Shown piece after piece: positions 1 through 58,978 of a stretch of 58,978 bases of DNA. The stretch is from Rhodospirillaceae bacterium (GTDB taxonomy: Bacteria > Pseudomonadota > Alphaproteobacteria > GCA-2731375): contig JABJKS010000024.1 in NCBI GenBank assembly GCA_018660265.1, positions 1-58,978 on the forward strand, written 5' to 3'. The first letter of the stretch is position 1. Every line of letters begins with the position of its first letter. Both the position numbers and the translations under genes were made by a program. The notes below the pieces were generated by a model that saw only the letters and a program-made list of their open reading frames with translations, was not told the origin of the DNA and did not search any database.

Positions 1-290
1 ATGTGGCGGATCTGATCGTAGAGATGCATGCCGAGATAGGATCGCTCACTGCCCGTCTCCGCGCCTTCGGCCGCCGCCATTTCCTTAATATCGGCACCCG
101 CGACAAAAGCTTTGTCACCGGCCCCTTTGATCACGACAACACGGATATCGGGGTCTTTGGAAATGGCTATCAGACATGCGGTCAACTCCCGAAACACCTC
201 GACGCTCAGCGCGTTGTGCATGTGCGGCCGGTTCATGATAATGGTTGCCACCGGACCGTCGTCTTCCTGCAATATTGTCTCGTAGGCCAT
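1..290 (-). CDS. Enoyl-CoA hydratase/isomerase (crotonase), N-terminal part only
   Basis: This is the first 96 or so residues of a crotonase-fold protein; the rest lies beyond the left window edge. The start is the ATG at 288-290, preceded at a good distance by GGGAG. Visible crotonase signatures are MNRP at residues 19-22 and the oxyanion-loop segment FVAGADIKEM near 62-71. The catalytic glutamate region is not in the window, so hydratase and isomerase cannot be told apart. It is divergent from the thioesterase at 377, with 86 bases between them. Family membership is clear from the sequence; substrate is unknown. Confidence 0.9.
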   Translation of the reverse strand, partial: MAYETILQEDDGPVATIIMNRPHMHNALSVEVFRELTACLIAISKDPDIRVVVIKGAGDKAFVAGADIKEMAAAEGAETGSERSYLGMHLYDQIRH

Positions 291-376
291 GTCTTGAACT
301 CCCTATTACTTGCCAGATTAGTGCTGCTTTCTGATAATAGCCTGAATGAGTTGTTGATGGGCCAGAGCAAAAATTC

Positions 377-811
377 ATGAACGACACTTCAATGCCGGTA
401 CCAGGTATTCAACCCCCAAGTCTGTCCGTCAGCGATGTTCAACGCGGAATCGGTGAGGCCTCTGCGGTCTTTCATGCCGGGGCGGAACATTTGAATATGA
501 AGGGTATGCTTCATGGTGGCATTATTGCCGGGCTGATGGATGTGATCATGGCCATTGCCGCCGGCTCCCACCCAGAGCCTGCGCAAAGGCAATTTTCCAT
601 TACCTTGAGCATGTCCATGAACTTTATTGGCAGCGCCGCAGCGGAACCGCTTTACCTCAAGGCAAAGACCACTGGTGGCGGGCGGCGCACGGCCTTTCTT
701 GAGGCGCGCATCGAAAACGCCGGCGGCGATCCAATCGCCACCGCCCAAGGTGCCTTCAAGTTAATGCAAGCCGGTTCAGAGTTTCGGGAAAAAGACCCAC
801 CAACGGCCTAA
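377..811 (+). CDS. PaaI-type hotdog thioesterase
   Basis: A 144-residue single-hotdog protein, the usual length for PaaI-like acyl-CoA thioesterases. The family motif HGGIIAGLMD is at residues 46-55, with the Asp/Glu-position carboxylate at Asp55 in the central helix. Such enzymes hydrolyse acyl- or aryl-CoA thioesters in the cytoplasm and often release CoA from stalled catabolic intermediates. It stands divergent from the truncated crotonase and ends 3 bases from the convergent M81 gene. The substrate cannot be read from the sequence; a role with the neighbouring CoA-dependent enzymes is inference. Confidence 0.82.
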   Translation: MNDTSMPVPGIQPPSLSVSDVQRGIGEASAVFHAGAEHLNMKGMLHGGIIAGLMDVIMAIAAGSHPEPAQRQFSITLSMSMNFIGSAAAEPLYLKAKTTGGGRRTAFLEARIENAGGDPIATAQGAFKLMQAGSEFREKDPPTA

Positions 812-814
812 AGA

Positions 815-2299
815 TTATTTAGGCGGATAGATGCCATCCTCATCAATGGGATAAATCGCCCGGTCCAGGTTGCCATAGTTGAAACGGGCCAGGTTGGAGG
901 CGCAGACGCCCGGTGTATCCACATAGATCTCGCCTTTGGCGAAGGCGCGAAAATGCGCCTGCCAGGCGATTGCTGATTTCACCACGATGATCTGTTGTCG
1001 TTCCGCGACGATCTCGGCAGCGCCCAGGTGATCCGCGTCAAAGGGCATCGCCTTTGCTTCCGTCAACATAACCGTCACCCCGCCGGCCTGGATCACGGCA
1101 ACCTCGCCCAGATCAATCTGTTGCCCGGTCATATAATCGCCGCGGCGTTCATAGCGCACGGCCTGCTGAAAGATGATGCTGCCAACCAGGGGCACGGGCG
1201 GGCCGTGCAGGTCATCGGATTTGCCGCCCACATTGCCGCTGAACATGCCACCGACGCCAAGCGCCTTGGCGATGCGAACTGCCTGGATATCCTGGATCAC
1301 CACGACGGCGTTGCTGGCTGATTGATCCAGTAATTCCGCCAGAATGGTGGTGCCATCGGCGGGTGCGCCACCGCCTGCGTTATCTGCGACATCGACCAGA
1401 ATGATGGGCCCCTGGGGTGCGGCCATGGCGCTGCGAACGGCTTCTTCCACGCCGACAAGGCCGGCATCGAAATCGCCGCGTTGGTGCCAGATGGTCAAGG
1501 CCAGGTCGTCGGCAATCCGCGTAGCGTGGCTATAATCATCACCCTGCACCAAGATGCCGACGCCAAGGTGGGCCACATCGGAATAGGGAAATCCCCAGGC
1601 GATGGAGGCGGACCAGATACCGCCCCAGGTTTCCATGTCGTGCATTTTTGCCATGATCCCGGCCACCGGTGCCGCAGCGGTACCCTGGACCTGGGGTGGC
1701 GGGGCAAAGGGCAGCTTGCGCAGAATTTTTGTCGGCCGCTTGGTGCTCCATAACATGCGATGCAGGATCTGTGCCGCCTCGGCACCGCGCGCGCCCATAT
1801 CATTGTGGGGATAGGTGTCATAGCCGACCAGGGCATCCGCACCGGCGATCAGGGCTTCGGATAAATTAGCATGTAAATCAAAAGTCGCCACAATGGGTAT
1901 GTCGGGGGGTAATTGTTGGCGGATCGCGGCAAGTATGGCGGCATCGGCTTCCGGTACACCATCGGCGACGGCTGCACCATGCAGATGGACAAGAACGCCA
2001 TCAACGTCGCCCGCACCCATCAGTAATTCCAAGGTACGTTCGACCAGGGTGTTGAACGCCGCTGCCGTGATTAAACCGGACGGCACGGCACCGGCAAAAA
2101 GGCCCGGCACCAGGTTCAGATCCAACTCGATCGCCGCGTTCATGGCCCCGCCGATCTCGGTGTTGGTATCGGCGAAGGCAGCAAAGATCTCATCGCCCTC
2201 GGCATATTGATAGGCATGGAAATCGTCCAAGCCGGTTTGCGTTGCCGCAAAGGTGTTGGTTTCGTGCCAGATGCCGGTGATGAATATACGTTTTGACAT
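815..2299 (-). CDS. M81 family metallopeptidase, MlrC-like
   Basis: A 494-residue protein, typical length for the M81/MlrC family (microcystin-degradation protein MlrC). The N-terminal GIWHETNTFA carries a candidate zinc-ligand His, and further metal-site candidates are in FDLHANLSEALI (about residues 141-152) and YDTYPHNDMG (about 160-169). The reaction in most homologues outside cyanotoxin degraders is unknown. It lies 27 bases downstream of an MFS transporter on the same strand, so the two are probably cotranscribed; uptake of a small peptide or amide followed by hydrolysis is a reasonable inference. No signal peptide is seen. Confidence 0.85.
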   Translation of the reverse strand: MSKRIFITGIWHETNTFAATQTGLDDFHAYQYAEGDEIFAAFADTNTEIGGAMNAAIELDLNLVPGLFAGAVPSGLITAAAFNTLVERTLELLMGAGDVDGVLVHLHGAAVADGVPEADAAILAAIRQQLPPDIPIVATFDLHANLSEALIAGADALVGYDTYPHNDMGARGAEAAQILHRMLWSTKRPTKILRKLPFAPPPQVQGTAAAPVAGIMAKMHDMETWGGIWSASIAWGFPYSDVAHLGVGILVQGDDYSHATRIADDLALTIWHQRGDFDAGLVGVEEAVRSAMAAPQGPIILVDVADNAGGGAPADGTTILAELLDQSASNAVVVIQDIQAVRIAKALGVGGMFSGNVGGKSDDLHGPPVPLVGSIIFQQAVRYERRGDYMTGQQIDLGEVAVIQAGGVTVMLTEAKAMPFDADHLGAAEIVAERQQIIVVKSAIAWQAHFRAFAKGEIYVDTPGVCASNLARFNYGNLDRAIYPIDEDGIYPPK

Positions 2300-2326
2300 G
2301 GGATATTTATGACGAGTTTTATACCC

Positions 2327-3496
2327 TTATGACAAGTCCATATGCTTGCCGTCCCAGATTTTTGCCAACAGCAACGCCGCCAGGAGAGAAACGCAGGCAA
2401 TCGCTGCCATGAAAAAGTAGGCACCGTTGGCAAAATTTTCATAGAGTAATCCCGCGACCGCCATCACCAGCCCGACCGCGATACCCGCACCGACCGCACC
2501 ATGCAGGCTTTGCGCGGTGGCCGCCATACCCTCTGGCGCGGCGCGGGCAATGAAATGCATGGCCCCTAAATGGGCTGCACCGAAGGTAAAGGCATGCAAG
2601 GCTTGGGTAAGCAGGGCCACCCAAAGCGCATCTGAAAACCCCATGGCGGTCCAGCGTATGATGCCTGCGGCTGCCCCAAGGGCCAAAAGATTGGCCGCGC
2701 CAAAGCGCGAGAGTAGGCGATTGCCCAGCCAGAACAGGACTATTTCCGCCACCACCCCTTCAGCCCACAGGGCGCCGATCAGGACATCGGAAAACCCGGC
2801 GCTACGCCAATGCAGGGTGGCAAAGCCATACAGCACCGCATGGCCGGCATTGCCTAATCCACCGGCCAACAGAAACAGCAGGAATACAGGATGGCGCAGT
2901 AGTTTCCACATGTCCCCGGATTGTGCCGGCTTCGCTTTTTGATCAATGCTCTCCTCCGGCAACAACGCGCAGGCCAAAAGCACCCCGACCAATAGGGCCA
3001 GGATGGCCCATAGCACCGACCAGGACCCGAAAACGGCCAGCATGGGCCCACCGGCGAAAGAGGTCGCGATAAACGTCAAAGAGCCCCAAATCCGCAAACG
3101 TCCGTAGTCCAGGCCAAGCCGATACACGGCTCTGAGCACGACAGTCTCTCCCAGGGGAATAATAGAAGAAAACGCGACGGAGGCGATTAGGTTGACGGCC
3201 AGCAACCCCCAAAACCCTTCCATGAACAAGAAGCACGAGAAACCCAGCATGGCCATTAAGGTTAGGATCAAAAGTGGACGTCGCCGCTCCCCCCGACGGT
3301 CGGCCAATTGCGCGATCATGGGGTTAAGGATAACCCGCAGCCACAATCCGGCGGACAGCAACAGGCCGATTTCAGGTGCGGAAAGACCGCGTGCTTTCAA
3401 AAAGACCGGCCAAAACGGTGCCATGACCCCCACAACGGCAAAGACTGCGCCGAAATAAAAGGATAGTCGCCATGCCTGAAAAGCCGTTGTGCCCAT
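2327..3496 (-). CDS. MFS transporter, HcaT/MFS_1-like type
   Basis: A 389-residue, 12-segment hydrophobic protein. The N-terminal stretch (FYFGAVFAVVGVMAPFWPVF, then KARGLSAPEIGLLLS) and the RLRIWGSLTF segment resemble the 3-phenylpropionate transporter HcaT and related MFS_1-like carriers. I chose the ATG at 3494-3496 because AGGCGGA precedes it at proper spacing; an in-frame upstream start at 3556 would add 20 residues with no membrane character. It is upstream of, and probably cotranscribed with, the M81 hydrolase. Substrate unknown. Confidence 0.85.
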   Translation of the reverse strand: MGTTAFQAWRLSFYFGAVFAVVGVMAPFWPVFLKARGLSAPEIGLLLSAGLWLRVILNPMIAQLADRRGERRRPLLILTLMAMLGFSCFLFMEGFWGLLAVNLIASVAFSSIIPLGETVVLRAVYRLGLDYGRLRIWGSLTFIATSFAGGPMLAVFGSWSVLWAILALLVGVLLACALLPEESIDQKAKPAQSGDMWKLLRHPVFLLFLLAGGLGNAGHAVLYGFATLHWRSAGFSDVLIGALWAEGVVAEIVLFWLGNRLLSRFGAANLLALGAAAGIIRWTAMGFSDALWVALLTQALHAFTFGAAHLGAMHFIARAAPEGMAATAQSLHGAVGAGIAVGLVMAVAGLLYENFANGAYFFMAAIACVSLLAALLLAKIWDGKHMDLS

Positions 3497-3590
3497 ATGT
3501 TCCGCCTGATCTATTCCGCCGGTCAATCTTATTGCCAGCTTTGCGGCTGGATGCAACGATCAGGTAACCGAAGCGAAGGGAGTGAAGTCA

Positions 3591-4397
3591 ATGAATGCGC
3601 CTGTGAACTACGACAAATATACCTGTTTTCTGGCCAGCCGACAGGGCCGGGTTTTAACTCTGACCATGAACCGGCCAGACGAGTTGAATGCAGTCAACAA
3701 GATCATGCATGATGAATTGGGCAGTATCTTTTATGACGCCCAGCTGGATGACGAAGCGGACGTCATTGTGCTGACGGGTGCCGGGCGGGCGTTCTCAGCA
3801 GGGGGTGATCTGGCCATGATGAAGCGGGTCGCCGATGGTTCTGACGAACCGATGTTGAAACTTGTGGATGCCAAGCGGATCGTCTTCTCGTTGCTGGATC
3901 TTGAAAAGCCGATCATTTCGGCTGTAAACGGCCATGCCATGGGCCTTGGTGCCACGATTGCGTTGTTGTGTGATACCATCTTTATGTCGTCGAAGGCCAA
4001 AATCGGTGATCCCCATGTCAAAGTTGGGGTGGTCGCCGGTGACGGCGGTTGTGTCATCTGGCCGCAATTAATCGGTTATGCCAAGGCCAAGGAATACTTG
4101 ATGACCGGCGATCCTATTGATGCGGCGGCGGCCGAGCGTATGGGCTTAATCAATCACGTCACGGAACCGGGGGAAACCTTAACCGCAGCGCAAGCCTTTG
4201 CCCAGCGCCTGGCAGACGGACCCACGGCGGCCATTCGCTGGACCAAAGTCTCCGCCAACATTGGTCTGAAGCAATTGGCCCATTCCATCATGGACACATC
4301 CCTGGCCTATGAATGGCTGACTTTTCAGGCCCCGGATCATAAGGAGGCCATTAACGCCTTCCTGGAAAAGCGGGAGCCGACCTTCACGGATACTTGA
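3591..4397 (+). CDS. Crotonase-fold protein lacking both hydratase glutamates
   Basis: A 268-residue enoyl-CoA hydratase/isomerase family protein with MNRPDEL near residue 26 and FSAGGDLAMM in the oxyanion loop. The two catalytic glutamates of classical hydratase sit in GGGxEL and QPE motifs; here the equivalent segments read GLGATIALLCD and IGDPHVKVG, so both are replaced (Thr and His). It is therefore unlikely to be a simple enoyl-CoA hydratase and more likely an isomerase, hydrolase or other crotonase activity. Start ATG 3591 follows GAAGGGAG; a GTG at 3582 is an alternative. A GST follows 71 bases downstream. Confidence 0.85.
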   Translation: MNAPVNYDKYTCFLASRQGRVLTLTMNRPDELNAVNKIMHDELGSIFYDAQLDDEADVIVLTGAGRAFSAGGDLAMMKRVADGSDEPMLKLVDAKRIVFSLLDLEKPIISAVNGHAMGLGATIALLCDTIFMSSKAKIGDPHVKVGVVAGDGGCVIWPQLIGYAKAKEYLMTGDPIDAAAAERMGLINHVTEPGETLTAAQAFAQRLADGPTAAIRWTKVSANIGLKQLAHSIMDTSLAYEWLTFQAPDHKEAINAFLEKREPTFTDT

Positions 4398-4468
4398 TCC
4401 TGGCGACTTGCTTTGGGCGGGCCTATCCCCTCATAGTGGCACAACAGATTCAAGTAGGGGTGAGGCGA

Positions 4469-5089
4469 ATGTTGAAAGTCTATGGTCGGAATAATTCGGT
4501 CAATGTGCAAAAGGTCATGTGGATCATCGGCGAATTGGGCCTGGATTATGAGCGGGTCGATGCGGGCGGTGCCTTTGGCCAAAACGATCAGGATTGGTTT
4601 CTGGCGCTGAACCCCATGGGTCGGGTGCCGGTGCTGGACGACGATGGCTATATCCTGTGGGAAAGTCACAGCATCATCCGCTACCTGGCCAGGCAAAATC
4701 CTGCAGCAGGCCTTTATCCCACGGACCCGCAGGCATGTGGCGACGTGGATAAATGGCTGGATTGGAAGTTGGGCTTCTCGCAACCAGCCCTGTTCGGGGC
4801 CTTTTGGGGCCTGATCCGCACCCCTGAGGCAGAACAGGATAAAGAGGCGATCGAGGCATCGGCCAAGGAAAGCGCGGCGCTGTTCGGGATTCTGGACAAG
4901 CATTTGCAAGGCCGGGACTATATGGCGGGCGATAGCTTCGGCGTAGCCGATATACCCGTTGGTGCCCAGGCCTATCGCTGGTACGGCTTGGACGTGGAGC
5001 ATCCCGATTATCCCGCCCTGCGCGCCTGGTACGAGCGTTTATGTCAGCGCCCGGCCTATCGGGAACACGTCATGCTGCCCATTACCTGA
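4469..5089 (+). CDS. Glutathione S-transferase family protein
   Basis: A 206-residue GST with an N-terminal thioredoxin-like domain (MLKVYGRNNSVNVQKVMWII) and the glutathione gamma-glutamyl-binding WESHSIIRYLAR segment near residue 63, followed by an all-helical domain containing DSFGVADI. The Ser/Asn-rich tip after the first strand suggests a Ser-type rather than Tyr-type catalytic residue. I chose the ATG at 4469, preceded by AGGGGTGAGG; a longer frame from 4394 adds residues with no GST similarity. It is the first of three GST genes in the window. Confidence 0.87.
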   Translation: MLKVYGRNNSVNVQKVMWIIGELGLDYERVDAGGAFGQNDQDWFLALNPMGRVPVLDDDGYILWESHSIIRYLARQNPAAGLYPTDPQACGDVDKWLDWKLGFSQPALFGAFWGLIRTPEAEQDKEAIEASAKESAALFGILDKHLQGRDYMAGDSFGVADIPVGAQAYRWYGLDVEHPDYPALRAWYERLCQRPAYREHVMLPIT

Positions 5090-5139
5090 TGACGATCTGA
5101 TGGCCGTCGCTGCGCTGGAAATGGGGTGCCGTTTCCTGA

Positions 5140-6636
5140 TTATTTGCTCAGGTCTTCGACAATCTTGAATTTCTGTACCTTGCCCATGGGGTTGCGGGGT
5201 AGTTCGTTGACCACTTCGATCCGACGGGGAACCTTGAAACTCGCCAGGCGCTCCCGGCAGAAGGTTTCCAGCTCTGCCCCCTTAACGGTCATACCTTCGC
5301 GCGGCACCACCAGGGCGGTGACCAATTCACCCCAGCGTTTATCGGGCAGTCCGACCACGGCGGCTTCCAACACGGACGGATGTTCATGGACAATACGCTC
5401 CACCTCCGCCGTGTAGATATTCTCCCCGCCCGAGATGATCATATCTTTCTTGCGATCAACAATGCACAAACGGCCATCGGGCTGCCAGATACCGATGTCG
5501 CCGGACATCACATAGCCGCGATGCCAGGCCGCCGCCGTCGCTTCTTCGCGTCCCAGATAGCCATCGAAATGGGTGACGCTTTTAACCCCGACCTCACCGG
5601 CTTGCCCCACATCGCAAGGCTCCCCCGCCTCGTTGAAGACAGCGACTTCGTTGCCGAATGTGGGCCAGCCCACGGAATGGGCCAGCAAGGTATCCCGCTG
5701 TTTGACTTCGAAGGTAACCCAGCCGCCTTCAGTCCAGCCATAAGCCTCGGTGATTTTAGCGTTGGGGAACATCTGCATCGCTGTGCGGGTCATGGATAGG
5801 GGACCCGGCGCGCCGGACGAAATCATGAAGCGAAAAGCCGCCACCAACGGCTCGCCCTGTCGCCGCCACTCTTCCTCAACCATGGTCGTCATGGACGGAA
5901 CCAGGAAGGCGAAGCTGCAATGTTCCGTCAACTCCGCCAATGCCAGATCAGCTTTGAATTCCGGCATGATGCGGATGCGTGCGCCGATGGCCAGCGCCGC
6001 CATGGACAACCCTGCATAGGACAGATGAAACAGCGGCCCCGGCACCAACATGACCTGATCGGCCGTCAACCCGAACTCCCAACCCCAACGCATGAGGGCG
6101 GCCAGATAATGATCGTTGGAATACAGCGCGCCTTTCGGAAAACCCGTGGTGCCTGAGGTATAGCCGACGACACAGGGTGCTTCACCCCGCCCACCTTCAC
6201 CCAACAAGGGCCGGGGCACGGCTGCCGGCGTCTTGATGTCTTCGACCCTGATGACGTTGACGCCCAATTTATCGGCAACTTCTGCGAAAGGCCCGCCGGT
6301 CAGAATTATCTTCGCGTCCGCATCCTCAACGACGAACCGAATTTCGGGCTCCGCCAGACGGGTTGAGATCGGAACAGCCGCCACGCCGGCAATCTGACAC
6401 GCCAGGTAGGCCAGGACAGCGTCCGCCTCGTTCGGCAACAACAAAGCCACCATGGTCCCATGGCGGCCTGCTTCCGCGCCCGATAATGCCGCCGATAGCG
6501 CTTCCGCCAGGGCCGTGATGCGGCACCAAACCTGGCCATAAGTCAGGGTTGCTCCGCCGTCCAGAACCTCAATGGCAATACGGTCGGGATGCGCGAGGGC
6601 ACGAACGGCAACGTTTTCGGCAATTGTTAATCGCAT
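5140..6636 (-). CDS. Class I adenylate-forming acyl-CoA synthetase
   Basis: A 498-residue ANL-superfamily enzyme that activates a carboxylate to acyl-AMP and then acyl-CoA. The P-loop-like motif GYTSGTTGFPKGA is near residues 158-170, the A5-type motif EAYGWTEGG near 310, SGDIGIW (A7) near 392, DRKKDMIISGGENI (A8) near 405, and the terminal catalytic Lys motif NPMGKVQKFK close to the C-terminus. It is the last gene of a five-gene minus-strand set (9307 down to 5140 is tightly packed) and probably primes the pathway substrate. Chain length or aromatic preference cannot be read. Confidence 0.9.
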   Translation of the reverse strand: MRLTIAENVAVRALAHPDRIAIEVLDGGATLTYGQVWCRITALAEALSAALSGAEAGRHGTMVALLLPNEADAVLAYLACQIAGVAAVPISTRLAEPEIRFVVEDADAKIILTGGPFAEVADKLGVNVIRVEDIKTPAAVPRPLLGEGGRGEAPCVVGYTSGTTGFPKGALYSNDHYLAALMRWGWEFGLTADQVMLVPGPLFHLSYAGLSMAALAIGARIRIMPEFKADLALAELTEHCSFAFLVPSMTTMVEEEWRRQGEPLVAAFRFMISSGAPGPLSMTRTAMQMFPNAKITEAYGWTEGGWVTFEVKQRDTLLAHSVGWPTFGNEVAVFNEAGEPCDVGQAGEVGVKSVTHFDGYLGREEATAAAWHRGYVMSGDIGIWQPDGRLCIVDRKKDMIISGGENIYTAEVERIVHEHPSVLEAAVVGLPDKRWGELVTALVVPREGMTVKGAELETFCRERLASFKVPRRIEVVNELPRNPMGKVQKFKIVEDLSK

Positions 6637-6654
6637 GAGATCGGGCGCATGAGG

Positions 6655-7905
6655 CTAGTTACGGGTCAGAACGACCGAGGCGTTTTGCCCGCCAAAGCCG
6701 AAGGAATTGACCTGACAACTGGCGTATTTCATCTGCCGGGGCGCGCCGTGGACGATGTCAAAATCCGCCTCCGGGTCCGGCTCGTCGGTGTTGGCGATAT
6801 AGGTGAAACGATCCTCGGCCATGCCCAGAAGGGCGGAGATCATAGCCATGGCGCCAGAGGAGGCACCGGAATGGCCAATATGCCCCTTGATGGAGGCGAC
6901 GGGTAATCCGCGCCCGGCGTGAACCAAGTTGATAGCGCGGATCTCCGCCGTATCGCCTTTTGGCGTGCCGGTTGCATGCGCAATCAGGGCGTCCATCTCA
7001 CCGGCTGCCATGTCGGCATCCTGCAATGCCAGTTCCATGGCACGGGCTTCCCATACCCCCGTTGGTTCCGGCGATGACGGGTGAAAGCCATCAGCGCACG
7101 AGCCATAGCCGCGCAGGTAACCCAGAATATTGGCACCACGGGCACGGGCATGTTCGGCCCGCTCCAGCACCATCATGCCGGAACCTTCACCGACCACGAT
7201 ACCGCTGCGTTTCACATCGAAGGGCAGCATGGCCTGGTTCGGATCGGGCGATGGTGCCTCCATGCCATAGACGTTGCCGGTATAGAACAGCACCGGCACA
7301 AAATCACCGTCCCGGCCGCCGCCGGCAAGAGAGATCCCGCCTTCAGTGCCGCCCGCAATCGCGACGTCCGCCTCGCCCCGTTCGATAATACGCGCTGCCG
7401 TACCGATGGCATCCAGGGAGGAGGCGCAGGCCGTGGTAACCGTCAATGACGGTCCGTGCAGGCCATAGCGCATGGCGATTTGCGCTGCCGCCATGTTGGG
7501 CCAGATCTGGATCATCGTCTTCCGCGGTATGGCATCGGGCCCGTCCGTATCAAGGGCATGTTGCGCCTTCATCACCGCGCGCACGCCACCAATAGAGGTG
7601 CCGCTGACAACTGCTGTACGCAGGGGGTCCAGCTCTCCCATATCAGCCTGGCGCACTGCTTGTTCGGCTGCGGCCAGGGTGAATTGGGCAAAAAGATCGG
7701 TGCCGTCTTCAATCCGGCGGTCCATCCAATCGGCTGGGTTGAAATCTTCCACCACCGATTGCCAGGCATCCCGACCTTCAACTTCCGCTGCCCAGGGAGA
7801 GGCCTTGATAGCGGTTTCCCCTGCCAGCATACGCTTGTGGAATTGGGCGCTATCGGTGCCCAGGGACGAGACGACGCCGGTTCCGGTAATGGCAATTTCA
7901 ACCAT
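6655..7905 (-). CDS. Beta-ketoacyl synthase II (FabF-like)
   Basis: A 416-residue condensing enzyme of the FabF (KAS II) size class. The nucleophile is Cys160 in TTACASSLD, and the two catalytic histidines are in AHATGTPKGD and KGHIGHSGAS, so the Cys-His-His set is intact. The start is the ATG at 7903-7905; a longer open frame to 8097 runs into the upstream gene and lacks similarity. No acyl carrier protein, ketoreductase or malonyl transferase is nearby, and the flanking genes are a CoA ligase and an HpaB-family flavoprotein. That is unusual for fatty acid synthesis and suggests a specialised condensation. Confidence 0.88.
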   Translation of the reverse strand: MVEIAITGTGVVSSLGTDSAQFHKRMLAGETAIKASPWAAEVEGRDAWQSVVEDFNPADWMDRRIEDGTDLFAQFTLAAAEQAVRQADMGELDPLRTAVVSGTSIGGVRAVMKAQHALDTDGPDAIPRKTMIQIWPNMAAAQIAMRYGLHGPSLTVTTACASSLDAIGTAARIIERGEADVAIAGGTEGGISLAGGGRDGDFVPVLFYTGNVYGMEAPSPDPNQAMLPFDVKRSGIVVGEGSGMMVLERAEHARARGANILGYLRGYGSCADGFHPSSPEPTGVWEARAMELALQDADMAAGEMDALIAHATGTPKGDTAEIRAINLVHAGRGLPVASIKGHIGHSGASSGAMAMISALLGMAEDRFTYIANTDEPDPEADFDIVHGAPRQMKYASCQVNSFGFGGQNASVVLTRN

Positions 7906-7921
7906 TTGGCTGCTCCCTATC

Positions 7922-9307
7922 CTATTCCGCTGCTTCCACTTCGATATGGGCGGAATGCAGGGCTGCGGCTTTCGCACCTTCCAGATCATAATGCCGCCGG
8001 GTGACAATGCGCTGGGCATACAGACCACCGCCTGCCTGCAGATTGGTGACAAAGCGCCAGCCGCCATAGGCATCCGCCGTGACATCGCGAATGGCATGGA
8101 ACAGCTTCATACGGTATTCGCCCGAAGCACCATTGCCGCCCGCCATGTATTTGCGGACCAGGGCACCGACTTCGTTATTTTCCAGATCCGCAATAGAGGG
8201 GGCGGTTACGATGGAGCCGCCTGACATATCGTGAAGATGGCGAACGACCACGTTATAGTTTGCCGCGCCATGATACTTGCCGGCGTTGATATACAGCTCG
8301 TTCGGGAAAGCCGCACCATCCGGGCCGAAATCACAATTGAAGATAGCTGCCTCCAATGAGGCGCGGACCAAAGTGGCGTGGATGATCATGTCCGAGATTT
8401 TTTCCCGCACATGGCCGACCCGTTCCAGGCCATTGGCCTCTGCTATCAATTGTGCGAAGCCAACAAGTTTGTCCGCCTCGTCCGCCAGGCCCGAAAGACT
8501 GCCCAAACGCTCCCACAAACCAAGAGAGTGGGCGAAGGTGGCTGCGTACTTGATCTCTCCATCCAGGAAAATACGCTCGTTCGGCACGAACACATCGTCA
8601 AACATGACGAAACCTTCGGGGCAATGATCCGTCGCGGAAATGGGAAAATCACGCACATCTGCATGACGCGGCGCGTAGGATGTATTGACGATCTTCACAC
8701 CTGGGGCGTTGACCGCAACACAGCAGGCAATGGCATAATCTTCCTCACCGGGCTTCATGGCCTTGGTCGGTATGGTCAACAATTCATGGCCCAGGGATGC
8801 GCCGGTGATGTGTAGTTTCGCGCCGCGAATAACCACGCCGTCTTCGCGCCGTTCGACGACCCGGCAATAGGAATCCGGATCCGGCTGTTTGCCCGGCGGC
8901 AGACTACGGTCGCCCTTGGCATCCGTAATACACTGGGTAATGCGCCGGTCACTGGCCTGCATTTCTTCAACATAGGCCATGATACGTTCGTTATAGACGG
9001 GCATGTCCGGCATGCGACCGGCTGCGGTAATCAGCGTCATGATGGAGCTATAGGTGACATGGGCCAGCATATCGGCGCTGTGTAGCAGGGGGATGCGGTC
9101 TTTCAATTCCTGGGCGGATTTCGGCACGCCCATAAGTGGGCTGCGGGCATCGGCCTCCGGCGAATAGAACCGATCATAACAATCCGACACCACATTTGCC
9201 GCCACACCCATAATGGGATGGTTGGGGATGTCATCGACCCGTTCGCCCTCAAAATAGGTGGCTCTACCATCGTCCAGGGATGCCAGATATTCTTTACCTG
9301 TCAGCAT
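7922..9307 (-). CDS. HpaB / 4-hydroxybutyryl-CoA dehydratase family flavoprotein
   Basis: A 461-residue member of the superfamily that includes 4-hydroxyphenylacetate 3-monooxygenase oxygenase (HpaB) and 4-hydroxybutyryl-CoA dehydratase. The shared segments ITDAKGDRSLPP, DPDSYCRVVERREDGVVIRG and FDDVFVPNERIFLDGE are present in order. The cysteines and the histidine that bind the 4Fe-4S cluster in the dehydratase are not found at the matching places (AATFAHSLGLWERLGSLSG has no Cys), so an FAD-only reaction is more likely. The start at 9307 has GAGGAAAC before it. No HpaC-type flavin reductase gene is in the window. Confidence 0.83.
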   Translation of the reverse strand: MLTGKEYLASLDDGRATYFEGERVDDIPNHPIMGVAANVVSDCYDRFYSPEADARSPLMGVPKSAQELKDRIPLLHSADMLAHVTYSSIMTLITAAGRMPDMPVYNERIMAYVEEMQASDRRITQCITDAKGDRSLPPGKQPDPDSYCRVVERREDGVVIRGAKLHITGASLGHELLTIPTKAMKPGEEDYAIACCVAVNAPGVKIVNTSYAPRHADVRDFPISATDHCPEGFVMFDDVFVPNERIFLDGEIKYAATFAHSLGLWERLGSLSGLADEADKLVGFAQLIAEANGLERVGHVREKISDMIIHATLVRASLEAAIFNCDFGPDGAAFPNELYINAGKYHGAANYNVVVRHLHDMSGGSIVTAPSIADLENNEVGALVRKYMAGGNGASGEYRMKLFHAIRDVTADAYGGWRFVTNLQAGGGLYAQRIVTRRHYDLEGAKAAALHSAHIEVEAAE

Positions 9308-9414
9308 GATCGTTTCCTCTATATTTTCTTGTGGACCGCAGCCCACCAATCTGTTGGCCTTAGGCTAGCATTCTTTGCCCAGGTCGGGTCAATCGTTAAC
9401 AATGCCCCTTTGGG

Positions 9415-10281
9415 TCAATCCCCATACTTTTTGTCAAATTCCCAGACGTCTTCAAAGCCCATTAATTTGTTCATATCCTCGAACGGATACAGCTGGTCGG
9501 AGACGTCTGTGGAAATGCCGTCTTTCTTCAGGGCACCATAGACATTGCTTAAAACCTGGGCTGTGGCGAGAAAGCCCGTGCCGGGGAAAATAGCCATTTT
9601 AAAGCCAATATCCTCAAGCTCTGCGGCGCTCAACAGTGGTGTGCGCCCGCCTTCGACCATATTCGCGAAGCAGGGTTTATCGAAATTGGCACAAATGGTC
9701 TTCATCTCGTCCAGGGATTCGGGGCTTTCAATGAAGACGATGTCCGCCCCGGCTTTGGCAAATGCCTCACCCCGGCGCAATGCTTCATCCAGACCCAGTG
9801 TCGTCCGGCTGTCCGTCCGCGCGATGATCAGGAAATCATCAGACTCCCGCGCTTCTGCGGCGACCTCAATCTTGGTCACCATGTCCTCTATCGGGACAAC
9901 CCGGCGGCCTAATGTATGGCCGCATTTTTTGGGAAATTCCTGATCTTCGATCTGGATCGCCTGAACCCCGGCTTTTTCATAGCCCCGGATTGTGTGCTGC
10001 ACGTTCAACGGCCCGCCAAAACCCGTATCCGCATCGGCGATCAGCGGCGTCGTGGTGCGCGAGGTTACTTGGGAGGCGCGGCCAACCATGTCTGTGTAGG
10101 TGGCATAACCCGCATCCGGCTGCCCCAGGTAAGAGGCGGCGATGCCGTAACCGGTCATATAAATCGCCTTGAAACCTTTGCTGTCGGCCATGCGGGCTGA
10201 AATCAGATCGAAAATGCCGGGTGCCAGGACGAATTCCCCATCCCGGAGGCACTGCGCGATGGTCTTTTTCTGTTCACTCAT
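9415..10281 (-). CDS. Isocitrate lyase/PEP mutase family lyase
   Basis: A 288-residue TIM-barrel enzyme of the ICL/PEPM superfamily, the size of methylisocitrate lyase, dimethylmalate lyase or oxaloacetate decarboxylase. The Mg-binding segment IADADTGFGG is near residue 90 and the loop EFPKKCGHT near 125, where the KKCGH cysteine is the lyase-type catalytic residue. This favours a C-C lyase over a phosphonate mutase. The start at 10281 is chosen over an upstream frame that would overlap the hydratase gene. It lies between the enoyl-CoA hydratase and the HpaB-family gene; the substrate is unknown. Confidence 0.86.
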   Translation of the reverse strand: MSEQKKTIAQCLRDGEFVLAPGIFDLISARMADSKGFKAIYMTGYGIAASYLGQPDAGYATYTDMVGRASQVTSRTTTPLIADADTGFGGPLNVQHTIRGYEKAGVQAIQIEDQEFPKKCGHTLGRRVVPIEDMVTKIEVAAEARESDDFLIIARTDSRTTLGLDEALRRGEAFAKAGADIVFIESPESLDEMKTICANFDKPCFANMVEGGRTPLLSAAELEDIGFKMAIFPGTGFLATAQVLSNVYGALKKDGISTDVSDQLYPFEDMNKLMGFEDVWEFDKKYGD

Positions 10282-10297
10282 GTCGTAACATTCCCTT

Positions 10298-11077
10298 TTA
10301 GTCTTCCCATTGCGGGGGGCGCTTTGCCAAAAACGCGGCGATACCCTCGCGAAAATTATTAGTTCCTGCCAGCCTGGCCGCCAAATCTGCTTCCAATGCC
10401 AAGCCGCCCTCAAAATCAATGCTGCCGCCCAGGGTAATGCTTTGACGGATGGCCGCCAATGCCTCGGGTGGTTTTTCCGCCAATTTTTCCCCGTAGGCCT
10501 GTACTGTCTCCCGCAGGCTTTCGGGTGCGACGAGTGTATCTACCAGGCCTATTTCAAGGGCTTTAGTGGCAGAAATGATGGCGCCGTCATAAAGCAGCCG
10601 GATCGCCTCTGGCCGTCCGATCAGCCGGGCCAGGGCCTGAGTCGCGCCCACGGGCGGAATGAAGTTGATATTAATCTCCGGCTGGCCCAGACGGGCATCT
10701 GAGGCTGCAAAGCGCAAATCGCAATGCAAGGTCATCTCCAATCCACCACCCACCGCAGTGCCGTGAATGGCGGCGAGCAACGGCTTTTCGGAATGGCGCA
10801 GGGTTTTCACCAGAATATGTAACCGATCCACCCATTCAACCATTTCGTTGGCTGCCATCTCCTTAAAAACACCGATATCCGCACCAGTTGAGAAAAACCG
10901 GTCCAGGGCCGAGGCCATGACGATGGCGCGAACGTCCCGGTCCGCCAGATGCTGTTCCACCCCCCGCTGAACCTCCCGCATCATGTCCCAATGAAAGGCA
11001 TTGATCGGTGGGCGGGCAAATTCCAGCCATCCAACCCGATTTACGGTGGTTAGTTTGACGTGTTCATAGTCACTCAT
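10298..11077 (-). CDS. Enoyl-CoA hydratase with intact catalytic glutamates
   Basis: A 259-residue crotonase. Unlike the copy at 3591, it keeps both hydratase glutamates: GGGLEMTLHCD carries the first and LGQPEININF the second. The oxyanion loop is FSTGADIGVF near residue 63. This supports true 2-enoyl-CoA hydration. The start ATG at 11075-11077 fits the alignment; the upstream extension to 11179 covers the divergent promoter region. It is the first gene of the minus-strand cluster and is divergent from the acyl-CoA dehydrogenase pair at 11182, which would supply enoyl-CoA. Confidence 0.9.
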   Translation of the reverse strand: MSDYEHVKLTTVNRVGWLEFARPPINAFHWDMMREVQRGVEQHLADRDVRAIVMASALDRFFSTGADIGVFKEMAANEMVEWVDRLHILVKTLRHSEKPLLAAIHGTAVGGGLEMTLHCDLRFAASDARLGQPEININFIPPVGATQALARLIGRPEAIRLLYDGAIISATKALEIGLVDTLVAPESLRETVQAYGEKLAEKPPEALAAIRQSITLGGSIDFEGGLALEADLAARLAGTNNFREGIAAFLAKRPPQWED

Positions 11078-11181
11078 GTCAGAATCCCTAAGTTGATCGA
11101 GCCAAAACCTGGTAGGGGTCTTTAATGCTGTTGCCCCGGCTGCTAGTTTGTTCCCTATTGTAATCCGAATTGTGAGCAAAC

Positions 11182-12333
11182 ATGCATTCCTTCCGTTTTG
11201 AACCTGCCGATCTGCCGCCCGAAACTGCGGCGATCCGCCAGGAGGTCCGGGATTTCCTGGATAAGAACCTCTCTGATTATCCCGCCGTCATGCGGGCCCG
11301 GTCCTGGGCCGGCTATGACGCGGAATTCAGTGCCAAAGTGGGTCAGGCCGGTTTCCTGGGCATGACCTACCCAAAGGAATATGGCGGCCATGGCCGCACC
11401 GCGTTTGAGCGCTATGTGATGTTGGAGGAGATGCTGGCCGCAGGCGCGCCGGTGTCGGCCCATTGGATCGCGGATCGGCAAAGCGGGCCGCTGATATTGG
11501 AATTTGGCACCGAAGATCTGAAACAGCGTATCGTCCCCGCCATTGCCAAGGGCGAGGCGTTTTTCTGCATTGGTATGAGCGAACCGGATTCAGGCTCTGA
11601 TCTCGCCTCAATCCGCACCAAGGCGACGCGCACGGACGGCGGCTGGTTGATCAACGGTACCAAGGTTTGGACCTCCGGTGCGCATTTAGTGCACTACATG
11701 ATCGCCCTGGTTCGCACCAACCCGGAAGCTGAGAAAAAGCACGAGGGGATGTCCCAGATCCTGATCGATCTGCGCAACACCGACGGCATTACTATCCGCC
11801 CCATCAAGAACATGGCGGGGGAAGAACATTTCAACGAATGTGTGTTTCAGGACGCCTTCGTGCCCGATGCCAATATTATTGGCACCGAGGGTCAGGGCTG
11901 GGCCCAGGTGATGGCCGAGCTGGCCTTCGAACGCTCCGGGCCGGAACGTTATATGTCGTCTTATCAATTGATCCTGGAACTATTGAACGAGGTTTCAAAA
12001 AACCCAGGGCCCGCCAGTGCCATGGCAGCGGGCCGTCTGGTGGCCCATTTGTCGACATTGCGGAATATGTCCATCTCGGTGGCGGCGAAATTGCAATCGG
12101 GCCAGGACCCAGCCCTTGATGGATCCGTGGTTAAGGAACTGGGTACGCTGTTTGAACAATCTGTTCCGGTGATCGCCCATCAAACCTTTGATCGGGAACC
12201 CAGTCCCGAACATGGGGATGATTTCGCCCAAACCTTGGCCTATGTCACCCAGGCGGCACCTTCATTTTCACTGCGCGGCGGCACCCGCGAGATTTTACGG
12301 GGCATTATTGCCCGGGGATTGGGCCTGCGATGA
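11182..12333 (+). CDS. Acyl-CoA dehydrogenase, large/alpha-type subunit
   Basis: A 383-residue FAD acyl-CoA dehydrogenase. FCIGMSEPDSGSDLASIRT (around residue 130) is the FAD-binding signature and INGTKVWTSGA the middle beta-domain motif; the C-terminal GGTREILRGIIARGLGL is the usual end. It overlaps the next acyl-CoA dehydrogenase gene by an ATGA junction, implying translational coupling. Paired ACAD genes of about 380 and 360 residues commonly encode heteromeric enzymes acting on bulky, often steroid or cyclic, acyl-CoAs; that substrate class is inference here. Confidence 0.91.
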   Translation: MHSFRFEPADLPPETAAIRQEVRDFLDKNLSDYPAVMRARSWAGYDAEFSAKVGQAGFLGMTYPKEYGGHGRTAFERYVMLEEMLAAGAPVSAHWIADRQSGPLILEFGTEDLKQRIVPAIAKGEAFFCIGMSEPDSGSDLASIRTKATRTDGGWLINGTKVWTSGAHLVHYMIALVRTNPEAEKKHEGMSQILIDLRNTDGITIRPIKNMAGEEHFNECVFQDAFVPDANIIGTEGQGWAQVMAELAFERSGPERYMSSYQLILELLNEVSKNPGPASAMAAGRLVAHLSTLRNMSISVAAKLQSGQDPALDGSVVKELGTLFEQSVPVIAHQTFDREPSPEHGDDFAQTLAYVTQAAPSFSLRGGTREILRGIIARGLGLR

Positions 12334-13406
12334 GCGAAGCGATGAGTGGCGATAGCGAACTGCGGACGATCCTGGGCGATCAGGTCAACCGCCTGTTGGC
12401 CGATCGGATCAGCAAAGGCAATTTGGAGGCGGCGGAGGCCGGCGCATCGCAAAACGAATTGTGGCAGGCGATTGAGGAAAACGGCCTGCCTATGGTCCTG
12501 GTGCCGGAAGACAATGGTGGTGTCGGCGGCGGTTGGGATGAGGCCGAGGTGGTCATGCGCGCCGCCGGTAAATACCAGGCCCCGGTGCCGCTTGTGGAAA
12601 GCATATTGGCCGGCTGGTTATTGTCCCAGGCCGGGCTGGATATGCCTACGGGCATGCTCTCCATCGCGCCCGTGCGCGCGGATGAGGCGTTGAGCATTAC
12701 AAAGGACGGCCGTCTAACAGGCACGGTGACCCGTGTGCCCTGGGGCAGAAATGTCGGGCATCTGGCTGTGTTCTGCCGTTGCGAGGGCGCAGGGACGATT
12801 GCGCTGGTCGCTGGCGATGCCTGGTCCGTCACCCTGGAAGATCGTAATATCGCGGCGGAACCACGGGACACCCTGGCCTTCGATGGCCCGGCAATTGCCT
12901 TTGCGCCGCTGCCGGAAGAGATTGATCCTGATCGTCTGTTTGCCTTTGGCGCACTGGCGCGTTCCAGCCAGATTTCCGGTGCCCTGGAATCCATCCTGGA
13001 ACAGACCGTACAATATGCCAACGACCGTACCCAATTCGGCCAGCCCATTGGCAAATTCCAGGCGGTGCAGCAGGAATTGGCCCGAATGGCCGGCGAAGTT
13101 GCGGCAGCCGGCGCTGCGGTGGAAAGCGCCTCCCGTGCCGCCGACCGGCGGGGCAGTGGAGCCGGGTTCGAGATGGCGGTCGCTAAAATCCGCGCGTCCG
13201 AGGCTGCGTCTATCGTGGCCGGGATTACGCATCAGACCCACGGTGCCATTGGCTTTACCTACGAGCATTCGTTGCATTTTGCCACCCGGCGGCTGTGGTC
13301 CTGGCGGGCGGAATTCGGTTCGGAAAATTATTGGGCGGAACATCTCGGCCGATCCCTGGCCAGCCATGGCGGTCAGTCCCTTTGGCCCTATTTGGTCGAT
13401 AGATAA
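12330..13406 (+). CDS. Acyl-CoA dehydrogenase, small/beta-type subunit
   Basis: A 358-residue acyl-CoA dehydrogenase family protein, coupled to the preceding one by ATGA. The FAD-binding middle-domain motif seen in its partner is absent: the central part is short and divergent, while the C-terminal helical domain is recognisable (QYANDRTQFGQPIGKFQAVQ near 228 and THQTHGAIGFTYEHSLH near 303). The missing SEPxxGSD-like segment suggests that this chain contributes structure or part of one site in a heteromer with the partner at 11182. The next gene starts 15 bases downstream. Confidence 0.88.
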   Translation: MSEAMSGDSELRTILGDQVNRLLADRISKGNLEAAEAGASQNELWQAIEENGLPMVLVPEDNGGVGGGWDEAEVVMRAAGKYQAPVPLVESILAGWLLSQAGLDMPTGMLSIAPVRADEALSITKDGRLTGTVTRVPWGRNVGHLAVFCRCEGAGTIALVAGDAWSVTLEDRNIAAEPRDTLAFDGPAIAFAPLPEEIDPDRLFAFGALARSSQISGALESILEQTVQYANDRTQFGQPIGKFQAVQQELARMAGEVAAAGAAVESASRAADRRGSGAGFEMAVAKIRASEAASIVAGITHQTHGAIGFTYEHSLHFATRRLWSWRAEFGSENYWAEHLGRSLASHGGQSLWPYLVDR

Positions 13407-13421
13407 TGCGTAAGGAAGATT

Positions 13422-14429
13422 ATGACACATAAGATCAAGACGACCGTCGTTGGTTCCTACCCGGTGCCGGCCTGGCTTGCCGCGGCCCCCTCGGAACAGG
13501 CCCTGACCGATGCCACGCGCGTGGTGCTCCACACACAGGAACAGGCCGGGATCGATCTGGTCTGCGATGGGGAGATGTACCGCTTTGACGTCAACCATCC
13601 CGAAACCAACGGCATGATCGAATATTTCGTCCGGCCCATGGGCGGTATCCGCACAGACATCGAATTTAGTGAATTGCTGGACTATCGCAGCCAGGAAGGC
13701 ATGGGTTTTCGCCGCCGTCCGCCCGCCGTGGTGGATGGTCCCATCAATGGCGGCAGCCTGGATCTGCCCGGCGCGTGTGAGGCGGCCAAGGTGCTGACCG
13801 AAAAACCGTTGAAATTCACTCTGACCGGGCCGCATATGCTGGCCAAAACCGTCGTCGATCAACATTATGGCGATGTCGCACAAGTGGCCGATGCCATCGC
13901 CGATGCTCTGGCCGAACAAGTGCGCCATTGCAAGGCGGATGTAGTGCAGCTGGACGAGGCGAACCTGCCCGGCCATCCGGACGAATGGGAATGGGCCGCC
14001 GCCGCGATCAACAAGGTGCTGGATGCGATCCCCGGCCCCGGTGTCGGCGCGGTGCATCTTTGCTTCGGCAACTACGGCGGCCAGACCATTCAGCAGGGCA
14101 GCTGGGATAAACTGTTGGGTTACCTCAACGCCCTGCATGTGGATCACATTGTGATGGAGAATGCCCATCGTCCCGTCGAAGAACTGGCCGCCTTTAAGGG
14201 TCTGCGGCCAGAGATCGGCATGGGTATGGGCGTGGTCGATATCAAGCGCACGGATATTGAAAGTGCGGATGCCATTGCCCGGCAGATTGAGGCGGCGGAA
14301 AAATTATTGGGCGAAGGCAGGGTAAAATATATTCATCCCGATTGCGGTTTCTGGATGCTGCCGCGCAATGTAGCGGACGGTAAAATTCGGGCCCTGGTCG
14401 CGGGCCGTGATCTGTTCGAGGGCAAGTGA
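13422..14429 (+). CDS. Stand-alone MetE-like methyltransferase (catalytic domain only)
   Basis: A 335-residue protein matching the C-terminal zinc barrel of cobalamin-independent methionine synthase, without the N-terminal barrel that makes MetE about 750 residues. VVGSYPVP is at the N-terminus and CDGEMYRFD near 47. The zinc ligands are visible as His-x-Cys in AVHLCFGN (near 212) and Cys in HPDCGFWMLP near the end. A ribosome site AAGGAAG precedes ATG 13422. These short proteins transfer methyl groups between varied donors and thiols. Its place between a dehydrogenase pair and an amidohydrolase argues for a catabolic demethylation rather than methionine synthesis. Confidence 0.85.
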   Translation: MTHKIKTTVVGSYPVPAWLAAAPSEQALTDATRVVLHTQEQAGIDLVCDGEMYRFDVNHPETNGMIEYFVRPMGGIRTDIEFSELLDYRSQEGMGFRRRPPAVVDGPINGGSLDLPGACEAAKVLTEKPLKFTLTGPHMLAKTVVDQHYGDVAQVADAIADALAEQVRHCKADVVQLDEANLPGHPDEWEWAAAAINKVLDAIPGPGVGAVHLCFGNYGGQTIQQGSWDKLLGYLNALHVDHIVMENAHRPVEELAAFKGLRPEIGMGMGVVDIKRTDIESADAIARQIEAAEKLLGEGRVKYIHPDCGFWMLPRNVADGKIRALVAGRDLFEGK

Positions 14430-14434
14430 TCGCC

Positions 14435-15454
14435 ATGACAGACGTGCGCGACTGGTTAGCTTTGCGGCAGGAAGATGCGTTGGAGCCTGACCTGCCCATC
14501 TGTGATCCCCACCATCATCTGTGGGAATTCCGCGAGGCAACATTTGACCGCTATCTGTTTGAAGATCTTCTGGCCGATATAGGCGGCGGCCACAATGTGG
14601 TCAGCACGGTCTTTATGGAGTGCGAGGCGTTCTACCGCGCCAAAGGGGACCGGGACATGGCGGCAGTGGGCGAGACGGAATTCGTCAACGGCGTTGCCGC
14701 GCAATCCGCTTCGGGCCTTTATGGCAATACTCAGGTTGCCGCCGCCATCGTCGGTTATGCGGATTTGCGTTTGGGGGAAAGGGCGCGGGATATATTGCAG
14801 GCACATATTCAAGCAGGCGGCGGCCGTTTTCGTGGTGTCCGCCATGCCTCCGCCTCCGACCCGCACGACGGCGTTCTTGGTGCCGATCATACCAATCCCA
14901 ATGGTGATGTGTTTTACGATGATGGCTTTCGCCAAGGTTTTGCCCAGCTGGCACCGTTGGATATGAGCTTTGATGCCTGGCTCTACCACCATCAGATCCC
15001 GGAGCTTCAGGACCTGGCCCAGGCCTTTCCCGACACCGCAATAGTCATGGATCACGTCGGCGGCCCATTGGGTATTGGCCCTTATGTGGGTAAGCGGGAT
15101 GAAATATTTGCCACCTGGTCAAAAGATGTCACCGCACTTGCCGACTGTCCCAACGTGCATGTGAAGCTGGGCGGTCTGGCCATGAAGATGACCGGATTTG
15201 GCCACCACAAGTTGGCTGAACCGCCCGCATCGGAAGTGCTGGCCGAGGATTGGAAGCCCTACATCATGCATTGTATCGAGGCGTTTGGCCCTGATCGTTG
15301 CATGTTTGAAAGTAACTTCCCGGTTGATAAATCCACCTGTGCCTATAACACCCTGTGGAATGCCTTTAAGCGGGTGGTTGCTGATTTCCCGGCCGGGGAA
15401 AAGGCGGCGTTGTTCCACGACACCGCAGCACGTTTCTATCGGATCGAGGAATAG
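14435..15454 (+). CDS. Amidohydrolase-2 family metal hydrolase
   Basis: A 339-residue TIM-barrel amidohydrolase. The metal-binding [10 protein letters not shown] is near the N-terminus, a further His is in the DAWLYHHQI strand, and MDHVGGPLG and FESNFPVDK carry the later His and the general-acid/base region. This pattern resembles fuconolactonase and 2-pyrone-4,6-dicarboxylate lactonase, so lactone or related ring hydrolysis is plausible. A GTG at 14426 overlapping the previous stop is an alternative start; the ATG at 14435 has GAGGGCAAG upstream. It is followed 4 bases later by a GST gene. Confidence 0.87.
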
Positions 15455-15458
15455 ACCC

Positions 15459-16145
15459 ATGATCGACCTTTACACTGCCTCTACGCCGAACGGCTGGAAA
15501 GCCTCCGTCACCCTGGAAGAGCTGGAACTGCCCTACGAGGTTCATCCCATAAGGTTGAGCGAGGGCGATCAGAAGAGCGAAAGCTTTCTGGCCATGAACC
15601 CCAACGGCCGTATCCCCGTCATTGTGGACCGGGAGCTGGATGACTTCGCGGTCTTTGAAAGCGGTGCCATAATGGTCTATCTGGCGGAAAAGACCGGACG
15701 CCTCATGCCCACGGATGTCAAAGGTCGCAGTCTGGTCATGCAATGGCTGATGTTTCAGATGGGCGGCGTTGGGCCCATGATGGGCCAGGCGAACGTCTTC
15801 TTCCGTTATTTCCCTGAAAAAATCCAACCGGCGATCGATCGCTATCAGAACGAATGCCGCCGCCTGTTCGAAGTGTTGGAAGTTGGCCTGACGGACAAGG
15901 AATATCTGGCGGGCGATCTTTCCATCGCTGACATCGCCAATTGGTGCTGGGTGCGCAGCCATAAATGGTCCGGCGTCGAGATTGAGGGTCTGCCGAATTT
16001 GCAGGCCTGGCTGGACCGTATGAAAGAGCGCCCCGCCTGCCAGGTGGGCACCAAAATACCCTATGACGATTCAAAGCCGAAAACCGGCACCGGCGAAGGG
16101 GCCAAGAAATTCGCCGAAGACGCTCGGAAAATGGTTACCAGGTAG
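15459..16145 (+). CDS. Glutathione S-transferase, YfcG/Nu-type
   Basis: A 228-residue GST with the N-terminal [20 protein letters not shown], a form typical of YfcG/Ure2-like enzymes that use disulfide glutathione and have Thr/Asn in place of the catalytic Tyr. [12 protein letters not shown] and [13 protein letters not shown] (near 67) build the glutathione site; the C-terminal domain has [10 protein letters not shown]. The start ATG 15459 is 4 bases after the amidohydrolase stop. The last gene of the plus-strand cluster; its 3' end is part of a strong hairpin. A glutathione-dependent step in the pathway is inferred from position. Confidence 0.89.
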
Positions 16146-16160
16146 GCGTCTTCGGCTTTA
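16113..16160 (+). terminator. Hairpin spanning the end of the GST gene
   Basis: GCCGAAGACGC at 16113-16123 and GCGTCTTCGGC at 16146-16156 form a perfect 11-bp inverted repeat with a 22-base loop, followed directly by TTTAT. The stop codon (16143-16145) is in the loop. The stem is GC-rich and convergent genes meet here, so termination for the plus-strand operon is likely, although the T tract is short. Confidence 0.55.
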
Positions 16161-16179
16161 TCTACGTTATTGCGGTTGG

Positions 16180-16620
16180 TCACAAATACAGGCGCATTTG
16201 CGGCTGTCCGTCGGAGGTTTTCTCCGGCGATACCCAATCGTTGGTCAGGGTACACGAGACCCGTTGCCGGAAGGACGAAAAGCTGTCGAAGGTGACGACA
16301 TCCACCGGTTCATCGAAATGAATGGTCACCCGATGCCGGTCGGCTGCCTGCCGTTGAGCAATCGCGATGACCTTGCCTTCGAAAGACTGGCCCAAATAGA
16401 CACCGCGTACCCGTTTGCCAATCTCCAACGGCGTTTCAACCGGCCCATTGCCAGCCGCGGCATGCAAGGTGTTCCAATCCCGATAGCCCATTTGCCCTGC
16501 GACCATCTCCAGGGATTGGCTGTGGGTGATGGGATGGCCGCTTTCATTCAACGTGGCGCGCAAACGTTTGGCCTGGGATTTCAGGCTTTCAATTGATGGG
16601 ATATTCTCAGTCGTATTCAT
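16180..16620 (-). CDS. Glyoxalase-superfamily-related small protein
   Basis: A 146-residue protein. The N-terminal half (SIESLKSQAKRLRATL, ITHSQSLEMVAGQMGYRDWN, TLHAAAG) matches the helical glyoxalase-related domain found in many proteobacterial hypothetical proteins; the second half is a small beta-rich domain with FDSFSSFRQRVSCTLT. The start at 16620 is preceded by GAGGCGAGAT. No signal peptide. The function of this family is not established. It is convergent with the GST gene. Confidence 0.7.
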   Translation of the reverse strand: MNTTENIPSIESLKSQAKRLRATLNESGHPITHSQSLEMVAGQMGYRDWNTLHAAAGNGPVETPLEIGKRVRGVYLGQSFEGKVIAIAQRQAADRHRVTIHFDEPVDVVTFDSFSSFRQRVSCTLTNDWVSPEKTSDGQPQMRLYL

Positions 16621-16812
16621 ATCTCGCCTCATGCAGGTTCGCATGTGGTACATGGATTGGTGCCCGCGTTACCATCCAACCACATGACGTTGTGCTGGCG
16701 GATAAGTTTGATAACGGCTTCACCGTGGCAATTGCCTGCGGGCGGCAGGGGCCGTAACCCAAGTCGCGCGGAACTTATTTGGGCCAAGCCGTCGTGTCAA
16801 TATTCTTCGCTG

Positions 16813-17610
16813 CTATAGGGGTGGTAAATCTTCGGGCGAGGCGGCGTTCTGGGCGGATTTGCTGCGCAGATTGAAAATCGGGCTGTCATCGAGATAGCTG
16901 TGGGGGTTAATCACCACATTCCCCGCAACCAGATTGACAGCGCCAAAGATCGGCGGTTCATGGCTTCCCTGCATAACTTTAGAGCCAAATTTATAGACGA
17001 ACTGATGCAGGGTGGAAAATTGGCTGGACATGGGGATGCCTTTCCAGCTGCCATGCAAGGGGCGGTGCAAATGGCCAAAGAACAAATGCTTTACGCGGCC
17101 CGCGCCAATCATCTCGGACAGTTCCTCCCCCCCTTCCAGGCGCAGGGGCGGGTGATGGATAAACAGATAGGTATCCATTTCGGCCTGGCTTTCCAGTTGG
17201 CCGGCCAGCCAGTCCAGCCGTTGCCGGCAAATCAGGCCCGTCGTCTTACCTTCATCCAGGGTGTCCATAACGATGAAGCGATTGTCTTCGACAGTGAAGT
17301 CGAATTGTACGAAGCCGTTGCCGTCCACCGGCACCTGGGGGAAGATCTCGCAAAATGCCTCCCGGCGATCATGATTGCCCAATAAAAGATAATATGGCGC
17401 GTCCAGAACCTTCAGGACCTCGCGCAGGCCTTCGTATTCAGGGATTGTACCTCGGTTGACGAGATCGCCGGTCATCATCACGAACGAGATATCGGTAAAA
17501 TCCCGGTTGATGCATTCGAAGGCGGCGGCCAGGCGATCATGGGGTGACAGGCCGTATAAAGGCCGCCGGTCGGCTGTGATATGCATATCCGTTATGTGGA
17601 TGAAGCGCAT
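16813..17610 (-). CDS. Calcineurin-like metallophosphoesterase (CpdA/Icc type)
   Basis: A 265-residue class III cyclic-nucleotide-phosphodiesterase-like protein with the full metal motif set: DMHIT (residues 7-11), MTGDLVNRG, LLGNHDRRE, FIHHPPLRL and FGHLHRPLHG. The order and spacing fit CpdA (Icc) and related GpdQ enzymes. It may hydrolyse cAMP or other phosphodiesters. It lies 21 bases beyond the kdgK stop on the same strand, so cotranscription is possible. No signal peptide, so it is cytoplasmic. Confidence 0.88.
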   Translation of the reverse strand: MRFIHITDMHITADRRPLYGLSPHDRLAAAFECINRDFTDISFVMMTGDLVNRGTIPEYEGLREVLKVLDAPYYLLLGNHDRREAFCEIFPQVPVDGNGFVQFDFTVEDNRFIVMDTLDEGKTTGLICRQRLDWLAGQLESQAEMDTYLFIHHPPLRLEGGEELSEMIGAGRVKHLFFGHLHRPLHGSWKGIPMSSQFSTLHQFVYKFGSKVMQGSHEPPIFGAVNLVAGNVVINPHSYLDDSPIFNLRSKSAQNAASPEDLPPL

Positions 17611-17631
17611 GTTAGTTGTCTTTCAGGCGTG

Positions 17632-18585
17632 TCATGGCATGCGCTCTATTGGAATAATGGCGCCCGGATATTGGATCACTTGAGCCGCCAATTGATGGCC
17701 GGCCGCAGCGGCGGCGGCGGTACTTGCCCCAGTCAGGCGCTGAAAAATATAGGCCGCGTTGAAGCTGTCGCCTGCGGCTGTGGTATCGCTGGCTTTTATA
17801 TCGGCAAGGGCCGGGATCAATTCGGCAGTCCCGCCTTGCTGGACAAAGCAACCGGCCGCGCCCATTTTCAGACAAACTTCGTCAGCACCCAGGTCCGTTA
17901 TGCGTTGGGCCGCGGCCTCCCCCCCCATCTCATTATGCAGGATATCAGCATGCAGGGCGCATTCATCGTCCAGGCCCGGCAGGGCGATATGGCAGCGGCG
18001 ATACATCTGGTCCATGGCGCGGCGGGCGGCGATTTCGTCAGGCCAGCCCCGGGGCCGGTAATTGCAATCAAAGGCGATGCGCGCGCCTTTGGCGACGGCA
18101 TGGTCCAGGGCACCAAACAACTTTGCCCGATCTGCCATGGGCAGAATGGACAGGGTGATGCCCGATAGATAAATCAAATCATACTCGGCCAAGGCAGCCG
18201 TGAGATGTTTGCCGTTTTCACCCTGCATCAGTTCACGGGCGGCGGATGCGCTGCGCCAGTAATGAAAACGCCTCTCCCCCTCGTCATCGGTACGGATCGT
18301 ATAAAGACCCGGCAGACGCCCCGGCAGGCGCGGGATCCGGTCAGTGCCGATGCCTTCTGCCTGCCAAAAGGCCAGCATCTCATCCGAATAAGGGTCATCG
18401 CCCAGGGCGGTCAGGTAATCCACTTTGATACCGTTATCCCGCCCCAGTCGGGCAAGATAGACCGCTGTATTCAAAGTATCGCCACCATACGCCAGTGTCA
18501 TGCCGCCACCACACCCGTCACTTGGCCGGGCGCTGATTTCAATCATACATTCGCCGATTGCGGCGATTTTCATCTCGTCTGTCAT
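17632..18585 (-). CDS. kdgK: 2-keto-3-deoxygluconate kinase
   Basis: A 317-residue PfkB-family sugar kinase that phosphorylates 2-keto-3-deoxygluconate to KDPG. The N-terminal GECMIEIS, the YGGDTLNTAVYLARLG substrate-binding segment (residues 33-48), and the C-terminal ASDTTAAGDSFNAAYI with the catalytic Asp are all present; GDTLNTAVYL is characteristic of bacterial KdgK. It is divergent from eda, 68 bases away, and the pair makes KDG to pyruvate plus glyceraldehyde-3-phosphate. The kinase assignment is firm; KDG as substrate is supported by the neighbour. Confidence 0.88.
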   Translation of the reverse strand: MTDEMKIAAIGECMIEISARPSDGCGGGMTLAYGGDTLNTAVYLARLGRDNGIKVDYLTALGDDPYSDEMLAFWQAEGIGTDRIPRLPGRLPGLYTIRTDDEGERRFHYWRSASAARELMQGENGKHLTAALAEYDLIYLSGITLSILPMADRAKLFGALDHAVAKGARIAFDCNYRPRGWPDEIAARRAMDQMYRRCHIALPGLDDECALHADILHNEMGGEAAAQRITDLGADEVCLKMGAAGCFVQQGGTAELIPALADIKASDTTAAGDSFNAAYIFQRLTGASTAAAAAAGHQLAAQVIQYPGAIIPIERMP

Positions 18586-18653
18586 ATGGCCGCACTATAG
18601 TATCGGGCTCTATGGCAAGCAATGCGGCGAATTGGGAAGCGAAGTGAAAATAC

Positions 18654-19280
18654 ATGGCTGAATTGACGATTTCGCAGGTGATGGATCTGGCCACGGTCAT
18701 TCCGGTTTTAACGGTCAATCGGATTGAGGACGCAATACCCCTGGCAAAGGCTCTGGTGGCTGGTGGCTTGCCGGCGTTGGAGATCACCCTGCGCACGGAT
18801 GTCGCCCTGGCTGCCATTAAGGCCATTGCAGATGCCGTGCCGGGCGCGGTCCCTGGCGTAGGTACCGTTACCACCGTGGAGGATTTGGCCCAGGCCCGCG
18901 CCGCCGGGGCCCGCTTTGCCGTGTCCCCCGGATTGGCAACGGACCTGATCACAGAGGCAGGCGACCTGGCCTTCCTGCCCGGTGTTGCGACGGCCAGTGA
19001 GGCCATGGCGGCACAGCGGGCAGGTTTGCGGTATTTGAAATTTTTCCCGGCGGAGGCCATGGGCGGGCGGCCAACTTTACAAGCCCTTGCCGGACCTTTT
19101 CCCCGACTTGTCTTTTGTCCTACGGGTGGCATTGGCCGGGACCATGCGGCTGATTACCTGGCCCTGAATAATGTTCGTTGCGTCGGCGGTAGTTGGGTCG
19201 CGCCGGGAGCGGCGGTTGCCGCCGGGCACTGGGACAAAATCACCGGCCTTGCCAGAGAGGCCGCTGCGTTAAGGAAATGA
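18654..19280 (+). CDS. eda: KDPG/KHG aldolase
   Basis: A 208-residue class I aldolase splitting 2-keto-3-deoxy-6-phosphogluconate into pyruvate and glyceraldehyde-3-phosphate. VIPVLTVN with the proton-shuttling ALEITLRTD (Glu, Arg) lies in the N-terminal half, GVGTVTTVED follows, and the Schiff-base lysine is in RYLKFFPAEA near residue 125; the phosphate site is in FCPTGGI and VGGSWVAP. It is divergent from kdgK. No Entner-Doudoroff dehydratase is in the window. Confidence 0.93.
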   Translation: MAELTISQVMDLATVIPVLTVNRIEDAIPLAKALVAGGLPALEITLRTDVALAAIKAIADAVPGAVPGVGTVTTVEDLAQARAAGARFAVSPGLATDLITEAGDLAFLPGVATASEAMAAQRAGLRYLKFFPAEAMGGRPTLQALAGPFPRLVFCPTGGIGRDHAADYLALNNVRCVGGSWVAPGAAVAAGHWDKITGLAREAAALRK

Positions 19281-19403
19281 GCGGTTATTAGCCTATTGCC
19301 TCATGGTAGCAAATGAAACATTGCCTGTTTCCATCCGTGCGTGTTGTTGTCACAATGACGTACGAATGAAACAAAGTTCTGCAACGCCCACGGGGAGGCT
19401 CGC

Positions 19404-20249
19404 ATGCGTACTATTCTGGTTCCATTCTGCGACGATGATCGGGCGGAGGCCGCTTTAAGAACGGCCCTGCTGATCGCAAAACGATATGACGGCCATGTGG
19501 AAGGACCACACGCCTGGCGTACACCACAAATTATTGCCGGGGAGGGTGTGGTCTTTCCTTCCGAATCTCTGGCTCGGTTGACGGATGAATCGAAGCAGTT
19601 TGCCGCATCGGCGCATCAACGTTTCGACGGTGTCGTTAAAGGCGACAATGTGCCTTACCGCGATATCGGCACGGCGGCGGATGGTGTCAGTTGCTCCTGG
19701 CGCGAAGGCGAAGGCGTGGAGAGTGAAATTGTCGGCGACTATGGCCGGCTTTTTAATCTCCTCGTCATGGGACGCAACGAATTGGGCACCTCGGTCGATT
19801 GGAAGGCTACATTGGAAGCGGCCTTATTCGAAAGTGGCCGTCCCGTTATTCTGGCCCCCGATAAAGTGCCGGACGCTATTGGCCGTCATGTGGTCATCGC
19901 CTGGAATGGTGCCACGGAAACCGCACGCACCATTGCCGTAGCCATGGATTATTTGCGGGATGCGGAAAAAGTCACGGTGATGACGATAGAGGGCGGCTTT
20001 GTCCCCGGACCATCGGCGGAGGATGTGGCGAAACATCTGACGCGCGCCGGCATTGACGCCTCTACCATGACGGCGGCACCGGGACGGCGCAGTATCGGTG
20101 AGGCCATGGTGGATGAAGCAGCCCAGGCGGGCGGTGATTTGTTGTTGAAGGGCGCTTTCACCAACAGCCGTTTGCGGCAAATGATCTTTGGCGGCGCGAC
20201 CCGTGATATCATTGCGTCTTCCAGGCTGCCGGTACTGATGGCCCGTTAA
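19404..20249 (+). CDS. Tandem-domain universal stress protein
   Basis: A 281-residue protein with two UspA folds. The first begins MRTILVPFCDD; the second begins VVIAWNGATETART near residue 157 and ends with the ATP-site signature LLLKGAFTNSRLRQMIFGGA, typical of full-length UspE-like proteins. The first domain lacks an obvious GxGxxG-type nucleotide motif. It sits in the same direction as the agmatinase, 11 bases apart. GGGGAGG precedes the start. Three ATGAAACA-type repeats lie in its upstream region. Confidence 0.85.
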   Translation: MRTILVPFCDDDRAEAALRTALLIAKRYDGHVEGPHAWRTPQIIAGEGVVFPSESLARLTDESKQFAASAHQRFDGVVKGDNVPYRDIGTAADGVSCSWREGEGVESEIVGDYGRLFNLLVMGRNELGTSVDWKATLEAALFESGRPVILAPDKVPDAIGRHVVIAWNGATETARTIAVAMDYLRDAEKVTVMTIEGGFVPGPSAEDVAKHLTRAGIDASTMTAAPGRRSIGEAMVDEAAQAGGDLLLKGAFTNSRLRQMIFGGATRDIIASSRLPVLMAR

Positions 20250-20260
20250 GGTTCGTGGCT

Positions 20261-21226
20261 ATGAGTAAGGACGCTCCCGCTGATGATCCAATGCTGCGGC
20301 CCCGCTACACGGGGTTGGCCAGCTTCATGCGTGCGCCTTATCGAGATCATGATTGGAGTGGTGTCGAGATCGGCATGATCGGCGTGCCCTATGATGGCGG
20401 GGTAACCAATCGTCCCGGTGCCCGCCATGGGCCACGGGAAATTCGCAATCAATCCAGCTTGATCCGGCGCATCAATCAGGCCACGGGCGTGTGTCCCTAT
20501 GATCTGTGCCAGGTGGCGGACCTCGGTGATGCCTGGATTGAAAAGCCGTACGAGCTGGAAGGTGCCTTGGACGAGATCGCGGCTTTTTTCGGGGACGTCC
20601 ATGATCGCGGCATAACGCCCTTATCGGCAGGCGGTGATCATTCGGTGACGTTGCCCATCCTGCGCGCCGTCGCCCGTGACCGCCCCCTTGGTCTGGTTCA
20701 TTTTGATGCCCATTGCGATACGGGCGATGACTATCTCGGCTCCAAATTTCATCACGGCGCACCCTTCCGTCGGGCGGTGGAGGAGGGTCTGTTAGACCCC
20801 AAGCGTTGTATCCAGATCGGCATTCGCGGTTCCCTGAACGATATGGATTTGTGGTCCTTCAGCCACGATCAAGGCATGCGGGTGATTTATATTGAGGAAT
20901 TCTACGAACTGGGCGTCAAAGGCGTCATAGCGGAGGCGCAACGGGTGGTCGGCACCGGCCCGGCCTATCTCAGTTTTGATGTCGATGGCCTGGACCCGGT
21001 CTATGCCCCTGGCACGGGCACGCCGGAGGTCGGGGGCTTTTCAACCCTGGAAGCACAATTGATGCTGCGTGGCCTCGCCGGCCTGAATTTTGTGGGGGGC
21101 GATGTGGTCGAAGTCTCTCCACCGTTTGATCCCAGCGGCAACACGGCTTTGGTCGGGGCGACCATGATGTTCGAAATCCTTTGCCTGTTGGCCCAATCCC
21201 GTGTGGCCCGGGTGGCGCGTGTGTGA
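20261..21226 (+). CDS. speB: Agmatinase-like ureohydrolase
   Basis: A 321-residue arginase/agmatinase family enzyme hydrolysing a guanidino compound to an amine and urea. Mn ligands are in AGGDHSVTLP, VHFDAHCDTG and SFDVDGLDPVYAPGTGTPE; the MIGVPYDGGVTNRPGARHGP segment is the agmatinase-type N-terminal motif. Guanidinobutyrase and guanidinopropionase share these features, so agmatine is the likely but not proven substrate. The ATG at 20261 is chosen because AAGG lies 9 bases ahead; GTG 20255 is an alternative. Probably cotranscribed with the USP gene. Confidence 0.87.
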   Translation: MSKDAPADDPMLRPRYTGLASFMRAPYRDHDWSGVEIGMIGVPYDGGVTNRPGARHGPREIRNQSSLIRRINQATGVCPYDLCQVADLGDAWIEKPYELEGALDEIAAFFGDVHDRGITPLSAGGDHSVTLPILRAVARDRPLGLVHFDAHCDTGDDYLGSKFHHGAPFRRAVEEGLLDPKRCIQIGIRGSLNDMDLWSFSHDQGMRVIYIEEFYELGVKGVIAEAQRVVGTGPAYLSFDVDGLDPVYAPGTGTPEVGGFSTLEAQLMLRGLAGLNFVGGDVVEVSPPFDPSGNTALVGATMMFEILCLLAQSRVARVARV

Positions 21227-21229
21227 TCC

Positions 21230-22543
21230 CTATTGCTGCGGGGTCATTCGCTGTGCGGCGATGGTCGCCATCAGGGCAAGCAGAGCGAAGACGGCCGCGC
21301 CGTAAAATACATAGGCAGGTTGGTTTTTGTCCAAGAACCAGCCGAAAAGAATTGGCGCGATACTCACGCCTATGGAATATCCCACAAATACAAAGCCGAT
21401 AACTTTGCCGAATTGGCCCGGTGGCGTCAGGGCGCGCAGCATTAGATCGCGGGCGGGCAGAACCGCGCCCAGTCCGACACCGCTGAGCGCCATAAGGGTG
21501 ATGAGGACAAAGCTTGAACCCGGCACGACAACGGCCAGCGCCGTTGCAATGGCGACCAACAACAACGCTGCGGTGGCCGTTATCAAATGTCTGGGAAAGC
21601 GATCCGTAATGATCCCGGCAAACAATATGCCCGCGACGACCCCGAACAGATGGGCCGATAGTGCGGTGTTCGCCTGCTCGAGGCTTATGCCATGAAGTCC
21701 GACCAGGCCGGTCACGGTGAAGGCGATGAGGCCACCGCTCGACATGCCGTAAAGGATGAAGAACAGCAGGAACAACAGAACTGCCGGGCTGAGCAACAGG
21801 CGTATGCCGCTCTGCTGTGGCGAAGGACCGTCGGGGGCTGCATTGTCTGCCCCAGAAGATGCCCCAGAAGATGCCGCAGCAGATGCGCCCGCAGATGCGC
21901 CGGTAGATGCATTTGAGGGATGCGCATCGTTCAGTAAATCGCGCCGCCAGGTCATCGCGGCCAGGGCAAACAGTCCCCCGATCCCGGCGACGATCAGGGC
22001 CGTGCGCCAGCTTGTCCATTGCGCCAGGACAAGGATGGATACAGGCGCGCAGGCACCGCCCAAAAACCCTGAAAAGGTATGCAGGGAAAACGCCCGGCCC
22101 AATTTCTTTTCCCGAATGGAATTGTTTATGATCGCGTAATCGGCGGGATGAAAGACGCTGTTCCCCATGCCCGCAAGAACAGCCAGGGCAAGCAGAACCC
22201 AATAGGCATTCACCAGACCCATCAGTATTACCGCACAGGCATTGAGGCCAAGGCCCACCAACAAGACGTTTCGTGGCCCAACCCGGTCGACCAGAAAACC
22301 GACCGGGCTTTGCATGACGCCACCAAGCAGACCGTACGCCGTCATGGCCAAGCCCAGTTCCAAATAGCTGACGCCGAATTCAGCCTTTAGAAACGGGAAC
22401 AGGGGGGGGAGCACCAGGGCGAAATAGTGGCTGAAAAAATGGCCGATACTGATGACGCCCAATGTCCAACGTTCACGGGCGGTTACCGCGACGTCGTTGC
22501 CATCGTATCCCGGGGGCAAGGTGCCGTTCAGGGTATGGGCCAT
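21230..22543 (-). CDS. MFS transporter, second of a tandem pair
   Basis: A 437-residue, 12-segment carrier. The N-terminal ISIGHFFSHYFALVLPPLFP and the SVFHPADYAIINNSI segment recall the fosmidomycin-resistance (Fsr)-like MFS group. A 35-residue cytoplasmic loop in mid-protein is an Ala/Ser/Gly run (GASAGASAAASSGASSGAD), encoded by a degenerate repeat near 21850-21910. Its ATG overlaps the stop of the upstream MFS gene (TGATG), so the pair is translationally coupled. Efflux or organic-acid transport is a guess. Confidence 0.86.
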   Translation of the reverse strand: MAHTLNGTLPPGYDGNDVAVTARERWTLGVISIGHFFSHYFALVLPPLFPFLKAEFGVSYLELGLAMTAYGLLGGVMQSPVGFLVDRVGPRNVLLVGLGLNACAVILMGLVNAYWVLLALAVLAGMGNSVFHPADYAIINNSIREKKLGRAFSLHTFSGFLGGACAPVSILVLAQWTSWRTALIVAGIGGLFALAAMTWRRDLLNDAHPSNASTGASAGASAAASSGASSGADNAAPDGPSPQQSGIRLLLSPAVLLFLLFFILYGMSSGGLIAFTVTGLVGLHGISLEQANTALSAHLFGVVAGILFAGIITDRFPRHLITATAALLLVAIATALAVVVPGSSFVLITLMALSGVGLGAVLPARDLMLRALTPPGQFGKVIGFVFVGYSIGVSIAPILFGWFLDKNQPAYVFYGAAVFALLALMATIAAQRMTPQQ

Positions 22544-23787
22544 CAGACAGGTCCGGTTTGCGGATCGTTTTGCAGGCGTGATACAGGCGCCGGGCTGCCC
22601 TTACCCGGTAGCATAAGCGCACCAAACAATGCCACCAGCGCGGCCGCACTGAGCAGCATATAAAGCAGGTCGAAATTTCCTTTTGCGTCAAACAACAGGC
22701 CCGCAAGTTCAACCGTCAAGCCGCCGATGCCCAGTGCAAGGACGAACTTCGCGCCATAGGCGATGCCCCGCCATTCAAGCGGTGTGTAGCGCGCCACCAG
22801 CATATTTTCCGCCGCCGTGAAGCCTGTATTGACCAATAAGACGACCGCCATCAGCGCGATCAAGCCGGTGCCGAACATGGATGTGACGAAGTACAACGGT
22901 ATAATTTGCAGCAGCCAAAACAGAATATAGATGCTTTTGGGGGAATATCGATCTGCCAGCCAGCCGCCGGCGATGCTGCTGATTGAGGCGAACCCGATGA
23001 CGCCGCCAACATAAAGGCCGATTTCCGTATAATTCACTGCAAGATCAATACCAAGCCCCCCCTCGAACAATTTCGGCATGGTATTCGTCAGCGCGGCGTA
23101 GATGAAGCCGCTGCAGGTCATGGTCAGGGACAGAACAATAAAGGCCCGCTTCATTGCGCCAGCACCCGCCGGCCTTTGCGTAGTATGGTCTTGTTTTACA
23201 TCACAAACCGACCCGCGCCGCCAGGCAACCAACAGCATTGCACCGACGGCAATGGAGATAACAGCCGGCACGATAAAGGCCGCCCGCCAGGAGAGATGAT
23301 CGATCATCAGCCCTACAAACGGCGCCGCAATGGCGCTGCCAAGGCCGCCAAATAAGCCGTTGATGCCAAGTGACATGCCTTGTTTGCGGGCGCTGGCAAC
23401 CAGCCATGCGATGCCCACAGGGTGATATATGGCGGCAAAAAGGCCAAGCAATGACAGGCCTATGAATAGCTGGGTGGTCGAATTTGCCGTGCCCACAATT
23501 AGTAACGCGCCGCCAATGCCGGCAAATAACACCACCATCATGCCGACCTGACTCCACCGATCACCAAGCCATCCGGCCGGCAAAGCGGCCACCCCATAGA
23601 GGACAAGGCCAACGCTGGCCAGGCCCAGCATCTCGCCATAAGGCAGACCAAACACTTGCGGCAAATGCAGCACTGCCGTCGCATAAAGAATAGTGACGAT
23701 ATGGGTGAGGGTATGGCCGACGTTGGTGTAGATGCCCGCAAGCCGGTTTGACGATGTGCTTTCCAATAGGGTCTCCGCTAGTTTCAT
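22543..23787 (-). CDS. MFS transporter, first of a tandem pair
   Basis: A 414-residue, 12-segment carrier related in pattern to its partner: NVGHTLTHIVTILYATAVLH at the N-terminus and AAIYHPVGIAWLVA in segment 4 match the partner's GHFFSHYF and VFHPADYA, so the two are probably ancient paralogues. The start at 23787 has AAAGAGACC upstream. A 26-bp near-palindrome sits 73 bases upstream of this start and may be the operator for both genes. Confidence 0.85.
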   Translation of the reverse strand: MKLAETLLESTSSNRLAGIYTNVGHTLTHIVTILYATAVLHLPQVFGLPYGEMLGLASVGLVLYGVAALPAGWLGDRWSQVGMMVVLFAGIGGALLIVGTANSTTQLFIGLSLLGLFAAIYHPVGIAWLVASARKQGMSLGINGLFGGLGSAIAAPFVGLMIDHLSWRAAFIVPAVISIAVGAMLLVAWRRGSVCDVKQDHTTQRPAGAGAMKRAFIVLSLTMTCSGFIYAALTNTMPKLFEGGLGIDLAVNYTEIGLYVGGVIGFASISSIAGGWLADRYSPKSIYILFWLLQIIPLYFVTSMFGTGLIALMAVVLLVNTGFTAAENMLVARYTPLEWRGIAYGAKFVLALGIGGLTVELAGLLFDAKGNFDLLYMLLSAAALVALFGALMLPGKGSPAPVSRLQNDPQTGPV

Positions 23788-23859
23788 GGCGGTCTCTTTA
23801 ATAAACGAAATCGGGATGAGGGCCAAACCAAGGGCCAGCTGTTTGGGAGAGTCGCATCA

Positions 23860-23885
23860 TATTGGTTCTAACAACAGATCCAATA
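23860..23885. promoter_or_regulatory. Near-perfect palindrome, candidate operator
   Basis: TATTGGTTC at 23860-23868 and GATCCAATA at 23877-23885 are inverted copies matching at 8 of 9 positions, separated by 8 bases. It lies 73 bases upstream of the tandem MFS genes. The size and symmetry fit a dimeric repressor site; no regulator gene is adjacent. The 280-base gap from 23788 to 24067 contains nothing else I can support. Confidence 0.5.
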
Positions 23886-24067
23886 GCGCAAAAAATAAGG
23901 GGCCAATAATTTTGCGTGTTGAATGAGGCGTCAGGCAACCCAACGTGCAGTGTGAGCGATCGTCTGGTTGTGGACGAGGTGGCGCAATACTTCGATGTCG
24001 TGGCTATGCAGGCTGACGCGGGCGCGCCCGTCCCGCCTATGCCGCCGCCTCTGATTAGGCGGGTCGA

Positions 24068-24442
24068 TTACGCTGCGGGATCTTCATCCGGGAAACGGTC
24101 CACCAATCGATTTGGGGAGGCATGCACGCCATAGGTTTTCAATTGCGCTGTGCCAGTGACCCGAAAGCCGTGTTTGACATTCGCGGGCAGCACCAGGGTG
24201 ACCCCGGGACCGATGGCAGCAAAGCCGTCCTGCCCCTCGATCCAGGCTTCCCCCGTGCCCTCGACCACCGTCACCACTTCCATATAGGGATGTGAATGGG
24301 TGCCCGTGGAATAGCCCGGCTCCGAGACCTGCAGGCCAAGGCGGACGGGTGTGGAGCCTGCCTCATCGCCGACCAGAGTTTGATAGGTCGCCCCACCGGG
24401 GAAGGGCTGTTTTGCGACATCGTTGACATCAATAATCGGCAT
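24068..24442 (-). CDS. Cupin-domain protein
   Basis: A 124-residue single-domain cupin. Metal-binding motif 1 appears as GTHSHPYMEVVTVVEG near residue 46 (two His and a Glu) and motif 2 as PANVKHGFRV near 91. It lies 9 bases downstream of the haloalkane dehalogenase gene on the same strand and is probably cotranscribed. Such proteins can be small dioxygenases, isomerases or sensors; no specific role can be assigned. Confidence 0.82.
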   Translation of the reverse strand: MPIIDVNDVAKQPFPGGATYQTLVGDEAGSTPVRLGLQVSEPGYSTGTHSHPYMEVVTVVEGTGEAWIEGQDGFAAIGPGVTLVLPANVKHGFRVTGTAQLKTYGVHASPNRLVDRFPDEDPAA

Positions 24443-24451
24443 AACTATCTC

Positions 24452-25336
24452 CTATCCGCGAATGCCTTTGACAAATTCCGCGACGGCCTGGCCGATTTCG
24501 TCGGGGCTGTCTTCCTGGACGAAATGGATGCCCTTGATGGTTACTTCCTGTTGGTTCGGCCAGGTGCGGCAGAATTCCCGCTGCTGGCCGATCAGGATCG
24601 AGCCCGGATCGGCGTTGAGGAACAGCTTCGGCACATCGCACTGGGACAGCCAGGCACCATAGTCGTCAACGATCTTGCAAACCTCCGGCGGTTCGCCCTC
24701 TATCGGGATCTGCCGGGGCCAGGTCAGGGTGGGGCGACGGTCTTCGCCAGGTTGCAAATAGGGTTTGCGGTAGTGGTCCATTTCCGCTTCGCTCATATCG
24801 CGGATCACTGCGCCGGGCAGAACCCGTTCGACGAAGATGTTTTTGTCCAGCACCATGCTGTCACCGTTTTCCGAGCGAAAGCCCTGGAAAACGTTGCGGC
24901 CAAGATCGGGAAAATCGCTCCAATTCAGGGGCTTAACAACCGCCTCCATATAGGCGATGCCCTGAACCTTGTCCCGGTTTTGATTGGCCCAGTCAAAGCC
25001 CAGGGCCGAGCCCCAGTCATGGATGACGAAGATCGCGTTTTTCTCAACGCCGATCTGATCCCATAGGGCATAGAGGTATTCGCGCTGTTCCAAATAGGTG
25101 TAGCGGTCGGGCCCGGAATTATCCAGTTTCTCAGAATCCCCCATGCCGATCAAATCACAGGCGATCAGGCGGCCCAGACCTTCGCAATGGGGCATGATAT
25201 TGCGCCACAAATAGGATGAGGTTGGGTTGCCGTGCTGAAAAATGATCGGGTCGCCCTCGCCCTCATCCACATAGGCCATGCGCTTGCCGTTGACGGTGGC
25301 GAATTTGCGTTCGTATCGGGGATCGTCGGATATCAT
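24452..25336 (-). CDS. dhaA: Haloalkane dehalogenase, LinB/DhaA type (HLD-II)
   Basis: A 294-residue alpha/beta hydrolase that cleaves carbon-halogen bonds. The active site can be read fully: nucleophile Asp107 and halide-binding Trp108 in [11 protein letters not shown], Asn37 in [10 protein letters not shown], catalytic acid Glu131 in AYMEAVV, and His271 in [14 protein letters not shown]. Each is one residue before the LinB numbering (108, 109, 38, 132, 272), and long segments such as [12 protein letters not shown] and CRTWPNQ match LinB as I recall it. The start at 25336 follows AGGAGCC. It lies 10 bases after an isomerase-like crotonase gene, suggesting cotranscription. Natural substrate unknown. 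Confidence 0.93.
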
Positions 25337-25346
25337 GCTATGGCTC

Positions 25347-26141
25347 CTATTCGCCAATAAAGTCGGGCTTTTGCTTATTGACGAAAGCGACCACGCCGTT
25401 CCGGCCATCCGCTGTTCTGCCCATGGCTGCAATAGATCGGGTCTCCCGCTCCATCTGAGACTCAAGGCTGTCATTGGTGGACATCAAAAGTAGTTTCTTG
25501 ACCGATCCCAGGGCCAGAGTGGGACCGCTGGCCAGTTTATTGGCCAGCTTTTCAGTCTCCGCCGCCAATTGATCGGCAGGGACAATCTGGTTGATGAGGC
25601 CCCAATCCAACGCCTCCTCGGCATTCAGGACCCGGTTGGTCATGTACAGCTCCGTCGTGCGCCGGGTGCCGATGATGCGGGGCAGGAAATACGTGGAACT
25701 GCCATCCGGTGTCAGCCCGATCTTCGTGTAGGCGGAGGTGAAACTCGCTCCCTCAACCGCGATGGCGAGATCGGTACAGGCGACCATGGATAAACCCGCG
25801 CCGGCGGCGACGCCGTTGACGGCGGCTATGACAGGTGCCCGCATCCAGGCGAAGCGGGAGATCGCCATGTGCAGGTAGGTGGTCATTTCCTTCAACGTTG
25901 CGGGCAGCGTGTCTACGTCAGCGGCAAAGCCGGGCACGTCGCCGCCGGCGCAGAATGCCGCCTCACCACTGCCCGTCAGGACCACGCAGCGCACCGCGTC
26001 GTCTTCGCCCAGGCGAATGCTTAGATCGCAGAGTTCCTTGGCCATGGTCAGATCAAGGGCGTTGAAGGCTTTGGGCCGGTTCATGGTCAGCCAGGCGACA
26101 GCGCCGCGCATTTCGAAGTCGATTGTTTCGTAGCCCACCAT
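25347..26141 (-). CDS. PaaG-like enoyl-CoA isomerase (crotonase)
   Basis: A 264-residue crotonase that lacks both hydratase glutamates ([12 protein letters not shown] and FTSAYTKIG at the corresponding places) but has an Asp in [16 protein letters not shown], the position used by PaaG-type ring-opening or double-bond isomerases. [10 protein letters not shown] is the oxyanion loop. The start at 26141 follows GGGGAGAC. It is the first gene of a minus-strand set with the dehalogenase and cupin. Isomerase is inferred from residues; the substrate is unknown. Confidence 0.86.
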
Positions 26142-26212
26142 AGTCTCCCCTAAATTAAACAGGCTGTTATGATGTTTATATTGCAGCGTGGTGAAGAGGG
26201 CAAACTGAAGAA

Positions 26213-26998
26213 ATGGGCTTGGCAACGGTGAATATACATCCCTATCTCGATGCAACCATGCCCGTGGCCATTGCCCACCGGGGCAGTGCGGCGTCCTATC
26301 CTGAGAATACCATGGCCGCCTTCCAGGACGCCGTTGATCTGGGCTTTCGCTATATCGAGACGGACGTGCATGCCACCCGCGACGGTATTCTGGTGGCCTT
26401 TCACGATGACCGGCTGGACCGTGTAACCGATCGCAAAGGCCTGATATCAGAGCTGGATTGGGCCGAGGTCGCCCAGGCCAGGGTACAATCTGCAATGCAT
26501 GGGCGGGAAGCGATCCCGCGATTTGAAGACCTATTGGCCGCCTGGCCGGATCTGCGCATCAATGTTGATCCAAAATCCGACGAGGCGGTCGCGCCTCTGG
26601 CCGTGGCGCTAAACCAGCCGGGGGTGTTGGCGCGGGTCTGTGTCGGCAGTTTTTCCGGTGCCAGACTGAATGAAATGCGGGCCACGTTGGGTCCCGGTTT
26701 ATGCACCTCCATGGGGCCGGTCGATGTCGCCCGCCTGCGTCTGAATAGTCTGGGGCTGCCCGTGGGAAGATTTCGGGCCTTGGCCGCGCAAGTGCCGTTG
26801 CGGCAATACGGCCTGCCAATTGTGGACCGGCTGTTTGTCGATCGGGCCCATAGCCGTGGCCTGAAGGTACATGTCTGGACCATCAATGACCGTGAAACAA
26901 TGGAAAGGCTGTTGGATTTGGGCGTCGATGGTATCATGACTGACGAAACGGCCCTGTTGAAGGCCGTCTACACGGACCATGGCCTATGGCCGGCATAA
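26213..26998 (+). CDS. Glycerophosphodiester phosphodiesterase
   Basis: A 261-residue GDPD TIM barrel. AHRGSAASYPENTMAAF (near residue 20) holds the catalytic His and Arg, and ETDVHATRDGILVAFHDDRL carries the metal Glu and Asp and second catalytic His; LDLGVDGIMTDE closes the barrel. It hydrolyses glycerophosphodiesters to glycerol-3-phosphate and an alcohol. There is no signal peptide, so it is of the cytoplasmic UgpQ type. The gene is followed by small-molecule fold proteins on the same strand. Confidence 0.9.
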   Translation: MGLATVNIHPYLDATMPVAIAHRGSAASYPENTMAAFQDAVDLGFRYIETDVHATRDGILVAFHDDRLDRVTDRKGLISELDWAEVAQARVQSAMHGREAIPRFEDLLAAWPDLRINVDPKSDEAVAPLAVALNQPGVLARVCVGSFSGARLNEMRATLGPGLCTSMGPVDVARLRLNSLGLPVGRFRALAAQVPLRQYGLPIVDRLFVDRAHSRGLKVHVWTINDRETMERLLDLGVDGIMTDETALLKAVYTDHGLWPA

Positions 26999-27014
26999 AT
27001 GGAGGAGCGTAAGG

Positions 27015-27425
27015 ATGAGCCCAGAAACGAATAGAGCCCAGGACGAGGCCATGGATCTGCTGCGTCGTTTCGGCAAGGCATTCAATCGCGCCGATGTAGA
27101 GGGCATTCTGGCCTGCGTGACGGAAGATTTCGTCTGGGTCGAGGCCTCCGGCCCATCGGCACCTGACGGTCGCATCCGTCGCGGGGCAGAGGAAGTCCGA
27201 GATGCCCTGGCAGAGCGGGCCGAGGTGGTTCGCGATGTGCGGTTTTCCGAAACTGATGTGCATTTCGCCCTGGACAGCGATCCCGGTCGTATCATCGGTA
27301 CGTTTCGCGCCACGGGAATTAATATCGCCGATGACAGCGCCTATGATGTGCGCGGCGTGGATATCTACACTGTGCGTGATGGCCTGATAGCCAGCAAAGA
27401 CAGCTATTGGAAACGGATAGATTGA
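27015..27425 (+). CDS. SnoaL/NTF2-like protein
   Basis: A 136-residue protein of the NTF2-like fold: an N-terminal helix (LLRRFGKAFNRADVEGILAC) followed by EDFVWVEASG and a C-terminal sheet with RGVDIYTVRDGLIASKDSYWK, the usual SnoaL-like ending. The start at 27015 has a strong GGAGGAGCGTAAGG leader; the earlier in-frame start would overlap the GDPD gene. Such folds serve as small isomerases, hydrolases or lyases. It is 12 bases upstream of a VOC protein, probably in one operon. Confidence 0.82.
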   Translation: MSPETNRAQDEAMDLLRRFGKAFNRADVEGILACVTEDFVWVEASGPSAPDGRIRRGAEEVRDALAERAEVVRDVRFSETDVHFALDSDPGRIIGTFRATGINIADDSAYDVRGVDIYTVRDGLIASKDSYWKRID

Positions 27426-27437
27426 GGAGACGATACT

Positions 27438-28202
27438 ATGTTGCGTTTGAGACAAATTTGTTTGGTCGCCGAAGGTTTGACGCCTGCGGTTGATGATCTG
27501 ACCGATGTGCTGGGTCTGGCGACCTGTTTTCACGACCCCGCTGTTGGCGCCTATGGTCTGGAAAATGCCTTGCTGCCCGTGGGTAGCAATTTCCTCGAAG
27601 TCGTCGCGCCGATCCAGGAGAACACCGCCGGTGGCCGCTACCTTGATCGTCGAGGTGGTGACGGCGGTTACATGGTCATTCTGCAATGCGACAATGTGGA
27701 GGCGCGGCGTACGCGCATGGGGGCATTGGAAGTCCGCATCGCCAATCCCTTGAATTACAACGATTTTACCGGTCTGCAACTGCATCCCCGGGACACGGGC
27801 GGGTGCATGTTGGAAACGGATGAGATGGACGGCGATCAATCCGCCGATGGCCCCTGGCATCCGGCCGGCAATGCCTGGAAGGATGCGGTCCGGACGGAAC
27901 GGACCACGGCTATGGTTGGCGCGGAATTACAATCTCCTGATCCTGCTGCTCTGGCGGCCCGTTGGGCCCACATTCTGGACAAGCAGGTCAGCACTGGGGA
28001 AAACGGAAACCCGGAAGTCATCCTCGACAACGCATCTCTGCGTTTTGTCGAAGTCACCGATGGTCGTGGTGAAGGCCTGGGCGGCGTTGATCTGAAAGTG
28101 GCGGATCGGGCTGCAATCCTGGCCGCTGCAACGGCGCGCGGCATGCCGGTTGACGGCAACACGGTCACGGTTTGCGGCACGCGCTTCCGACTGGGCGACT
28201 AA
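27438..28202 (+). CDS. VOC / glyoxalase-like domain protein
   Basis: A 254-residue protein with two VOC-type halves: LRLRQICLVAEGLTPAVDDL with FLEVVAPIQ in the first half, and a repeat ending in LRFVEVTDGRGEGLGGVDLK in the second. The region fits the glyoxalase-like-domain family of about 250 residues, many of which have lost some metal ligands. The reaction is unknown. It follows the SnoaL-like gene with 12 bases between and is convergent with the solute-binding protein gene. Confidence 0.75.
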   Translation: MLRLRQICLVAEGLTPAVDDLTDVLGLATCFHDPAVGAYGLENALLPVGSNFLEVVAPIQENTAGGRYLDRRGGDGGYMVILQCDNVEARRTRMGALEVRIANPLNYNDFTGLQLHPRDTGGCMLETDEMDGDQSADGPWHPAGNAWKDAVRTERTTAMVGAELQSPDPAALAARWAHILDKQVSTGENGNPEVILDNASLRFVEVTDGRGEGLGGVDLKVADRAAILAAATARGMPVDGNTVTVCGTRFRLGD

Positions 28203-28206
28203 ACAG

Positions 28207-29874
28207 CTAAGCGAAATTGGCGGTGCGGATGCCTGATCGAGCGGTGCTGAAGGGCCCCGCGAACGCCGGTTTATAGCCGCGCAGGTTTTTCACCCCGCCC
28301 TGCAACAGGGGCACTGTGTGGGTATAGATCAGTGGCAGTTCCTGATTGATAATATTTTCCACCGCAGTGTAAAGCTCCAACCGTTTCGAACGGTTCCGGG
28401 TGACGCGGGCTTCCCTGATCAGTTTGTCCGCCCGCTCGCTATTGTAACCCAGGCGCAATTTCGTCGACGGGGATGAGGATAGCAGCGAGCGATAGAACCA
28501 ACCATCGGGGTCGGGGCGATAACTCGAGGCGGATGAATCCGCGTCATACTGCCCGGCTTCGGTCGCGCCGCGCCGGTATTTTTCCCGCAGAACGCTGTTG
28601 GGGAGAATTTCATGGCTGACCTTGAACCCAACTTCGGCCCACATGGCCTGTATGAGGTCGCCGCTTTGGTGCATGTAGGCGAAATCCTGCCGCGATACCA
28701 GGGCGATTGGCGTGTTCAGTAAATTATGCTTACGCAACAATGACCGCGCCTTATCGGGGTCAAAGACCGGGCCCGCCGTCACGTCCGGCATATGCCAGGG
28801 ACTGTTCGGGCCATAGAAACTGTTTGCGATGGTGCCCAGGCCATAAAAGATAGATTCGTGGATCGCCTGCCGGTCAATGGCATGGGCCGCTGCCATGCGT
28901 AGAATATGGCCATCCGGGTTTTGATAGGAAAATGGGCCTGTTTTCAAATTGAAGCCGACCCACGCCGTGCCTACCTGGGGCACATCCCAGGTCTGGAATT
29001 TCTGGCTGTGGCGTCGGCGGAACTGTCCGACATCCGCATAACCCATGTGATCGATCAAATCCACGTCGCCGTTTTCAAGGGCAACCAGGCGGGCCCGGTC
29101 CTGTTTCATCGGCAGACCGACGAGACCATCCAGATAGGGCAGGGCATTGCCGGCGGCATCCGTCTCGAAATAATTTTCAAAACGTACCAATTCGGTCCGC
29201 TCCCACGACGTCCACGATTTAAACTTAAACGGCCCACAGCCGACCGGATTGATATCAGCCCGGTAACCGGCGTTTGGTGCGATCAGATTGCAGGGATAAT
29301 AGGTGACGTTGGAGAGGAAAACCGCGCTGGGTTGTTTCAAGGTGCAGCGCAAGGTGTATTTGTCCAGCACCGCAATGCTATCGATATTCTCCAGGGCGGA
29401 GCGGGTATAGGTATGGCCGACTTCAGGGTCCAAAATACGTTCGAAATTCCACTTTACCGCTGCCGCATTGACCTCCGCGCCGTTATGAAAGGTGACGCCC
29501 TTGCGCAATTTGAAGGTATAGGTCCGCAAATCGTCGGAGATATCCCATTCCGTCGCGATGCCTGGTGCCGGCTCCAAATTCGAGGCCAGATCGAGCAGCC
29601 CTTGGGTCGTGGCGGCGAGGGCCTGGGAGACGTTGTAAATCAGGTTGGCATGGGGATCGACGCCCCTGGATTCCGAGCGGGTGGCAAAGCGTAAGATGCC
29701 GCCACGTTTCGGTTCGGCGCGTTTCGGTTTGCCGTGTTTTGGCTTGGCAATGGCCGCCTCTGGCAGACCCGCCGTAGCAGCAGCCCCCAGGGTGGCCCCC
29801 AGTGCTGCACTGCTGACTTTTAGAAAACTGCGCCGGCTTTGGCGCTTGATTGGTATTTCGTCTGCCTCGGACAT
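28207..29874 (-). CDS. ABC transporter solute-binding protein, family 5, Tat-exported
   Basis: A 555-residue dipeptide/oligopeptide-type binding protein. The N-terminus has a twin-arginine signal, QSRRSFLKVSSAALGATLG, ending near AIAKP. The mature part has SBP_bac_5 features: GVTFHNGAEVNAAAVKWNF (near 130), PVGCGPFKF and the C-terminal NQELPLIYTH. Substrates of the family include peptides, nickel and opines. No permease or ATPase gene adjoins it on either side, so it is an orphan in this window. Export folded by Tat is inferred from the RR motif. Confidence 0.9.
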   Translation of the reverse strand: MSEADEIPIKRQSRRSFLKVSSAALGATLGAAATAGLPEAAIAKPKHGKPKRAEPKRGGILRFATRSESRGVDPHANLIYNVSQALAATTQGLLDLASNLEPAPGIATEWDISDDLRTYTFKLRKGVTFHNGAEVNAAAVKWNFERILDPEVGHTYTRSALENIDSIAVLDKYTLRCTLKQPSAVFLSNVTYYPCNLIAPNAGYRADINPVGCGPFKFKSWTSWERTELVRFENYFETDAAGNALPYLDGLVGLPMKQDRARLVALENGDVDLIDHMGYADVGQFRRRHSQKFQTWDVPQVGTAWVGFNLKTGPFSYQNPDGHILRMAAAHAIDRQAIHESIFYGLGTIANSFYGPNSPWHMPDVTAGPVFDPDKARSLLRKHNLLNTPIALVSRQDFAYMHQSGDLIQAMWAEVGFKVSHEILPNSVLREKYRRGATEAGQYDADSSASSYRPDPDGWFYRSLLSSSPSTKLRLGYNSERADKLIREARVTRNRSKRLELYTAVENIINQELPLIYTHTVPLLQGGVKNLRGYKPAFAGPFSTARSGIRTANFA

Positions 29875-29987
29875 ATGGTCCGCCTTGCCTCACGTCTGCG
29901 ACGGTGAGGTACCTGATAGACCTATCTCACACTAAATTACAGTAAAAAATGCTCGGTGGATTATATGACCTGATTTAGCTCGCCTCA

Positions 29988-30596
29988 TTAGGCCCGTGCC
30001 GTTGGCCGGGCGGCGACGCGGGCAAACCAGGCGCTGACATTTTCCAGCTCTTCCGGCACCCGTATACCGACGGCCTTGCCCATCACAATGGCGCATTGGG
30101 CGGTGATGTCGGCAATGGTGTAGGTGTCATTGGCAATGTAGTCGCGACCGGCGATTTCCCCATCCAGCCAGGCCAGGCTGGTAAGGGTTTTTTCACGGCA
30201 AATATCACCCCATTCCGGGATTTGCGTGTGGACGCCCTTCCACATTTCGTGGGTATGGATAAAGACATTCAGCAGGGGCAACAGAATTTCCAGCTCTATG
30301 CGCCGGTTCCACATCTCCACCTGGGCCCGTTCCACCGGGCTTGTGCCCATCAGGGGCGGCTCGGGATGGATCTCTTCAAGATAGCGGCAGATAGCATGGG
30401 ACTCGGAAATAAAGGTGCCGTCATCCAGCTCTAGCAAAGGCATCTTGCCCAGAGAGTTCTTGGCCAGATATTCGGCTGTCTTATTCTCCCCTTTGGCCAT
30501 GTCAACGGCAACGGTTGGAATTTCCAGGCCCTTTTCGGCAATAAAAATCCGCACCCGGCGGGCGTTGGGAGAGGCGGGGAGGTCGTAACAAATCAT
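29988..30596 (-). CDS. Glutathione S-transferase family protein
   Basis: A 202-residue GST. The N-terminus MICYDLPASPNARRVRIFIA has a Ser/Asn-type active-site loop, KNSLGKMPLLELDDGTFISE with SHAICRYLEE (near 68) forms the glutathione site, and YTIADITAQC is the C-terminal helix motif. It is the third GST of the window. Gap 29875-29987 to the solute-binding protein is 113 bases with nothing recognised. Confidence 0.88.
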   Translation of the reverse strand: MICYDLPASPNARRVRIFIAEKGLEIPTVAVDMAKGENKTAEYLAKNSLGKMPLLELDDGTFISESHAICRYLEEIHPEPPLMGTSPVERAQVEMWNRRIELEILLPLLNVFIHTHEMWKGVHTQIPEWGDICREKTLTSLAWLDGEIAGRDYIANDTYTIADITAQCAIVMGKAVGIRVPEELENVSAWFARVAARPTARA

Positions 30597-30706
30597 GGCT
30601 GTACTGTCCTTGTCGCTTGCTGTTCGTCGACTTCTTTTGCTTCTATACGCTACCTGACGAATTCGCTGCCGTCACGATGCCAGGCGTTCGGTTCCGTGGG
30701 ACATTA

Positions 30707-31336
30707 TCATAGTCCTATCTGCTGCCATGCCGCCACAAATGCTTGGGCGTTTTCCCCTACCTCTTCCGGGCTCATGCCGGGCTTGTAAAGGGCGGAACCC
30801 AGGCCAAAGCCCGTAGCACCGGCGGCGCAGTAATCTGCCATCCTGTCGGGGTTGATGCCACCGACGGGAAATAGCCTCACATCCTTGGGCAGGACGGCGC
30901 GCCAGGCCTTCACCGCGATGGGGGGCAGGGTTTCGCCAGGAAACATCTTTAGGCCATCGGCACCATGGGCCAGGGCTGCAAAGGCTTCCGTGGGGGTGGC
31001 AACGCCGGGCAGGCAGTATAAATTTTGCGCCTTGGTCCGGGCGATGACAGCGGCGTCACTGTGGGGCATGACGACCAGGCGTCCGTTGGCCTTGGCAATC
31101 TGTTCGACCGCATCCGGATCCAATACGGTGCCAGCGCCGATCAGGGCGCGATCACCGAAAGCACCGGCTAGATTGGCAATGCTGGCCATGGGATCAGGGG
31201 AATTCAATGGCACTTCGATAATACGAAAACCGGCATCGAACAATGCCTGGCCAATAGGGATTGCTTCATCCGGCTTTACGCCCCGCAAAATCGCGATCAG
31301 AGGTAGTTCGTCCAAATAACCTGTCAATGTGCTCAT
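30707..31336 (-). CDS. dgoA: 2-dehydro-3-deoxy-6-phosphogalactonate aldolase
   Basis: A 209-residue class I aldolase related to Eda but of the DgoA subgroup: PLIAILRGVKPDEAIPIG at the N-terminus, FRIIEVPLNSPDP with the catalytic Glu, IGAGTVLDPD, and the Schiff-base Lys in ADGLKMFPGE near 121; the GGINPDRM and TGFGLGSALYKPG phosphate sites follow. RGVKP and VPLNSP are DgoA-like rather than Eda-like. It is coupled to dgoK by ATGA, which strongly supports the De Ley-Doudoroff galactonate route. Confidence 0.92.
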   Translation of the reverse strand: MSTLTGYLDELPLIAILRGVKPDEAIPIGQALFDAGFRIIEVPLNSPDPMASIANLAGAFGDRALIGAGTVLDPDAVEQIAKANGRLVVMPHSDAAVIARTKAQNLYCLPGVATPTEAFAALAHGADGLKMFPGETLPPIAVKAWRAVLPKDVRLFPVGGINPDRMADYCAAGATGFGLGSALYKPGMSPEEVGENAQAFVAAWQQIGL

Positions 31337-32262
31337 GATCTCAGAATACCCGCGGCGGAGGCTATACGCCACTGCCCCCGTGCTGCCGCGCCTGTGGCCG
31401 CCTGCTGGCCCACCAAGCCGGAAAGAGAAAGCGCCGTTGCATAACGTGCGCCAAGGTCCGGATTGCCGATGATCATTATCGGTGCACCGTTTGTGTCCGG
31501 GATAAAGGCATGCGCCTCGGCAATTTCGGCCCCGATCAGCAATCCGGAAAGATAGGATGCCCCATCCTCCTCCCCCAATTCATCAAACAATGCCAGGGTG
31601 CGGGCACTGAATAAGCTGCGCATTATACTGTTGGGTCTGCTGCCAAAGCTGACACCCTGGGCAAAGGCTTCTGGGATATGCGCTGTTCCCGCCATCATAC
31701 GGCCCAAAATAGTGTGATCTTTCAGGGCTGTGAATAATTCCCCGGTCATAAATGTCGCGAACCAGGTGATCGCCCCGGCTGTTACGCGGGCCCATTTACT
31801 GTGACTGCCTGGCAGGAGATAGAGGCCATCCTGCATCTCTCCATCGTGGGCGCCGATGATCTGGGTCTCCTCGCCGCGCATGACGTCGGGCACGCCATGC
31901 TCGTCGTGCCGGCACAGGCCCGGCACCACATGAACGGGGCGGTCAAAGTCGGTCAGGGTATGCAGGGATATATCGCCCGGGGCCGCTGGCACCTCCCCAT
32001 AAGGTGCTTCAACCCAGCCTTGTCTGGAGCCAATCATGCCGGAGGCGACAATGGGCAGACTATCATCACGATCCAGCCAGTCGCCGGCCAGGCCGATCAG
32101 TGCGCCGGCGAAGGCACGGTCTTGGATTTGCAGGATGCCCGCATCCGCTGCACGCTCTGCCAAAATGGTCCCGCCGGGGCCGATCAGATAGCCGCGTAGA
32201 GAGGTTGTCCCCCAGTCCAGGCCCAACAATGCGGCTTTGGGGCGTTCCGCCCTAGGCGGCAT
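31333..32262 (-). CDS. dgoK: 2-dehydro-3-deoxygalactonokinase
   Basis: A 309-residue kinase of the DgoK family, phosphorylating 2-keto-3-deoxygalactonate. ALLGLDWGTTSLRGYLI is the N-terminal phosphate-1 motif, SGMIGSRQGWVEAPY near 75 and LPGSHSKWARV near 147 are family markers. Its stop overlaps the dgoA start. I favour the ATG at 32262, just downstream of the MBL gene end; an upstream in-frame start at 32301 is possible. No galactonate dehydratase (dgoD) or transporter lies here. Confidence 0.91.
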   Translation of the reverse strand: MPPRAERPKAALLGLDWGTTSLRGYLIGPGGTILAERAADAGILQIQDRAFAGALIGLAGDWLDRDDSLPIVASGMIGSRQGWVEAPYGEVPAAPGDISLHTLTDFDRPVHVVPGLCRHDEHGVPDVMRGEETQIIGAHDGEMQDGLYLLPGSHSKWARVTAGAITWFATFMTGELFTALKDHTILGRMMAGTAHIPEAFAQGVSFGSRPNSIMRSLFSARTLALFDELGEEDGASYLSGLLIGAEIAEAHAFIPDTNGAPIMIIGNPDLGARYATALSLSGLVGQQAATGAAARGQWRIASAAGILRS

Positions 32263-33310
32263 CCGCCCGCCGGCTGCTGGCTTGATACAGCCAAACCCCA
32301 TCGTCCGAGGTTTTCCGTACGATGCGGCCCTGGCCCATTAGGTAATGTAAGTGGGAGAGGGACTCACCCATGGCCAAAATAGCCTCGAACGGATTCAATT
32401 CGCGACGAAACATAACCTTCAGGGTGGAGAGTACCCGGGTCGGCTCGGCACAGAAGTCTTCCAAAAGGGCAAGCCGTTCGTCATGGTGCTGCCGCAAAAA
32501 GGCCAGGCGCGGATGCAGGCCGTAAAAGGGCAGGCCATGGGCCGGCAGGACCAACGTATCCTCGGGCAAATGATTAAAATTAGCCAAAGTATCGAGATAG
32601 AATTGTAGCGGATTAGCCTCTGGCTCAGAGGCATGCAGACCAATATGCGGTGTAATCCTGGGCAGGATCTGGTCGCCCGAAATCATCACGTGGGTTTCCG
32701 CGTTGTAAAGACACAAATGTTCCGGCGAATGGCCGCGACCGATAATCCCTTGCCAGTCATGATCGCCAATACGGATCATCTGCCCTTCGCGGACTGAGTG
32801 AACCTGCGGCGGGATCGGTGTCACGGAGTCGCGAAATTGGGTATAGGAGGTATTTTGAATTTCAGCCAACGCAGTATCGGAAAGACCAAGCTGGCGGAAA
32901 AAATCCACCTGCCAGCCCGGCATTTTATCGTGCTGGTCCAACTCCGCCACGCGACCCTGCAGCCATTCCCGATGGGTCATCCACAGATCACAATCCCAGC
33001 GCCGGGTCAGCCATCCCGCCTGGCCCATATGGTCGGGATGAAAATGGGTGCAGATAACCCGTGTCACCGGCAAGCCGCCCAGGAAATCGGCAAAGACACC
33101 CTCCCACAAATCATGAATACGATCTGTGTTCATGCCGGTATCGACAATGGTCCAACCTGGCCCGTCTTGCAGCAGCCATAGATTAATATGGTTCAGGCCG
33201 GTAATTTCCAGGGGCATGCGAACCCAGTAGACGCCGGCGGCGACCTCTTGCGGCTGGCCGAATTCGGCCGCTTCGCTGTGAGGATATTTAACGTCGTTCG
33301 TTAGCGTCAT
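32252..33310 (-). CDS. MBL-fold metallo-hydrolase
   Basis: A 352-residue metallo-beta-lactamase-fold protein of the glyoxalase-II-like/NUDIX-associated type. The zinc motif THFHPDHMGQAG is near residue 88, GRGHSPEHLCLYN carries the next His, and SGDQILPRITPH the bridging Asp; a winged-helix-like tail follows. It lies upstream of dgoK with overlapping ends, probably in the same transcript. Hydrolysis of a thioester or lactone is likely for the fold; a lactonase in the galactonate route would fit but is only inference. Confidence 0.85.
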   Translation of the reverse strand: MTLTNDVKYPHSEAAEFGQPQEVAAGVYWVRMPLEITGLNHINLWLLQDGPGWTIVDTGMNTDRIHDLWEGVFADFLGGLPVTRVICTHFHPDHMGQAGWLTRRWDCDLWMTHREWLQGRVAELDQHDKMPGWQVDFFRQLGLSDTALAEIQNTSYTQFRDSVTPIPPQVHSVREGQMIRIGDHDWQGIIGRGHSPEHLCLYNAETHVMISGDQILPRITPHIGLHASEPEANPLQFYLDTLANFNHLPEDTLVLPAHGLPFYGLHPRLAFLRQHHDERLALLEDFCAEPTRVLSTLKVMFRRELNPFEAILAMGESLSHLHYLMGQGRIVRKTSDDGVWLYQASSRRADAA

Positions 33311-33644
33311 AAATGATCTTTCCCCTGCAGATCGATGGCGATGAACTACACGGTCGCCGAGGCCGCGTGAATGTGTGTCATGACATGAAATTAGTCAGCG
33401 TATAATAACTTAACCTAAACGCCAGCGTCAAATTTCTCGCATTTTACTTTGCCTGTCGATTTTCGACAATCGCTATCCCTAACGGCGTTCGGCATCCTGC
33501 TGTGGGTATGTATGTGGGTAAGTTTGGGAACATATTAATACACCACATATGATGTTAACGATTCGGTAAGAATTAAAAAAAAGAATCGTTATATGAATCA
33601 AATGCTTGCAGTTAACTTTTTCGTAAACTACTGTAACTTCGCTT
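33311..33644. promoter_or_regulatory. 334-base divergent intergenic region with GANTC-bearing dyad
   Basis: No gene is seen between the MBL hydrolase and the PAS protein. Near the PAS gene, TAACGATTC (33556-33564) and GAATCGTTA (33583-33591) form a perfect 9-bp inverted repeat separated by 18 bases. Each arm contains a GANTC site and a third GAATC is at 33595-33599. GANTC is the CcrM methylation target read by GcrA in Alphaproteobacteria, and gcrA is present at 54045. The part nearer the MBL gene is AT-rich and shows no further element I can support. Confidence 0.5.
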
Positions 33645-34121
33645 ATGGTGAGGGTAGAACATATAGCGTTGGAAAAAGTTCAAGATCCAAAACTGGGATC
33701 AGCGTTGAAACGTTGGTATCAGCTTTGTGGTCAAGGGGGGCTTTATCGACGGGAGGAGCTTGGGTTCGGGCCACTGGTTGGCGCGCCTGAAATCCTCAAT
33801 GGACGTTCGTCAGTGGTTGCGACTGATGCGGATGATCCCATTAATTATGTCTTTGCCTTTTTCGGTGATGACTTTGCCGTTTACGACGACCGCAATTTTG
33901 TCGCCCGCCGCCTGGCAGAAATCCCCGATCAGGACATTATGAAAGTTATCATCAGCTGTTTCGGTGAAGCGATTGAGGCACGGGCACCTCTGGCGCACCG
34001 TATTTCCGGTAATTTCGATAACGTCGAAGTCACCTATGATCGGATAATATTCCCGACAATCAACAAAGTCAGCGCCGTTGATCGATTGGTAACGCTGTCA
34101 GCCGAAATCTGCCGCACCTAG
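33645..34121 (+). CDS. PAS-fold protein of the Rhodospirillales PAS_5 type
   Basis: A 158-residue protein that reads like the PAS_5 family: KLGSALKRWYQLCGQGGLY, then FAFFGDDFAVYDDRNF (about 72-87), DIMKVIISCFGEAIEARAPL and a terminal YDRIIFPTINKVSAVDRLVT strand. Members are single-domain proteins common in Rhodospirillales, of unknown signal. Translation start is uncertain: ATG 33645 has no good ribosome site, while a TTG at 33669 has GAGGG upstream. It has its own promoter region rich in GANTC. Confidence 0.65.
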   Translation: MVRVEHIALEKVQDPKLGSALKRWYQLCGQGGLYRREELGFGPLVGAPEILNGRSSVVATDADDPINYVFAFFGDDFAVYDDRNFVARRLAEIPDQDIMKVIISCFGEAIEARAPLAHRISGNFDNVEVTYDRIIFPTINKVSAVDRLVTLSAEICRT

Positions 34122-34259
34122 CGCGCTTCCGGGCAATTCCGGCCAGCAGAATTCCCGGAACTTTTGTCCGGTTCCCAATTGCAGAACAGGGTCTAAAAGC
34201 CCGGATTTCCATGCCAAAGGCGCAACAGCACTTAAGAACCGAGCAATTGAACCAAACGC

Positions 34260-34316
34260 TTAGAGCGCACCAATTCGGCGACGGGGGCGATCCCGGTTAA
34301 CCGAAAATTGCTCTAA
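34260..34316. repeat. 57-bp palindromic intergenic element
   Basis: TTAGAGC at 34260-34266 pairs with GCTCTAA at 34310-34316; inside, AATTCGG pairs with CCG..AATT after small bulges, and GGTTAACC is a perfect inner palindrome. The right end overlaps the stop codon of the interrupted gene. Elements with TTAGAGC termini are, as I recall, common between genes in Alphaproteobacteria; this appears to be the only copy in the window. It may serve as a terminator or mRNA-stabilising hairpin. Confidence 0.6.
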
Positions 34317-35056
34317 CCCGGGGTGTTAATCCACAAGGTCATCTCGCGCATCAAATCCGCCCGGCTGTTATGCAGGACCCAGAAATCAATCCGTTCGCCC
34401 ATATTCGCCCGCCACAAAGTCGCGCCAAAATCCATGTGATAATAACGGTATGTGGTCAGCGCCATGCCTTTTTCGATAAAGTCGGGGCGGACCATTGAAA
34501 AACAATAGTCCACATCGAAATCCTGCAGCATCTTGGCCTGGGCCAACATGATCGCCATGGTGGAAACCGCCTTGCCGCGAACTTTCGGATGCACCCAGCC
34601 GCCGCCGCAATAGGCGATATTGCCTTCAATATGGCCAAGGCCTTCCGTAAACAGATGCAGGCTGTCCTGACCCTCGTCCTTGGTTCCGTCATATAGGAAC
34701 CGTCCGGCATTGATCATGTCCACCAGGCGTTATTTTGGCCATACCCGTTGCGCGGAGCAGGACATAACTTCACCATCGCCGTCGCGAACCGCTATCCAAA
34801 AGGCATTTTTGGGGCCCAATGTATTGTGATCCGGGTCCGTTGGCGCAACCCGTTTGTCATGCCATGACGTCGCCTCATCGACAACGCGGCCATATTCCTC
34901 AAAATCGGTCTCAATCGTCGCGACCAGATCATTCAATAGCAGCTGCCGGCCAATGTTGACCTGCACCCTTGCAAGGAGGTTGCGCATCTCGCCCCTCTCG
35001 TTTGAACCATTCTGGGGCGAGCGATCTTTTACTATTCGTTCAGATATTACATTCAC
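34313..35056 (-). pseudogene. GNAT-like protein interrupted by an in-frame TAA
   Basis: Two open frames lie in the same reading frame, split by one TAA at 34730-34732. The first part ends CSAQRVWPK; directly after the stop the frame continues RLVDMINAGRFLYDG and later GGGWVHPKVRGKAVSTMAI, the acetyl-CoA-binding helix pattern of acetyltransferase folds. The frames read through smoothly, so a single nonsense change explains the split. The start may be 35056 or 34987; the latter has GAGAGGGG ahead of it. Read through, the product would be about 224-247 residues. A sequencing error or readthrough cannot be excluded. Confidence 0.7.
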
Positions 35057-35209
35057 GGCTTACAACCCACCCTTCCTCTACCAGATATTGTAGAGGCTGG
35101 CCGAAAAGCTACAAGCAGTCTATTTAAGGCTTTGAAACATAAGGTCTTATTTCACTTTTGTCTGACGCGATTGTGAACAATTTGAGACGAATCGACTATC
35201 CGATTGATT

Positions 35210-37009
35210 TCAGCTGACCAATTGTTCCGGCCCGAGGGCGAATATGGGCTCTGATCCACCGGTGACAGAGGGCAGCAATGCGGCCGCCTGGGGCAGCAAC
35301 TGCTCACAATAAAACCTTGCTGTCGCGATCCGGCCCGACAGAAACGAGGCATCGGCGTCGGCTTCACCAAGCTGCGCCGCGGCCGCCAACGCACCTTTGG
35401 CGATCAAATAACCGCCGACCGTCATGCCGAACATCCTTAAATACGGCGTGGCACCCGCAGCAACCGCGTTCGGATCTTGTGCCATCGCCTCCAACAACCA
35501 GCGAGACGCCTCTTCGAGGCTATCGAGCCCGGTGTTCAGATTTTCCCGGGTCTTGGCGAATGCCTCACCGCCGGCGTCAAGTGTGACATCAAGCGTACGC
35601 ATTTCGCCAATATAGCGGCGGACGACTTCGCCCCCTTCCATGGTCAATTTACGCATGACAAGATCCAGGGCCTGAATGCCGTTTGTGCCTTCGTAGATCG
35701 GAGCGATGCGGGCATCACGATAATACTGGGCCGCACCGGTTTCTTCGATGAAGCCCATGCCGCCGTGGATTTGCACGCCAAGGGAGGCCATTTCGACACC
35801 CAGATCCGTGCACCAGGCCTTTGACAACGGGGTCAGCAATTCGGCCAATTGGCCGTACCAGGCGCGTTGTTCCCCATCCTCGTGATTGCGGGCCAGATCC
35901 AGGGCCTGACCGTTGACATAGCACAAGCCCCGCATGGCATCAATTTGGGACTTCATGGTGATCAACATACGCCGGACATCGGCGTGATCCACAATAGCGG
36001 AAGACCCAGGCTCTGTGGCGCCAATGGCCTTGCCCTGTCGCCGTTCCAAGGCATAGGCAACAGCATGTTGATAGGCCCCTTCAGCGATGCCCAGACCTTC
36101 GATGCCCACATTTAAGCGGGCCGAATTCATCATGGTGAACATGCATCGCATGCCCTTGTTCTCGTCTCCCAACATGTAACCAACAGCGCCTTCATTATCG
36201 CCAAAGCTCATGACGGCGGTGGGAGAGGCATGGATGCCCAGTTTTTCTTCCAAATTGATACAGCGTAGATCGTTGCGTTGACCCAAGGTGCCATCTGGGT
36301 TCACCAGGAATTTCGGTACCACGAACAATGAGATGCCACGGGTGCCTTCCGGACTGCCCGGCGTGCGCGCCAAAACCAGGTGAATGATGTTGTCCGTGTA
36401 ATCATGTTCACCATAGGTGATAAAAATCTTCTGCCCCTTGATGCGCCAGCTACCGTCCGCAGCAGGCTCGGCCCGGCTACGCAGGGCACCGACATCAGAG
36501 CCGGCCTGGGGTTCTGTCAGGTTCATGGTGCCGGTCCATGTGCCGGTCACCAGGTTGTCCAGATAGGTGGATTTCAATTCATCGCTGCCATGGGCCTGGA
36601 TCGCTTCGATGGCGCCTTGGGTCAGCATCGGGCACAGGGCAAAGCCCATGTTGGCACTGTTCCACAATTCGGCGCAGGCATTGCCGATCACCAAGGGCAG
36701 GCCCATGCCGCTATGGTTTGGATCATGTTGAATGCCGTTCCAGCCGCCATCGCGAAAGGCCGCATAGGCATCGCGGAAGCCGTCAGGGGTTGTGACGACC
36801 CCATTAGCCAGGGTCGCGCCCTGTTCATCGCCTTGGCGGTTCAGGGGAGCGAGGACGCCGCCGGCCAGACGTCCGGCCTCTTCCAATACGGCGTTGATGG
36901 TATCGCCATCAAATTCGTAGAACTTTGGCAATTTCAACAAGTCGTCCAGGTGACAAATCTGGCTCAGCGTGAAGCGGATATCCTTGAGGGGCGCTTGATA
37001 TTCACTCAT
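35210..37009 (-). CDS. Long-form acyl-CoA dehydrogenase (DmdC-like, 599 residues)
   Basis: A 599-residue acyl-CoA dehydrogenase with the extra N- and C-terminal segments of the long group that includes the methylmercaptopropionyl-CoA dehydrogenase DmdC. The N-terminus (PLKDIRFTLSQICHLDDLL) and the FAD motif TGTMNLTEPQAGSDVGALRS (near 157) are typical; ALERRQGKAIG and GGMGFIEETGAAQYYRD (near 417) are in the helical domain, with the candidate catalytic Glu in IYEGTNGIQ. Length class, not substrate, can be called. It is divergent from the MaoC pair, which could hydrate or bind related acyl-CoAs. Confidence 0.9.
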   Translation of the reverse strand: MSEYQAPLKDIRFTLSQICHLDDLLKLPKFYEFDGDTINAVLEEAGRLAGGVLAPLNRQGDEQGATLANGVVTTPDGFRDAYAAFRDGGWNGIQHDPNHSGMGLPLVIGNACAELWNSANMGFALCPMLTQGAIEAIQAHGSDELKSTYLDNLVTGTWTGTMNLTEPQAGSDVGALRSRAEPAADGSWRIKGQKIFITYGEHDYTDNIIHLVLARTPGSPEGTRGISLFVVPKFLVNPDGTLGQRNDLRCINLEEKLGIHASPTAVMSFGDNEGAVGYMLGDENKGMRCMFTMMNSARLNVGIEGLGIAEGAYQHAVAYALERRQGKAIGATEPGSSAIVDHADVRRMLITMKSQIDAMRGLCYVNGQALDLARNHEDGEQRAWYGQLAELLTPLSKAWCTDLGVEMASLGVQIHGGMGFIEETGAAQYYRDARIAPIYEGTNGIQALDLVMRKLTMEGGEVVRRYIGEMRTLDVTLDAGGEAFAKTRENLNTGLDSLEEASRWLLEAMAQDPNAVAAGATPYLRMFGMTVGGYLIAKGALAAAAQLGEADADASFLSGRIATARFYCEQLLPQAAALLPSVTGGSEPIFALGPEQLVS

Positions 37010-37129
37010 GATCTTTTAACCCAATTTCAGTGGCTGGAATTTGATGTGTTCGCTGGGTAATATGCTATCTCTCACTACAAAGGCAACGGCAAGATGTCGC
37101 TGGCTTATCATCGGCATTAGAAAGCACAA

Positions 37130-37993
37130 ATGAACGATCAACTGAACGGTCAACTGAACGGTTCGGCAAAACCTTTAGCAGGCGCGTTAAACGCCTACGA
37201 CGCAGCACCTGAAGGTACAGCGTTTCCGGTCTTTTCCGCCTTTGTGGATCAGACGCGCCAGGATCATTATCATCAGACTACGGACGTTGAAGGTGCGACA
37301 TTCGATGGCATTGCGGATGTGTCCGTCTTTGCCCAAGACGTCTCCCGCGCCATAGCAGGTGCCGATCTGCCGAACGATGGCCGGGTGCTGATCCGCCAGC
37401 GGCTGTTCCAGACAGGCCGGGTGCAGTTGGATGAAACACTGTCTGTCGAGGGGAAGGTTGGGCCTTATGGCACAGGGCCCAGGGGCCGTCATCTGAACTG
37501 CTACGTCGCCTTTCGCAGGGTCAATCGGACCGTACCACTGCGAATGGTGACGGAACATATTCTGCCCTTTGCCGAGGCACCGGAACGCAGCCCAAAACCA
37601 TCTGCGGAACCTGGGGTCAAACGTGATGACCCCCGTACAGGCATGACTGCGGTGGGCGGTATAAAGTTAAGCCCGGAAAAAGTCGCTGGATATGCCCAGG
37701 AAGTCGGCAACAAAATTCATACCGATCCTGACTTTGCCAAATCCCGTGGTTATCGCGCACCCCTGGCCCAGGGTTTGATGCAATTGACTGCCATGCATGG
37801 GGCCATCGTCCGCCATGCCATGCCATGGGAGATGGATTTGGAGACACGGTTTATCCGGCCGGTTTTTTGGGACAGTACGTTGACCCTGTTCGCCGATCCG
37901 GACGGGCGGTTGTATCGTTGTATTGACGAAAACGGCAAAGTGACGGCAGAGGCCAAACTGCATCACCTAACCACAAAGGATATGGAACCATGA
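37130..37993 (+). CDS. MaoC-like hotdog protein, first of a pair
   Basis: A 287-residue double-hotdog protein. The second hotdog has the hydratase-2 region NKIHTDPDFAKSRGYRAPLA followed by QGLM (about residues 193-217). The catalytic His of the Asp-x-Asn-Pro-x-His motif is kept, but the Asp position is Val (EVGNKIH), so ordinary R-specific hydratase chemistry is doubtful. It is coupled to the next homologous gene by ATGA. The divergent neighbour is a long acyl-CoA dehydrogenase. Confidence 0.8.
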   Translation: MNDQLNGQLNGSAKPLAGALNAYDAAPEGTAFPVFSAFVDQTRQDHYHQTTDVEGATFDGIADVSVFAQDVSRAIAGADLPNDGRVLIRQRLFQTGRVQLDETLSVEGKVGPYGTGPRGRHLNCYVAFRRVNRTVPLRMVTEHILPFAEAPERSPKPSAEPGVKRDDPRTGMTAVGGIKLSPEKVAGYAQEVGNKIHTDPDFAKSRGYRAPLAQGLMQLTAMHGAIVRHAMPWEMDLETRFIRPVFWDSTLTLFADPDGRLYRCIDENGKVTAEAKLHHLTTKDMEP

Positions 37994-38793
37994 GCGAACA
38001 AGCCACAGCGACATCCATTGAACGCTACGAAGGTATGCCTTTGCAGGACTGGCCCACGGTGGTCACGGCGGAACGCCAAGCTAACTATCACGCGGCAGCG
38101 GAAATGCCCAAGGGTCTGTTCGGCGATGTGGTGGATTTGTCGATCCTGGCCAACGACACAATTCTGGCGACTTCATACCTGAAGACGGAAGCAGTGGACG
38201 GCCTGCACGCAGGCCAGCGTATGATACAAAAGGAACCGGTCTATCTGGATGAGCCCTTAACCCTGAAAGGCCGGCTTGCCGTTGTTCGCCAAACTGGGAA
38301 AGGCAAGATCCTCACCTACGGCTTTGATTTTCAACGTCCCGACGGCAGTGTGCCCATTACTGGCGAGCTGATTTCGTTCCAGGTGGATCCGGCGGTCATG
38401 CAACAAAAGGGTGCCGGTAAAGCGGTGGAGACTGACCGCAGTGGTTTCGAAAAAATTTGCCACAAGGACCTAAACCCGGATTTGGTCGGCGGTTATAGCT
38501 TCGAATTCCCCGGCTATCTGGTGCATTTTGACCCGAAGGAGGCCGCCTCTGTCGGCCTGCGCGCGCCCGTGGCCCAAGGTTTGATGTCCCTGACCTGGAT
38601 GATGGAGGCTGTGGCCCTGGATGGTGTGCCCACGGCGATCAATATCGCCACGGATTTCCGCAGCCCGATTTTCTGGGACGACAGCGTCGATGTCTTTGCA
38701 AAGATCAAGGAAGGCGGCGACACGGACCTGCTGGTCATGAAGGCGGATGGCTCCGTCTGTTCTCTCGGCCGGGTCAGCGATCTGGTGCGTTAG
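37990..38793 (+). CDS. MaoC-like hotdog protein, second of a pair
   Basis: A 267-residue paralogue of the preceding protein, with YLVHFDPKEAASVGLRAPVA followed by QGLMSL (about 177-202) matching the same region. Here too the His remains while the Asp is replaced (Pro or Gly in the FPGYLVH stretch). Two coupled, mutually similar chains suggest a heteromeric binding protein or thioesterase rather than two separate hydratases. The tsaC gene begins 4 bases after its stop. Confidence 0.8.
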   Translation: MSEQATATSIERYEGMPLQDWPTVVTAERQANYHAAAEMPKGLFGDVVDLSILANDTILATSYLKTEAVDGLHAGQRMIQKEPVYLDEPLTLKGRLAVVRQTGKGKILTYGFDFQRPDGSVPITGELISFQVDPAVMQQKGAGKAVETDRSGFEKICHKDLNPDLVGGYSFEFPGYLVHFDPKEAASVGLRAPVAQGLMSLTWMMEAVALDGVPTAINIATDFRSPIFWDDSVDVFAKIKEGGDTDLLVMKADGSVCSLGRVSDLVR

Positions 38794-38797
38794 CTTC

Positions 38798-39754
38798 ATG
38801 ACAGTGATGGGCCGGGCCGACTGGGGCGCGGATCTGGCCAGGGCGGCGGATTTGTTGCGGGCGGGAATGTTGGTGGCTTTCCCGACAGAGACGGTCTACG
38901 GCCTGGGCGCGGATGCCACCAATGGCAAGGCGGTGGCTGGGATATTTGCCGCCAAACAGCGCCCGGCTTTTAATCCCCTGATCTCTCACCTGGCAGGGGT
39001 TGAGGCGGTGGAACATTTCGCGCTGTGGAATGAAGCTGCCCGCGCATTGGCGGCGACATTCTGGCCTGGTGCCCTGACCCTTGTCCTACCCCGCATAGAG
39101 AACTGCCCTATCGCAGATATCACAAGTGCGGGATTGGACAGTGTCGCCCTGCGCGTGCCCAGTCATCCCGCTGCCCATGCCATGTTGGTTGCCGTGGACC
39201 GGCCCGTTGCCGCACCTTCTGCTAACCGGTCCGGCCGGATCAGCCCCACGACGGCGGCCCATGTAGCCGAAGAACTTGGCGATGAGGTTGCGATGATCCT
39301 GGACGGCGGGCCGTGTACCATTGGGTTGGAAAGCACGGTTGTCGGTTTTCACCAAAAGCAATCGGTATTGTTGCGCCCGGGCGGTATTCCGGTGGAGCAA
39401 CTGGAAGCGGTGGTCGGAACATTGCGCCGGCCACTTACAGACCCCAGTGTGCCCTGTGCGCCCAGTTCGCCGGGGCAACTGGCCTCTCACTATGCGCCAA
39501 ACAAGCCCCTGCGCCTGAATGTGAATACTGCGGGGCTGGGTGAGGTTCTGCTTGGCTTTGGTCCGGATTCTGACACGCCCTATAACTTAAGTCCCACGGC
39601 TGATTTGATAGAGGCGGCGGCAAATCTTTTCGCCATGCTGCGCCAGTTGGATCAGGGCAGGGGCGACGCCATTGCCGTGGCTCCCATTCCCGAATTCGGC
39701 CTGGGCCTGGCCATTAACGACCGTCTGCGGCGCGCTGCTGCACCGCGAACATAG
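38798..39754 (+). CDS. tsaC: L-threonylcarbamoyladenylate synthase, Sua5 type
   Basis: A 318-residue Sua5/YrdC enzyme that makes threonylcarbamoyl-AMP for the t6A37 modification of tRNAs. The YrdC domain shows LVAFPTETVYGLGADATN, AAKQRPAFNPLI, RVPSHPAAHAML, APSANRSGRISPT and ESTVVGF; the C-terminal Sua5 extension with SPGQLASHYAPNKPL (near 226) marks the long form rather than the 190-residue TsaC. The start ATG 38798 is 4 bases after the MaoC gene. It is a housekeeping gene lodged in a catabolic operon. Confidence 0.94.
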   Translation: MTVMGRADWGADLARAADLLRAGMLVAFPTETVYGLGADATNGKAVAGIFAAKQRPAFNPLISHLAGVEAVEHFALWNEAARALAATFWPGALTLVLPRIENCPIADITSAGLDSVALRVPSHPAAHAMLVAVDRPVAAPSANRSGRISPTTAAHVAEELGDEVAMILDGGPCTIGLESTVVGFHQKQSVLLRPGGIPVEQLEAVVGTLRRPLTDPSVPCAPSSPGQLASHYAPNKPLRLNVNTAGLGEVLLGFGPDSDTPYNLSPTADLIEAAANLFAMLRQLDQGRGDAIAVAPIPEFGLGLAINDRLRRAAAPRT

Positions 39755-39791
39755 CCTTGTTGACCGAACCTAAAAGCATTAAGTGAAGATT

Positions 39792-41255
39792 ATGCAAGCA
39801 AACAACGAACAACCTAAAGCCCGACCCAACGCAGTACCGGCGGCGGTGCTGGAACGTATCAAGGTCGCCGTAGGCCCCAAAGGCTACACCATGGACCCGG
39901 ACGAAATCGCGCCTCATTGCCAGTCCTGGCGGGACAATTGGCATGGTTGGGTGCCCATGGTGGTAAAGCCGGCCAATGTCGATGAAGTTGCCGCCGTGAT
40001 TGCCATTTGCGCCGAGACCGGCACCCCCATCGTGCCCCAGGGCGGCAATACAGGCTTAACCGGGGGCAGTCAGCCCCATGATACCGGCGTGGAGATCATC
40101 ATCTCCACCTCGCGCATGAACAAGGTGCGCGCCATTGATACGATAAACAACACCATGACGGTGGAAGCCGGTTGTATCCTGGCCGAATTGCAACAACAGG
40201 CATCCGATGCGGATCGTCTGTTCCCATTATCTTTGGCTGCGGAAGGTTCCTGCCAGATCGGCGGTAATCTTTCCACCAACGCCGGCGGGACCCAGGTTCT
40301 GCGCTATGGCAACGCCCGCAATATGGTCCTAGGCTTGGAAGTGGTGCTGCCCGATGGCCGTATCTGGGATGGTCTGCGCGGCTTGCGCAAGGACAACACG
40401 GGCTATGACCTGAAGCAATTGTTCATCGGTGCCGAGGGTACTTTGGGTATGATCACGGCGGCGGTGTTGAAGCTGTTTCCCAAACCAACCGAAATTCAGA
40501 CCGCCCTGGTCGCGGTCCCCGACCCGACGGCCGCCCTGGCCTTGTTAAGCCGGGCCACGGAAGCGGTGGGTGAGCAGGTCACCGCGTTTGAATTGATCCA
40601 GCGCCGGGCCATTGATTTTGTCCTGGCCCACATACCCGGCGTGCCCGACCCCATGGCAGCGGCGCATCCGTGGTATGTGCTGATGGAAATATCCGGTCAG
40701 GGCGCGCCCGACAGCCTGCGCAATGCGGTAGAGGCGGTCCTGGGTGCGGGGTTCGAGGGCGGGGAGATCCTGGATGCGGTATTGGCCGCGAACCGGGCCC
40801 AGGGTGAGGCCCTGTGGAAAATCCGCGAATCCATCCCCGAGGCGCAAAACCATGAGGGCCAATCGGTCAAGCATGATGTCTCCGTGCCGCTGTCCCGGAT
40901 TGCCGAATTTATCGAACGGGCGGACCAGGCCCTGGCCCAGGCATATCCCGGTGTTCGTTGCGTCGCATTCGGCCATATAGGCGACGGCAATATTCACTAT
41001 AACCCGGCCCAGCCACTGGATGCTGAAGACGGGCCCAAAGGTGCGGACTTTGCCGCTGAATATGGCGCAATTAACCGCATCGTGCATGATCTGATCACGG
41101 AAATGAACGGCTCCATCAGCGCCGAACACGGCCTGGGCCGTCTGCGCCGGGAGGAGGCCAAGCGCTATAAATCCACCGTGGAAATGGATCTGATGCAGAC
41201 TGTGAAGGATGCTCTGGACCCCAGCAATATCATGAACCCCGGTAAAGTCGTCTGA
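39792..41255 (+). CDS. FAD-linked 2-hydroxyacid dehydrogenase (GlcD / D-2-hydroxyglutarate type)
   Basis: A 487-residue FAD_binding_4/FAD-oxidase C protein. The FAD loop PQGGNTGLTGGSQP is near 84-97, GSCQIGGNLSTNAGGTQVLR near 152 and KDNTGYDLKQLFIGAEGTLG near 200; the metal-binding C-terminal motif is GHIGDGNIHYN (near 393) and EHGLGRLRREEA. Substrates of this family include D-lactate, glycolate and D-2-hydroxyglutarate. The ATG 39792 is preferred over GTG 39783. An MFS transporter follows 1 base after its stop and may bring in the substrate. Confidence 0.9.
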   Translation: MQANNEQPKARPNAVPAAVLERIKVAVGPKGYTMDPDEIAPHCQSWRDNWHGWVPMVVKPANVDEVAAVIAICAETGTPIVPQGGNTGLTGGSQPHDTGVEIIISTSRMNKVRAIDTINNTMTVEAGCILAELQQQASDADRLFPLSLAAEGSCQIGGNLSTNAGGTQVLRYGNARNMVLGLEVVLPDGRIWDGLRGLRKDNTGYDLKQLFIGAEGTLGMITAAVLKLFPKPTEIQTALVAVPDPTAALALLSRATEAVGEQVTAFELIQRRAIDFVLAHIPGVPDPMAAAHPWYVLMEISGQGAPDSLRNAVEAVLGAGFEGGEILDAVLAANRAQGEALWKIRESIPEAQNHEGQSVKHDVSVPLSRIAEFIERADQALAQAYPGVRCVAFGHIGDGNIHYNPAQPLDAEDGPKGADFAAEYGAINRIVHDLITEMNGSISAEHGLGRLRREEAKRYKSTVEMDLMQTVKDALDPSNIMNPGKVV

Positions 41256-41256
41256 C

Positions 41257-42477
41257 GTGACCGAAACCTCAGACGTATCTTCCGAGCAGAGCCGCTGGGT
41301 CATTGTCTTAGTTGCTATTTCAGCGGGCATCGTGGCGGCTGTTCAGGTTGGCAAGGTGCCACCGCTCATCACCCAGTTGCAGGCGGAATTGGGCCTGACA
41401 CTGGTTGCCGCCGGTTGGCTGGCCTCTCTGTTCAATCTGTTTGGGGCCTTGTTTGGCGTCATGGCTGGCGCGGTCGCGGATAAATTGGGGGCGCGGCGGG
41501 TATTGTTGGTCGGTTTGGGAGGGCTGGCAGCGGCAGGATTTGCCGGTGCCCTTGCGTCGGATGTTGTCTGGCTATTATTCTGCAGGATGATTGAAAGTGG
41601 GGCAATTCTGGCTTGCACCGTGACCGCCCCGCGCTTGATCGTGGCCGCGACAACGCCCAGACAGCGCAATTTGGCCATGGGGGCCTGGGGTAGTTTCATG
41701 CCTATTGGTATGGCATTGGCGTTGCTCGGCGCGCCGCCAATTGCGGCAGTATCGGGCTGGCAGGGAGTTTGGCTGACGGCTGCCGCCCTGGCGCTGGTTT
41801 GTCTAGCCGTCGTCGCCTGGATAACCAGTCCGCGACGATGGGCAGGTGCGCCCAAGGCAAGCGCTGGGGTGCCGTGGCAGGCTCTGGTCGAAGCGGTCTG
41901 GCGTCCGGGGCCTTTGTTGATGGCGATTTGTTTTGCCCTGTATGCGCTGCAATTTTTCGCCATTGCGTCATGGTTGCCCACCTATCTGATCGAAATTCTT
42001 GGCTATACCCCTGATCAGGCAGGCATTGCCACCGCCGTGGTGGTCAGCGGCAATGCCATTGGTAACTTGGCCGGGGCGGTGCTGTTACATCGCGGGGCCA
42101 AGCGTTGGGCACTGCTTTTGGCGGCGTTCATTTTGATGCTGGTTTGTGCCTCGGGTATTTTTGCCCCCGATCTGGCGGTAATCTGGAAACTGCCCCTGGC
42201 CTTTGCCTTCAATTTCTTTGGTGGTTTGCTGCCCGCAGCGATCCTGGCAGCGACTGTGGTCCATGCGCCCCGGGCCGCAATGGTCGGAACCATCAATGGC
42301 GTTGTTGTTCAGGGCGCTGCCCTTGGCAGTTTGGCGGGTCCCCCGGCCATGGCCGTAATGATCGCGGGGTTTGGTGGTTGGGCCGGGACCTATTGGTTGA
42401 TGGCAATCTGCAGCGTCATCGGCGTTGTTCTGGCCATCCGACTGGGGAAAATCGAACGCCGCTTGGGTATTGGTTAA
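41257..42477 (+). CDS. MFS transporter, CynX/NimT-like
   Basis: A 406-residue, 12-segment carrier with GTG start one base after the previous stop. WVIVLVAISAGIVAAVQVGK, then LAASLFNL-type helices and the loop DKLGARRVLLVGLGG (the MFS A-motif equivalent) are visible, and the SYLPTYL-like segment ASWLPTYLIEILGYTPDQAG resembles cyanate/nitroimidazole-type carriers. Cotranscription with the dehydrogenase suggests uptake of a 2-hydroxy acid. Its 3' end overlaps the convergent YedK-like gene by 4 bases. Confidence 0.85.
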   Translation: MTETSDVSSEQSRWVIVLVAISAGIVAAVQVGKVPPLITQLQAELGLTLVAAGWLASLFNLFGALFGVMAGAVADKLGARRVLLVGLGGLAAAGFAGALASDVVWLLFCRMIESGAILACTVTAPRLIVAATTPRQRNLAMGAWGSFMPIGMALALLGAPPIAAVSGWQGVWLTAAALALVCLAVVAWITSPRRWAGAPKASAGVPWQALVEAVWRPGPLLMAICFALYALQFFAIASWLPTYLIEILGYTPDQAGIATAVVVSGNAIGNLAGAVLLHRGAKRWALLLAAFILMLVCASGIFAPDLAVIWKLPLAFAFNFFGGLLPAAILAATVVHAPRAAMVGTINGVVVQGAALGSLAGPPAMAVMIAGFGGWAGTYWLMAICSVIGVVLAIRLGKIERRLGIG

Positions 42478-43178
42478 AACAGACTGCCTTGTTCGGGAAT
42501 GACCCTCGCGGTATCCAGGCAAGCCGCATCGTCGTTACGTGGACTGTTCACCCTGGCTGATACGGGCCGGGTCTGCATCTGCGGGGCTTTTTCGGGCGCG
42601 AATAGGTCCCTCTGTGGACTTTGTCCCGGATCCAGCCAGGCGGCGAAGTTCTGTTTTCCCACGATAACCGGCATGCGGTGGTGAATTTCATGCAATTCCT
42701 CCGATGCGGTCGTTGTCAGGACTGCAAAGCTGGTAATTTCGTCCTCTTTCCCGCCATTCCATGTCTCCCACAGGCCAGCGAAGACAAAAGGCGCGCCGTC
42801 GGCCCGGCTAATCCAATAGGGCTGTTTTCCGCCATCGATTTTTTGCCATTCATAAAAGCCGTCCGCGGGGATGAGGCAACGACGCTGTTCATAGGCGGCG
42901 CGGAATGTTGCCTTTTCGCCCGCCGTCTCGCTCCGTGCATTAATTTGGCCGCCGCGATGGCCATCCTTGCTCCAACTTGGGATTAGGCCCCAGGTCATGG
43001 CAACCAGTTCCGGTCCCCTACCTTCACCACCCCCGCCGCCCATGCGCAGCACGGGTGCCCTCTGGCTGGGGGCAATATTGAACCGAGGCCGCGCCCAAGC
43101 GCCCAGCATGTCAGATGGCAGATCGAACAGTTGACGCATGGCGTCTTCAGGGGAGGTCAAGCTATATCGGCCGCACAT
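42474..43178 (-). CDS. SOS response-associated peptidase, YedK/HMCES family
   Basis: A 234-residue SRAP protein that crosslinks abasic sites in single-stranded DNA through Cys2. The N-terminus MCGRYSLTSPEDAM exposes Cys2 after Met removal; RFNIAPSQRAPVLR, WGLIPSWSKD, INARSETAGEKATFR (near 83-97), CLIPADGFYEW (with the catalytic Glu) and EIHHRMPVI (with the His) are all present. A Gly-rich insert MGGGGGEGRG lies near residue 47. No neighbour relates to DNA repair. Function is well supported by motifs. Confidence 0.94.
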   Translation of the reverse strand: MCGRYSLTSPEDAMRQLFDLPSDMLGAWARPRFNIAPSQRAPVLRMGGGGGEGRGPELVAMTWGLIPSWSKDGHRGGQINARSETAGEKATFRAAYEQRRCLIPADGFYEWQKIDGGKQPYWISRADGAPFVFAGLWETWNGGKEDEITSFAVLTTTASEELHEIHHRMPVIVGKQNFAAWLDPGQSPQRDLFAPEKAPQMQTRPVSARVNSPRNDDAACLDTARVIPEQGSLF

Positions 43179-43346
43179 CGCCGAAGCTTAACACAAACTG
43201 TACACCCGCGATAAATTATAGGGTTCAATTAAGATTTGTTAGCAGTTTGTTTGCACTATTTTGTCACTAATAGGCCTGCAATAGACTTCATTGTTGGGGG
43301 ATCAACAGTGCGTGTAACGCTGAGTTTGTGACAAGGACATTCGTAA

Positions 43347-45194
43347 ATGGGAAGTATAGCTGTACGGCATGATCATGGCGATGCCCGGCCTTCTATGGAA
43401 ATAGGCCGTGCTTTGAGTATGGACGATGTCATTGGCGACATCCCGGGGCAGGTCGAGGCTGATGGCGGGGCTGATCGCCTGGCCAACATTGCCTCTATCA
43501 TGGCGTTGTTGGTTTTCGTCCTGCTTGGCGGGATGACGGCTTTGCTGTCCATTGCGTCAGACCAGGTTTTTGGCTTATCCATGCCGCCGTCATTGTTGTT
43601 TCTGCTGGGCGTTACGGGTTTCCTGGTTTCCGCCACCTCTGCCCTGGCCATGCGCAGGGCGGTTCTACAGATGACCCATTCTGCCGTTGGGGCTAAGGCG
43701 GCACCACGGATGCACCTGCTCCATGGCATGGTTGAAAATATTCCTGAAGCGATTGCCTTGTGGGATAAGGACGACCGTCTGGTTCTCTGCAATAAACTCT
43801 ATCGCGACATATTCTCCCGTATAGAGGATCGACTACAGCCCGGCCTGCATTTCAGCGATGCCCTGAATGCAGAAATGGAAGCGTCCTATATCCCCGCATC
43901 CGTTGCTTCCAACTGGTTTGAAAAGCGTCAGGAAAACCATTGGATCGGCGATGTGACGGAACGGCGCAGCATTGAAGGTCGCGAATACGAGATTAAGGAT
44001 AGCCATTGCGGCGGCGGCGGTACCTTGACCCTGGTCCGCGATATGACGGAAATTCGGATAAAGGAGCGTGATCTGCGTGACAGCCAGGAACGCTATGCCC
44101 TGGTCTCCCTCGCATCCAGCGAAGGGCTATGGGATATGGACCTCCGAACGGATCGATTTTATATCTCCTCCCGGGTTTTATCCATCATCGGCTCCCGTAC
44201 TGATCCGGCGGCATTCCAGCAGGAAGATTGGGTGTCGGCGATCCATCCCGATGACATAGATATCTATCATCAGAACTGGCGTGAGCACCTGGACGGTGAG
44301 AGCCGGATTTTCGATTTAGAGTACCGTGTTCTCCATTCTGAAGGCGAATTGCGCTGGATTTCCGACCGCGCCCTGGCATTGCGGGATTCCACCGGCCACG
44401 CCTATCGCATTGCCGGCTCTGTCACCGATATCACGTCCCGTAAATTGGCGGAGGTCGAGATGGTTGAAGCCAGGGATGCAGCCGAAATCGCTTCCCGTGC
44501 GAAAACACAATTCCTGGCCAACGTCAGTCATGAATTGCGTACGCCCCTAAATGCAATTATTGGGTTTTCCGATCTGCTGGGCGACAGCGAGAAAAGCCAC
44601 CTCTCGGTCGACGATCAGAACAGCTTCCTGCACTCCATCAACCAGTCAGGCCGCGATTTACTCGTTGTTATCAACGATATCCTGGATATGTCACAGATTG
44701 AAACCGGTGATATGAAGTTGGCCGAAGGCGCGGTGGATTTGGAGCTTTGTATCGAAGCCACAATCTCCATGGTCGCAGAACAAGCTGCGACCAAGGGTCT
44801 GGTCGTTGTAGAAACCTTACCGGCGGAATTACCCGATTTGATTGGCGATCAGTCCAAAATTAAGCAGATGCTGCTGAACCTCCTATCCAACGCGATCAAA
44901 TTCACAGGAACGGGCGGTGAGATCGAAATCGGCGTCTCCTTTATTGAAGGTACCGGCATTGATGTGTATGTGCGGGACAACGGTATTGGCATGGACCAAT
45001 CCGAACTGGATCGGGCGCGGCTTTCCTTCGCCCAGGCGAACAACAGTCCCAGCCGTCAGCATGGCGGCCTTGGCCTAGGTCTGGCGATTACGACGGCGCT
45101 GGCGGAGCTTCATGGCGGGGCCATGATCTTGACCTCGGAACTCGGCGCCGGCACCAAGGCGACGCTGCATTTCCCGGCCGAACGGATCCAATAG
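43347..45194 (+). CDS. Membrane PAS sensor histidine kinase
   Basis: A 615-residue kinase. Two membrane segments lie near residues 47-70 and 80-103, followed by two PAS domains: one with MVENIPEAIALWDKDDRLVL (PAS_7-like), one with RYALVSLASSEGLWDMDLRT and WVSAIHPDDIDIYHQNWREH (PAS_3-like with PAC). The phosphoacceptor is His395 in FLANVSHELRTPLNAIIGF; the ATPase domain has an N box (LNLLSNAIKFTG), DNGIGMD and GGLGLGLAI. No response regulator, receiver domain or signalling partner is adjacent, so it is an orphan kinase. The short external loop suggests a membrane or internal signal. Confidence 0.93.
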   Translation: MGSIAVRHDHGDARPSMEIGRALSMDDVIGDIPGQVEADGGADRLANIASIMALLVFVLLGGMTALLSIASDQVFGLSMPPSLLFLLGVTGFLVSATSALAMRRAVLQMTHSAVGAKAAPRMHLLHGMVENIPEAIALWDKDDRLVLCNKLYRDIFSRIEDRLQPGLHFSDALNAEMEASYIPASVASNWFEKRQENHWIGDVTERRSIEGREYEIKDSHCGGGGTLTLVRDMTEIRIKERDLRDSQERYALVSLASSEGLWDMDLRTDRFYISSRVLSIIGSRTDPAAFQQEDWVSAIHPDDIDIYHQNWREHLDGESRIFDLEYRVLHSEGELRWISDRALALRDSTGHAYRIAGSVTDITSRKLAEVEMVEARDAAEIASRAKTQFLANVSHELRTPLNAIIGFSDLLGDSEKSHLSVDDQNSFLHSINQSGRDLLVVINDILDMSQIETGDMKLAEGAVDLELCIEATISMVAEQAATKGLVVVETLPAELPDLIGDQSKIKQMLLNLLSNAIKFTGTGGEIEIGVSFIEGTGIDVYVRDNGIGMDQSELDRARLSFAQANNSPSRQHGGLGLGLAITTALAELHGGAMILTSELGAGTKATLHFPAERIQ

Positions 45195-45214
45195 GTCTCG
45201 TTGACGAGGGCACA

Positions 45215-45267
45215 GATCAACTTTAGCGGATCAACTTTTATTGAAGCCAAGGCAGTATGATGCCTTG
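45215..45267. promoter_or_regulatory. Direct repeat and hairpin upstream of the RND operon
   Basis: GATCAACTTT occurs at 45215-45224 and again at 45229-45238, a 14-base period. Just downstream CAAGGCA (45248-45254) and TGCCTTG (45261-45267) form a perfect 7-bp hairpin with a 6-base loop. They lie 62-114 bases before the efflux adaptor start and may be operator or leader elements for the efflux operon. Confidence 0.35.
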
Positions 45268-45328
45268 AATAGGCGGCCTCGCGATGCCACCTTGCGGTCT
45301 GACATTTTTCTGAGATGATCGCGTATTC

Positions 45329-46480
45329 ATGAAGTTGTATCAATCTATCCAAAAACGTCCTGCTTCTGCCGCTTTTTCGGCGCTTCTTGTATTGGCGCTT
45401 GCCGCGTTGACTATGATCGGTCCGGCCCAGGCACAGAAGACGTCGGCGAAAAAGGGTCCCAGTGCGGCTTTGGTCAGCGTTGACAAGGTGCTGGCGCAAT
45501 CCGTCTCCCAGACGATCCCCGTTGTCGGGCGGTTGGTGGCGCGGCGTTCGGGTGTGGTGGCGGCACGGGTCGCGGGGCCGGTCTCTGAGATCCGCGCTGA
45601 TGTGGGTGATCGCGTACAAAAGGGTGATGTGCTGGCGGTCCTGGTCCGGGAACAATTGCACTGGGTACGAGAGCGCCGGTTTGCCGAAGTGACCTCGCGT
45701 AAGGCCCAGTTGGCCGCGCGAAAAGCTGAAATGGTCATGAAAAACCAGGAAATGCAGCGTCTTGAAAAATTGAAAAAAGGCAAATCCGCGGCCCATAGAG
45801 CGGCCCGCTTTGACGACAAGCGCCAGGAAGTGATGATGCTGAACAGTGAAGTGGCCGAGGCCACAGCGCGTCTGCGTCAGGCCGAGGCGGATGCCAAACT
45901 GGCCCAGATCAATCTACGTTATGCCTCTATAAGGGCGCCTTTTTCGGGCGTTGTGATCCGCCGCTACACCGAAGTTGGGTCCTATTTGACCGTCGGTAAG
46001 GCTGTTGTTGAGATAATCGATGACACGGCGCTGGAGGTGGAGGCCGATGTGCCGGTTAAACGGGTCGTTAACCTGTCCCCTGGCACGCCTGTTTCAGTGA
46101 TCGTTCACGGGCAGACGGTCGCGGCGAAAGTGCGCGCCGTGGTGCCCCAGGAAAACCCCCTGACCCGCACCAGGGCGGTGCGGTTTACGGCTGAACTTAC
46201 TGCCTTGCATGGCCGCTTGGCAGGCAATCAGAGCGTCACTGTGGCGATCCCCATCACGGCAGCGGAAAAAGTTGTCTCGGTTCATAAGGACGCGATCCTT
46301 AAGCGCCGGGGTAACGATATGGTTTTCGTGGTCGAAAAAGGCGCAGCGCAACCCCGCACGATCAGGATCGGTGATGCGGTGGGCGGACGCTTTGTGGTGG
46401 AAGACGGCCTAAAGGTGGGCGAAGTCGTGGTGGTTCGTGGGAATGAGCGGCTATTCCCAGGCCAGCCCGTGCGGTTTTAG
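45329..46480 (+). CDS. RND efflux periplasmic adaptor (HlyD/AcrA-like)
   Basis: A 383-residue membrane fusion protein. The signal peptide runs to about residue 35 (LALAALTMIGPAQAQ). A lipoyl half-motif, VAARVAGPVSEIRADVGDRV with QKGDVLAVL, lies near 79-105, a long alpha-helical hairpin rich in Lys/Glu/Gln covers about 110-200, and the second lipoyl half is APFSGVVIRRYTEVGSYLTV (near 206). It would link the pump at 46521 to an outer membrane channel, but no TolC-family gene is in the window. Confidence 0.92.
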   Translation: MKLYQSIQKRPASAAFSALLVLALAALTMIGPAQAQKTSAKKGPSAALVSVDKVLAQSVSQTIPVVGRLVARRSGVVAARVAGPVSEIRADVGDRVQKGDVLAVLVREQLHWVRERRFAEVTSRKAQLAARKAEMVMKNQEMQRLEKLKKGKSAAHRAARFDDKRQEVMMLNSEVAEATARLRQAEADAKLAQINLRYASIRAPFSGVVIRRYTEVGSYLTVGKAVVEIIDDTALEVEADVPVKRVVNLSPGTPVSVIVHGQTVAAKVRAVVPQENPLTRTRAVRFTAELTALHGRLAGNQSVTVAIPITAAEKVVSVHKDAILKRRGNDMVFVVEKGAAQPRTIRIGDAVGGRFVVEDGLKVGEVVVVRGNERLFPGQPVRF

Positions 46481-46520
46481 GCCCGAAGATGCCACCAGGA
46501 TCATGCTATAGGAACCGGCA

Positions 46521-49500
46521 ATGAACTTGATCCGCATATCAATTGATCGTCCCATCGCGGTTGTCGCGGCGGTGTTGATGATCGTGTTGTTCGGCCTGCT
46601 GGCCTTGCAGACCATCCCCATTCAATTGACCCCGGATGTCCGCCGCCCGGTCTTGAACATTCAAACCACATGGTATGGTGCCGCGCCCGCTGAGATGGAG
46701 CGGGAGATCATTAATCGTCAGGAAGAGGCGTTGAAAGGTCTGCCCGGGGTGGCGGAAATTACCAGCCGGGCCGAAGATGGCCGGGCCCGCATCAGCCTGG
46801 AATTCAGTGTCGGCCAGAATATGGACCGGGCCCTGTTGTTGGTTGCCAACCGTTTGGACCGGGTGACGGGTTATCCCGATGAGGCGAATGAGCCGACGAT
46901 CCGCACCTCGTCCTCAGATGATAATCCCATTGGCTGGTACATTATTGATCGTCTGCCCGGCAACAAGATACCCGTGCATACCTTTTTGGATCAGGTCGAT
47001 GATCTGGTGCGTGACCGCCTGGAACGGGTGCCCGGCGTTTCCCGCGTCAATGTCTATGGCGGTGGGGAGCGGGAGCTGCGGGTTATTGTCGATCCTGAAA
47101 AGCTGGCCCGCTATCGCCTGACGGTGCCCCAGATGCTGCGCTCGTTGCGGGAAGCCAATACCTCCATGTCGGGGGGCGATGTGGTTGAGGGGAAGCGTCG
47201 TTACGTGGTCCGCACCGAAGGTGCCTTCAAGACGCCGGAACAAGTCGCCGCCGTTCTGCTGCGATCCGATGGCGCGCGCAGCTCGGGCAGTATCGGGCGG
47301 GTCACCGTGGGTGATGTGGCCACCATAGAATTCTCGCACAAATCACCAACCGCCCATATTCGCAGCCTGGGGAACCCGACCCTGGCCGCCAATACTATTC
47401 GCGATACAGGCGCTAACGTGATCGAAGTAATGGCCGGCATTCACGAGGCCCTGCGGGAATTGAAGGATGTCACCCTGCCGGCCGTGGGTCTGACCATTCG
47501 GCAGGTTTATGACGAGACGATCTACATCAATTCGGCAATCACACTGGTGCAGAATAACATCCTCGTCGGTGGCGTGCTGGCGGCCATTGTGCTGTTGTTG
47601 TTCCTGCGCTCGGCCCGGGCCACGTTGGTGGTCTCCCTGGCCATTCCGGTCTCTGTGGTTGGTGCCTTTGTCGCGATGGCCGCACTGGGCCGATCGTTAA
47701 ACGTGATCTCGTTGGCGGGCATCGCCTTTTCCGTCGGTATGGTGGTGGATGCGGCCATTGTGGTGTTGGAGAATATTTATCGCCATCGACAGACCGGTGC
47801 GGTGCCAAAGACGGCTGCCTTTTTGGGCGCGCAGCAGGTCTGGGGGGCAATCCTGGTATCCGCATTGACCACTGTCCTGGTTTTCCTGCCTCTGTTGGTA
47901 ATGGAGTTGGAGGTCGGGCAGCTGTTCCGGGATATTGCAGTGGCGATTTCCGTTTCGGTGCTGTTGTCCCTGGTGGTGTCCGTCACCGTCGTGCCGGCAT
48001 TATCCCGACGCTTGTTGAGCGAGGGGATGAAAAGTCTGCATTCACCCTTGAAGCTGCCGTTCATCGATGCCTTCGCCACGGCCTTCACCCGCTATGTCAT
48101 GGGCTTTACCAATCGCGTCGTCCGCAGCCGTAGCCTCGCCATTACTGTGGTCGCAGTGTTGTGTGGGGCCGGTGCGATTGCCACCTGGGCCTTTTTGCCG
48201 AAGCTGGATTATTTGCCTGACGGCAATCGGAATTTGATCTTTGGCGTGATCCAGCCGCCGCCCGGCTATAACCTGGAAACCACCACGAAAATTGCCGAGG
48301 AACTGGAAAAAACCGTGCGGCCTCTGTGGGCATCGGAAACCGGGCCGGTATCAGAAGTCGGAAAGCCGCCGAAGATTGAAAATTTCTTTTATGTGGCCGC
48401 CCGCGCCACCACCTTCATCGGTGCCTCGGCGGTGGAGCCAAAAAGGGTAGGGGAGTTGATACCAGTCCTGCGCGCACCGATATTTAAGGAGCCGGGGACA
48501 TACGGCTTCATCTCCAAACGTTCGTTGTTTGGCCGGGGTATTGGCGGCGGGCGCAGTATCAATCTGGAAGTTTCAGGGCCGGACCTGGATGTGGTGCTGG
48601 ATATCTCGCGGCAGGCAGCCCGCATGATCGGTAAATCCCTGCCCCGCAAAGAAGGCAATCAATTGCGCCCCAAACCGGGCCTGGAATTGGGGGCACCGGA
48701 AATCCGGGTTGTCCCTGATCCATTGTTGTTGGCGGACAACGGTGTCTCGGCCCGGGAACTGGGGCTGACCGTGGATGCCTTCAATGACGGGCTGCGGGTG
48801 GCGGAGATAACGGTGGATGGCCGGCGTATCGATCTGATGCTGGTCGGGCCGGATAACCAGATCACCACAACCCAGGGCATCGGCAACCTACCCGTGGTCA
48901 CGCGGTCGGGCACAATTTTACCTGTGGCGTCTCTGGCAAATATAAAAATGACGGCGGGTCCAACGGAAATTCGTCATGTGGAACGGGAACGGACAGTGAC
49001 CTTGGAAGTTCGACCCAGGGCCGATCTGCCGCTGGAGGCAGCAATGGATGTCCTGCAGGCCACCGTTATTGATCAGTTGCGTGAAGATGGCCTGCCGCCT
49101 GGGGTGAAGCTGCGCCTGTCAGGTACGGCGGATAAATTGACGGCGGCCTGGGATCATCTTGTGGTCGATCTGGCGGTGGCGGTGGTCATTGTCTATCTGG
49201 TCATGGCGGTGCTGTTTGAAAGCTTCCTCTACCCCTTGATAATTTTATTTTCGGTCCCCCTGGCGACGGCGGGTGGGGTATTGGGCCTGGCATTGTTGAA
49301 CCTGTTCAGCTTTCAGCCGCTTGATATGCTGACCATGTTGGGTTTCGTCATTCTGATCGGCATTGTGGTCAACAATGCCATATTGATTGTGCATCAAACC
49401 TTGTTCCTGGTGCGGAGCGAAGGATTGCATGCCAACGATGCGATTATCGAGGCGGTGCGAAATCGTATCCGCCCAATCTTCATGTCCACATTGACCTCCG

Positions 49501-49703
49501 TCTTCGGTATGCTGCCCCTGGTAGTCTTTCCTGGTGCCGGGTCAGAGCTGTACCGTGGTCTCGGCTCGGTCGTGTTGGGCGGGTTGTCGCTTTCCGCGGT
49601 CTTGACCCTGCTGATCATTCCGCCATTGTTAAGCTTGGTCTCGGCGGTGGTAGAGCGGGGACGCAGCGGCGATGAAACAACAAGCGTACAGGCTGCAGAA
49701 TAG
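46521..49703 (+). CDS. RND efflux pump permease, single-Asp TM4 type
   Basis: A 1060-residue inner membrane pump of the AcrB superfamily. It begins NLIRISIDRPIAVVAAVLMI, has the pore region typical of the family, and TM4 reads GMVVDAAIVVLENIYRHRQT. AcrB-type pumps carry two adjacent Asp residues here; this one has Asp410 followed by Ala411. TM10-11 are marked by GIVVNNAILIVHQ. Proton translocation still needs at least one Asp, so activity is likely. It forms an operon with the adaptor; the substrate is unknown. Confidence 0.94.
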   Translation: MNLIRISIDRPIAVVAAVLMIVLFGLLALQTIPIQLTPDVRRPVLNIQTTWYGAAPAEMEREIINRQEEALKGLPGVAEITSRAEDGRARISLEFSVGQNMDRALLLVANRLDRVTGYPDEANEPTIRTSSSDDNPIGWYIIDRLPGNKIPVHTFLDQVDDLVRDRLERVPGVSRVNVYGGGERELRVIVDPEKLARYRLTVPQMLRSLREANTSMSGGDVVEGKRRYVVRTEGAFKTPEQVAAVLLRSDGARSSGSIGRVTVGDVATIEFSHKSPTAHIRSLGNPTLAANTIRDTGANVIEVMAGIHEALRELKDVTLPAVGLTIRQVYDETIYINSAITLVQNNILVGGVLAAIVLLLFLRSARATLVVSLAIPVSVVGAFVAMAALGRSLNVISLAGIAFSVGMVVDAAIVVLENIYRHRQTGAVPKTAAFLGAQQVWGAILVSALTTVLVFLPLLVMELEVGQLFRDIAVAISVSVLLSLVVSVTVVPALSRRLLSEGMKSLHSPLKLPFIDAFATAFTRYVMGFTNRVVRSRSLAITVVAVLCGAGAIATWAFLPKLDYLPDGNRNLIFGVIQPPPGYNLETTTKIAEELEKTVRPLWASETGPVSEVGKPPKIENFFYVAARATTFIGASAVEPKRVGELIPVLRAPIFKEPGTYGFISKRSLFGRGIGGGRSINLEVSGPDLDVVLDISRQAARMIGKSLPRKEGNQLRPKPGLELGAPEIRVVPDPLLLADNGVSARELGLTVDAFNDGLRVAEITVDGRRIDLMLVGPDNQITTTQGIGNLPVVTRSGTILPVASLANIKMTAGPTEIRHVERERTVTLEVRPRADLPLEAAMDVLQATVIDQLREDGLPPGVKLRLSGTADKLTAAWDHLVVDLAVAVVIVYLVMAVLFESFLYPLIILFSVPLATAGGVLGLALLNLFSFQPLDMLTMLGFVILIGIVVNNAILIVHQTLFLVRSEGLHANDAIIEAVRNRIRPIFMSTLTSVFGMLPLVVFPGAGSELYRGLGSVVLGGLSLSAVLTLLIIPPLLSLVSAVVERGRSGDETTSVQAAE

Positions 49704-49721
49704 TTGTCGAGAGGAAGCGAA

Positions 49722-51311
49722 ATGACGAATTATGTAAGTGCCAACGACCTGAAAGCCATGTTGAGTGATGGCGACGAATTGGCGTTATTGGACGTGCGCG
49801 AGGAGGGGGCCCATTCCCAATCCCACCTGTTTTACACGGTGCCCATGCCGTTGAGTGTGCTGGAACTGCTGGCCCAATCACTGGTACCCCGCTTTAGCAC
49901 GCGGATGGTATTGGTGGATGCGGGCGGCGGCTTCGCCGAACGTGCGGCGGCAAAGCTGTCTGCCATGGGTTACAGCGATGTGTCCTGCCTCCAGGACGGC
50001 ACCGCTGGTTGGGAAGCGGCAGGCTATGTGTTGTTTTCAGGCGTCCATGTGCCCTGCAAGGCGTTTGGCGAATATGTCGAGCATCACTATGGCACGCCGC
50101 ATATCGCGGCTACGGAACTTCAGGCCATGCGAGAGGCCGGTGAAGATGTAGTCATCCTGGATAGCCGTCCCATGGACGAATACCAGGTCATGAACATACC
50201 CGACGGCATCGATTGCCCGGGTGCAGAGCTGGCCTGCCGGGTCCATGACCTGGCCCCTAACCCCGATACGTTGGTGGTGGTCAATTGCGCCGGTCGAACC
50301 CGCAGCATCATTGGCGCACAGTCATTGATCAACGCGGCTATTCCAAACAAGGTCATGGCGCTGGAAAACGGCACCATGGGTTGGCATCTGGCAGGCTATG
50401 AGTTGGAGCGGGGCAACAGCCGGGCCGCACCGCCCCCCTCGACTGCAGGTCAGCTCAAAGCTCAGGCCAGTGCCGTCGCGGCAGGTACGAAGTTTGAAGT
50501 TCCCCGCATTGATCGCGCCACCTTGGCGCAATGGCAGGCGGAGGCAGAGGAGAGGACATTGTATGTCCTCGATGTGCGTGACCCACTGGAATACGCCGCC
50601 GGGCATCCTGTCGGTGTGGCCAATGCCCCTGGCGGGCAGTTGGTGCAGGGGGTTGACGAATGGTGCGGTACCCTGGGCGCCCGCGTGGTGTTGGTGGATG
50701 ATACGGGCGTACGCGCGACCATGACCGCATCCTGGCTGGTGCAGATGGGCTGGGATGTCGCTGTTTTAGAAGGCGGATTGGACGGGTTTGAGATGACCAC
50801 GGTTGTCCCGCGCCCCGGCCCGGAAGGCATTGGACGGGTGGCGGAGAACGAGATTTCACCCGCCGATCTTGCTGCCCGCGTGGCAGCCGGTGATGTTCTG
50901 GTCGTTGATCTGGCCCCCAGCCGGGACTATGACCAGGGCCATATCCCCGGTGCCTGGTGGGCCGTACGTGCGCGTTTGCCGCAAAGCCTGCCCAAGTTGG
51001 GGGAGGCGTCTTTGCTTGTCCTGACATCGCCTGACGCCATTGTCGCCCGTCTGGCGGCACCTGAGGTGTCCGAACTGACAGGAATGGAGATTGCGGTTCT
51101 GGCAGGGGGCACGGCGGCCTGGCAGGCCGAGGGACATGATATGGCCCAGGGCCTGGAGCACCTGGCGGACGAGCGCGACGATACCTGGTTAAAGCCCTAT
51201 GATCATCCCGAAGGTGTGGAAGATCGTATGCGGGCTTATCTGACCTGGGAGATTGATTTGCTTGGCGAAATAGAGCGTGATGGCGACCATCGTTTTCGTC
51301 TGTTCCTATGA
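49722..51311 (+). CDS. Four-domain rhodanese protein with one catalytic cysteine
   Basis: A 529-residue protein with four rhodanese modules of about 125 residues. Domain 2 keeps the catalytic loop as NCAGRTRS with Cys189. At the matching site domain 1 has Asp (VDAGGGFAER), domain 3 Asp (VDDTGVRATM) and domain 4 Thr (LTSPDAIVA), so only one site is active. LENGTMGWHLAG and LEGGLDG mark module ends. The start at 49722 follows GAGAGGAAGCG; a TTG at 49704 is possible but lacks support. No signal peptide. It lies between an efflux pump and a small secreted protein, coupled to the latter by ATGA. Confidence 0.88.
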   Translation: MTNYVSANDLKAMLSDGDELALLDVREEGAHSQSHLFYTVPMPLSVLELLAQSLVPRFSTRMVLVDAGGGFAERAAAKLSAMGYSDVSCLQDGTAGWEAAGYVLFSGVHVPCKAFGEYVEHHYGTPHIAATELQAMREAGEDVVILDSRPMDEYQVMNIPDGIDCPGAELACRVHDLAPNPDTLVVVNCAGRTRSIIGAQSLINAAIPNKVMALENGTMGWHLAGYELERGNSRAAPPPSTAGQLKAQASAVAAGTKFEVPRIDRATLAQWQAEAEERTLYVLDVRDPLEYAAGHPVGVANAPGGQLVQGVDEWCGTLGARVVLVDDTGVRATMTASWLVQMGWDVAVLEGGLDGFEMTTVVPRPGPEGIGRVAENEISPADLAARVAAGDVLVVDLAPSRDYDQGHIPGAWWAVRARLPQSLPKLGEASLLVLTSPDAIVARLAAPEVSELTGMEIAVLAGGTAAWQAEGHDMAQGLEHLADERDDTWLKPYDHPEGVEDRMRAYLTWEIDLLGEIERDGDHRFRLFL

Positions 51312-51658
51312 AATACCTAACCATCCTATGCCTATGTTTAATGGCGATGGGCGCTGTAACGAGCGCTGGGGCGCAAAGCCAGAATAGTGCGCAGACGGGT
51401 GCAGGCAATGCCGCCGGCAGCCTGGAAGCACTACAGGCCGAGTTTGACCGGCAATGGGACGGCCGGCCCGGTCAGGTGATCAAGGGCGCTGCTGGTTTGG
51501 CCGGCATGGCGGCTGCCTTATCTGCCGCCGCCGATGCGCTGAATTTCAAAGTGCGGGTTCAGGGCGATGGCTCTGTTGATAACGGCAGTGTCAGTTCTAC
51601 AACAACGTCGACGTCCACATCTTCGTCCAGCACGACGACTTCGACCTCAACCAACTAG
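51308..51658 (+). CDS. Small secreted protein with Ser/Thr-rich tail (type A)
   Basis: A 116-residue protein with a cleavable-looking signal (LTILCLCLMAMGAVTSAGAQ), a helical segment QAEFDRQWDGRPGQ, an Ala/Gly-rich hydrophobic helix near residues 59-78 (IKGAAGLAGMAAALSAAADA), and a C-terminal Ser/Thr run ending STSTN. It resembles in layout the product of 54555. No known family is recognised. It is coupled to the rhodanese gene by ATGA, and the DadA-like gene starts 9 bases downstream. Confidence 0.72.
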   Translation: MKYLTILCLCLMAMGAVTSAGAQSQNSAQTGAGNAAGSLEALQAEFDRQWDGRPGQVIKGAAGLAGMAAALSAAADALNFKVRVQGDGSVDNGSVSSTTTSTSTSSSSTTTSTSTN

Positions 51659-51667
51659 GCAGTAGCT

Positions 51668-52921
51668 ATGAACGAGCAGTCCGAACAAAGTATCACTGTC
51701 ATTGGGGCCGGCGTCATCGGCCTTTGTTGTGCCCGTACCCTACAGCGGCGCGGATATGGGGTAACGGTGATCGATCCCCTGGACCCCGGAATGGGTACGT
51801 CATACGGCAATGCGGGCATTCTGGCCACCGGTTCCGTGTTGCCTGAGGGAAAGCCCGGTTTGTGGAAACGGGTGCCGGGAATGTTGTTGGACCCCTTGGG
51901 GCCGTTGACAATTCGCCCCAGCTATCTGGCCAAATTGACGCCCTGGATGCTGCGCTTCATCGCCAATACCACGGCTAAGCGGTCGGAAGAGATTTCCCAG
52001 GCCCTGGCCTCTATCGTATTGCCGGGGTTGGAGCACTACCGCGCCCTACTGGATGATGTGGCGTCCGACGAAGTGCCGATCCGTCAGCAGGGATGTCTGT
52101 ACCTTTATCCCTCGGCGGCTAATCTGGCAGCCGCCAGAGACGATATTGAAACCCGCCGTCAACGTGGCGTGGCGTTAGAGATGTTGAGCCCAGACGAAGT
52201 GCGCCAATTGGTCCCCGCTATTGGCCCGGATATGGCGGGTGGCGCCCTGGCCACGCAATCGGGCCATGCCACATCACCCCTGGCGCTGTCGCAACTACTG
52301 GCGGCACGGATCGTGGCGGACGGCGGGAATTTCATTAAGGCGAAAGCATCCGGCTTTGCTATCGGGTCGGACGGTCCAACCCATGTACATACGGATCAGG
52401 GCGATATTCCGGTCAGGGCGGTGGTTGTCGCTGCCGGGGCATTCTCGAAACCCCTGGCGAAAAGCCTGGGCAATACTGTTCCCTTGGATACGGAGCGGGG
52501 CTATCACATGATGCTGCCGCAACCTGGTATTGATTTGCGGGTGCCCATGCTGATCAACGCCCATGGTTATGCGGTGACGCCCATGCAGGATGGTATTCGC
52601 CTGGCGGGTACCGTGGAATTTGCCGGCACCGAGGCGGCACCGAATTATGCCCGGGCGGATGTATTACTGAAACGGGCCAGGAAATTGTTTCCCGGACTAC
52701 AGGACACAGGCGCCGAAAAATGGATGGGACATAGGCCATCTATGCCCGATTCTTTGCCGGTTATCAGCCGTTCCAGCCGCTTTAACCAGGTCTACTTCGC
52801 ATTCGGCCATGGCCATTTGGGTCTCTCCCTCGGTGCTGTTACAGGTCGCTTGATCGCTGACCTGGTCCAAGACCGCACCTCTGAAATCTGCCACGTACCC
52901 TTCCGTGCAGACCGCTTCTGA
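51668..52921 (+). CDS. D-amino-acid dehydrogenase-like FAD oxidoreductase
   Basis: A 417-residue DAO/DadA-type enzyme. The dinucleotide motif VIGAGVIGLCCARTL is near residues 11-25, GTSYGNAGILATGSVLPEG near 42, a substrate-domain stretch SGHATSPLALSQLLA near 198, and the end GHGHLGLSLGAVTGRLIADL is the classical DadA C-terminus. It oxidises D-amino acids or related secondary amines, passing electrons to the respiratory chain. It sits in a tight run with the rhodanese, secreted protein and YheT-like genes. Confidence 0.88.
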   Translation: MNEQSEQSITVIGAGVIGLCCARTLQRRGYGVTVIDPLDPGMGTSYGNAGILATGSVLPEGKPGLWKRVPGMLLDPLGPLTIRPSYLAKLTPWMLRFIANTTAKRSEEISQALASIVLPGLEHYRALLDDVASDEVPIRQQGCLYLYPSAANLAAARDDIETRRQRGVALEMLSPDEVRQLVPAIGPDMAGGALATQSGHATSPLALSQLLAARIVADGGNFIKAKASGFAIGSDGPTHVHTDQGDIPVRAVVVAAGAFSKPLAKSLGNTVPLDTERGYHMMLPQPGIDLRVPMLINAHGYAVTPMQDGIRLAGTVEFAGTEAAPNYARADVLLKRARKLFPGLQDTGAEKWMGHRPSMPDSLPVISRSSRFNQVYFAFGHGHLGLSLGAVTGRLIADLVQDRTSEICHVPFRADRF

Positions 52922-53876
52922 TAGCTTTCGACAGCGACCACCATGGTGGGGCGGTGATCTGCAAACCCTGCGGAATTCCCTGCTAGGATCGCCCCGTTCC
53001 TTGCCGGGTGAGCGTTTGTTGCTGGCCATGAGGGATGGCAGCGGTGATCGCCTTTGGGCCTTGTATAATAAGGGCAGAGATGAGGCAAAGCCGCTGGTGA
53101 TCTTGATCCATGGCTTGGCGGGCTGTGAAGACAGCAGCTATATCATCACGGCGACGCGCTATTTTCAGGAACAGGGCTATCCCACCCTCAGGCTCAATCT
53201 GCGTGGCGCGGGGCCTTCGCGCCCGACCTGTACGCTGCAATCCCATGCCGGTCGCTCCAGGGACTTACATGACGCCGTCCTGGCCTTGATGGATATGGCA
53301 CCCGCCACGATTGCCCAGGGTTTCGTTGTCATTGGGTTTTCCCTGGCTGGTAATATGAGCCTGAAATTTGCCGCCGAGTATGGTGCGGTCCTGCCTATTC
53401 GGGCTTTGGTCACGGTATCGTCTCCCATCGATCTGGCGGTGACCTCAGCCAATATGCTGCGCGGGCGCAATGCTCTATATAACCGCAAATTATTGGCCGA
53501 TTTCTGTCGCGAGTGTCTGGCCCCCGGCGCGGTTGTCAGCGCTGCGGAACGGGCCGCCATTCTGGCCGCGCGAAACTTCGTGGATCTGGATGATAATTTC
53601 ATTGCACCGCGTAATGGATATAGAGATGCATACGACTATTGGGAGAATTGTCAGGCTATAACCCATTTGGCAAAAATTATGATACCAACCCTGTTGATAC
53701 ATGCCCACGACGACCCAATCGTACCTATTTCGCCCTATTTTAGTTATCCATGGCAAAATAACTCATGGCTAAATACGGCACTGCCCAGGCATGGTGGACA
53801 CGTTGGCTTTCATAGCACCGAAAAAAGATCCTGGCACCTTGATAGGGCCTTGAATTTCCTGGGACAACAGCTGTAA
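52905..53876 (+). CDS. YheT-like alpha/beta hydrolase
   Basis: A 323-residue hydrolase of the YheT/ABHD1 family. The N-terminal RPPWWGGDLQTLRNSL segment is the family's typical lead, LIHGLAGCEDSSYI provides the oxyanion region, the nucleophile Ser lies in GFSLAGNMSLKF near residue 147, the Asp is in HAHDDPIVP and the His in RHGGHVGF. The GTG start at 52905 overlaps the DadA-like gene by 17 bases and lacks a good ribosome site, but the conserved N-terminus supports it. Esterase substrate unknown. Confidence 0.85.
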   Translation: MQTASDSFRQRPPWWGGDLQTLRNSLLGSPRSLPGERLLLAMRDGSGDRLWALYNKGRDEAKPLVILIHGLAGCEDSSYIITATRYFQEQGYPTLRLNLRGAGPSRPTCTLQSHAGRSRDLHDAVLALMDMAPATIAQGFVVIGFSLAGNMSLKFAAEYGAVLPIRALVTVSSPIDLAVTSANMLRGRNALYNRKLLADFCRECLAPGAVVSAAERAAILAARNFVDLDDNFIAPRNGYRDAYDYWENCQAITHLAKIMIPTLLIHAHDDPIVPISPYFSYPWQNNSWLNTALPRHGGHVGFHSTEKRSWHLDRALNFLGQQL

Positions 53877-53900
53877 TTGAGAAGGTTTTACCCAAGATCT

Positions 53901-53931
53901 CCACAAGGCCAACCACAAGGTTATCCACAGG
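53901..53931. promoter_or_regulatory. DnaA box and 12-bp repeat cluster upstream of gcrA
   Basis: TTATCCACA at 53921-53929 matches the DnaA-box consensus exactly. CCACAAGG occurs at 53901 and 53913 and CCACAGG at 53925, a strict 12-base period. In Caulobacter, DnaA activates gcrA, so the site is likely functional. It lies about 115 bases before the gcrA start. Confidence 0.65.
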
Positions 53932-53968
53932 ATTTAGTATAGTTCCTATTATGTACCTACATTATCTA

Positions 53969-53997
53969 TTGTTTTGACGGCCAAGCGCCGCTACAAT
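53969..53997 (+). promoter_or_regulatory. Candidate sigma-70 promoter of gcrA
   Basis: TTGTTT at 53969-53974 and TACAAT at 53992-53997 are separated by 17 bases, the preferred spacing. The DnaA box lies about 40 bases upstream of the -35 element, where an activator would bind. The transcript would have a leader of about 40 bases. Confidence 0.4.
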
Positions 53998-54044
53998 CCT
54001 TCGCATCATAAGAACAACAAATTTGGCTGCTGTGGGGGCGTATA

Positions 54045-54461
54045 ATGGCTGTTGACTGGACCGACGAACGCGTAGGCTTATTGTCCAAACTTTGGCAGGA
54101 AGGGCATTCTGCGCGCCAAATTGCGGAGCGTTTGGGAGAGGAAATCACCAGAAATGCCGTCATTGGCAAGGCCAACCGCCTCGGTCTCTCGAAGCCGTCC
54201 AAATCTTCGGTAACGCGCCAGAAACGGCAGAAAGAGCGGGCTGAAAAGGTTCTTCAGTTGCAACCACCAATAGATGAAGGGGCAACGATATTTTCATTGA
54301 CCGCTTCAACGTGCCGTTGGCCCATTGGTGATCCAGGGGATCTGGACTTTCATTTCTGCGGTGCCAATAGTAAAGCGGCACAGCCCTATTGCGACTATCA
54401 TGCCGCGATGGCCTATCAGCCGCCGAAGGCGAAAAACGCCAATCGTAAGCGTTCCGCCTAA
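54045..54461 (+). CDS. gcrA: Cell-cycle regulator GcrA
   Basis: A 138-residue GcrA protein. The N-terminal DNA-binding part reads VDWTDERVGLLSKLWQEGHS then ARQIAERLGEEITRNAVIGK and ANRLGLS; a basic linker follows; the C-terminal sigma-factor-binding part has STCRWPIGDPGDLDFHFCG and PYCDYHAAMAYQPP with conserved Cys and His. GcrA works with sigma-70 at promoters carrying CcrM-methylated GANTC sites. Its own upstream region has a DnaA box. It identifies the host as an alphaproteobacterium. It is a single gene, not in an evident operon. Confidence 0.96.
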   Translation: MAVDWTDERVGLLSKLWQEGHSARQIAERLGEEITRNAVIGKANRLGLSKPSKSSVTRQKRQKERAEKVLQLQPPIDEGATIFSLTASTCRWPIGDPGDLDFHFCGANSKAAQPYCDYHAAMAYQPPKAKNANRKRSA

Positions 54462-54477
54462 AATATCACGTAAACTT

Positions 54478-54519
54478 TTTGCAGACATCGTTTTGCAGAC
54501 ACCAATTTGCAGACATTGT
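54478..54519. repeat. Three 14-bp tandem repeats
   Basis: TTTGCAGACA begins at 54478, 54492 and 54506, with four variable bases after each copy, giving a precise 14-base period. The array lies 17 bases after the gcrA stop and ends 35 bases before the next start, so it is placed to control the secreted-protein gene at 54555. Confidence 0.7.
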
Positions 54520-54554
54520 TTCCCAAATTGCGGCTGTTAGCTTAAAACAGGCAC

Positions 54555-55067
54555 ATGGATAACTGTCGCATATGGGTGCTGGGACTGGTCGCGATATGCC
54601 TTTTATTCGGCACGCCGTCGTCTGTATGGGCCCAGGTGGCTACGACGTCGCCTTCACAGGCCAGCCCTGCATCTCTATCAACTGCCCTAAAGCCGCCGCC
54701 GAACAGTTTGCAGCGGCGGCTGGAAGAGCATCATCGTCGCCAGGCCGAACAGGCAGCACAGCGCCCTATCAGGCGGGAATCCCGGCTTCGCCGCCTCACC
54801 GGTGCTGGCCGGTCGTCTGGGACGACGGATACACCGGCGGCTAATGTGGGATCTGTAGGCAGTATCATAAATTCAGGTATGGTCGTGCGGACAGCTATGG
54901 GGGCCGCTGTTTGGGCCTCACTTGTCGCTGCTGTATCGGGAGATTTCACGCCCCTGGCTGCCGCCTCAGGCGGCAACAGTTCGTCGAATGCCAGCGAAAC
55001 CTCGAACGCCACATCGACGTCTACGTCCACCTCAACGTCGACATCCACATCAAGTGGAACCAATTAG
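54555..55067 (+). CDS. Small secreted protein with Ser/Thr-rich tail (type B)
   Basis: A 170-residue protein with a signal peptide (WVLGLVAICLLFGTPSSVWA), a Pro- and Arg-rich mid part (LQRRLEEHHRRQAEQAAQRP), a hydrophobic helix near 108-129 (MVVRTAMGAAVWASLVAAVS), and a tail of alternating Ser and Thr ending SSGTN. Its layout parallels the product of 51308, though the body is not clearly homologous. A strong terminator follows its gene. No known family; cell-surface or periplasmic location is inferred from the signal peptide. Confidence 0.7.
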   Translation: MDNCRIWVLGLVAICLLFGTPSSVWAQVATTSPSQASPASLSTALKPPPNSLQRRLEEHHRRQAEQAAQRPIRRESRLRRLTGAGRSSGTTDTPAANVGSVGSIINSGMVVRTAMGAAVWASLVAAVSGDFTPLAAASGGNSSSNASETSNATSTSTSTSTSTSTSSGTN

Positions 55068-55118
55068 CCGGTTCCTAACGATCGGATTTGTTGTTTTTTG
55101 GGAGGGGTCGGTAAGAAA

Positions 55119-55177
55119 ACAGGCCCTCTTTCAAATGGCTTGGGCCAGCGAAGAGAGCCTGTGAAGTGCTTTTTTTT
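55119..55177 (+). terminator. Rho-independent terminator
   Basis: ACAGGC at 55119-55124 pairs with GCCTGT at 55157-55162; after one mismatch CTCTT pairs with AAGAG. Eight T residues follow at 55170-55177. GGCCC (55122) and GGGCC (55142) could pair as an alternative hairpin. It ends the gcrA-side transcription unit. Confidence 0.75.
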
Positions 55178-55261
55178 CACCGGCTGTGCGACCAGCCCGC
55201 GCTTGTGTGCATTTGCGTTAAACCGCCAGGCGTTTAGCCCCATACACAGATTAGATCCTAT

Positions 55262-55420
55262 TTAGGCAAACGCCTTGTAGAGCATGAAAATCGGGCTCCA
55301 CGCGACAATCGCCAAAGACACCCAAATGGGTACGGCGATGTAGTAAGGCATACGTCCGTCAACACGCTTGGTGCTGATCCGATCCGCTGCATCCAGTGTC
55401 GTTGTTTGCAAATAAGCCAT
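55262..55420 (-). CDS. 52-residue single-pass membrane protein
   Basis: A short gene, starting at the ATG 55418-55420 behind AGGAAAG. It encodes MAYLQTTTLDAADRISTKRV, then RMPYYIAVPIWVSLAIVAWS, PIFMLYKAFA and stop. The first 24 residues are hydrophilic, residues 28-47 form one membrane segment, and the last few are short and positive. It is divergent from the BON gene. No family is recognised; the reading frame is supported by ribosome site and protein-like sequence. Confidence 0.6.
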   Translation of the reverse strand: MAYLQTTTLDAADRISTKRVDGRMPYYIAVPIWVSLAIVAWSPIFMLYKAFA

Positions 55421-55594
55421 AATAGGTATCTTTCCTGTCTATCTCTTAATAACAATTAAAGATTAGCCGCCAAATATTAACGATTGGTAAAAAGCGGGCG
55501 TTGCCTTGGCCTTTAGTCGAAATAAAGCTGTGGATCTGACAAAATAGGCTATGTAGTGCTTTGAATAATTCCTGGCAAAAAAGGGACGGCGATT

Positions 55595-56224
55595 ATGAGT
55601 TTCGGGCGGAGTGTGGCGCGCAAAATTCTGGGCGGACTATTCGGGGCGGTCCTTCTGATGTCCACAATGGATAGCGCCGGGGCTATCAGTCTGAACCCGA
55701 TTACTGCTATTAAAAGCGCTGTCGAGGCCGCTGTGGAAGAACGTAGCGCCGACGATATCGGCACGGACCTGAAGCTCAAGACCAAGATCGTCGCGGAAGT
55801 GTTCGACAAGATGATCGACGACGTCATCTCCATCGGGGCGGATGTGTACGAACAGGACGTGATGCTGACTGGTGCCGTCGAAGACGCCAAAACCAAGGCC
55901 CGCGCAGGCAAGCTGGTGCGTGGTATTGAGGGTGTGAAAAAGGTCTACAACGAGATTTTGGTCATTAAACCTTTGGACAAGGACAAGGGCGCGGTGGAAA
56001 ATTTTGTCGACGATACGGTTATCGAAACCAAGATCAATGCCTTGCTGCTGGACGCCACGGGGGTCAACGTCACGAATTTCCGCTATCGCTCCATCAATGG
56101 CCATGTTTTCCTATTTGGGCGGGCATTATCCAGCAAGGAAAAGCGCAAGGCGACAGCCGTGGCGCGGGATATTGAAAACGTCAAAAGCGTCAAGAACTTA
56201 GCCAAAGTGCGGGCAAAGGAATAA
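55595..56224 (+). CDS. BON-domain periplasmic/outer-membrane protein
   Basis: A 209-residue protein with a signal peptide ending near MSTMDSAGAIS and two BON domains: one around DLKLKTKIVAEVFDKMIDDV with GADVYEQDVMLTGAVEDAKT and GIEGVKKVYNEI, the second around DDTVIETKINALLLDAT with SINGHVFLFGRA and DIENVKSVKNLAKV. BON proteins of the OsmY/DolP type bind membranes or other partners in the envelope. AAGGGACGG precedes the start. No DnaK/YraP-region neighbours are seen. Confidence 0.87.
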   Translation: MSFGRSVARKILGGLFGAVLLMSTMDSAGAISLNPITAIKSAVEAAVEERSADDIGTDLKLKTKIVAEVFDKMIDDVISIGADVYEQDVMLTGAVEDAKTKARAGKLVRGIEGVKKVYNEILVIKPLDKDKGAVENFVDDTVIETKINALLLDATGVNVTNFRYRSINGHVFLFGRALSSKEKRKATAVARDIENVKSVKNLAKVRAKE

Positions 56225-56275
56225 CGTCCGCGTCCTAAGTTTGGATCGAATGAATAACCTCGTAAGAACTCACAT

Positions 56276-57388
56276 CTAATCGAAGGTAACCACGCTGCGG
56301 ATAGATTTGCCTGCGTGCATCAAATCGAAGGCGTCGTTGATTTGATCCAGGGGCATGGTGTGGGTGATCAGATCATCGATGTTGATCTTGCCGTCCATGT
56401 ACCAATCAACGATCTGCGGTACATCCGTGCGCCCCTTGGCACCGCCAAACGCGGTGCCTTTCCAAATCCGCCCCGTGACCAACTGAAATGGCCGGGTGTT
56501 GATTTCCTGGCCGGACCCGGCCACGCCAATGATGATGCTTTCACCCCAGCCTTTGTGACAGCATTCAAGGGCCTGGCGCATGATCTCCACGTTGCCGATG
56601 CATTCGAAGGAATAATCGGCACCGCCGCCTGTCAGCTCCACCAAATGGGCCACCAGGTCGCCCTCGACCTCTCTGGGGTTGACGAAATGGGTCATGCCGA
56701 ATTTTTCGGCCAGGGCGCGTTTTCCCGGATTGGTATCAACGCCGATAATCTTGTTGGCCCCGACCATGCGCGCGCCCTGCAGCACGTTCAGGCCAATGCC
56801 ACCCAGTCCGAAAACCACCACGTTGGCCCCGGCCTCTACCTTGGCCGTGTTGATCACCGCGCCGATGCCCGTGGTTACGCCACAACCGATGTAACAGACC
56901 TTGTCAAAAGGGGCATCCTTGCGGATTTTTGCCAGCGCGATTTCCGGGATTACCGAATATTGTGCAAAAGTAGATGTGCCCATGTAATGAAAGACCTGAT
57001 CGCCACCCAGTGAAAAGCGCGAGGTGCCATCCGGCATCAGTCCCTGGCCCTGTGTTTCGCGGATTGCCCCGCATAAATTAGTCTTTCCCGAAGTGCAGAA
57101 ATCACACTGCCGGCATTCCGGCGTGTAGAGAGGGATCACGTGGTCGCCGGGAACCAACGACGTGACGCCAGCGCCAACCTCAACCACCACACCGGCACCC
57201 TCATGGCCCAGAATAGCGGGGAAAAGCCCTTCGGGATCATCGCCTGACAGGGTAAAGGCATCTGTATGGCAAACACCGCTGGCCTTGATCTCCACCAGGC
57301 ATTCACCTGCACGGGGGCCGTCCAATTGTACCGTTTCGATTGTCAAAGGCGCACCTGCCTTGTGCGCCACAGCTGCCCGTACGTCCAT
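56276..57388 (-). CDS. frmA: S-(hydroxymethyl)glutathione dehydrogenase (class III ADH)
   Basis: A 370-residue zinc alcohol dehydrogenase that oxidises S-hydroxymethylglutathione, the formaldehyde adduct. Cys40 in GVCHTDAF, His62 in LGHEGAG and the later Cys in [14 protein letters not shown] are the catalytic zinc ligands, [17 protein letters not shown] the structural zinc site, and [16 protein letters not shown] the NAD site. Length and the [11 protein letters not shown] segment mark class III. A formylglutathione hydrolase gene or FrmR regulator is not adjacent. It would detoxify formaldehyde, including any released by the MetE-like demethylation route, though that is speculation. Confidence 0.95.
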
Positions 57389-58128
57389 TATTCATTCTCC
57401 CTGCATGCGGTTTTGGTCAAATTTCGTCCCATTGTAGCAGGCGGATTATGGCCCGGTCGATGCGCGATATGCAGTCTTTTCGTCAAAATAAAAAAAAGGA
57501 AAAATATAGCAAAACTGTTGAACGACACCAAAAAATCGTGAATGCGAATGTTCTGATACACCAATTACGCGCCGAAATTTGATTGAGGCTTTGTCGCAGA
57601 ATCTTACAATGATGCCGGTTCCCGGCGAGAAACATAGAAAATGCTGTTTTCCAGTGTAATGAAAATACTAAAGTTCATTTATGATGTGAATTGTAATATT
57701 TGTATCTATTAATTAAATTAATGGCACAATAAATTGAATATTTGTATCGAAATAATAATTTATTAGTAAATAATTTTGTGTCGTTAAGCATTTATTATCA
57801 AGCTCGATTCTATAATTACCTCAATGGATCGATAGTATTTTCTTGTATGAACTTTTGCAATTCTTAGTAGTGTGTTGGTTGTCGTGAGTATCCGGCCCAG
57901 TATCTTGTATGCCTAATGCTTCAATTGGTCGGGGGCGGTATGGCAGGCCTAAAGTTCCGCGTATTTGTACCATAGTCCATTTTGTATCAGCGCTTGCCAG
58001 CGTTTCGATCCGGCTCTTCCCCACAAGGGCGGGCCCCGCTCCCGACAAATTGAATAAATTCCGCCCACCGCTCTATTTTCCTCGCCAGGTCTGCTACAGC
58101 GTTGGGCAAGAGGAGAAGGGAATTTATC
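57389..58128. other. 740-base AT-rich intergenic region
   Basis: No convincing gene is seen between frmA and the small exported protein. The central part, roughly 57600-57880, is far richer in A and T than the surrounding DNA. AATATTTGTATC is repeated exactly at 57695-57706 and 57737-57748, and AATTG precedes both. A 44-codon frame at 57448-57582 (RHQKIVNANVLIHQLRAEI at its end) has GGCGG too close to its start; I do not call it. The right third is GC-normal and unassigned. Confidence 0.6.
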
Positions 58129-58476
58129 ATGTTTCATAGGTTCGCTGCAGGTACCGCGACTGCTTTAACCGTTGCGTTGCTTCCCTACCTCGCCCAGGCC
58201 CAACAATTGCCTTGTGGTGAACGGGACAAAATTCTGACCAAACTAGGCACTGATTACGCTGAACGCCAAGTCTCCGTGGGTTTGGCCAGCAACGGCAGTG
58301 TGCTTGAGGTCATGGCCTCGCCCGGAGGTACGTGGACAATGATCTTGACCAAGCCCGAGGGCGGATCCTGTATCGTCGCGACGGGCCGTTCCTGGGAAGA
58401 CGTGCAGCCAGTGGCAAACGCCCCCATGCCCCACGACATACCCTCCAACATACCTATCGATATTCCCAGCGGCTGA
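58129..58476 (+). CDS. Small exported protein of unknown function
   Basis: A 115-residue protein with a clear signal peptide (FAAGTATALTVALLPYLAQA, cleavage near residue 24). The mature part has two cysteines (QLPCGERDK and GGSCIVATGR) that could form a disulfide, a central segment GSVLEVMASPGGTWTMILTK, and a proline-rich end. AGGAGAAGGG precedes the ATG at 58129. It resembles short hypothetical exported proteins common in Alphaproteobacteria but no family name can be given. Confidence 0.78.
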   Translation: MFHRFAAGTATALTVALLPYLAQAQQLPCGERDKILTKLGTDYAERQVSVGLASNGSVLEVMASPGGTWTMILTKPEGGSCIVATGRSWEDVQPVANAPMPHDIPSNIPIDIPSG

Positions 58477-58510
58477 TATCCGGGTTTAGATTTAGCTTAA
58501 CCTGCTCACC

Positions 58511-58978
58511 TCACGAATGTCGGAATTTTGGGTCTTCCTTGGCGAAAAAGGCGCGGACGCCTTCTTGGCCGTCGTTGGTGGCGAAGGCGGTTTCCATTAA
58601 TTCAAGCACTTGTTCGATGGCCTCGCCTTCAGGCAACACAAATGACTGATCGATGGCTTTTTTGCAGGCTTGCAGCGCGATGTTAGGGCGTTCGGACAAT
58701 GTCTTGGCGATGCTCAGGGCCGTTGCCGTGGCTTCACCTTTTGGTGCCAATCGGTTTACCAGGCCCCATTCCAGGGCCAGGGCGGCCGAGATCGGTTCGC
58801 CCAGGAACATCATTTCCTTGGCCCGGCCGGGTCCGATCCGTTTGGTGACCCGCAATGTCCCGCCCGAGCCGGGGAACACGCCCAACTTAATCTCCGGCAG
58901 GCCGAGTTTTACGGTTTCATCCGCCACAATCAAATCGCAACAGACCGCCAACTCCAACCCCCCGCCATAGGCCAGGCC
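58511..58978 (-). CDS. Enoyl-CoA hydratase, C-terminal part only
   Basis: The last 155 or so residues of a crotonase; the N-terminus lies beyond the right edge. The frame is open to the edge (GLAYGGGLELAVCCDLIVAD), and the first catalytic Glu is in GGGLELA, the second in LGLPEIKLG, with FPGSGGTLRVTKRIG following. This is true hydratase equipment. The C-terminus (GQEGVRAFFAKEDPKFRHS) is typical. It is convergent with the small exported protein. Confidence 0.93.
   Translation of the reverse strand, partial: GLAYGGGLELAVCCDLIVADETVKLGLPEIKLGVFPGSGGTLRVTKRIGPGRAKEMMFLGEPISAALALEWGLVNRLAPKGEATATALSIAKTLSERPNIALQACKKAIDQSFVLPEGEAIEQVLELMETAFATNDGQEGVRAFFAKEDPKFRHS

Follow-up and report, generated by a model that had tools for sequence, protein, structure and literature searches.

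The ten genes at 5140-16145 of the window (the whole stretch of 58,978 nucleotides that was analysed) are tentatively read as a genus-level CoA-thioester catabolic cluster, built around an older three-gene core that is present in at least two phyla. We consider this reading plausible, at somewhat less than even confidence. The host bacterium is probably marine. All ten genes are full open frames, five per strand, at the coordinates given in the preliminary description, and they are separated by short gaps or overlap by 4 bases. Their gene content was established by Pfam, which recovered every family previously named: AMP-binding, ketoacyl-synt, HpaB_N/HpaB, PEP_mutase/ICL, ECH_1, Acyl-CoA_dh domains (two genes), Meth_synt_2, Amidohydro_2, and GST. 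The features were as follows.

815..2299, minus strand: M81/MlrC-type metallopeptidase (Pfam), linked neighbour
2327..3556, minus strand: MFS transporter, HcaT (3-phenylpropionate)-like (NCBIfam PRK11128, 248.4 bits, just under the cut-off of 259)
3582..4397, plus strand: second enoyl-CoA hydratase/isomerase family protein (Pfam)
4394..5089, plus strand: second glutathione S-transferase (Pfam)
5140..6636, minus strand: acyl-CoA ligase (ACS), core (Pfam)
6655..7905, minus strand: FabF-like ketosynthase (KS), core; its clade lacks most of the ACP-docking patch
7922..9307, minus strand: core flavoprotein, HpaB/4-hydroxybutyryl-CoA dehydratase-like but lacking the iron-sulfur ligands (start inferred at 9307; frame open to 9349)
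9415..10281, minus strand: ICL/PEP-mutase superfamily lyase, 2-alkylmalate/dimethylmalate-lyase-like (Pfam; start inferred)
10298..11080, minus strand: enoyl-CoA hydratase (ECH) (Pfam; start inferred)
11081..11181, no strand: divergent intergenic region, with similar stretches in a by-eye comparison with four relatives
11182..12333, plus strand: acyl-CoA dehydrogenase subunit 1 (Pfam)
12330..13406, plus strand: acyl-CoA dehydrogenase subunit 2, 4-base overlap with subunit 1
13422..14429, plus strand: short MetE-like protein, 335 aa, with an HxC...E...C zinc-site pattern (Pfam)
14426..15454, plus strand: Amidohydro_2 hydrolase (Pfam)
15456..16145, plus strand: glutathione S-transferase (GST), YfcG-like by weak match (Pfam; start inferred; NCBIfam PRK13972, 164.2 bits against a cut-off of 332)

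The island probably extends beyond the ten reported genes, because the M81 metallopeptidase, the HcaT-like transporter, the second GST and, mostly, the second ECH (815-5089) are linked to the cluster in L118-L120, L122, and L123. The HcaT-like protein is a candidate for uptake. The combination had been put forward as one not recognised from any known pathway, and in agreement with this, no description of it was found in the literature, within partial open-access coverage.

Linkage inside the genus was established in two samples. Both runs were kept in 4/4 own or same-genus genomes of the 385-genome class sample (window genome included), and the arrangement of the two runs is therefore not chance; one of these genomes, G187, had both runs with no ECH found. 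Furthermore, six MAG contigs (L118-L122, L125) each carried both runs, with ECH absent from two of them (L122, L125); three of the six overlap the class sample, as L119 corresponds to G359, L121 to G281, and L122 to G187. Taken over all genus genomes with enough contig, the runs were together in 7/7.

Beyond the genus, the whole set and the core behaved differently. Synteny of at least six genes outside close relatives, the check proposed in the preliminary description, was seen in 0/21 non-genus KS loci for the whole ten, while a smaller core did recur. The most cluster gene kinds at any such locus was four (L139, L144, L146; family-level matches), and since no locus read has six, the ten genes as one conserved pathway are ruled out beyond the genus. 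The core, consisting of the ligase, KS, and often the HpaB-like protein, recurs in Vineibacter-type Alphaproteobacteria and in Actinobacteria. A ligase lay within 10 kb of KS in 24/29 loci (17/21 non-genus), and HpaB did so in 17/29 (9/21 non-genus) compared with 0/51 control KS loci, which were mostly from other phyla. In the class sample minus the own genus (381 genomes), HpaB was present in 3/5 KS genomes (expected 0.18, p=4e-4; p-values are generous, being unadjusted for relatedness or genome size), and HpaB relatives at E<=1e-60 were found in 17 of the 20 non-genus KS genomes. HpaB also occurred without this KS in 11/14 HpaB-bearing class genomes, and likewise in G525 and G495. Neither HpaB nor ligase matches were found within the loci L136, L138, and L141, or in the 14-20 kb around the KS relatives of L111-L113. 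Several settings were catabolic-looking: L132, with MarR and branched-chain-type ABC transporter genes; L146, in the order HpaB-ACAD-ligase-KS; and a Rhodococcus plasmid, in the order TetR-KS-ligase-ABC-ECH-CaiB-ECH-carboxyltransferase-FabG.

Ketosynthases are customary markers of fatty-acid or polyketide synthesis. The presence of one in a degradative set had been singled out as an oddity, and the analysis bore this out, since the KS belongs to a clade without most of the FabF ACP-docking patch. The active-site residues C163, H303, K335, H340, and F400 (Cys-His-His triad, Lys, and gating Phe) were kept in 30/30 clade sequences and also in four further relatives (L110-L113). The basic docking patch of FabF comprises K65, R68, K69, R127, K128, and R206 (PMC7138838), and the following counts refer to these six positions. 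R68, K69, K128, and R206 were lost in 30/30 clade KS, whereas positions 68, 69, and 128 were basic in 51/51 controls. Basic residues at the six positions numbered none in 7, one in 22, and two in 1 of the clade sequences, compared with four to six in all 51 controls. The window KS had 1/6, the genome's own FabF 6/6, and a second FabF-like protein (L221) 4/6. The same losses were established in L110-L113. A PRK motif near 127-128 could partly stand in for the lost basic residues. The window KS scored 316.2 bits, below the NCBIfam fabF equivalog cut-off of 493.75, and a role as the housekeeping FabF is rejected, as that enzyme is encoded elsewhere in the genome, next to an ACP gene.

No ACP-like frames were found in the 29 KS loci, L198, or the window, and the positive control was found. 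In actinobacterial loci, three frames that lie between the HpaB and KS genes and were considered as a possible ACP look spurious, and the two that were scanned had no Pfam match; the L137 frame has, by eye, the look of a TetR-type regulator, with no Pfam match. Moreover, no thiolase-like frames were found in the 29 KS loci, L198, or the whole window; among the window genes scanned with Pfam, KS alone touched Thiolase_N, and did so weakly. Failure to find a thiolase in a span of about 20 kb carries little weight. In L110 (in G359), a clade relative that shares the docking-patch losses has a thiolase two genes downstream and a ligase-like match adjoining; therefore, KS and thiolase can coexist.

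For the HpaB-like flavoprotein, the best solved relatives of its profile were vinylacetyl-CoA isomerase and 4-hydroxybutyryl-CoA dehydratase (1u8v, 6vjr), over nearly the whole length. The NCBIfam scores were 146.3 against a cut-off of 480.2 bits (HpaB-1) and 96.7 against 885.2 bits (HpaB-2). These low scores and these nearest relatives cast doubt on the suggested ring hydroxylation in the manner of phenol hydroxylases. Nor is the protein a true 4-hydroxybutyryl-CoA dehydratase: the CxxxC and HxxxxxxC motifs, which we take to hold the [4Fe-4S] ligands Cys99, Cys103, His292, and Cys299 of that enzyme, were gone in 20/20 HpaB-like sequences, while the co-aligned Fusobacterium and Cetobacterium relatives, used as positive controls, had both.

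Among the other enzymes, the ligase scored under every NCBIfam cut-off shown, and its nearest solved relatives include fatty-acyl-CoA synthase, feruloyl-CoA synthetase, FadD13, and 2-succinylbenzoate and 4-chlorobenzoate CoA ligases. The best solved relatives of dehydrogenase subunit 1 were 4x28 chain A, presumably FadE26, and Tcur3483; for subunit 2, the best was Tcur3481 (6wy8) and the third was 4x28 chain D. These are two unlike, adjacent, overlapping subunits nearest to known pairs, consistent with the coupled pair described before. No 3-hydroxyacyl-CoA dehydrogenase was found among the window genes scanned with Pfam. The amidohydrolase scored 73.5 bits against the NCBIfam FuconLaconase cut-off of 400 and has the solved relative 4dlf, so that it is possibly a lactonase; its relatives on plasmids had no clear link to the core.

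A CoA-dependent catabolic pathway had been suggested for the cluster; the CoA-thioester gene set upholds part of that suggestion, while a single conserved ten-gene pathway is not retained. What we propose instead, with a little less than even confidence, is a CoA pathway resembling beta-oxidation, in which the acid would be imported and may be bulky or aryl, and the ACP-free KS would stand in the place of thiolase. The proposed reactions are as follows. The HcaT-like transporter would bring in the carboxylic acid, and the ligase, judged by its family, would form its CoA ester. The paired acyl-CoA dehydrogenase, by analogy with its relatives, would desaturate this ester, the hydratase would add water, and the HpaB-like flavoprotein may act on the CoA ester in an additional, putative flavin-dependent step. 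KS would then act on the beta-keto CoA ester through its Cys-His-His site, and the lyase would split a malate-type product. The MetE-like protein, amidohydrolase, and GST would be accessory additions.

It is possible, although rather doubtful, that the core is biosynthetic, with the ligase activating an acid, the ACP-free KS condensing it with malonyl-CoA or methylmalonyl-CoA, HpaB oxidising a small polyketide-like product, and the remaining genes supplying or recycling precursors. A complete condensing triad is a feature of forward ketosynthases, and its retention in all 30 sequences counts against the thiolase-type reading. In addition, a carboxyltransferase gene lies near KS in L126, L137, and L198, which would fit malonyl-type extender use, and the thiolase beside the clade relative in L110 points the same way. 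However, no ACP-like frame was found in the loci searched, relatives adjoin ABC transporter, MarR, ECH, and CaiB genes, and oxidation genes are numerous in the window set.

The beta-oxidation-like reading must also be weighed against two others. Demethylation and degradation of a methoxylated or S-methylated acid by a single ten-gene pathway, in which the MetE-like protein would transfer the methyl group, now appears highly improbable. The MetE-like gene was within the conserved run in 6/6 both-run genus contigs, and its zinc ligand pattern (HxC, E, C) was kept in the alignment to 1t7l. However, it does not accompany the core: orthologs occurred in 13/381 non-genus class genomes, with KS in 0/13, and in 0/5 KS and 1/14 HpaB class genomes. 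At E<=1e-40, it was in 0/20 non-genus KS genomes, in a search without its own positive control. Its neighbours elsewhere are unrelated and include DUF993, TIM-barrel, MocA, and NMT1-type genes, and Pfam found no corrinoid or folate demethylase family in the ten genes. The demethylation role suggested in the preliminary description is thus rejected on distribution and gene context. It is also unlikely that two unrelated transcription units, a left one (core, lyase, and hydratase) and a right one (dehydrogenase pair and accessory genes), happen to lie side by side and divergently in this genus. Non-genus loci with ligase and KS without the pair (L127-L129), and with the pair without KS (L114-L117), agree with such a division, whereas the constant linkage in the seven genus genomes does not. 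Against it, too, relatives of dehydrogenase subunit 1 were present in 5/5 KS and 14/14 HpaB class genomes; this co-occurrence is not specific, because they also overlapped 8/13 MetE genomes (expected 2.46).

More broadly, the KS clade of Alphaproteobacteria and Actinobacteria may have left fatty-acid and polyketide synthesis, lost the dock for ACP, and come to replace thiolase in catabolism by acting on free CoA esters; its partner would be a flavoprotein derived from 4-hydroxybutyryl-CoA dehydratase by iron-sulfur cluster loss. We regard this as speculative and rather unlikely. If true, an ACP-free KS clade in CoA-degradation clusters would mean that annotation misreads such loci, and it would be a tractable example of one thiolase-fold enzyme taking over the job of another. 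The cluster is also a candidate route by which these bacteria, which are probably marine, use an acid. Among the relatives, those with strain names, namely Rhodococcus qingshengii N9T-4, Vineibacter terrae CC-CFT640, and Kordiimonadales IMCC3096, might permit tests.

Compared with known systems, the KS resembles FabF/KAS II along its full length, at 35% to the E. coli homolog, but its clade is separated from that protein and the controls by a split with 100/100 support and differs in its lost docking residues, its neighbourhood free of ACP-like frames, and its nearby ligase. The lyase strongly matches petal death protein, CPEP mutase-like protein, and 2,3-dimethylmalate lyase, its best solved relatives, while it falls below the cut-off for 2-methylisocitrate lyase PrpB (NCBIfam prpB, 263.6 against 354.4 bits). 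The dehydrogenase genes resemble the 4x28 pair, which we take to be FadE26-FadE27, and the Tcur3481-Tcur3483 pair, and their products are a predicted pair; similarity is low, and the window pair was not seen in a steroid setting. The MetE-like protein, of 335 aa, differs from methionine synthase MetE, scoring 146.8 bits where one curated cut-off is 406, and 60.5 bits where another is 929.95. Finally, a single stretch of the Rhodococcus qingshengii plasmid pN9T4-1 brings together genes for TetR, KS (46%), an adenylate-forming ligase, ECH, a carboxyltransferase, FabG, and an ABC transporter. In the 25 kb that were read, nothing matched HpaB, ICL, MetE, or the paired dehydrogenase, and the plasmid KS was placed, on a long branch, within the window KS clade.

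All ten genes named in the preliminary description of this divergent cluster were recovered as full open frames at 5140–16145, and every family was confirmed by Pfam. The window is one contig of a 5.5-Mb genome. The start codons of the HpaB, ICL, ECH and last GST genes were inferred from translations.

Genes of the cluster (5140–16145) and its upstream neighbours, by Pfam
Left run, five genes leftward: acyl-CoA ligase (ACS), FabF-like ketosynthase (KS), HpaB-like flavoprotein (HpaB), ICL/PEPM lyase (ICL), enoyl-CoA hydratase (ECH)
Right run, five genes rightward: paired acyl-CoA dehydrogenase subunits (ACD1, ACD2), short MetE-like protein (MetE), Amidohydro_2 amidohydrolase, GST
Upstream neighbours: M81, MFS transporter, second ECH, second GST

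The upstream MFS transporter was near the HcaT 3-phenylpropionate family (248.4 bits against a cut-off of 259). A Glyoxalase_8 superfamily protein (16180–16653) lies directly after the cluster on the opposite strand. In the divergent intergenic region (11081–11181), stretches look alike near ACD1 in four relatives. A PAS histidine kinase, then HlyD and AcrB-type efflux genes, occupy 43347–49703.

Both runs were found in all four own or same-genus genomes (G000, the window's own, G187, G281, and G359) of a class sample of 385 genomes, and ECH was not found in G187 in that search. The KS alignment was scanned over a collection of 84,980 species, in stretches matching one of two peptide patterns; 156 relatives were found, and the best 80 were analyzed. 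Among these 80, 29 loci (L118–L146) had a KS identity of at least 47%, with L131 and L146 holding part of the KS. Eight of the 29 (L118–L123, L125, and L131) showed identities of 83–93% and were taken, from these values, as the window's own lineage. Six of the eight held both runs, L123 and L131 being cut by contig ends; ECH was missing from two of the six contigs (L122 and L125). Loci L119, L121, and L122 belong to G359, G281, and G187, and with these counted once the set was seen in seven genomes, the window included. Record titles (SI072, BS150m, casp150, and similar) suggest a marine or brackish water origin of the relatives. In L125, an oxalate-like module lies inside the island (10126–13170), where the ligase and GST are separated by a formyl-CoA transferase (frc, 700.8 bits against a cut-off of 504.2) and a thiamine-type enzyme resembling acetolactate synthase.

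The ten genes had been described as one set, and beyond the genus that set dissolves: across 21 loci, at most four of the ten kinds occurred per locus (L139, L144, and L146). MetE orthologs of 70–78% identity were present in 13 non-genus class genomes, and none of the other nine genes was near them in the 5–20 kb read; the exceptions were L065, with an ICL relative of 62% identity, and L056, L062, and L066, with weak matches of ligase, GST or ECH-family type. At these loci (L054–L066), MetE recurs with DUF993, a xylose-isomerase-like barrel, MocA, NMT1-type ABC genes and PhyH, as annotated from L060 and followed by clustering; this is a different, unexplained set. The ACD1–ACD2 pair occurred without KS or HpaB in all four ACD1 loci read (L114–L117), out of 72 non-genus genomes with an ACD1 relative. 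HpaB relatives of 63–74% identity were found in other settings. In L029–L032, such relatives (63–66%) adjoin a ligase, an alcohol dehydrogenase and hopanoid-type genes (LytB, DUF3463 radical SAM, DXS, and squalene/phytoene synthase), annotated in L029 and mostly common to the other three by clustering. In L027, a cobalamin adenosyltransferase gene stands immediately before that of the HpaB relative, with a PF04199 cyclase nearby, and clustering placed both neighbours in L026 too. The Dehalococcoidia genome of L136 (G395) gave nine HpaB-family matches, some close together.

What recurred outside the genus was a core of ligase and KS, often with HpaB. Gene families were counted by phmmer up to 10 kb each side of the KS in the 29 loci, giving ligase in 24, HpaB in 17, ECH in 14, acyl-CoA dehydrogenase in 9, ICL in 8, MetE and amidohydrolase in 6 each, and carboxyltransferase in 2. 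None of these eight families occurred in 51 control loci (L147–L197; KS relatives of 34–39% identity among the best 80 of 156), most of which, judged from their titles, are from Bacillota and Chloroflexota; the two sets thus differ in phylum as well as in KS clade, and base rates with them. In the 21 loci (20 genomes) that lie outside the genus, the ligase was near the KS in 17 and HpaB in nine, with HpaB identities of 43% to 69%; in L130, HpaB was broken into two frames. The context was less tidy around more distant class-sample KS relatives (L110–L113, 49–53% identity): L110 had a weak ligase match beside the KS, and neither ligase nor HpaB was near the KS of L111–L113 in the 14–20 kb read.

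Co-occurrence was counted in the 381 class genomes outside the genus, uncorrected for relatedness or genome size. KS (E ≤ 1e-100) was present in 5, HpaB (E ≤ 1e-60) in 14, MetE (E ≤ 1e-40) in 13, and ACD1 relatives (E ≤ 1e-60) in 72. KS and HpaB overlapped in 3 genomes (expected 0.18, p = 4e-4). ACD1 overlapped with HpaB in 14 (expected 2.65, p = 2e-11), with KS in 5 (0.94, p = 2e-4), and with MetE in 8 (2.46, p = 7e-4); since it co-occurs with all three alike, its co-occurrence says little. MetE shared no genome with KS and one with HpaB. The Fisher value obtained alongside these counts mixes phyla and is given no weight. An HpaB relative was present in 17 of the 20 non-genus KS genomes at E ≤ 1e-60 and in 15 at E ≤ 1e-140, a count overlapping with the linkage count. 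Among 198 genomes of the phylum of Actinophytocola (G391, itself included), HpaB was found in 22 at 1e-60 and 3 at 1e-140, and both background genomes with a close HpaB had no clade KS (E ≤ 1e-100). KS was also lacking in 11 of the 14 class HpaB genomes. The association is one-way: HpaB also occurs without KS. MetE (E ≤ 1e-40) was found in none of the 20 KS genomes, in a search without its own positive control whose query matched 17 class-sample genomes.

The KS alignment comprised E. coli FabF, 51 controls and 30 clade sequences (the window KS, those of 27 full-length loci, L132's second KS, and that of L198). All 30 kept the gating Phe and the active-site Cys, Lys and two His. According to PMC7138838, the ACP-contacting residues of FabF are K65, R68, K69, R127, K128, and R206. 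In the clade, position 65 was basic in 23/30, position 68 in none, and K69 was Gly in all. K128 was Ala in 28 sequences and Gly in the other 2, and R206 was Tyr in 29, with Phe in the remaining one (the alignment is locally free near 127–128 and 206, the clade PRK motif lying three residues further on, and window position 206 was Tyr in one alignment and Val in another). All 51 controls were basic at 68, 69, and 128, and a minority at 127 and 206. The KS of L110–L113 showed the same losses as the clade. A separate FabF in the window's genome (53% to E. coli FabF) kept six of six docking residues and adjoins an ACP gene, and a second FabF-like protein kept four of six. A search for ACP-like frames, which recovered E. 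coli acpP as a positive control, gave none in the 29 loci, L198 or the window. In the maximum-likelihood tree, the 30 clade sequences split from the other 52 with support of 100/100; several rows drew long-branch warnings.

The best solved structures for the HpaB profile were vinylacetyl-CoA isomerase (6vjr) and 4-hydroxybutyryl-CoA dehydratase (1u8v), ahead of phenol hydroxylases. CFQRC and HRQSYGGC were present in two dehydratase-like relatives (Fusobacterium L216 and Cetobacterium L218), and motifs of these types were found in none of 20 HpaB proteins (12 of the HpaB alignment and 8 beside a KS). The cysteines were lacking too in Rhodococcus opacus L217, annotated as a dehydratase. The HpaB-like protein thus shares the fold family of 4-hydroxybutyryl-CoA dehydratase but not its iron-sulfur ligands.

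The settings of core relatives look catabolic from their gene content. Actinophytocola L132 has MarR and branched-chain-type ABC transporter genes, Actinomadura L144 has dehydrogenases, hydratases and MarR, Acidimicrobiaceae L146 has the order HpaB-ACAD-ligase-KS, and Rhodococcus plasmid pN9T4-1 has TetR-KS-ligase-ABC-ECH-CaiB-ECH-carboxyltransferase-FabG. The ligase was near fatty-acyl, feruloyl, succinylbenzoyl and 4-chlorobenzoyl CoA ligases, and therefore no single substrate is indicated. The ACD1–ACD2 pair was nearest to Tcur3481–Tcur3483 and 4x28 among solved structures, the latter a steroid-side-chain enzyme. We infer every reaction of the following scheme. The cluster would degrade an imported acid, perhaps bulky or aryl, and the KS would act on CoA esters. 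Condensation with a malonyl-type CoA might be its reaction, as carboxyltransferase genes in L126, L137, and L198 could hint; we lean weakly towards thiolase-like cleavage. By phmmer, the 29 loci, L198 and the window gave no thiolase-like frame, and the sole match was the query itself, in L110. In that G359 paralog locus (7874–13843), a KS with the same docking residues lost is accompanied by a ligase-like gene; the thiolase lies two genes away from the KS, and an AidB-type acyl-CoA dehydrogenase stands between them.

No published description of the gene combination was found in the partial open-access literature, which is weak evidence of absence. The core may deserve more weight if the KS chemistry proves new. 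The core settings resemble beta-oxidation sets, with the KS at the place where a thiolase might stand, and we place the locus among CoA-thioester degradation clusters, a known kind, with an unusual core.
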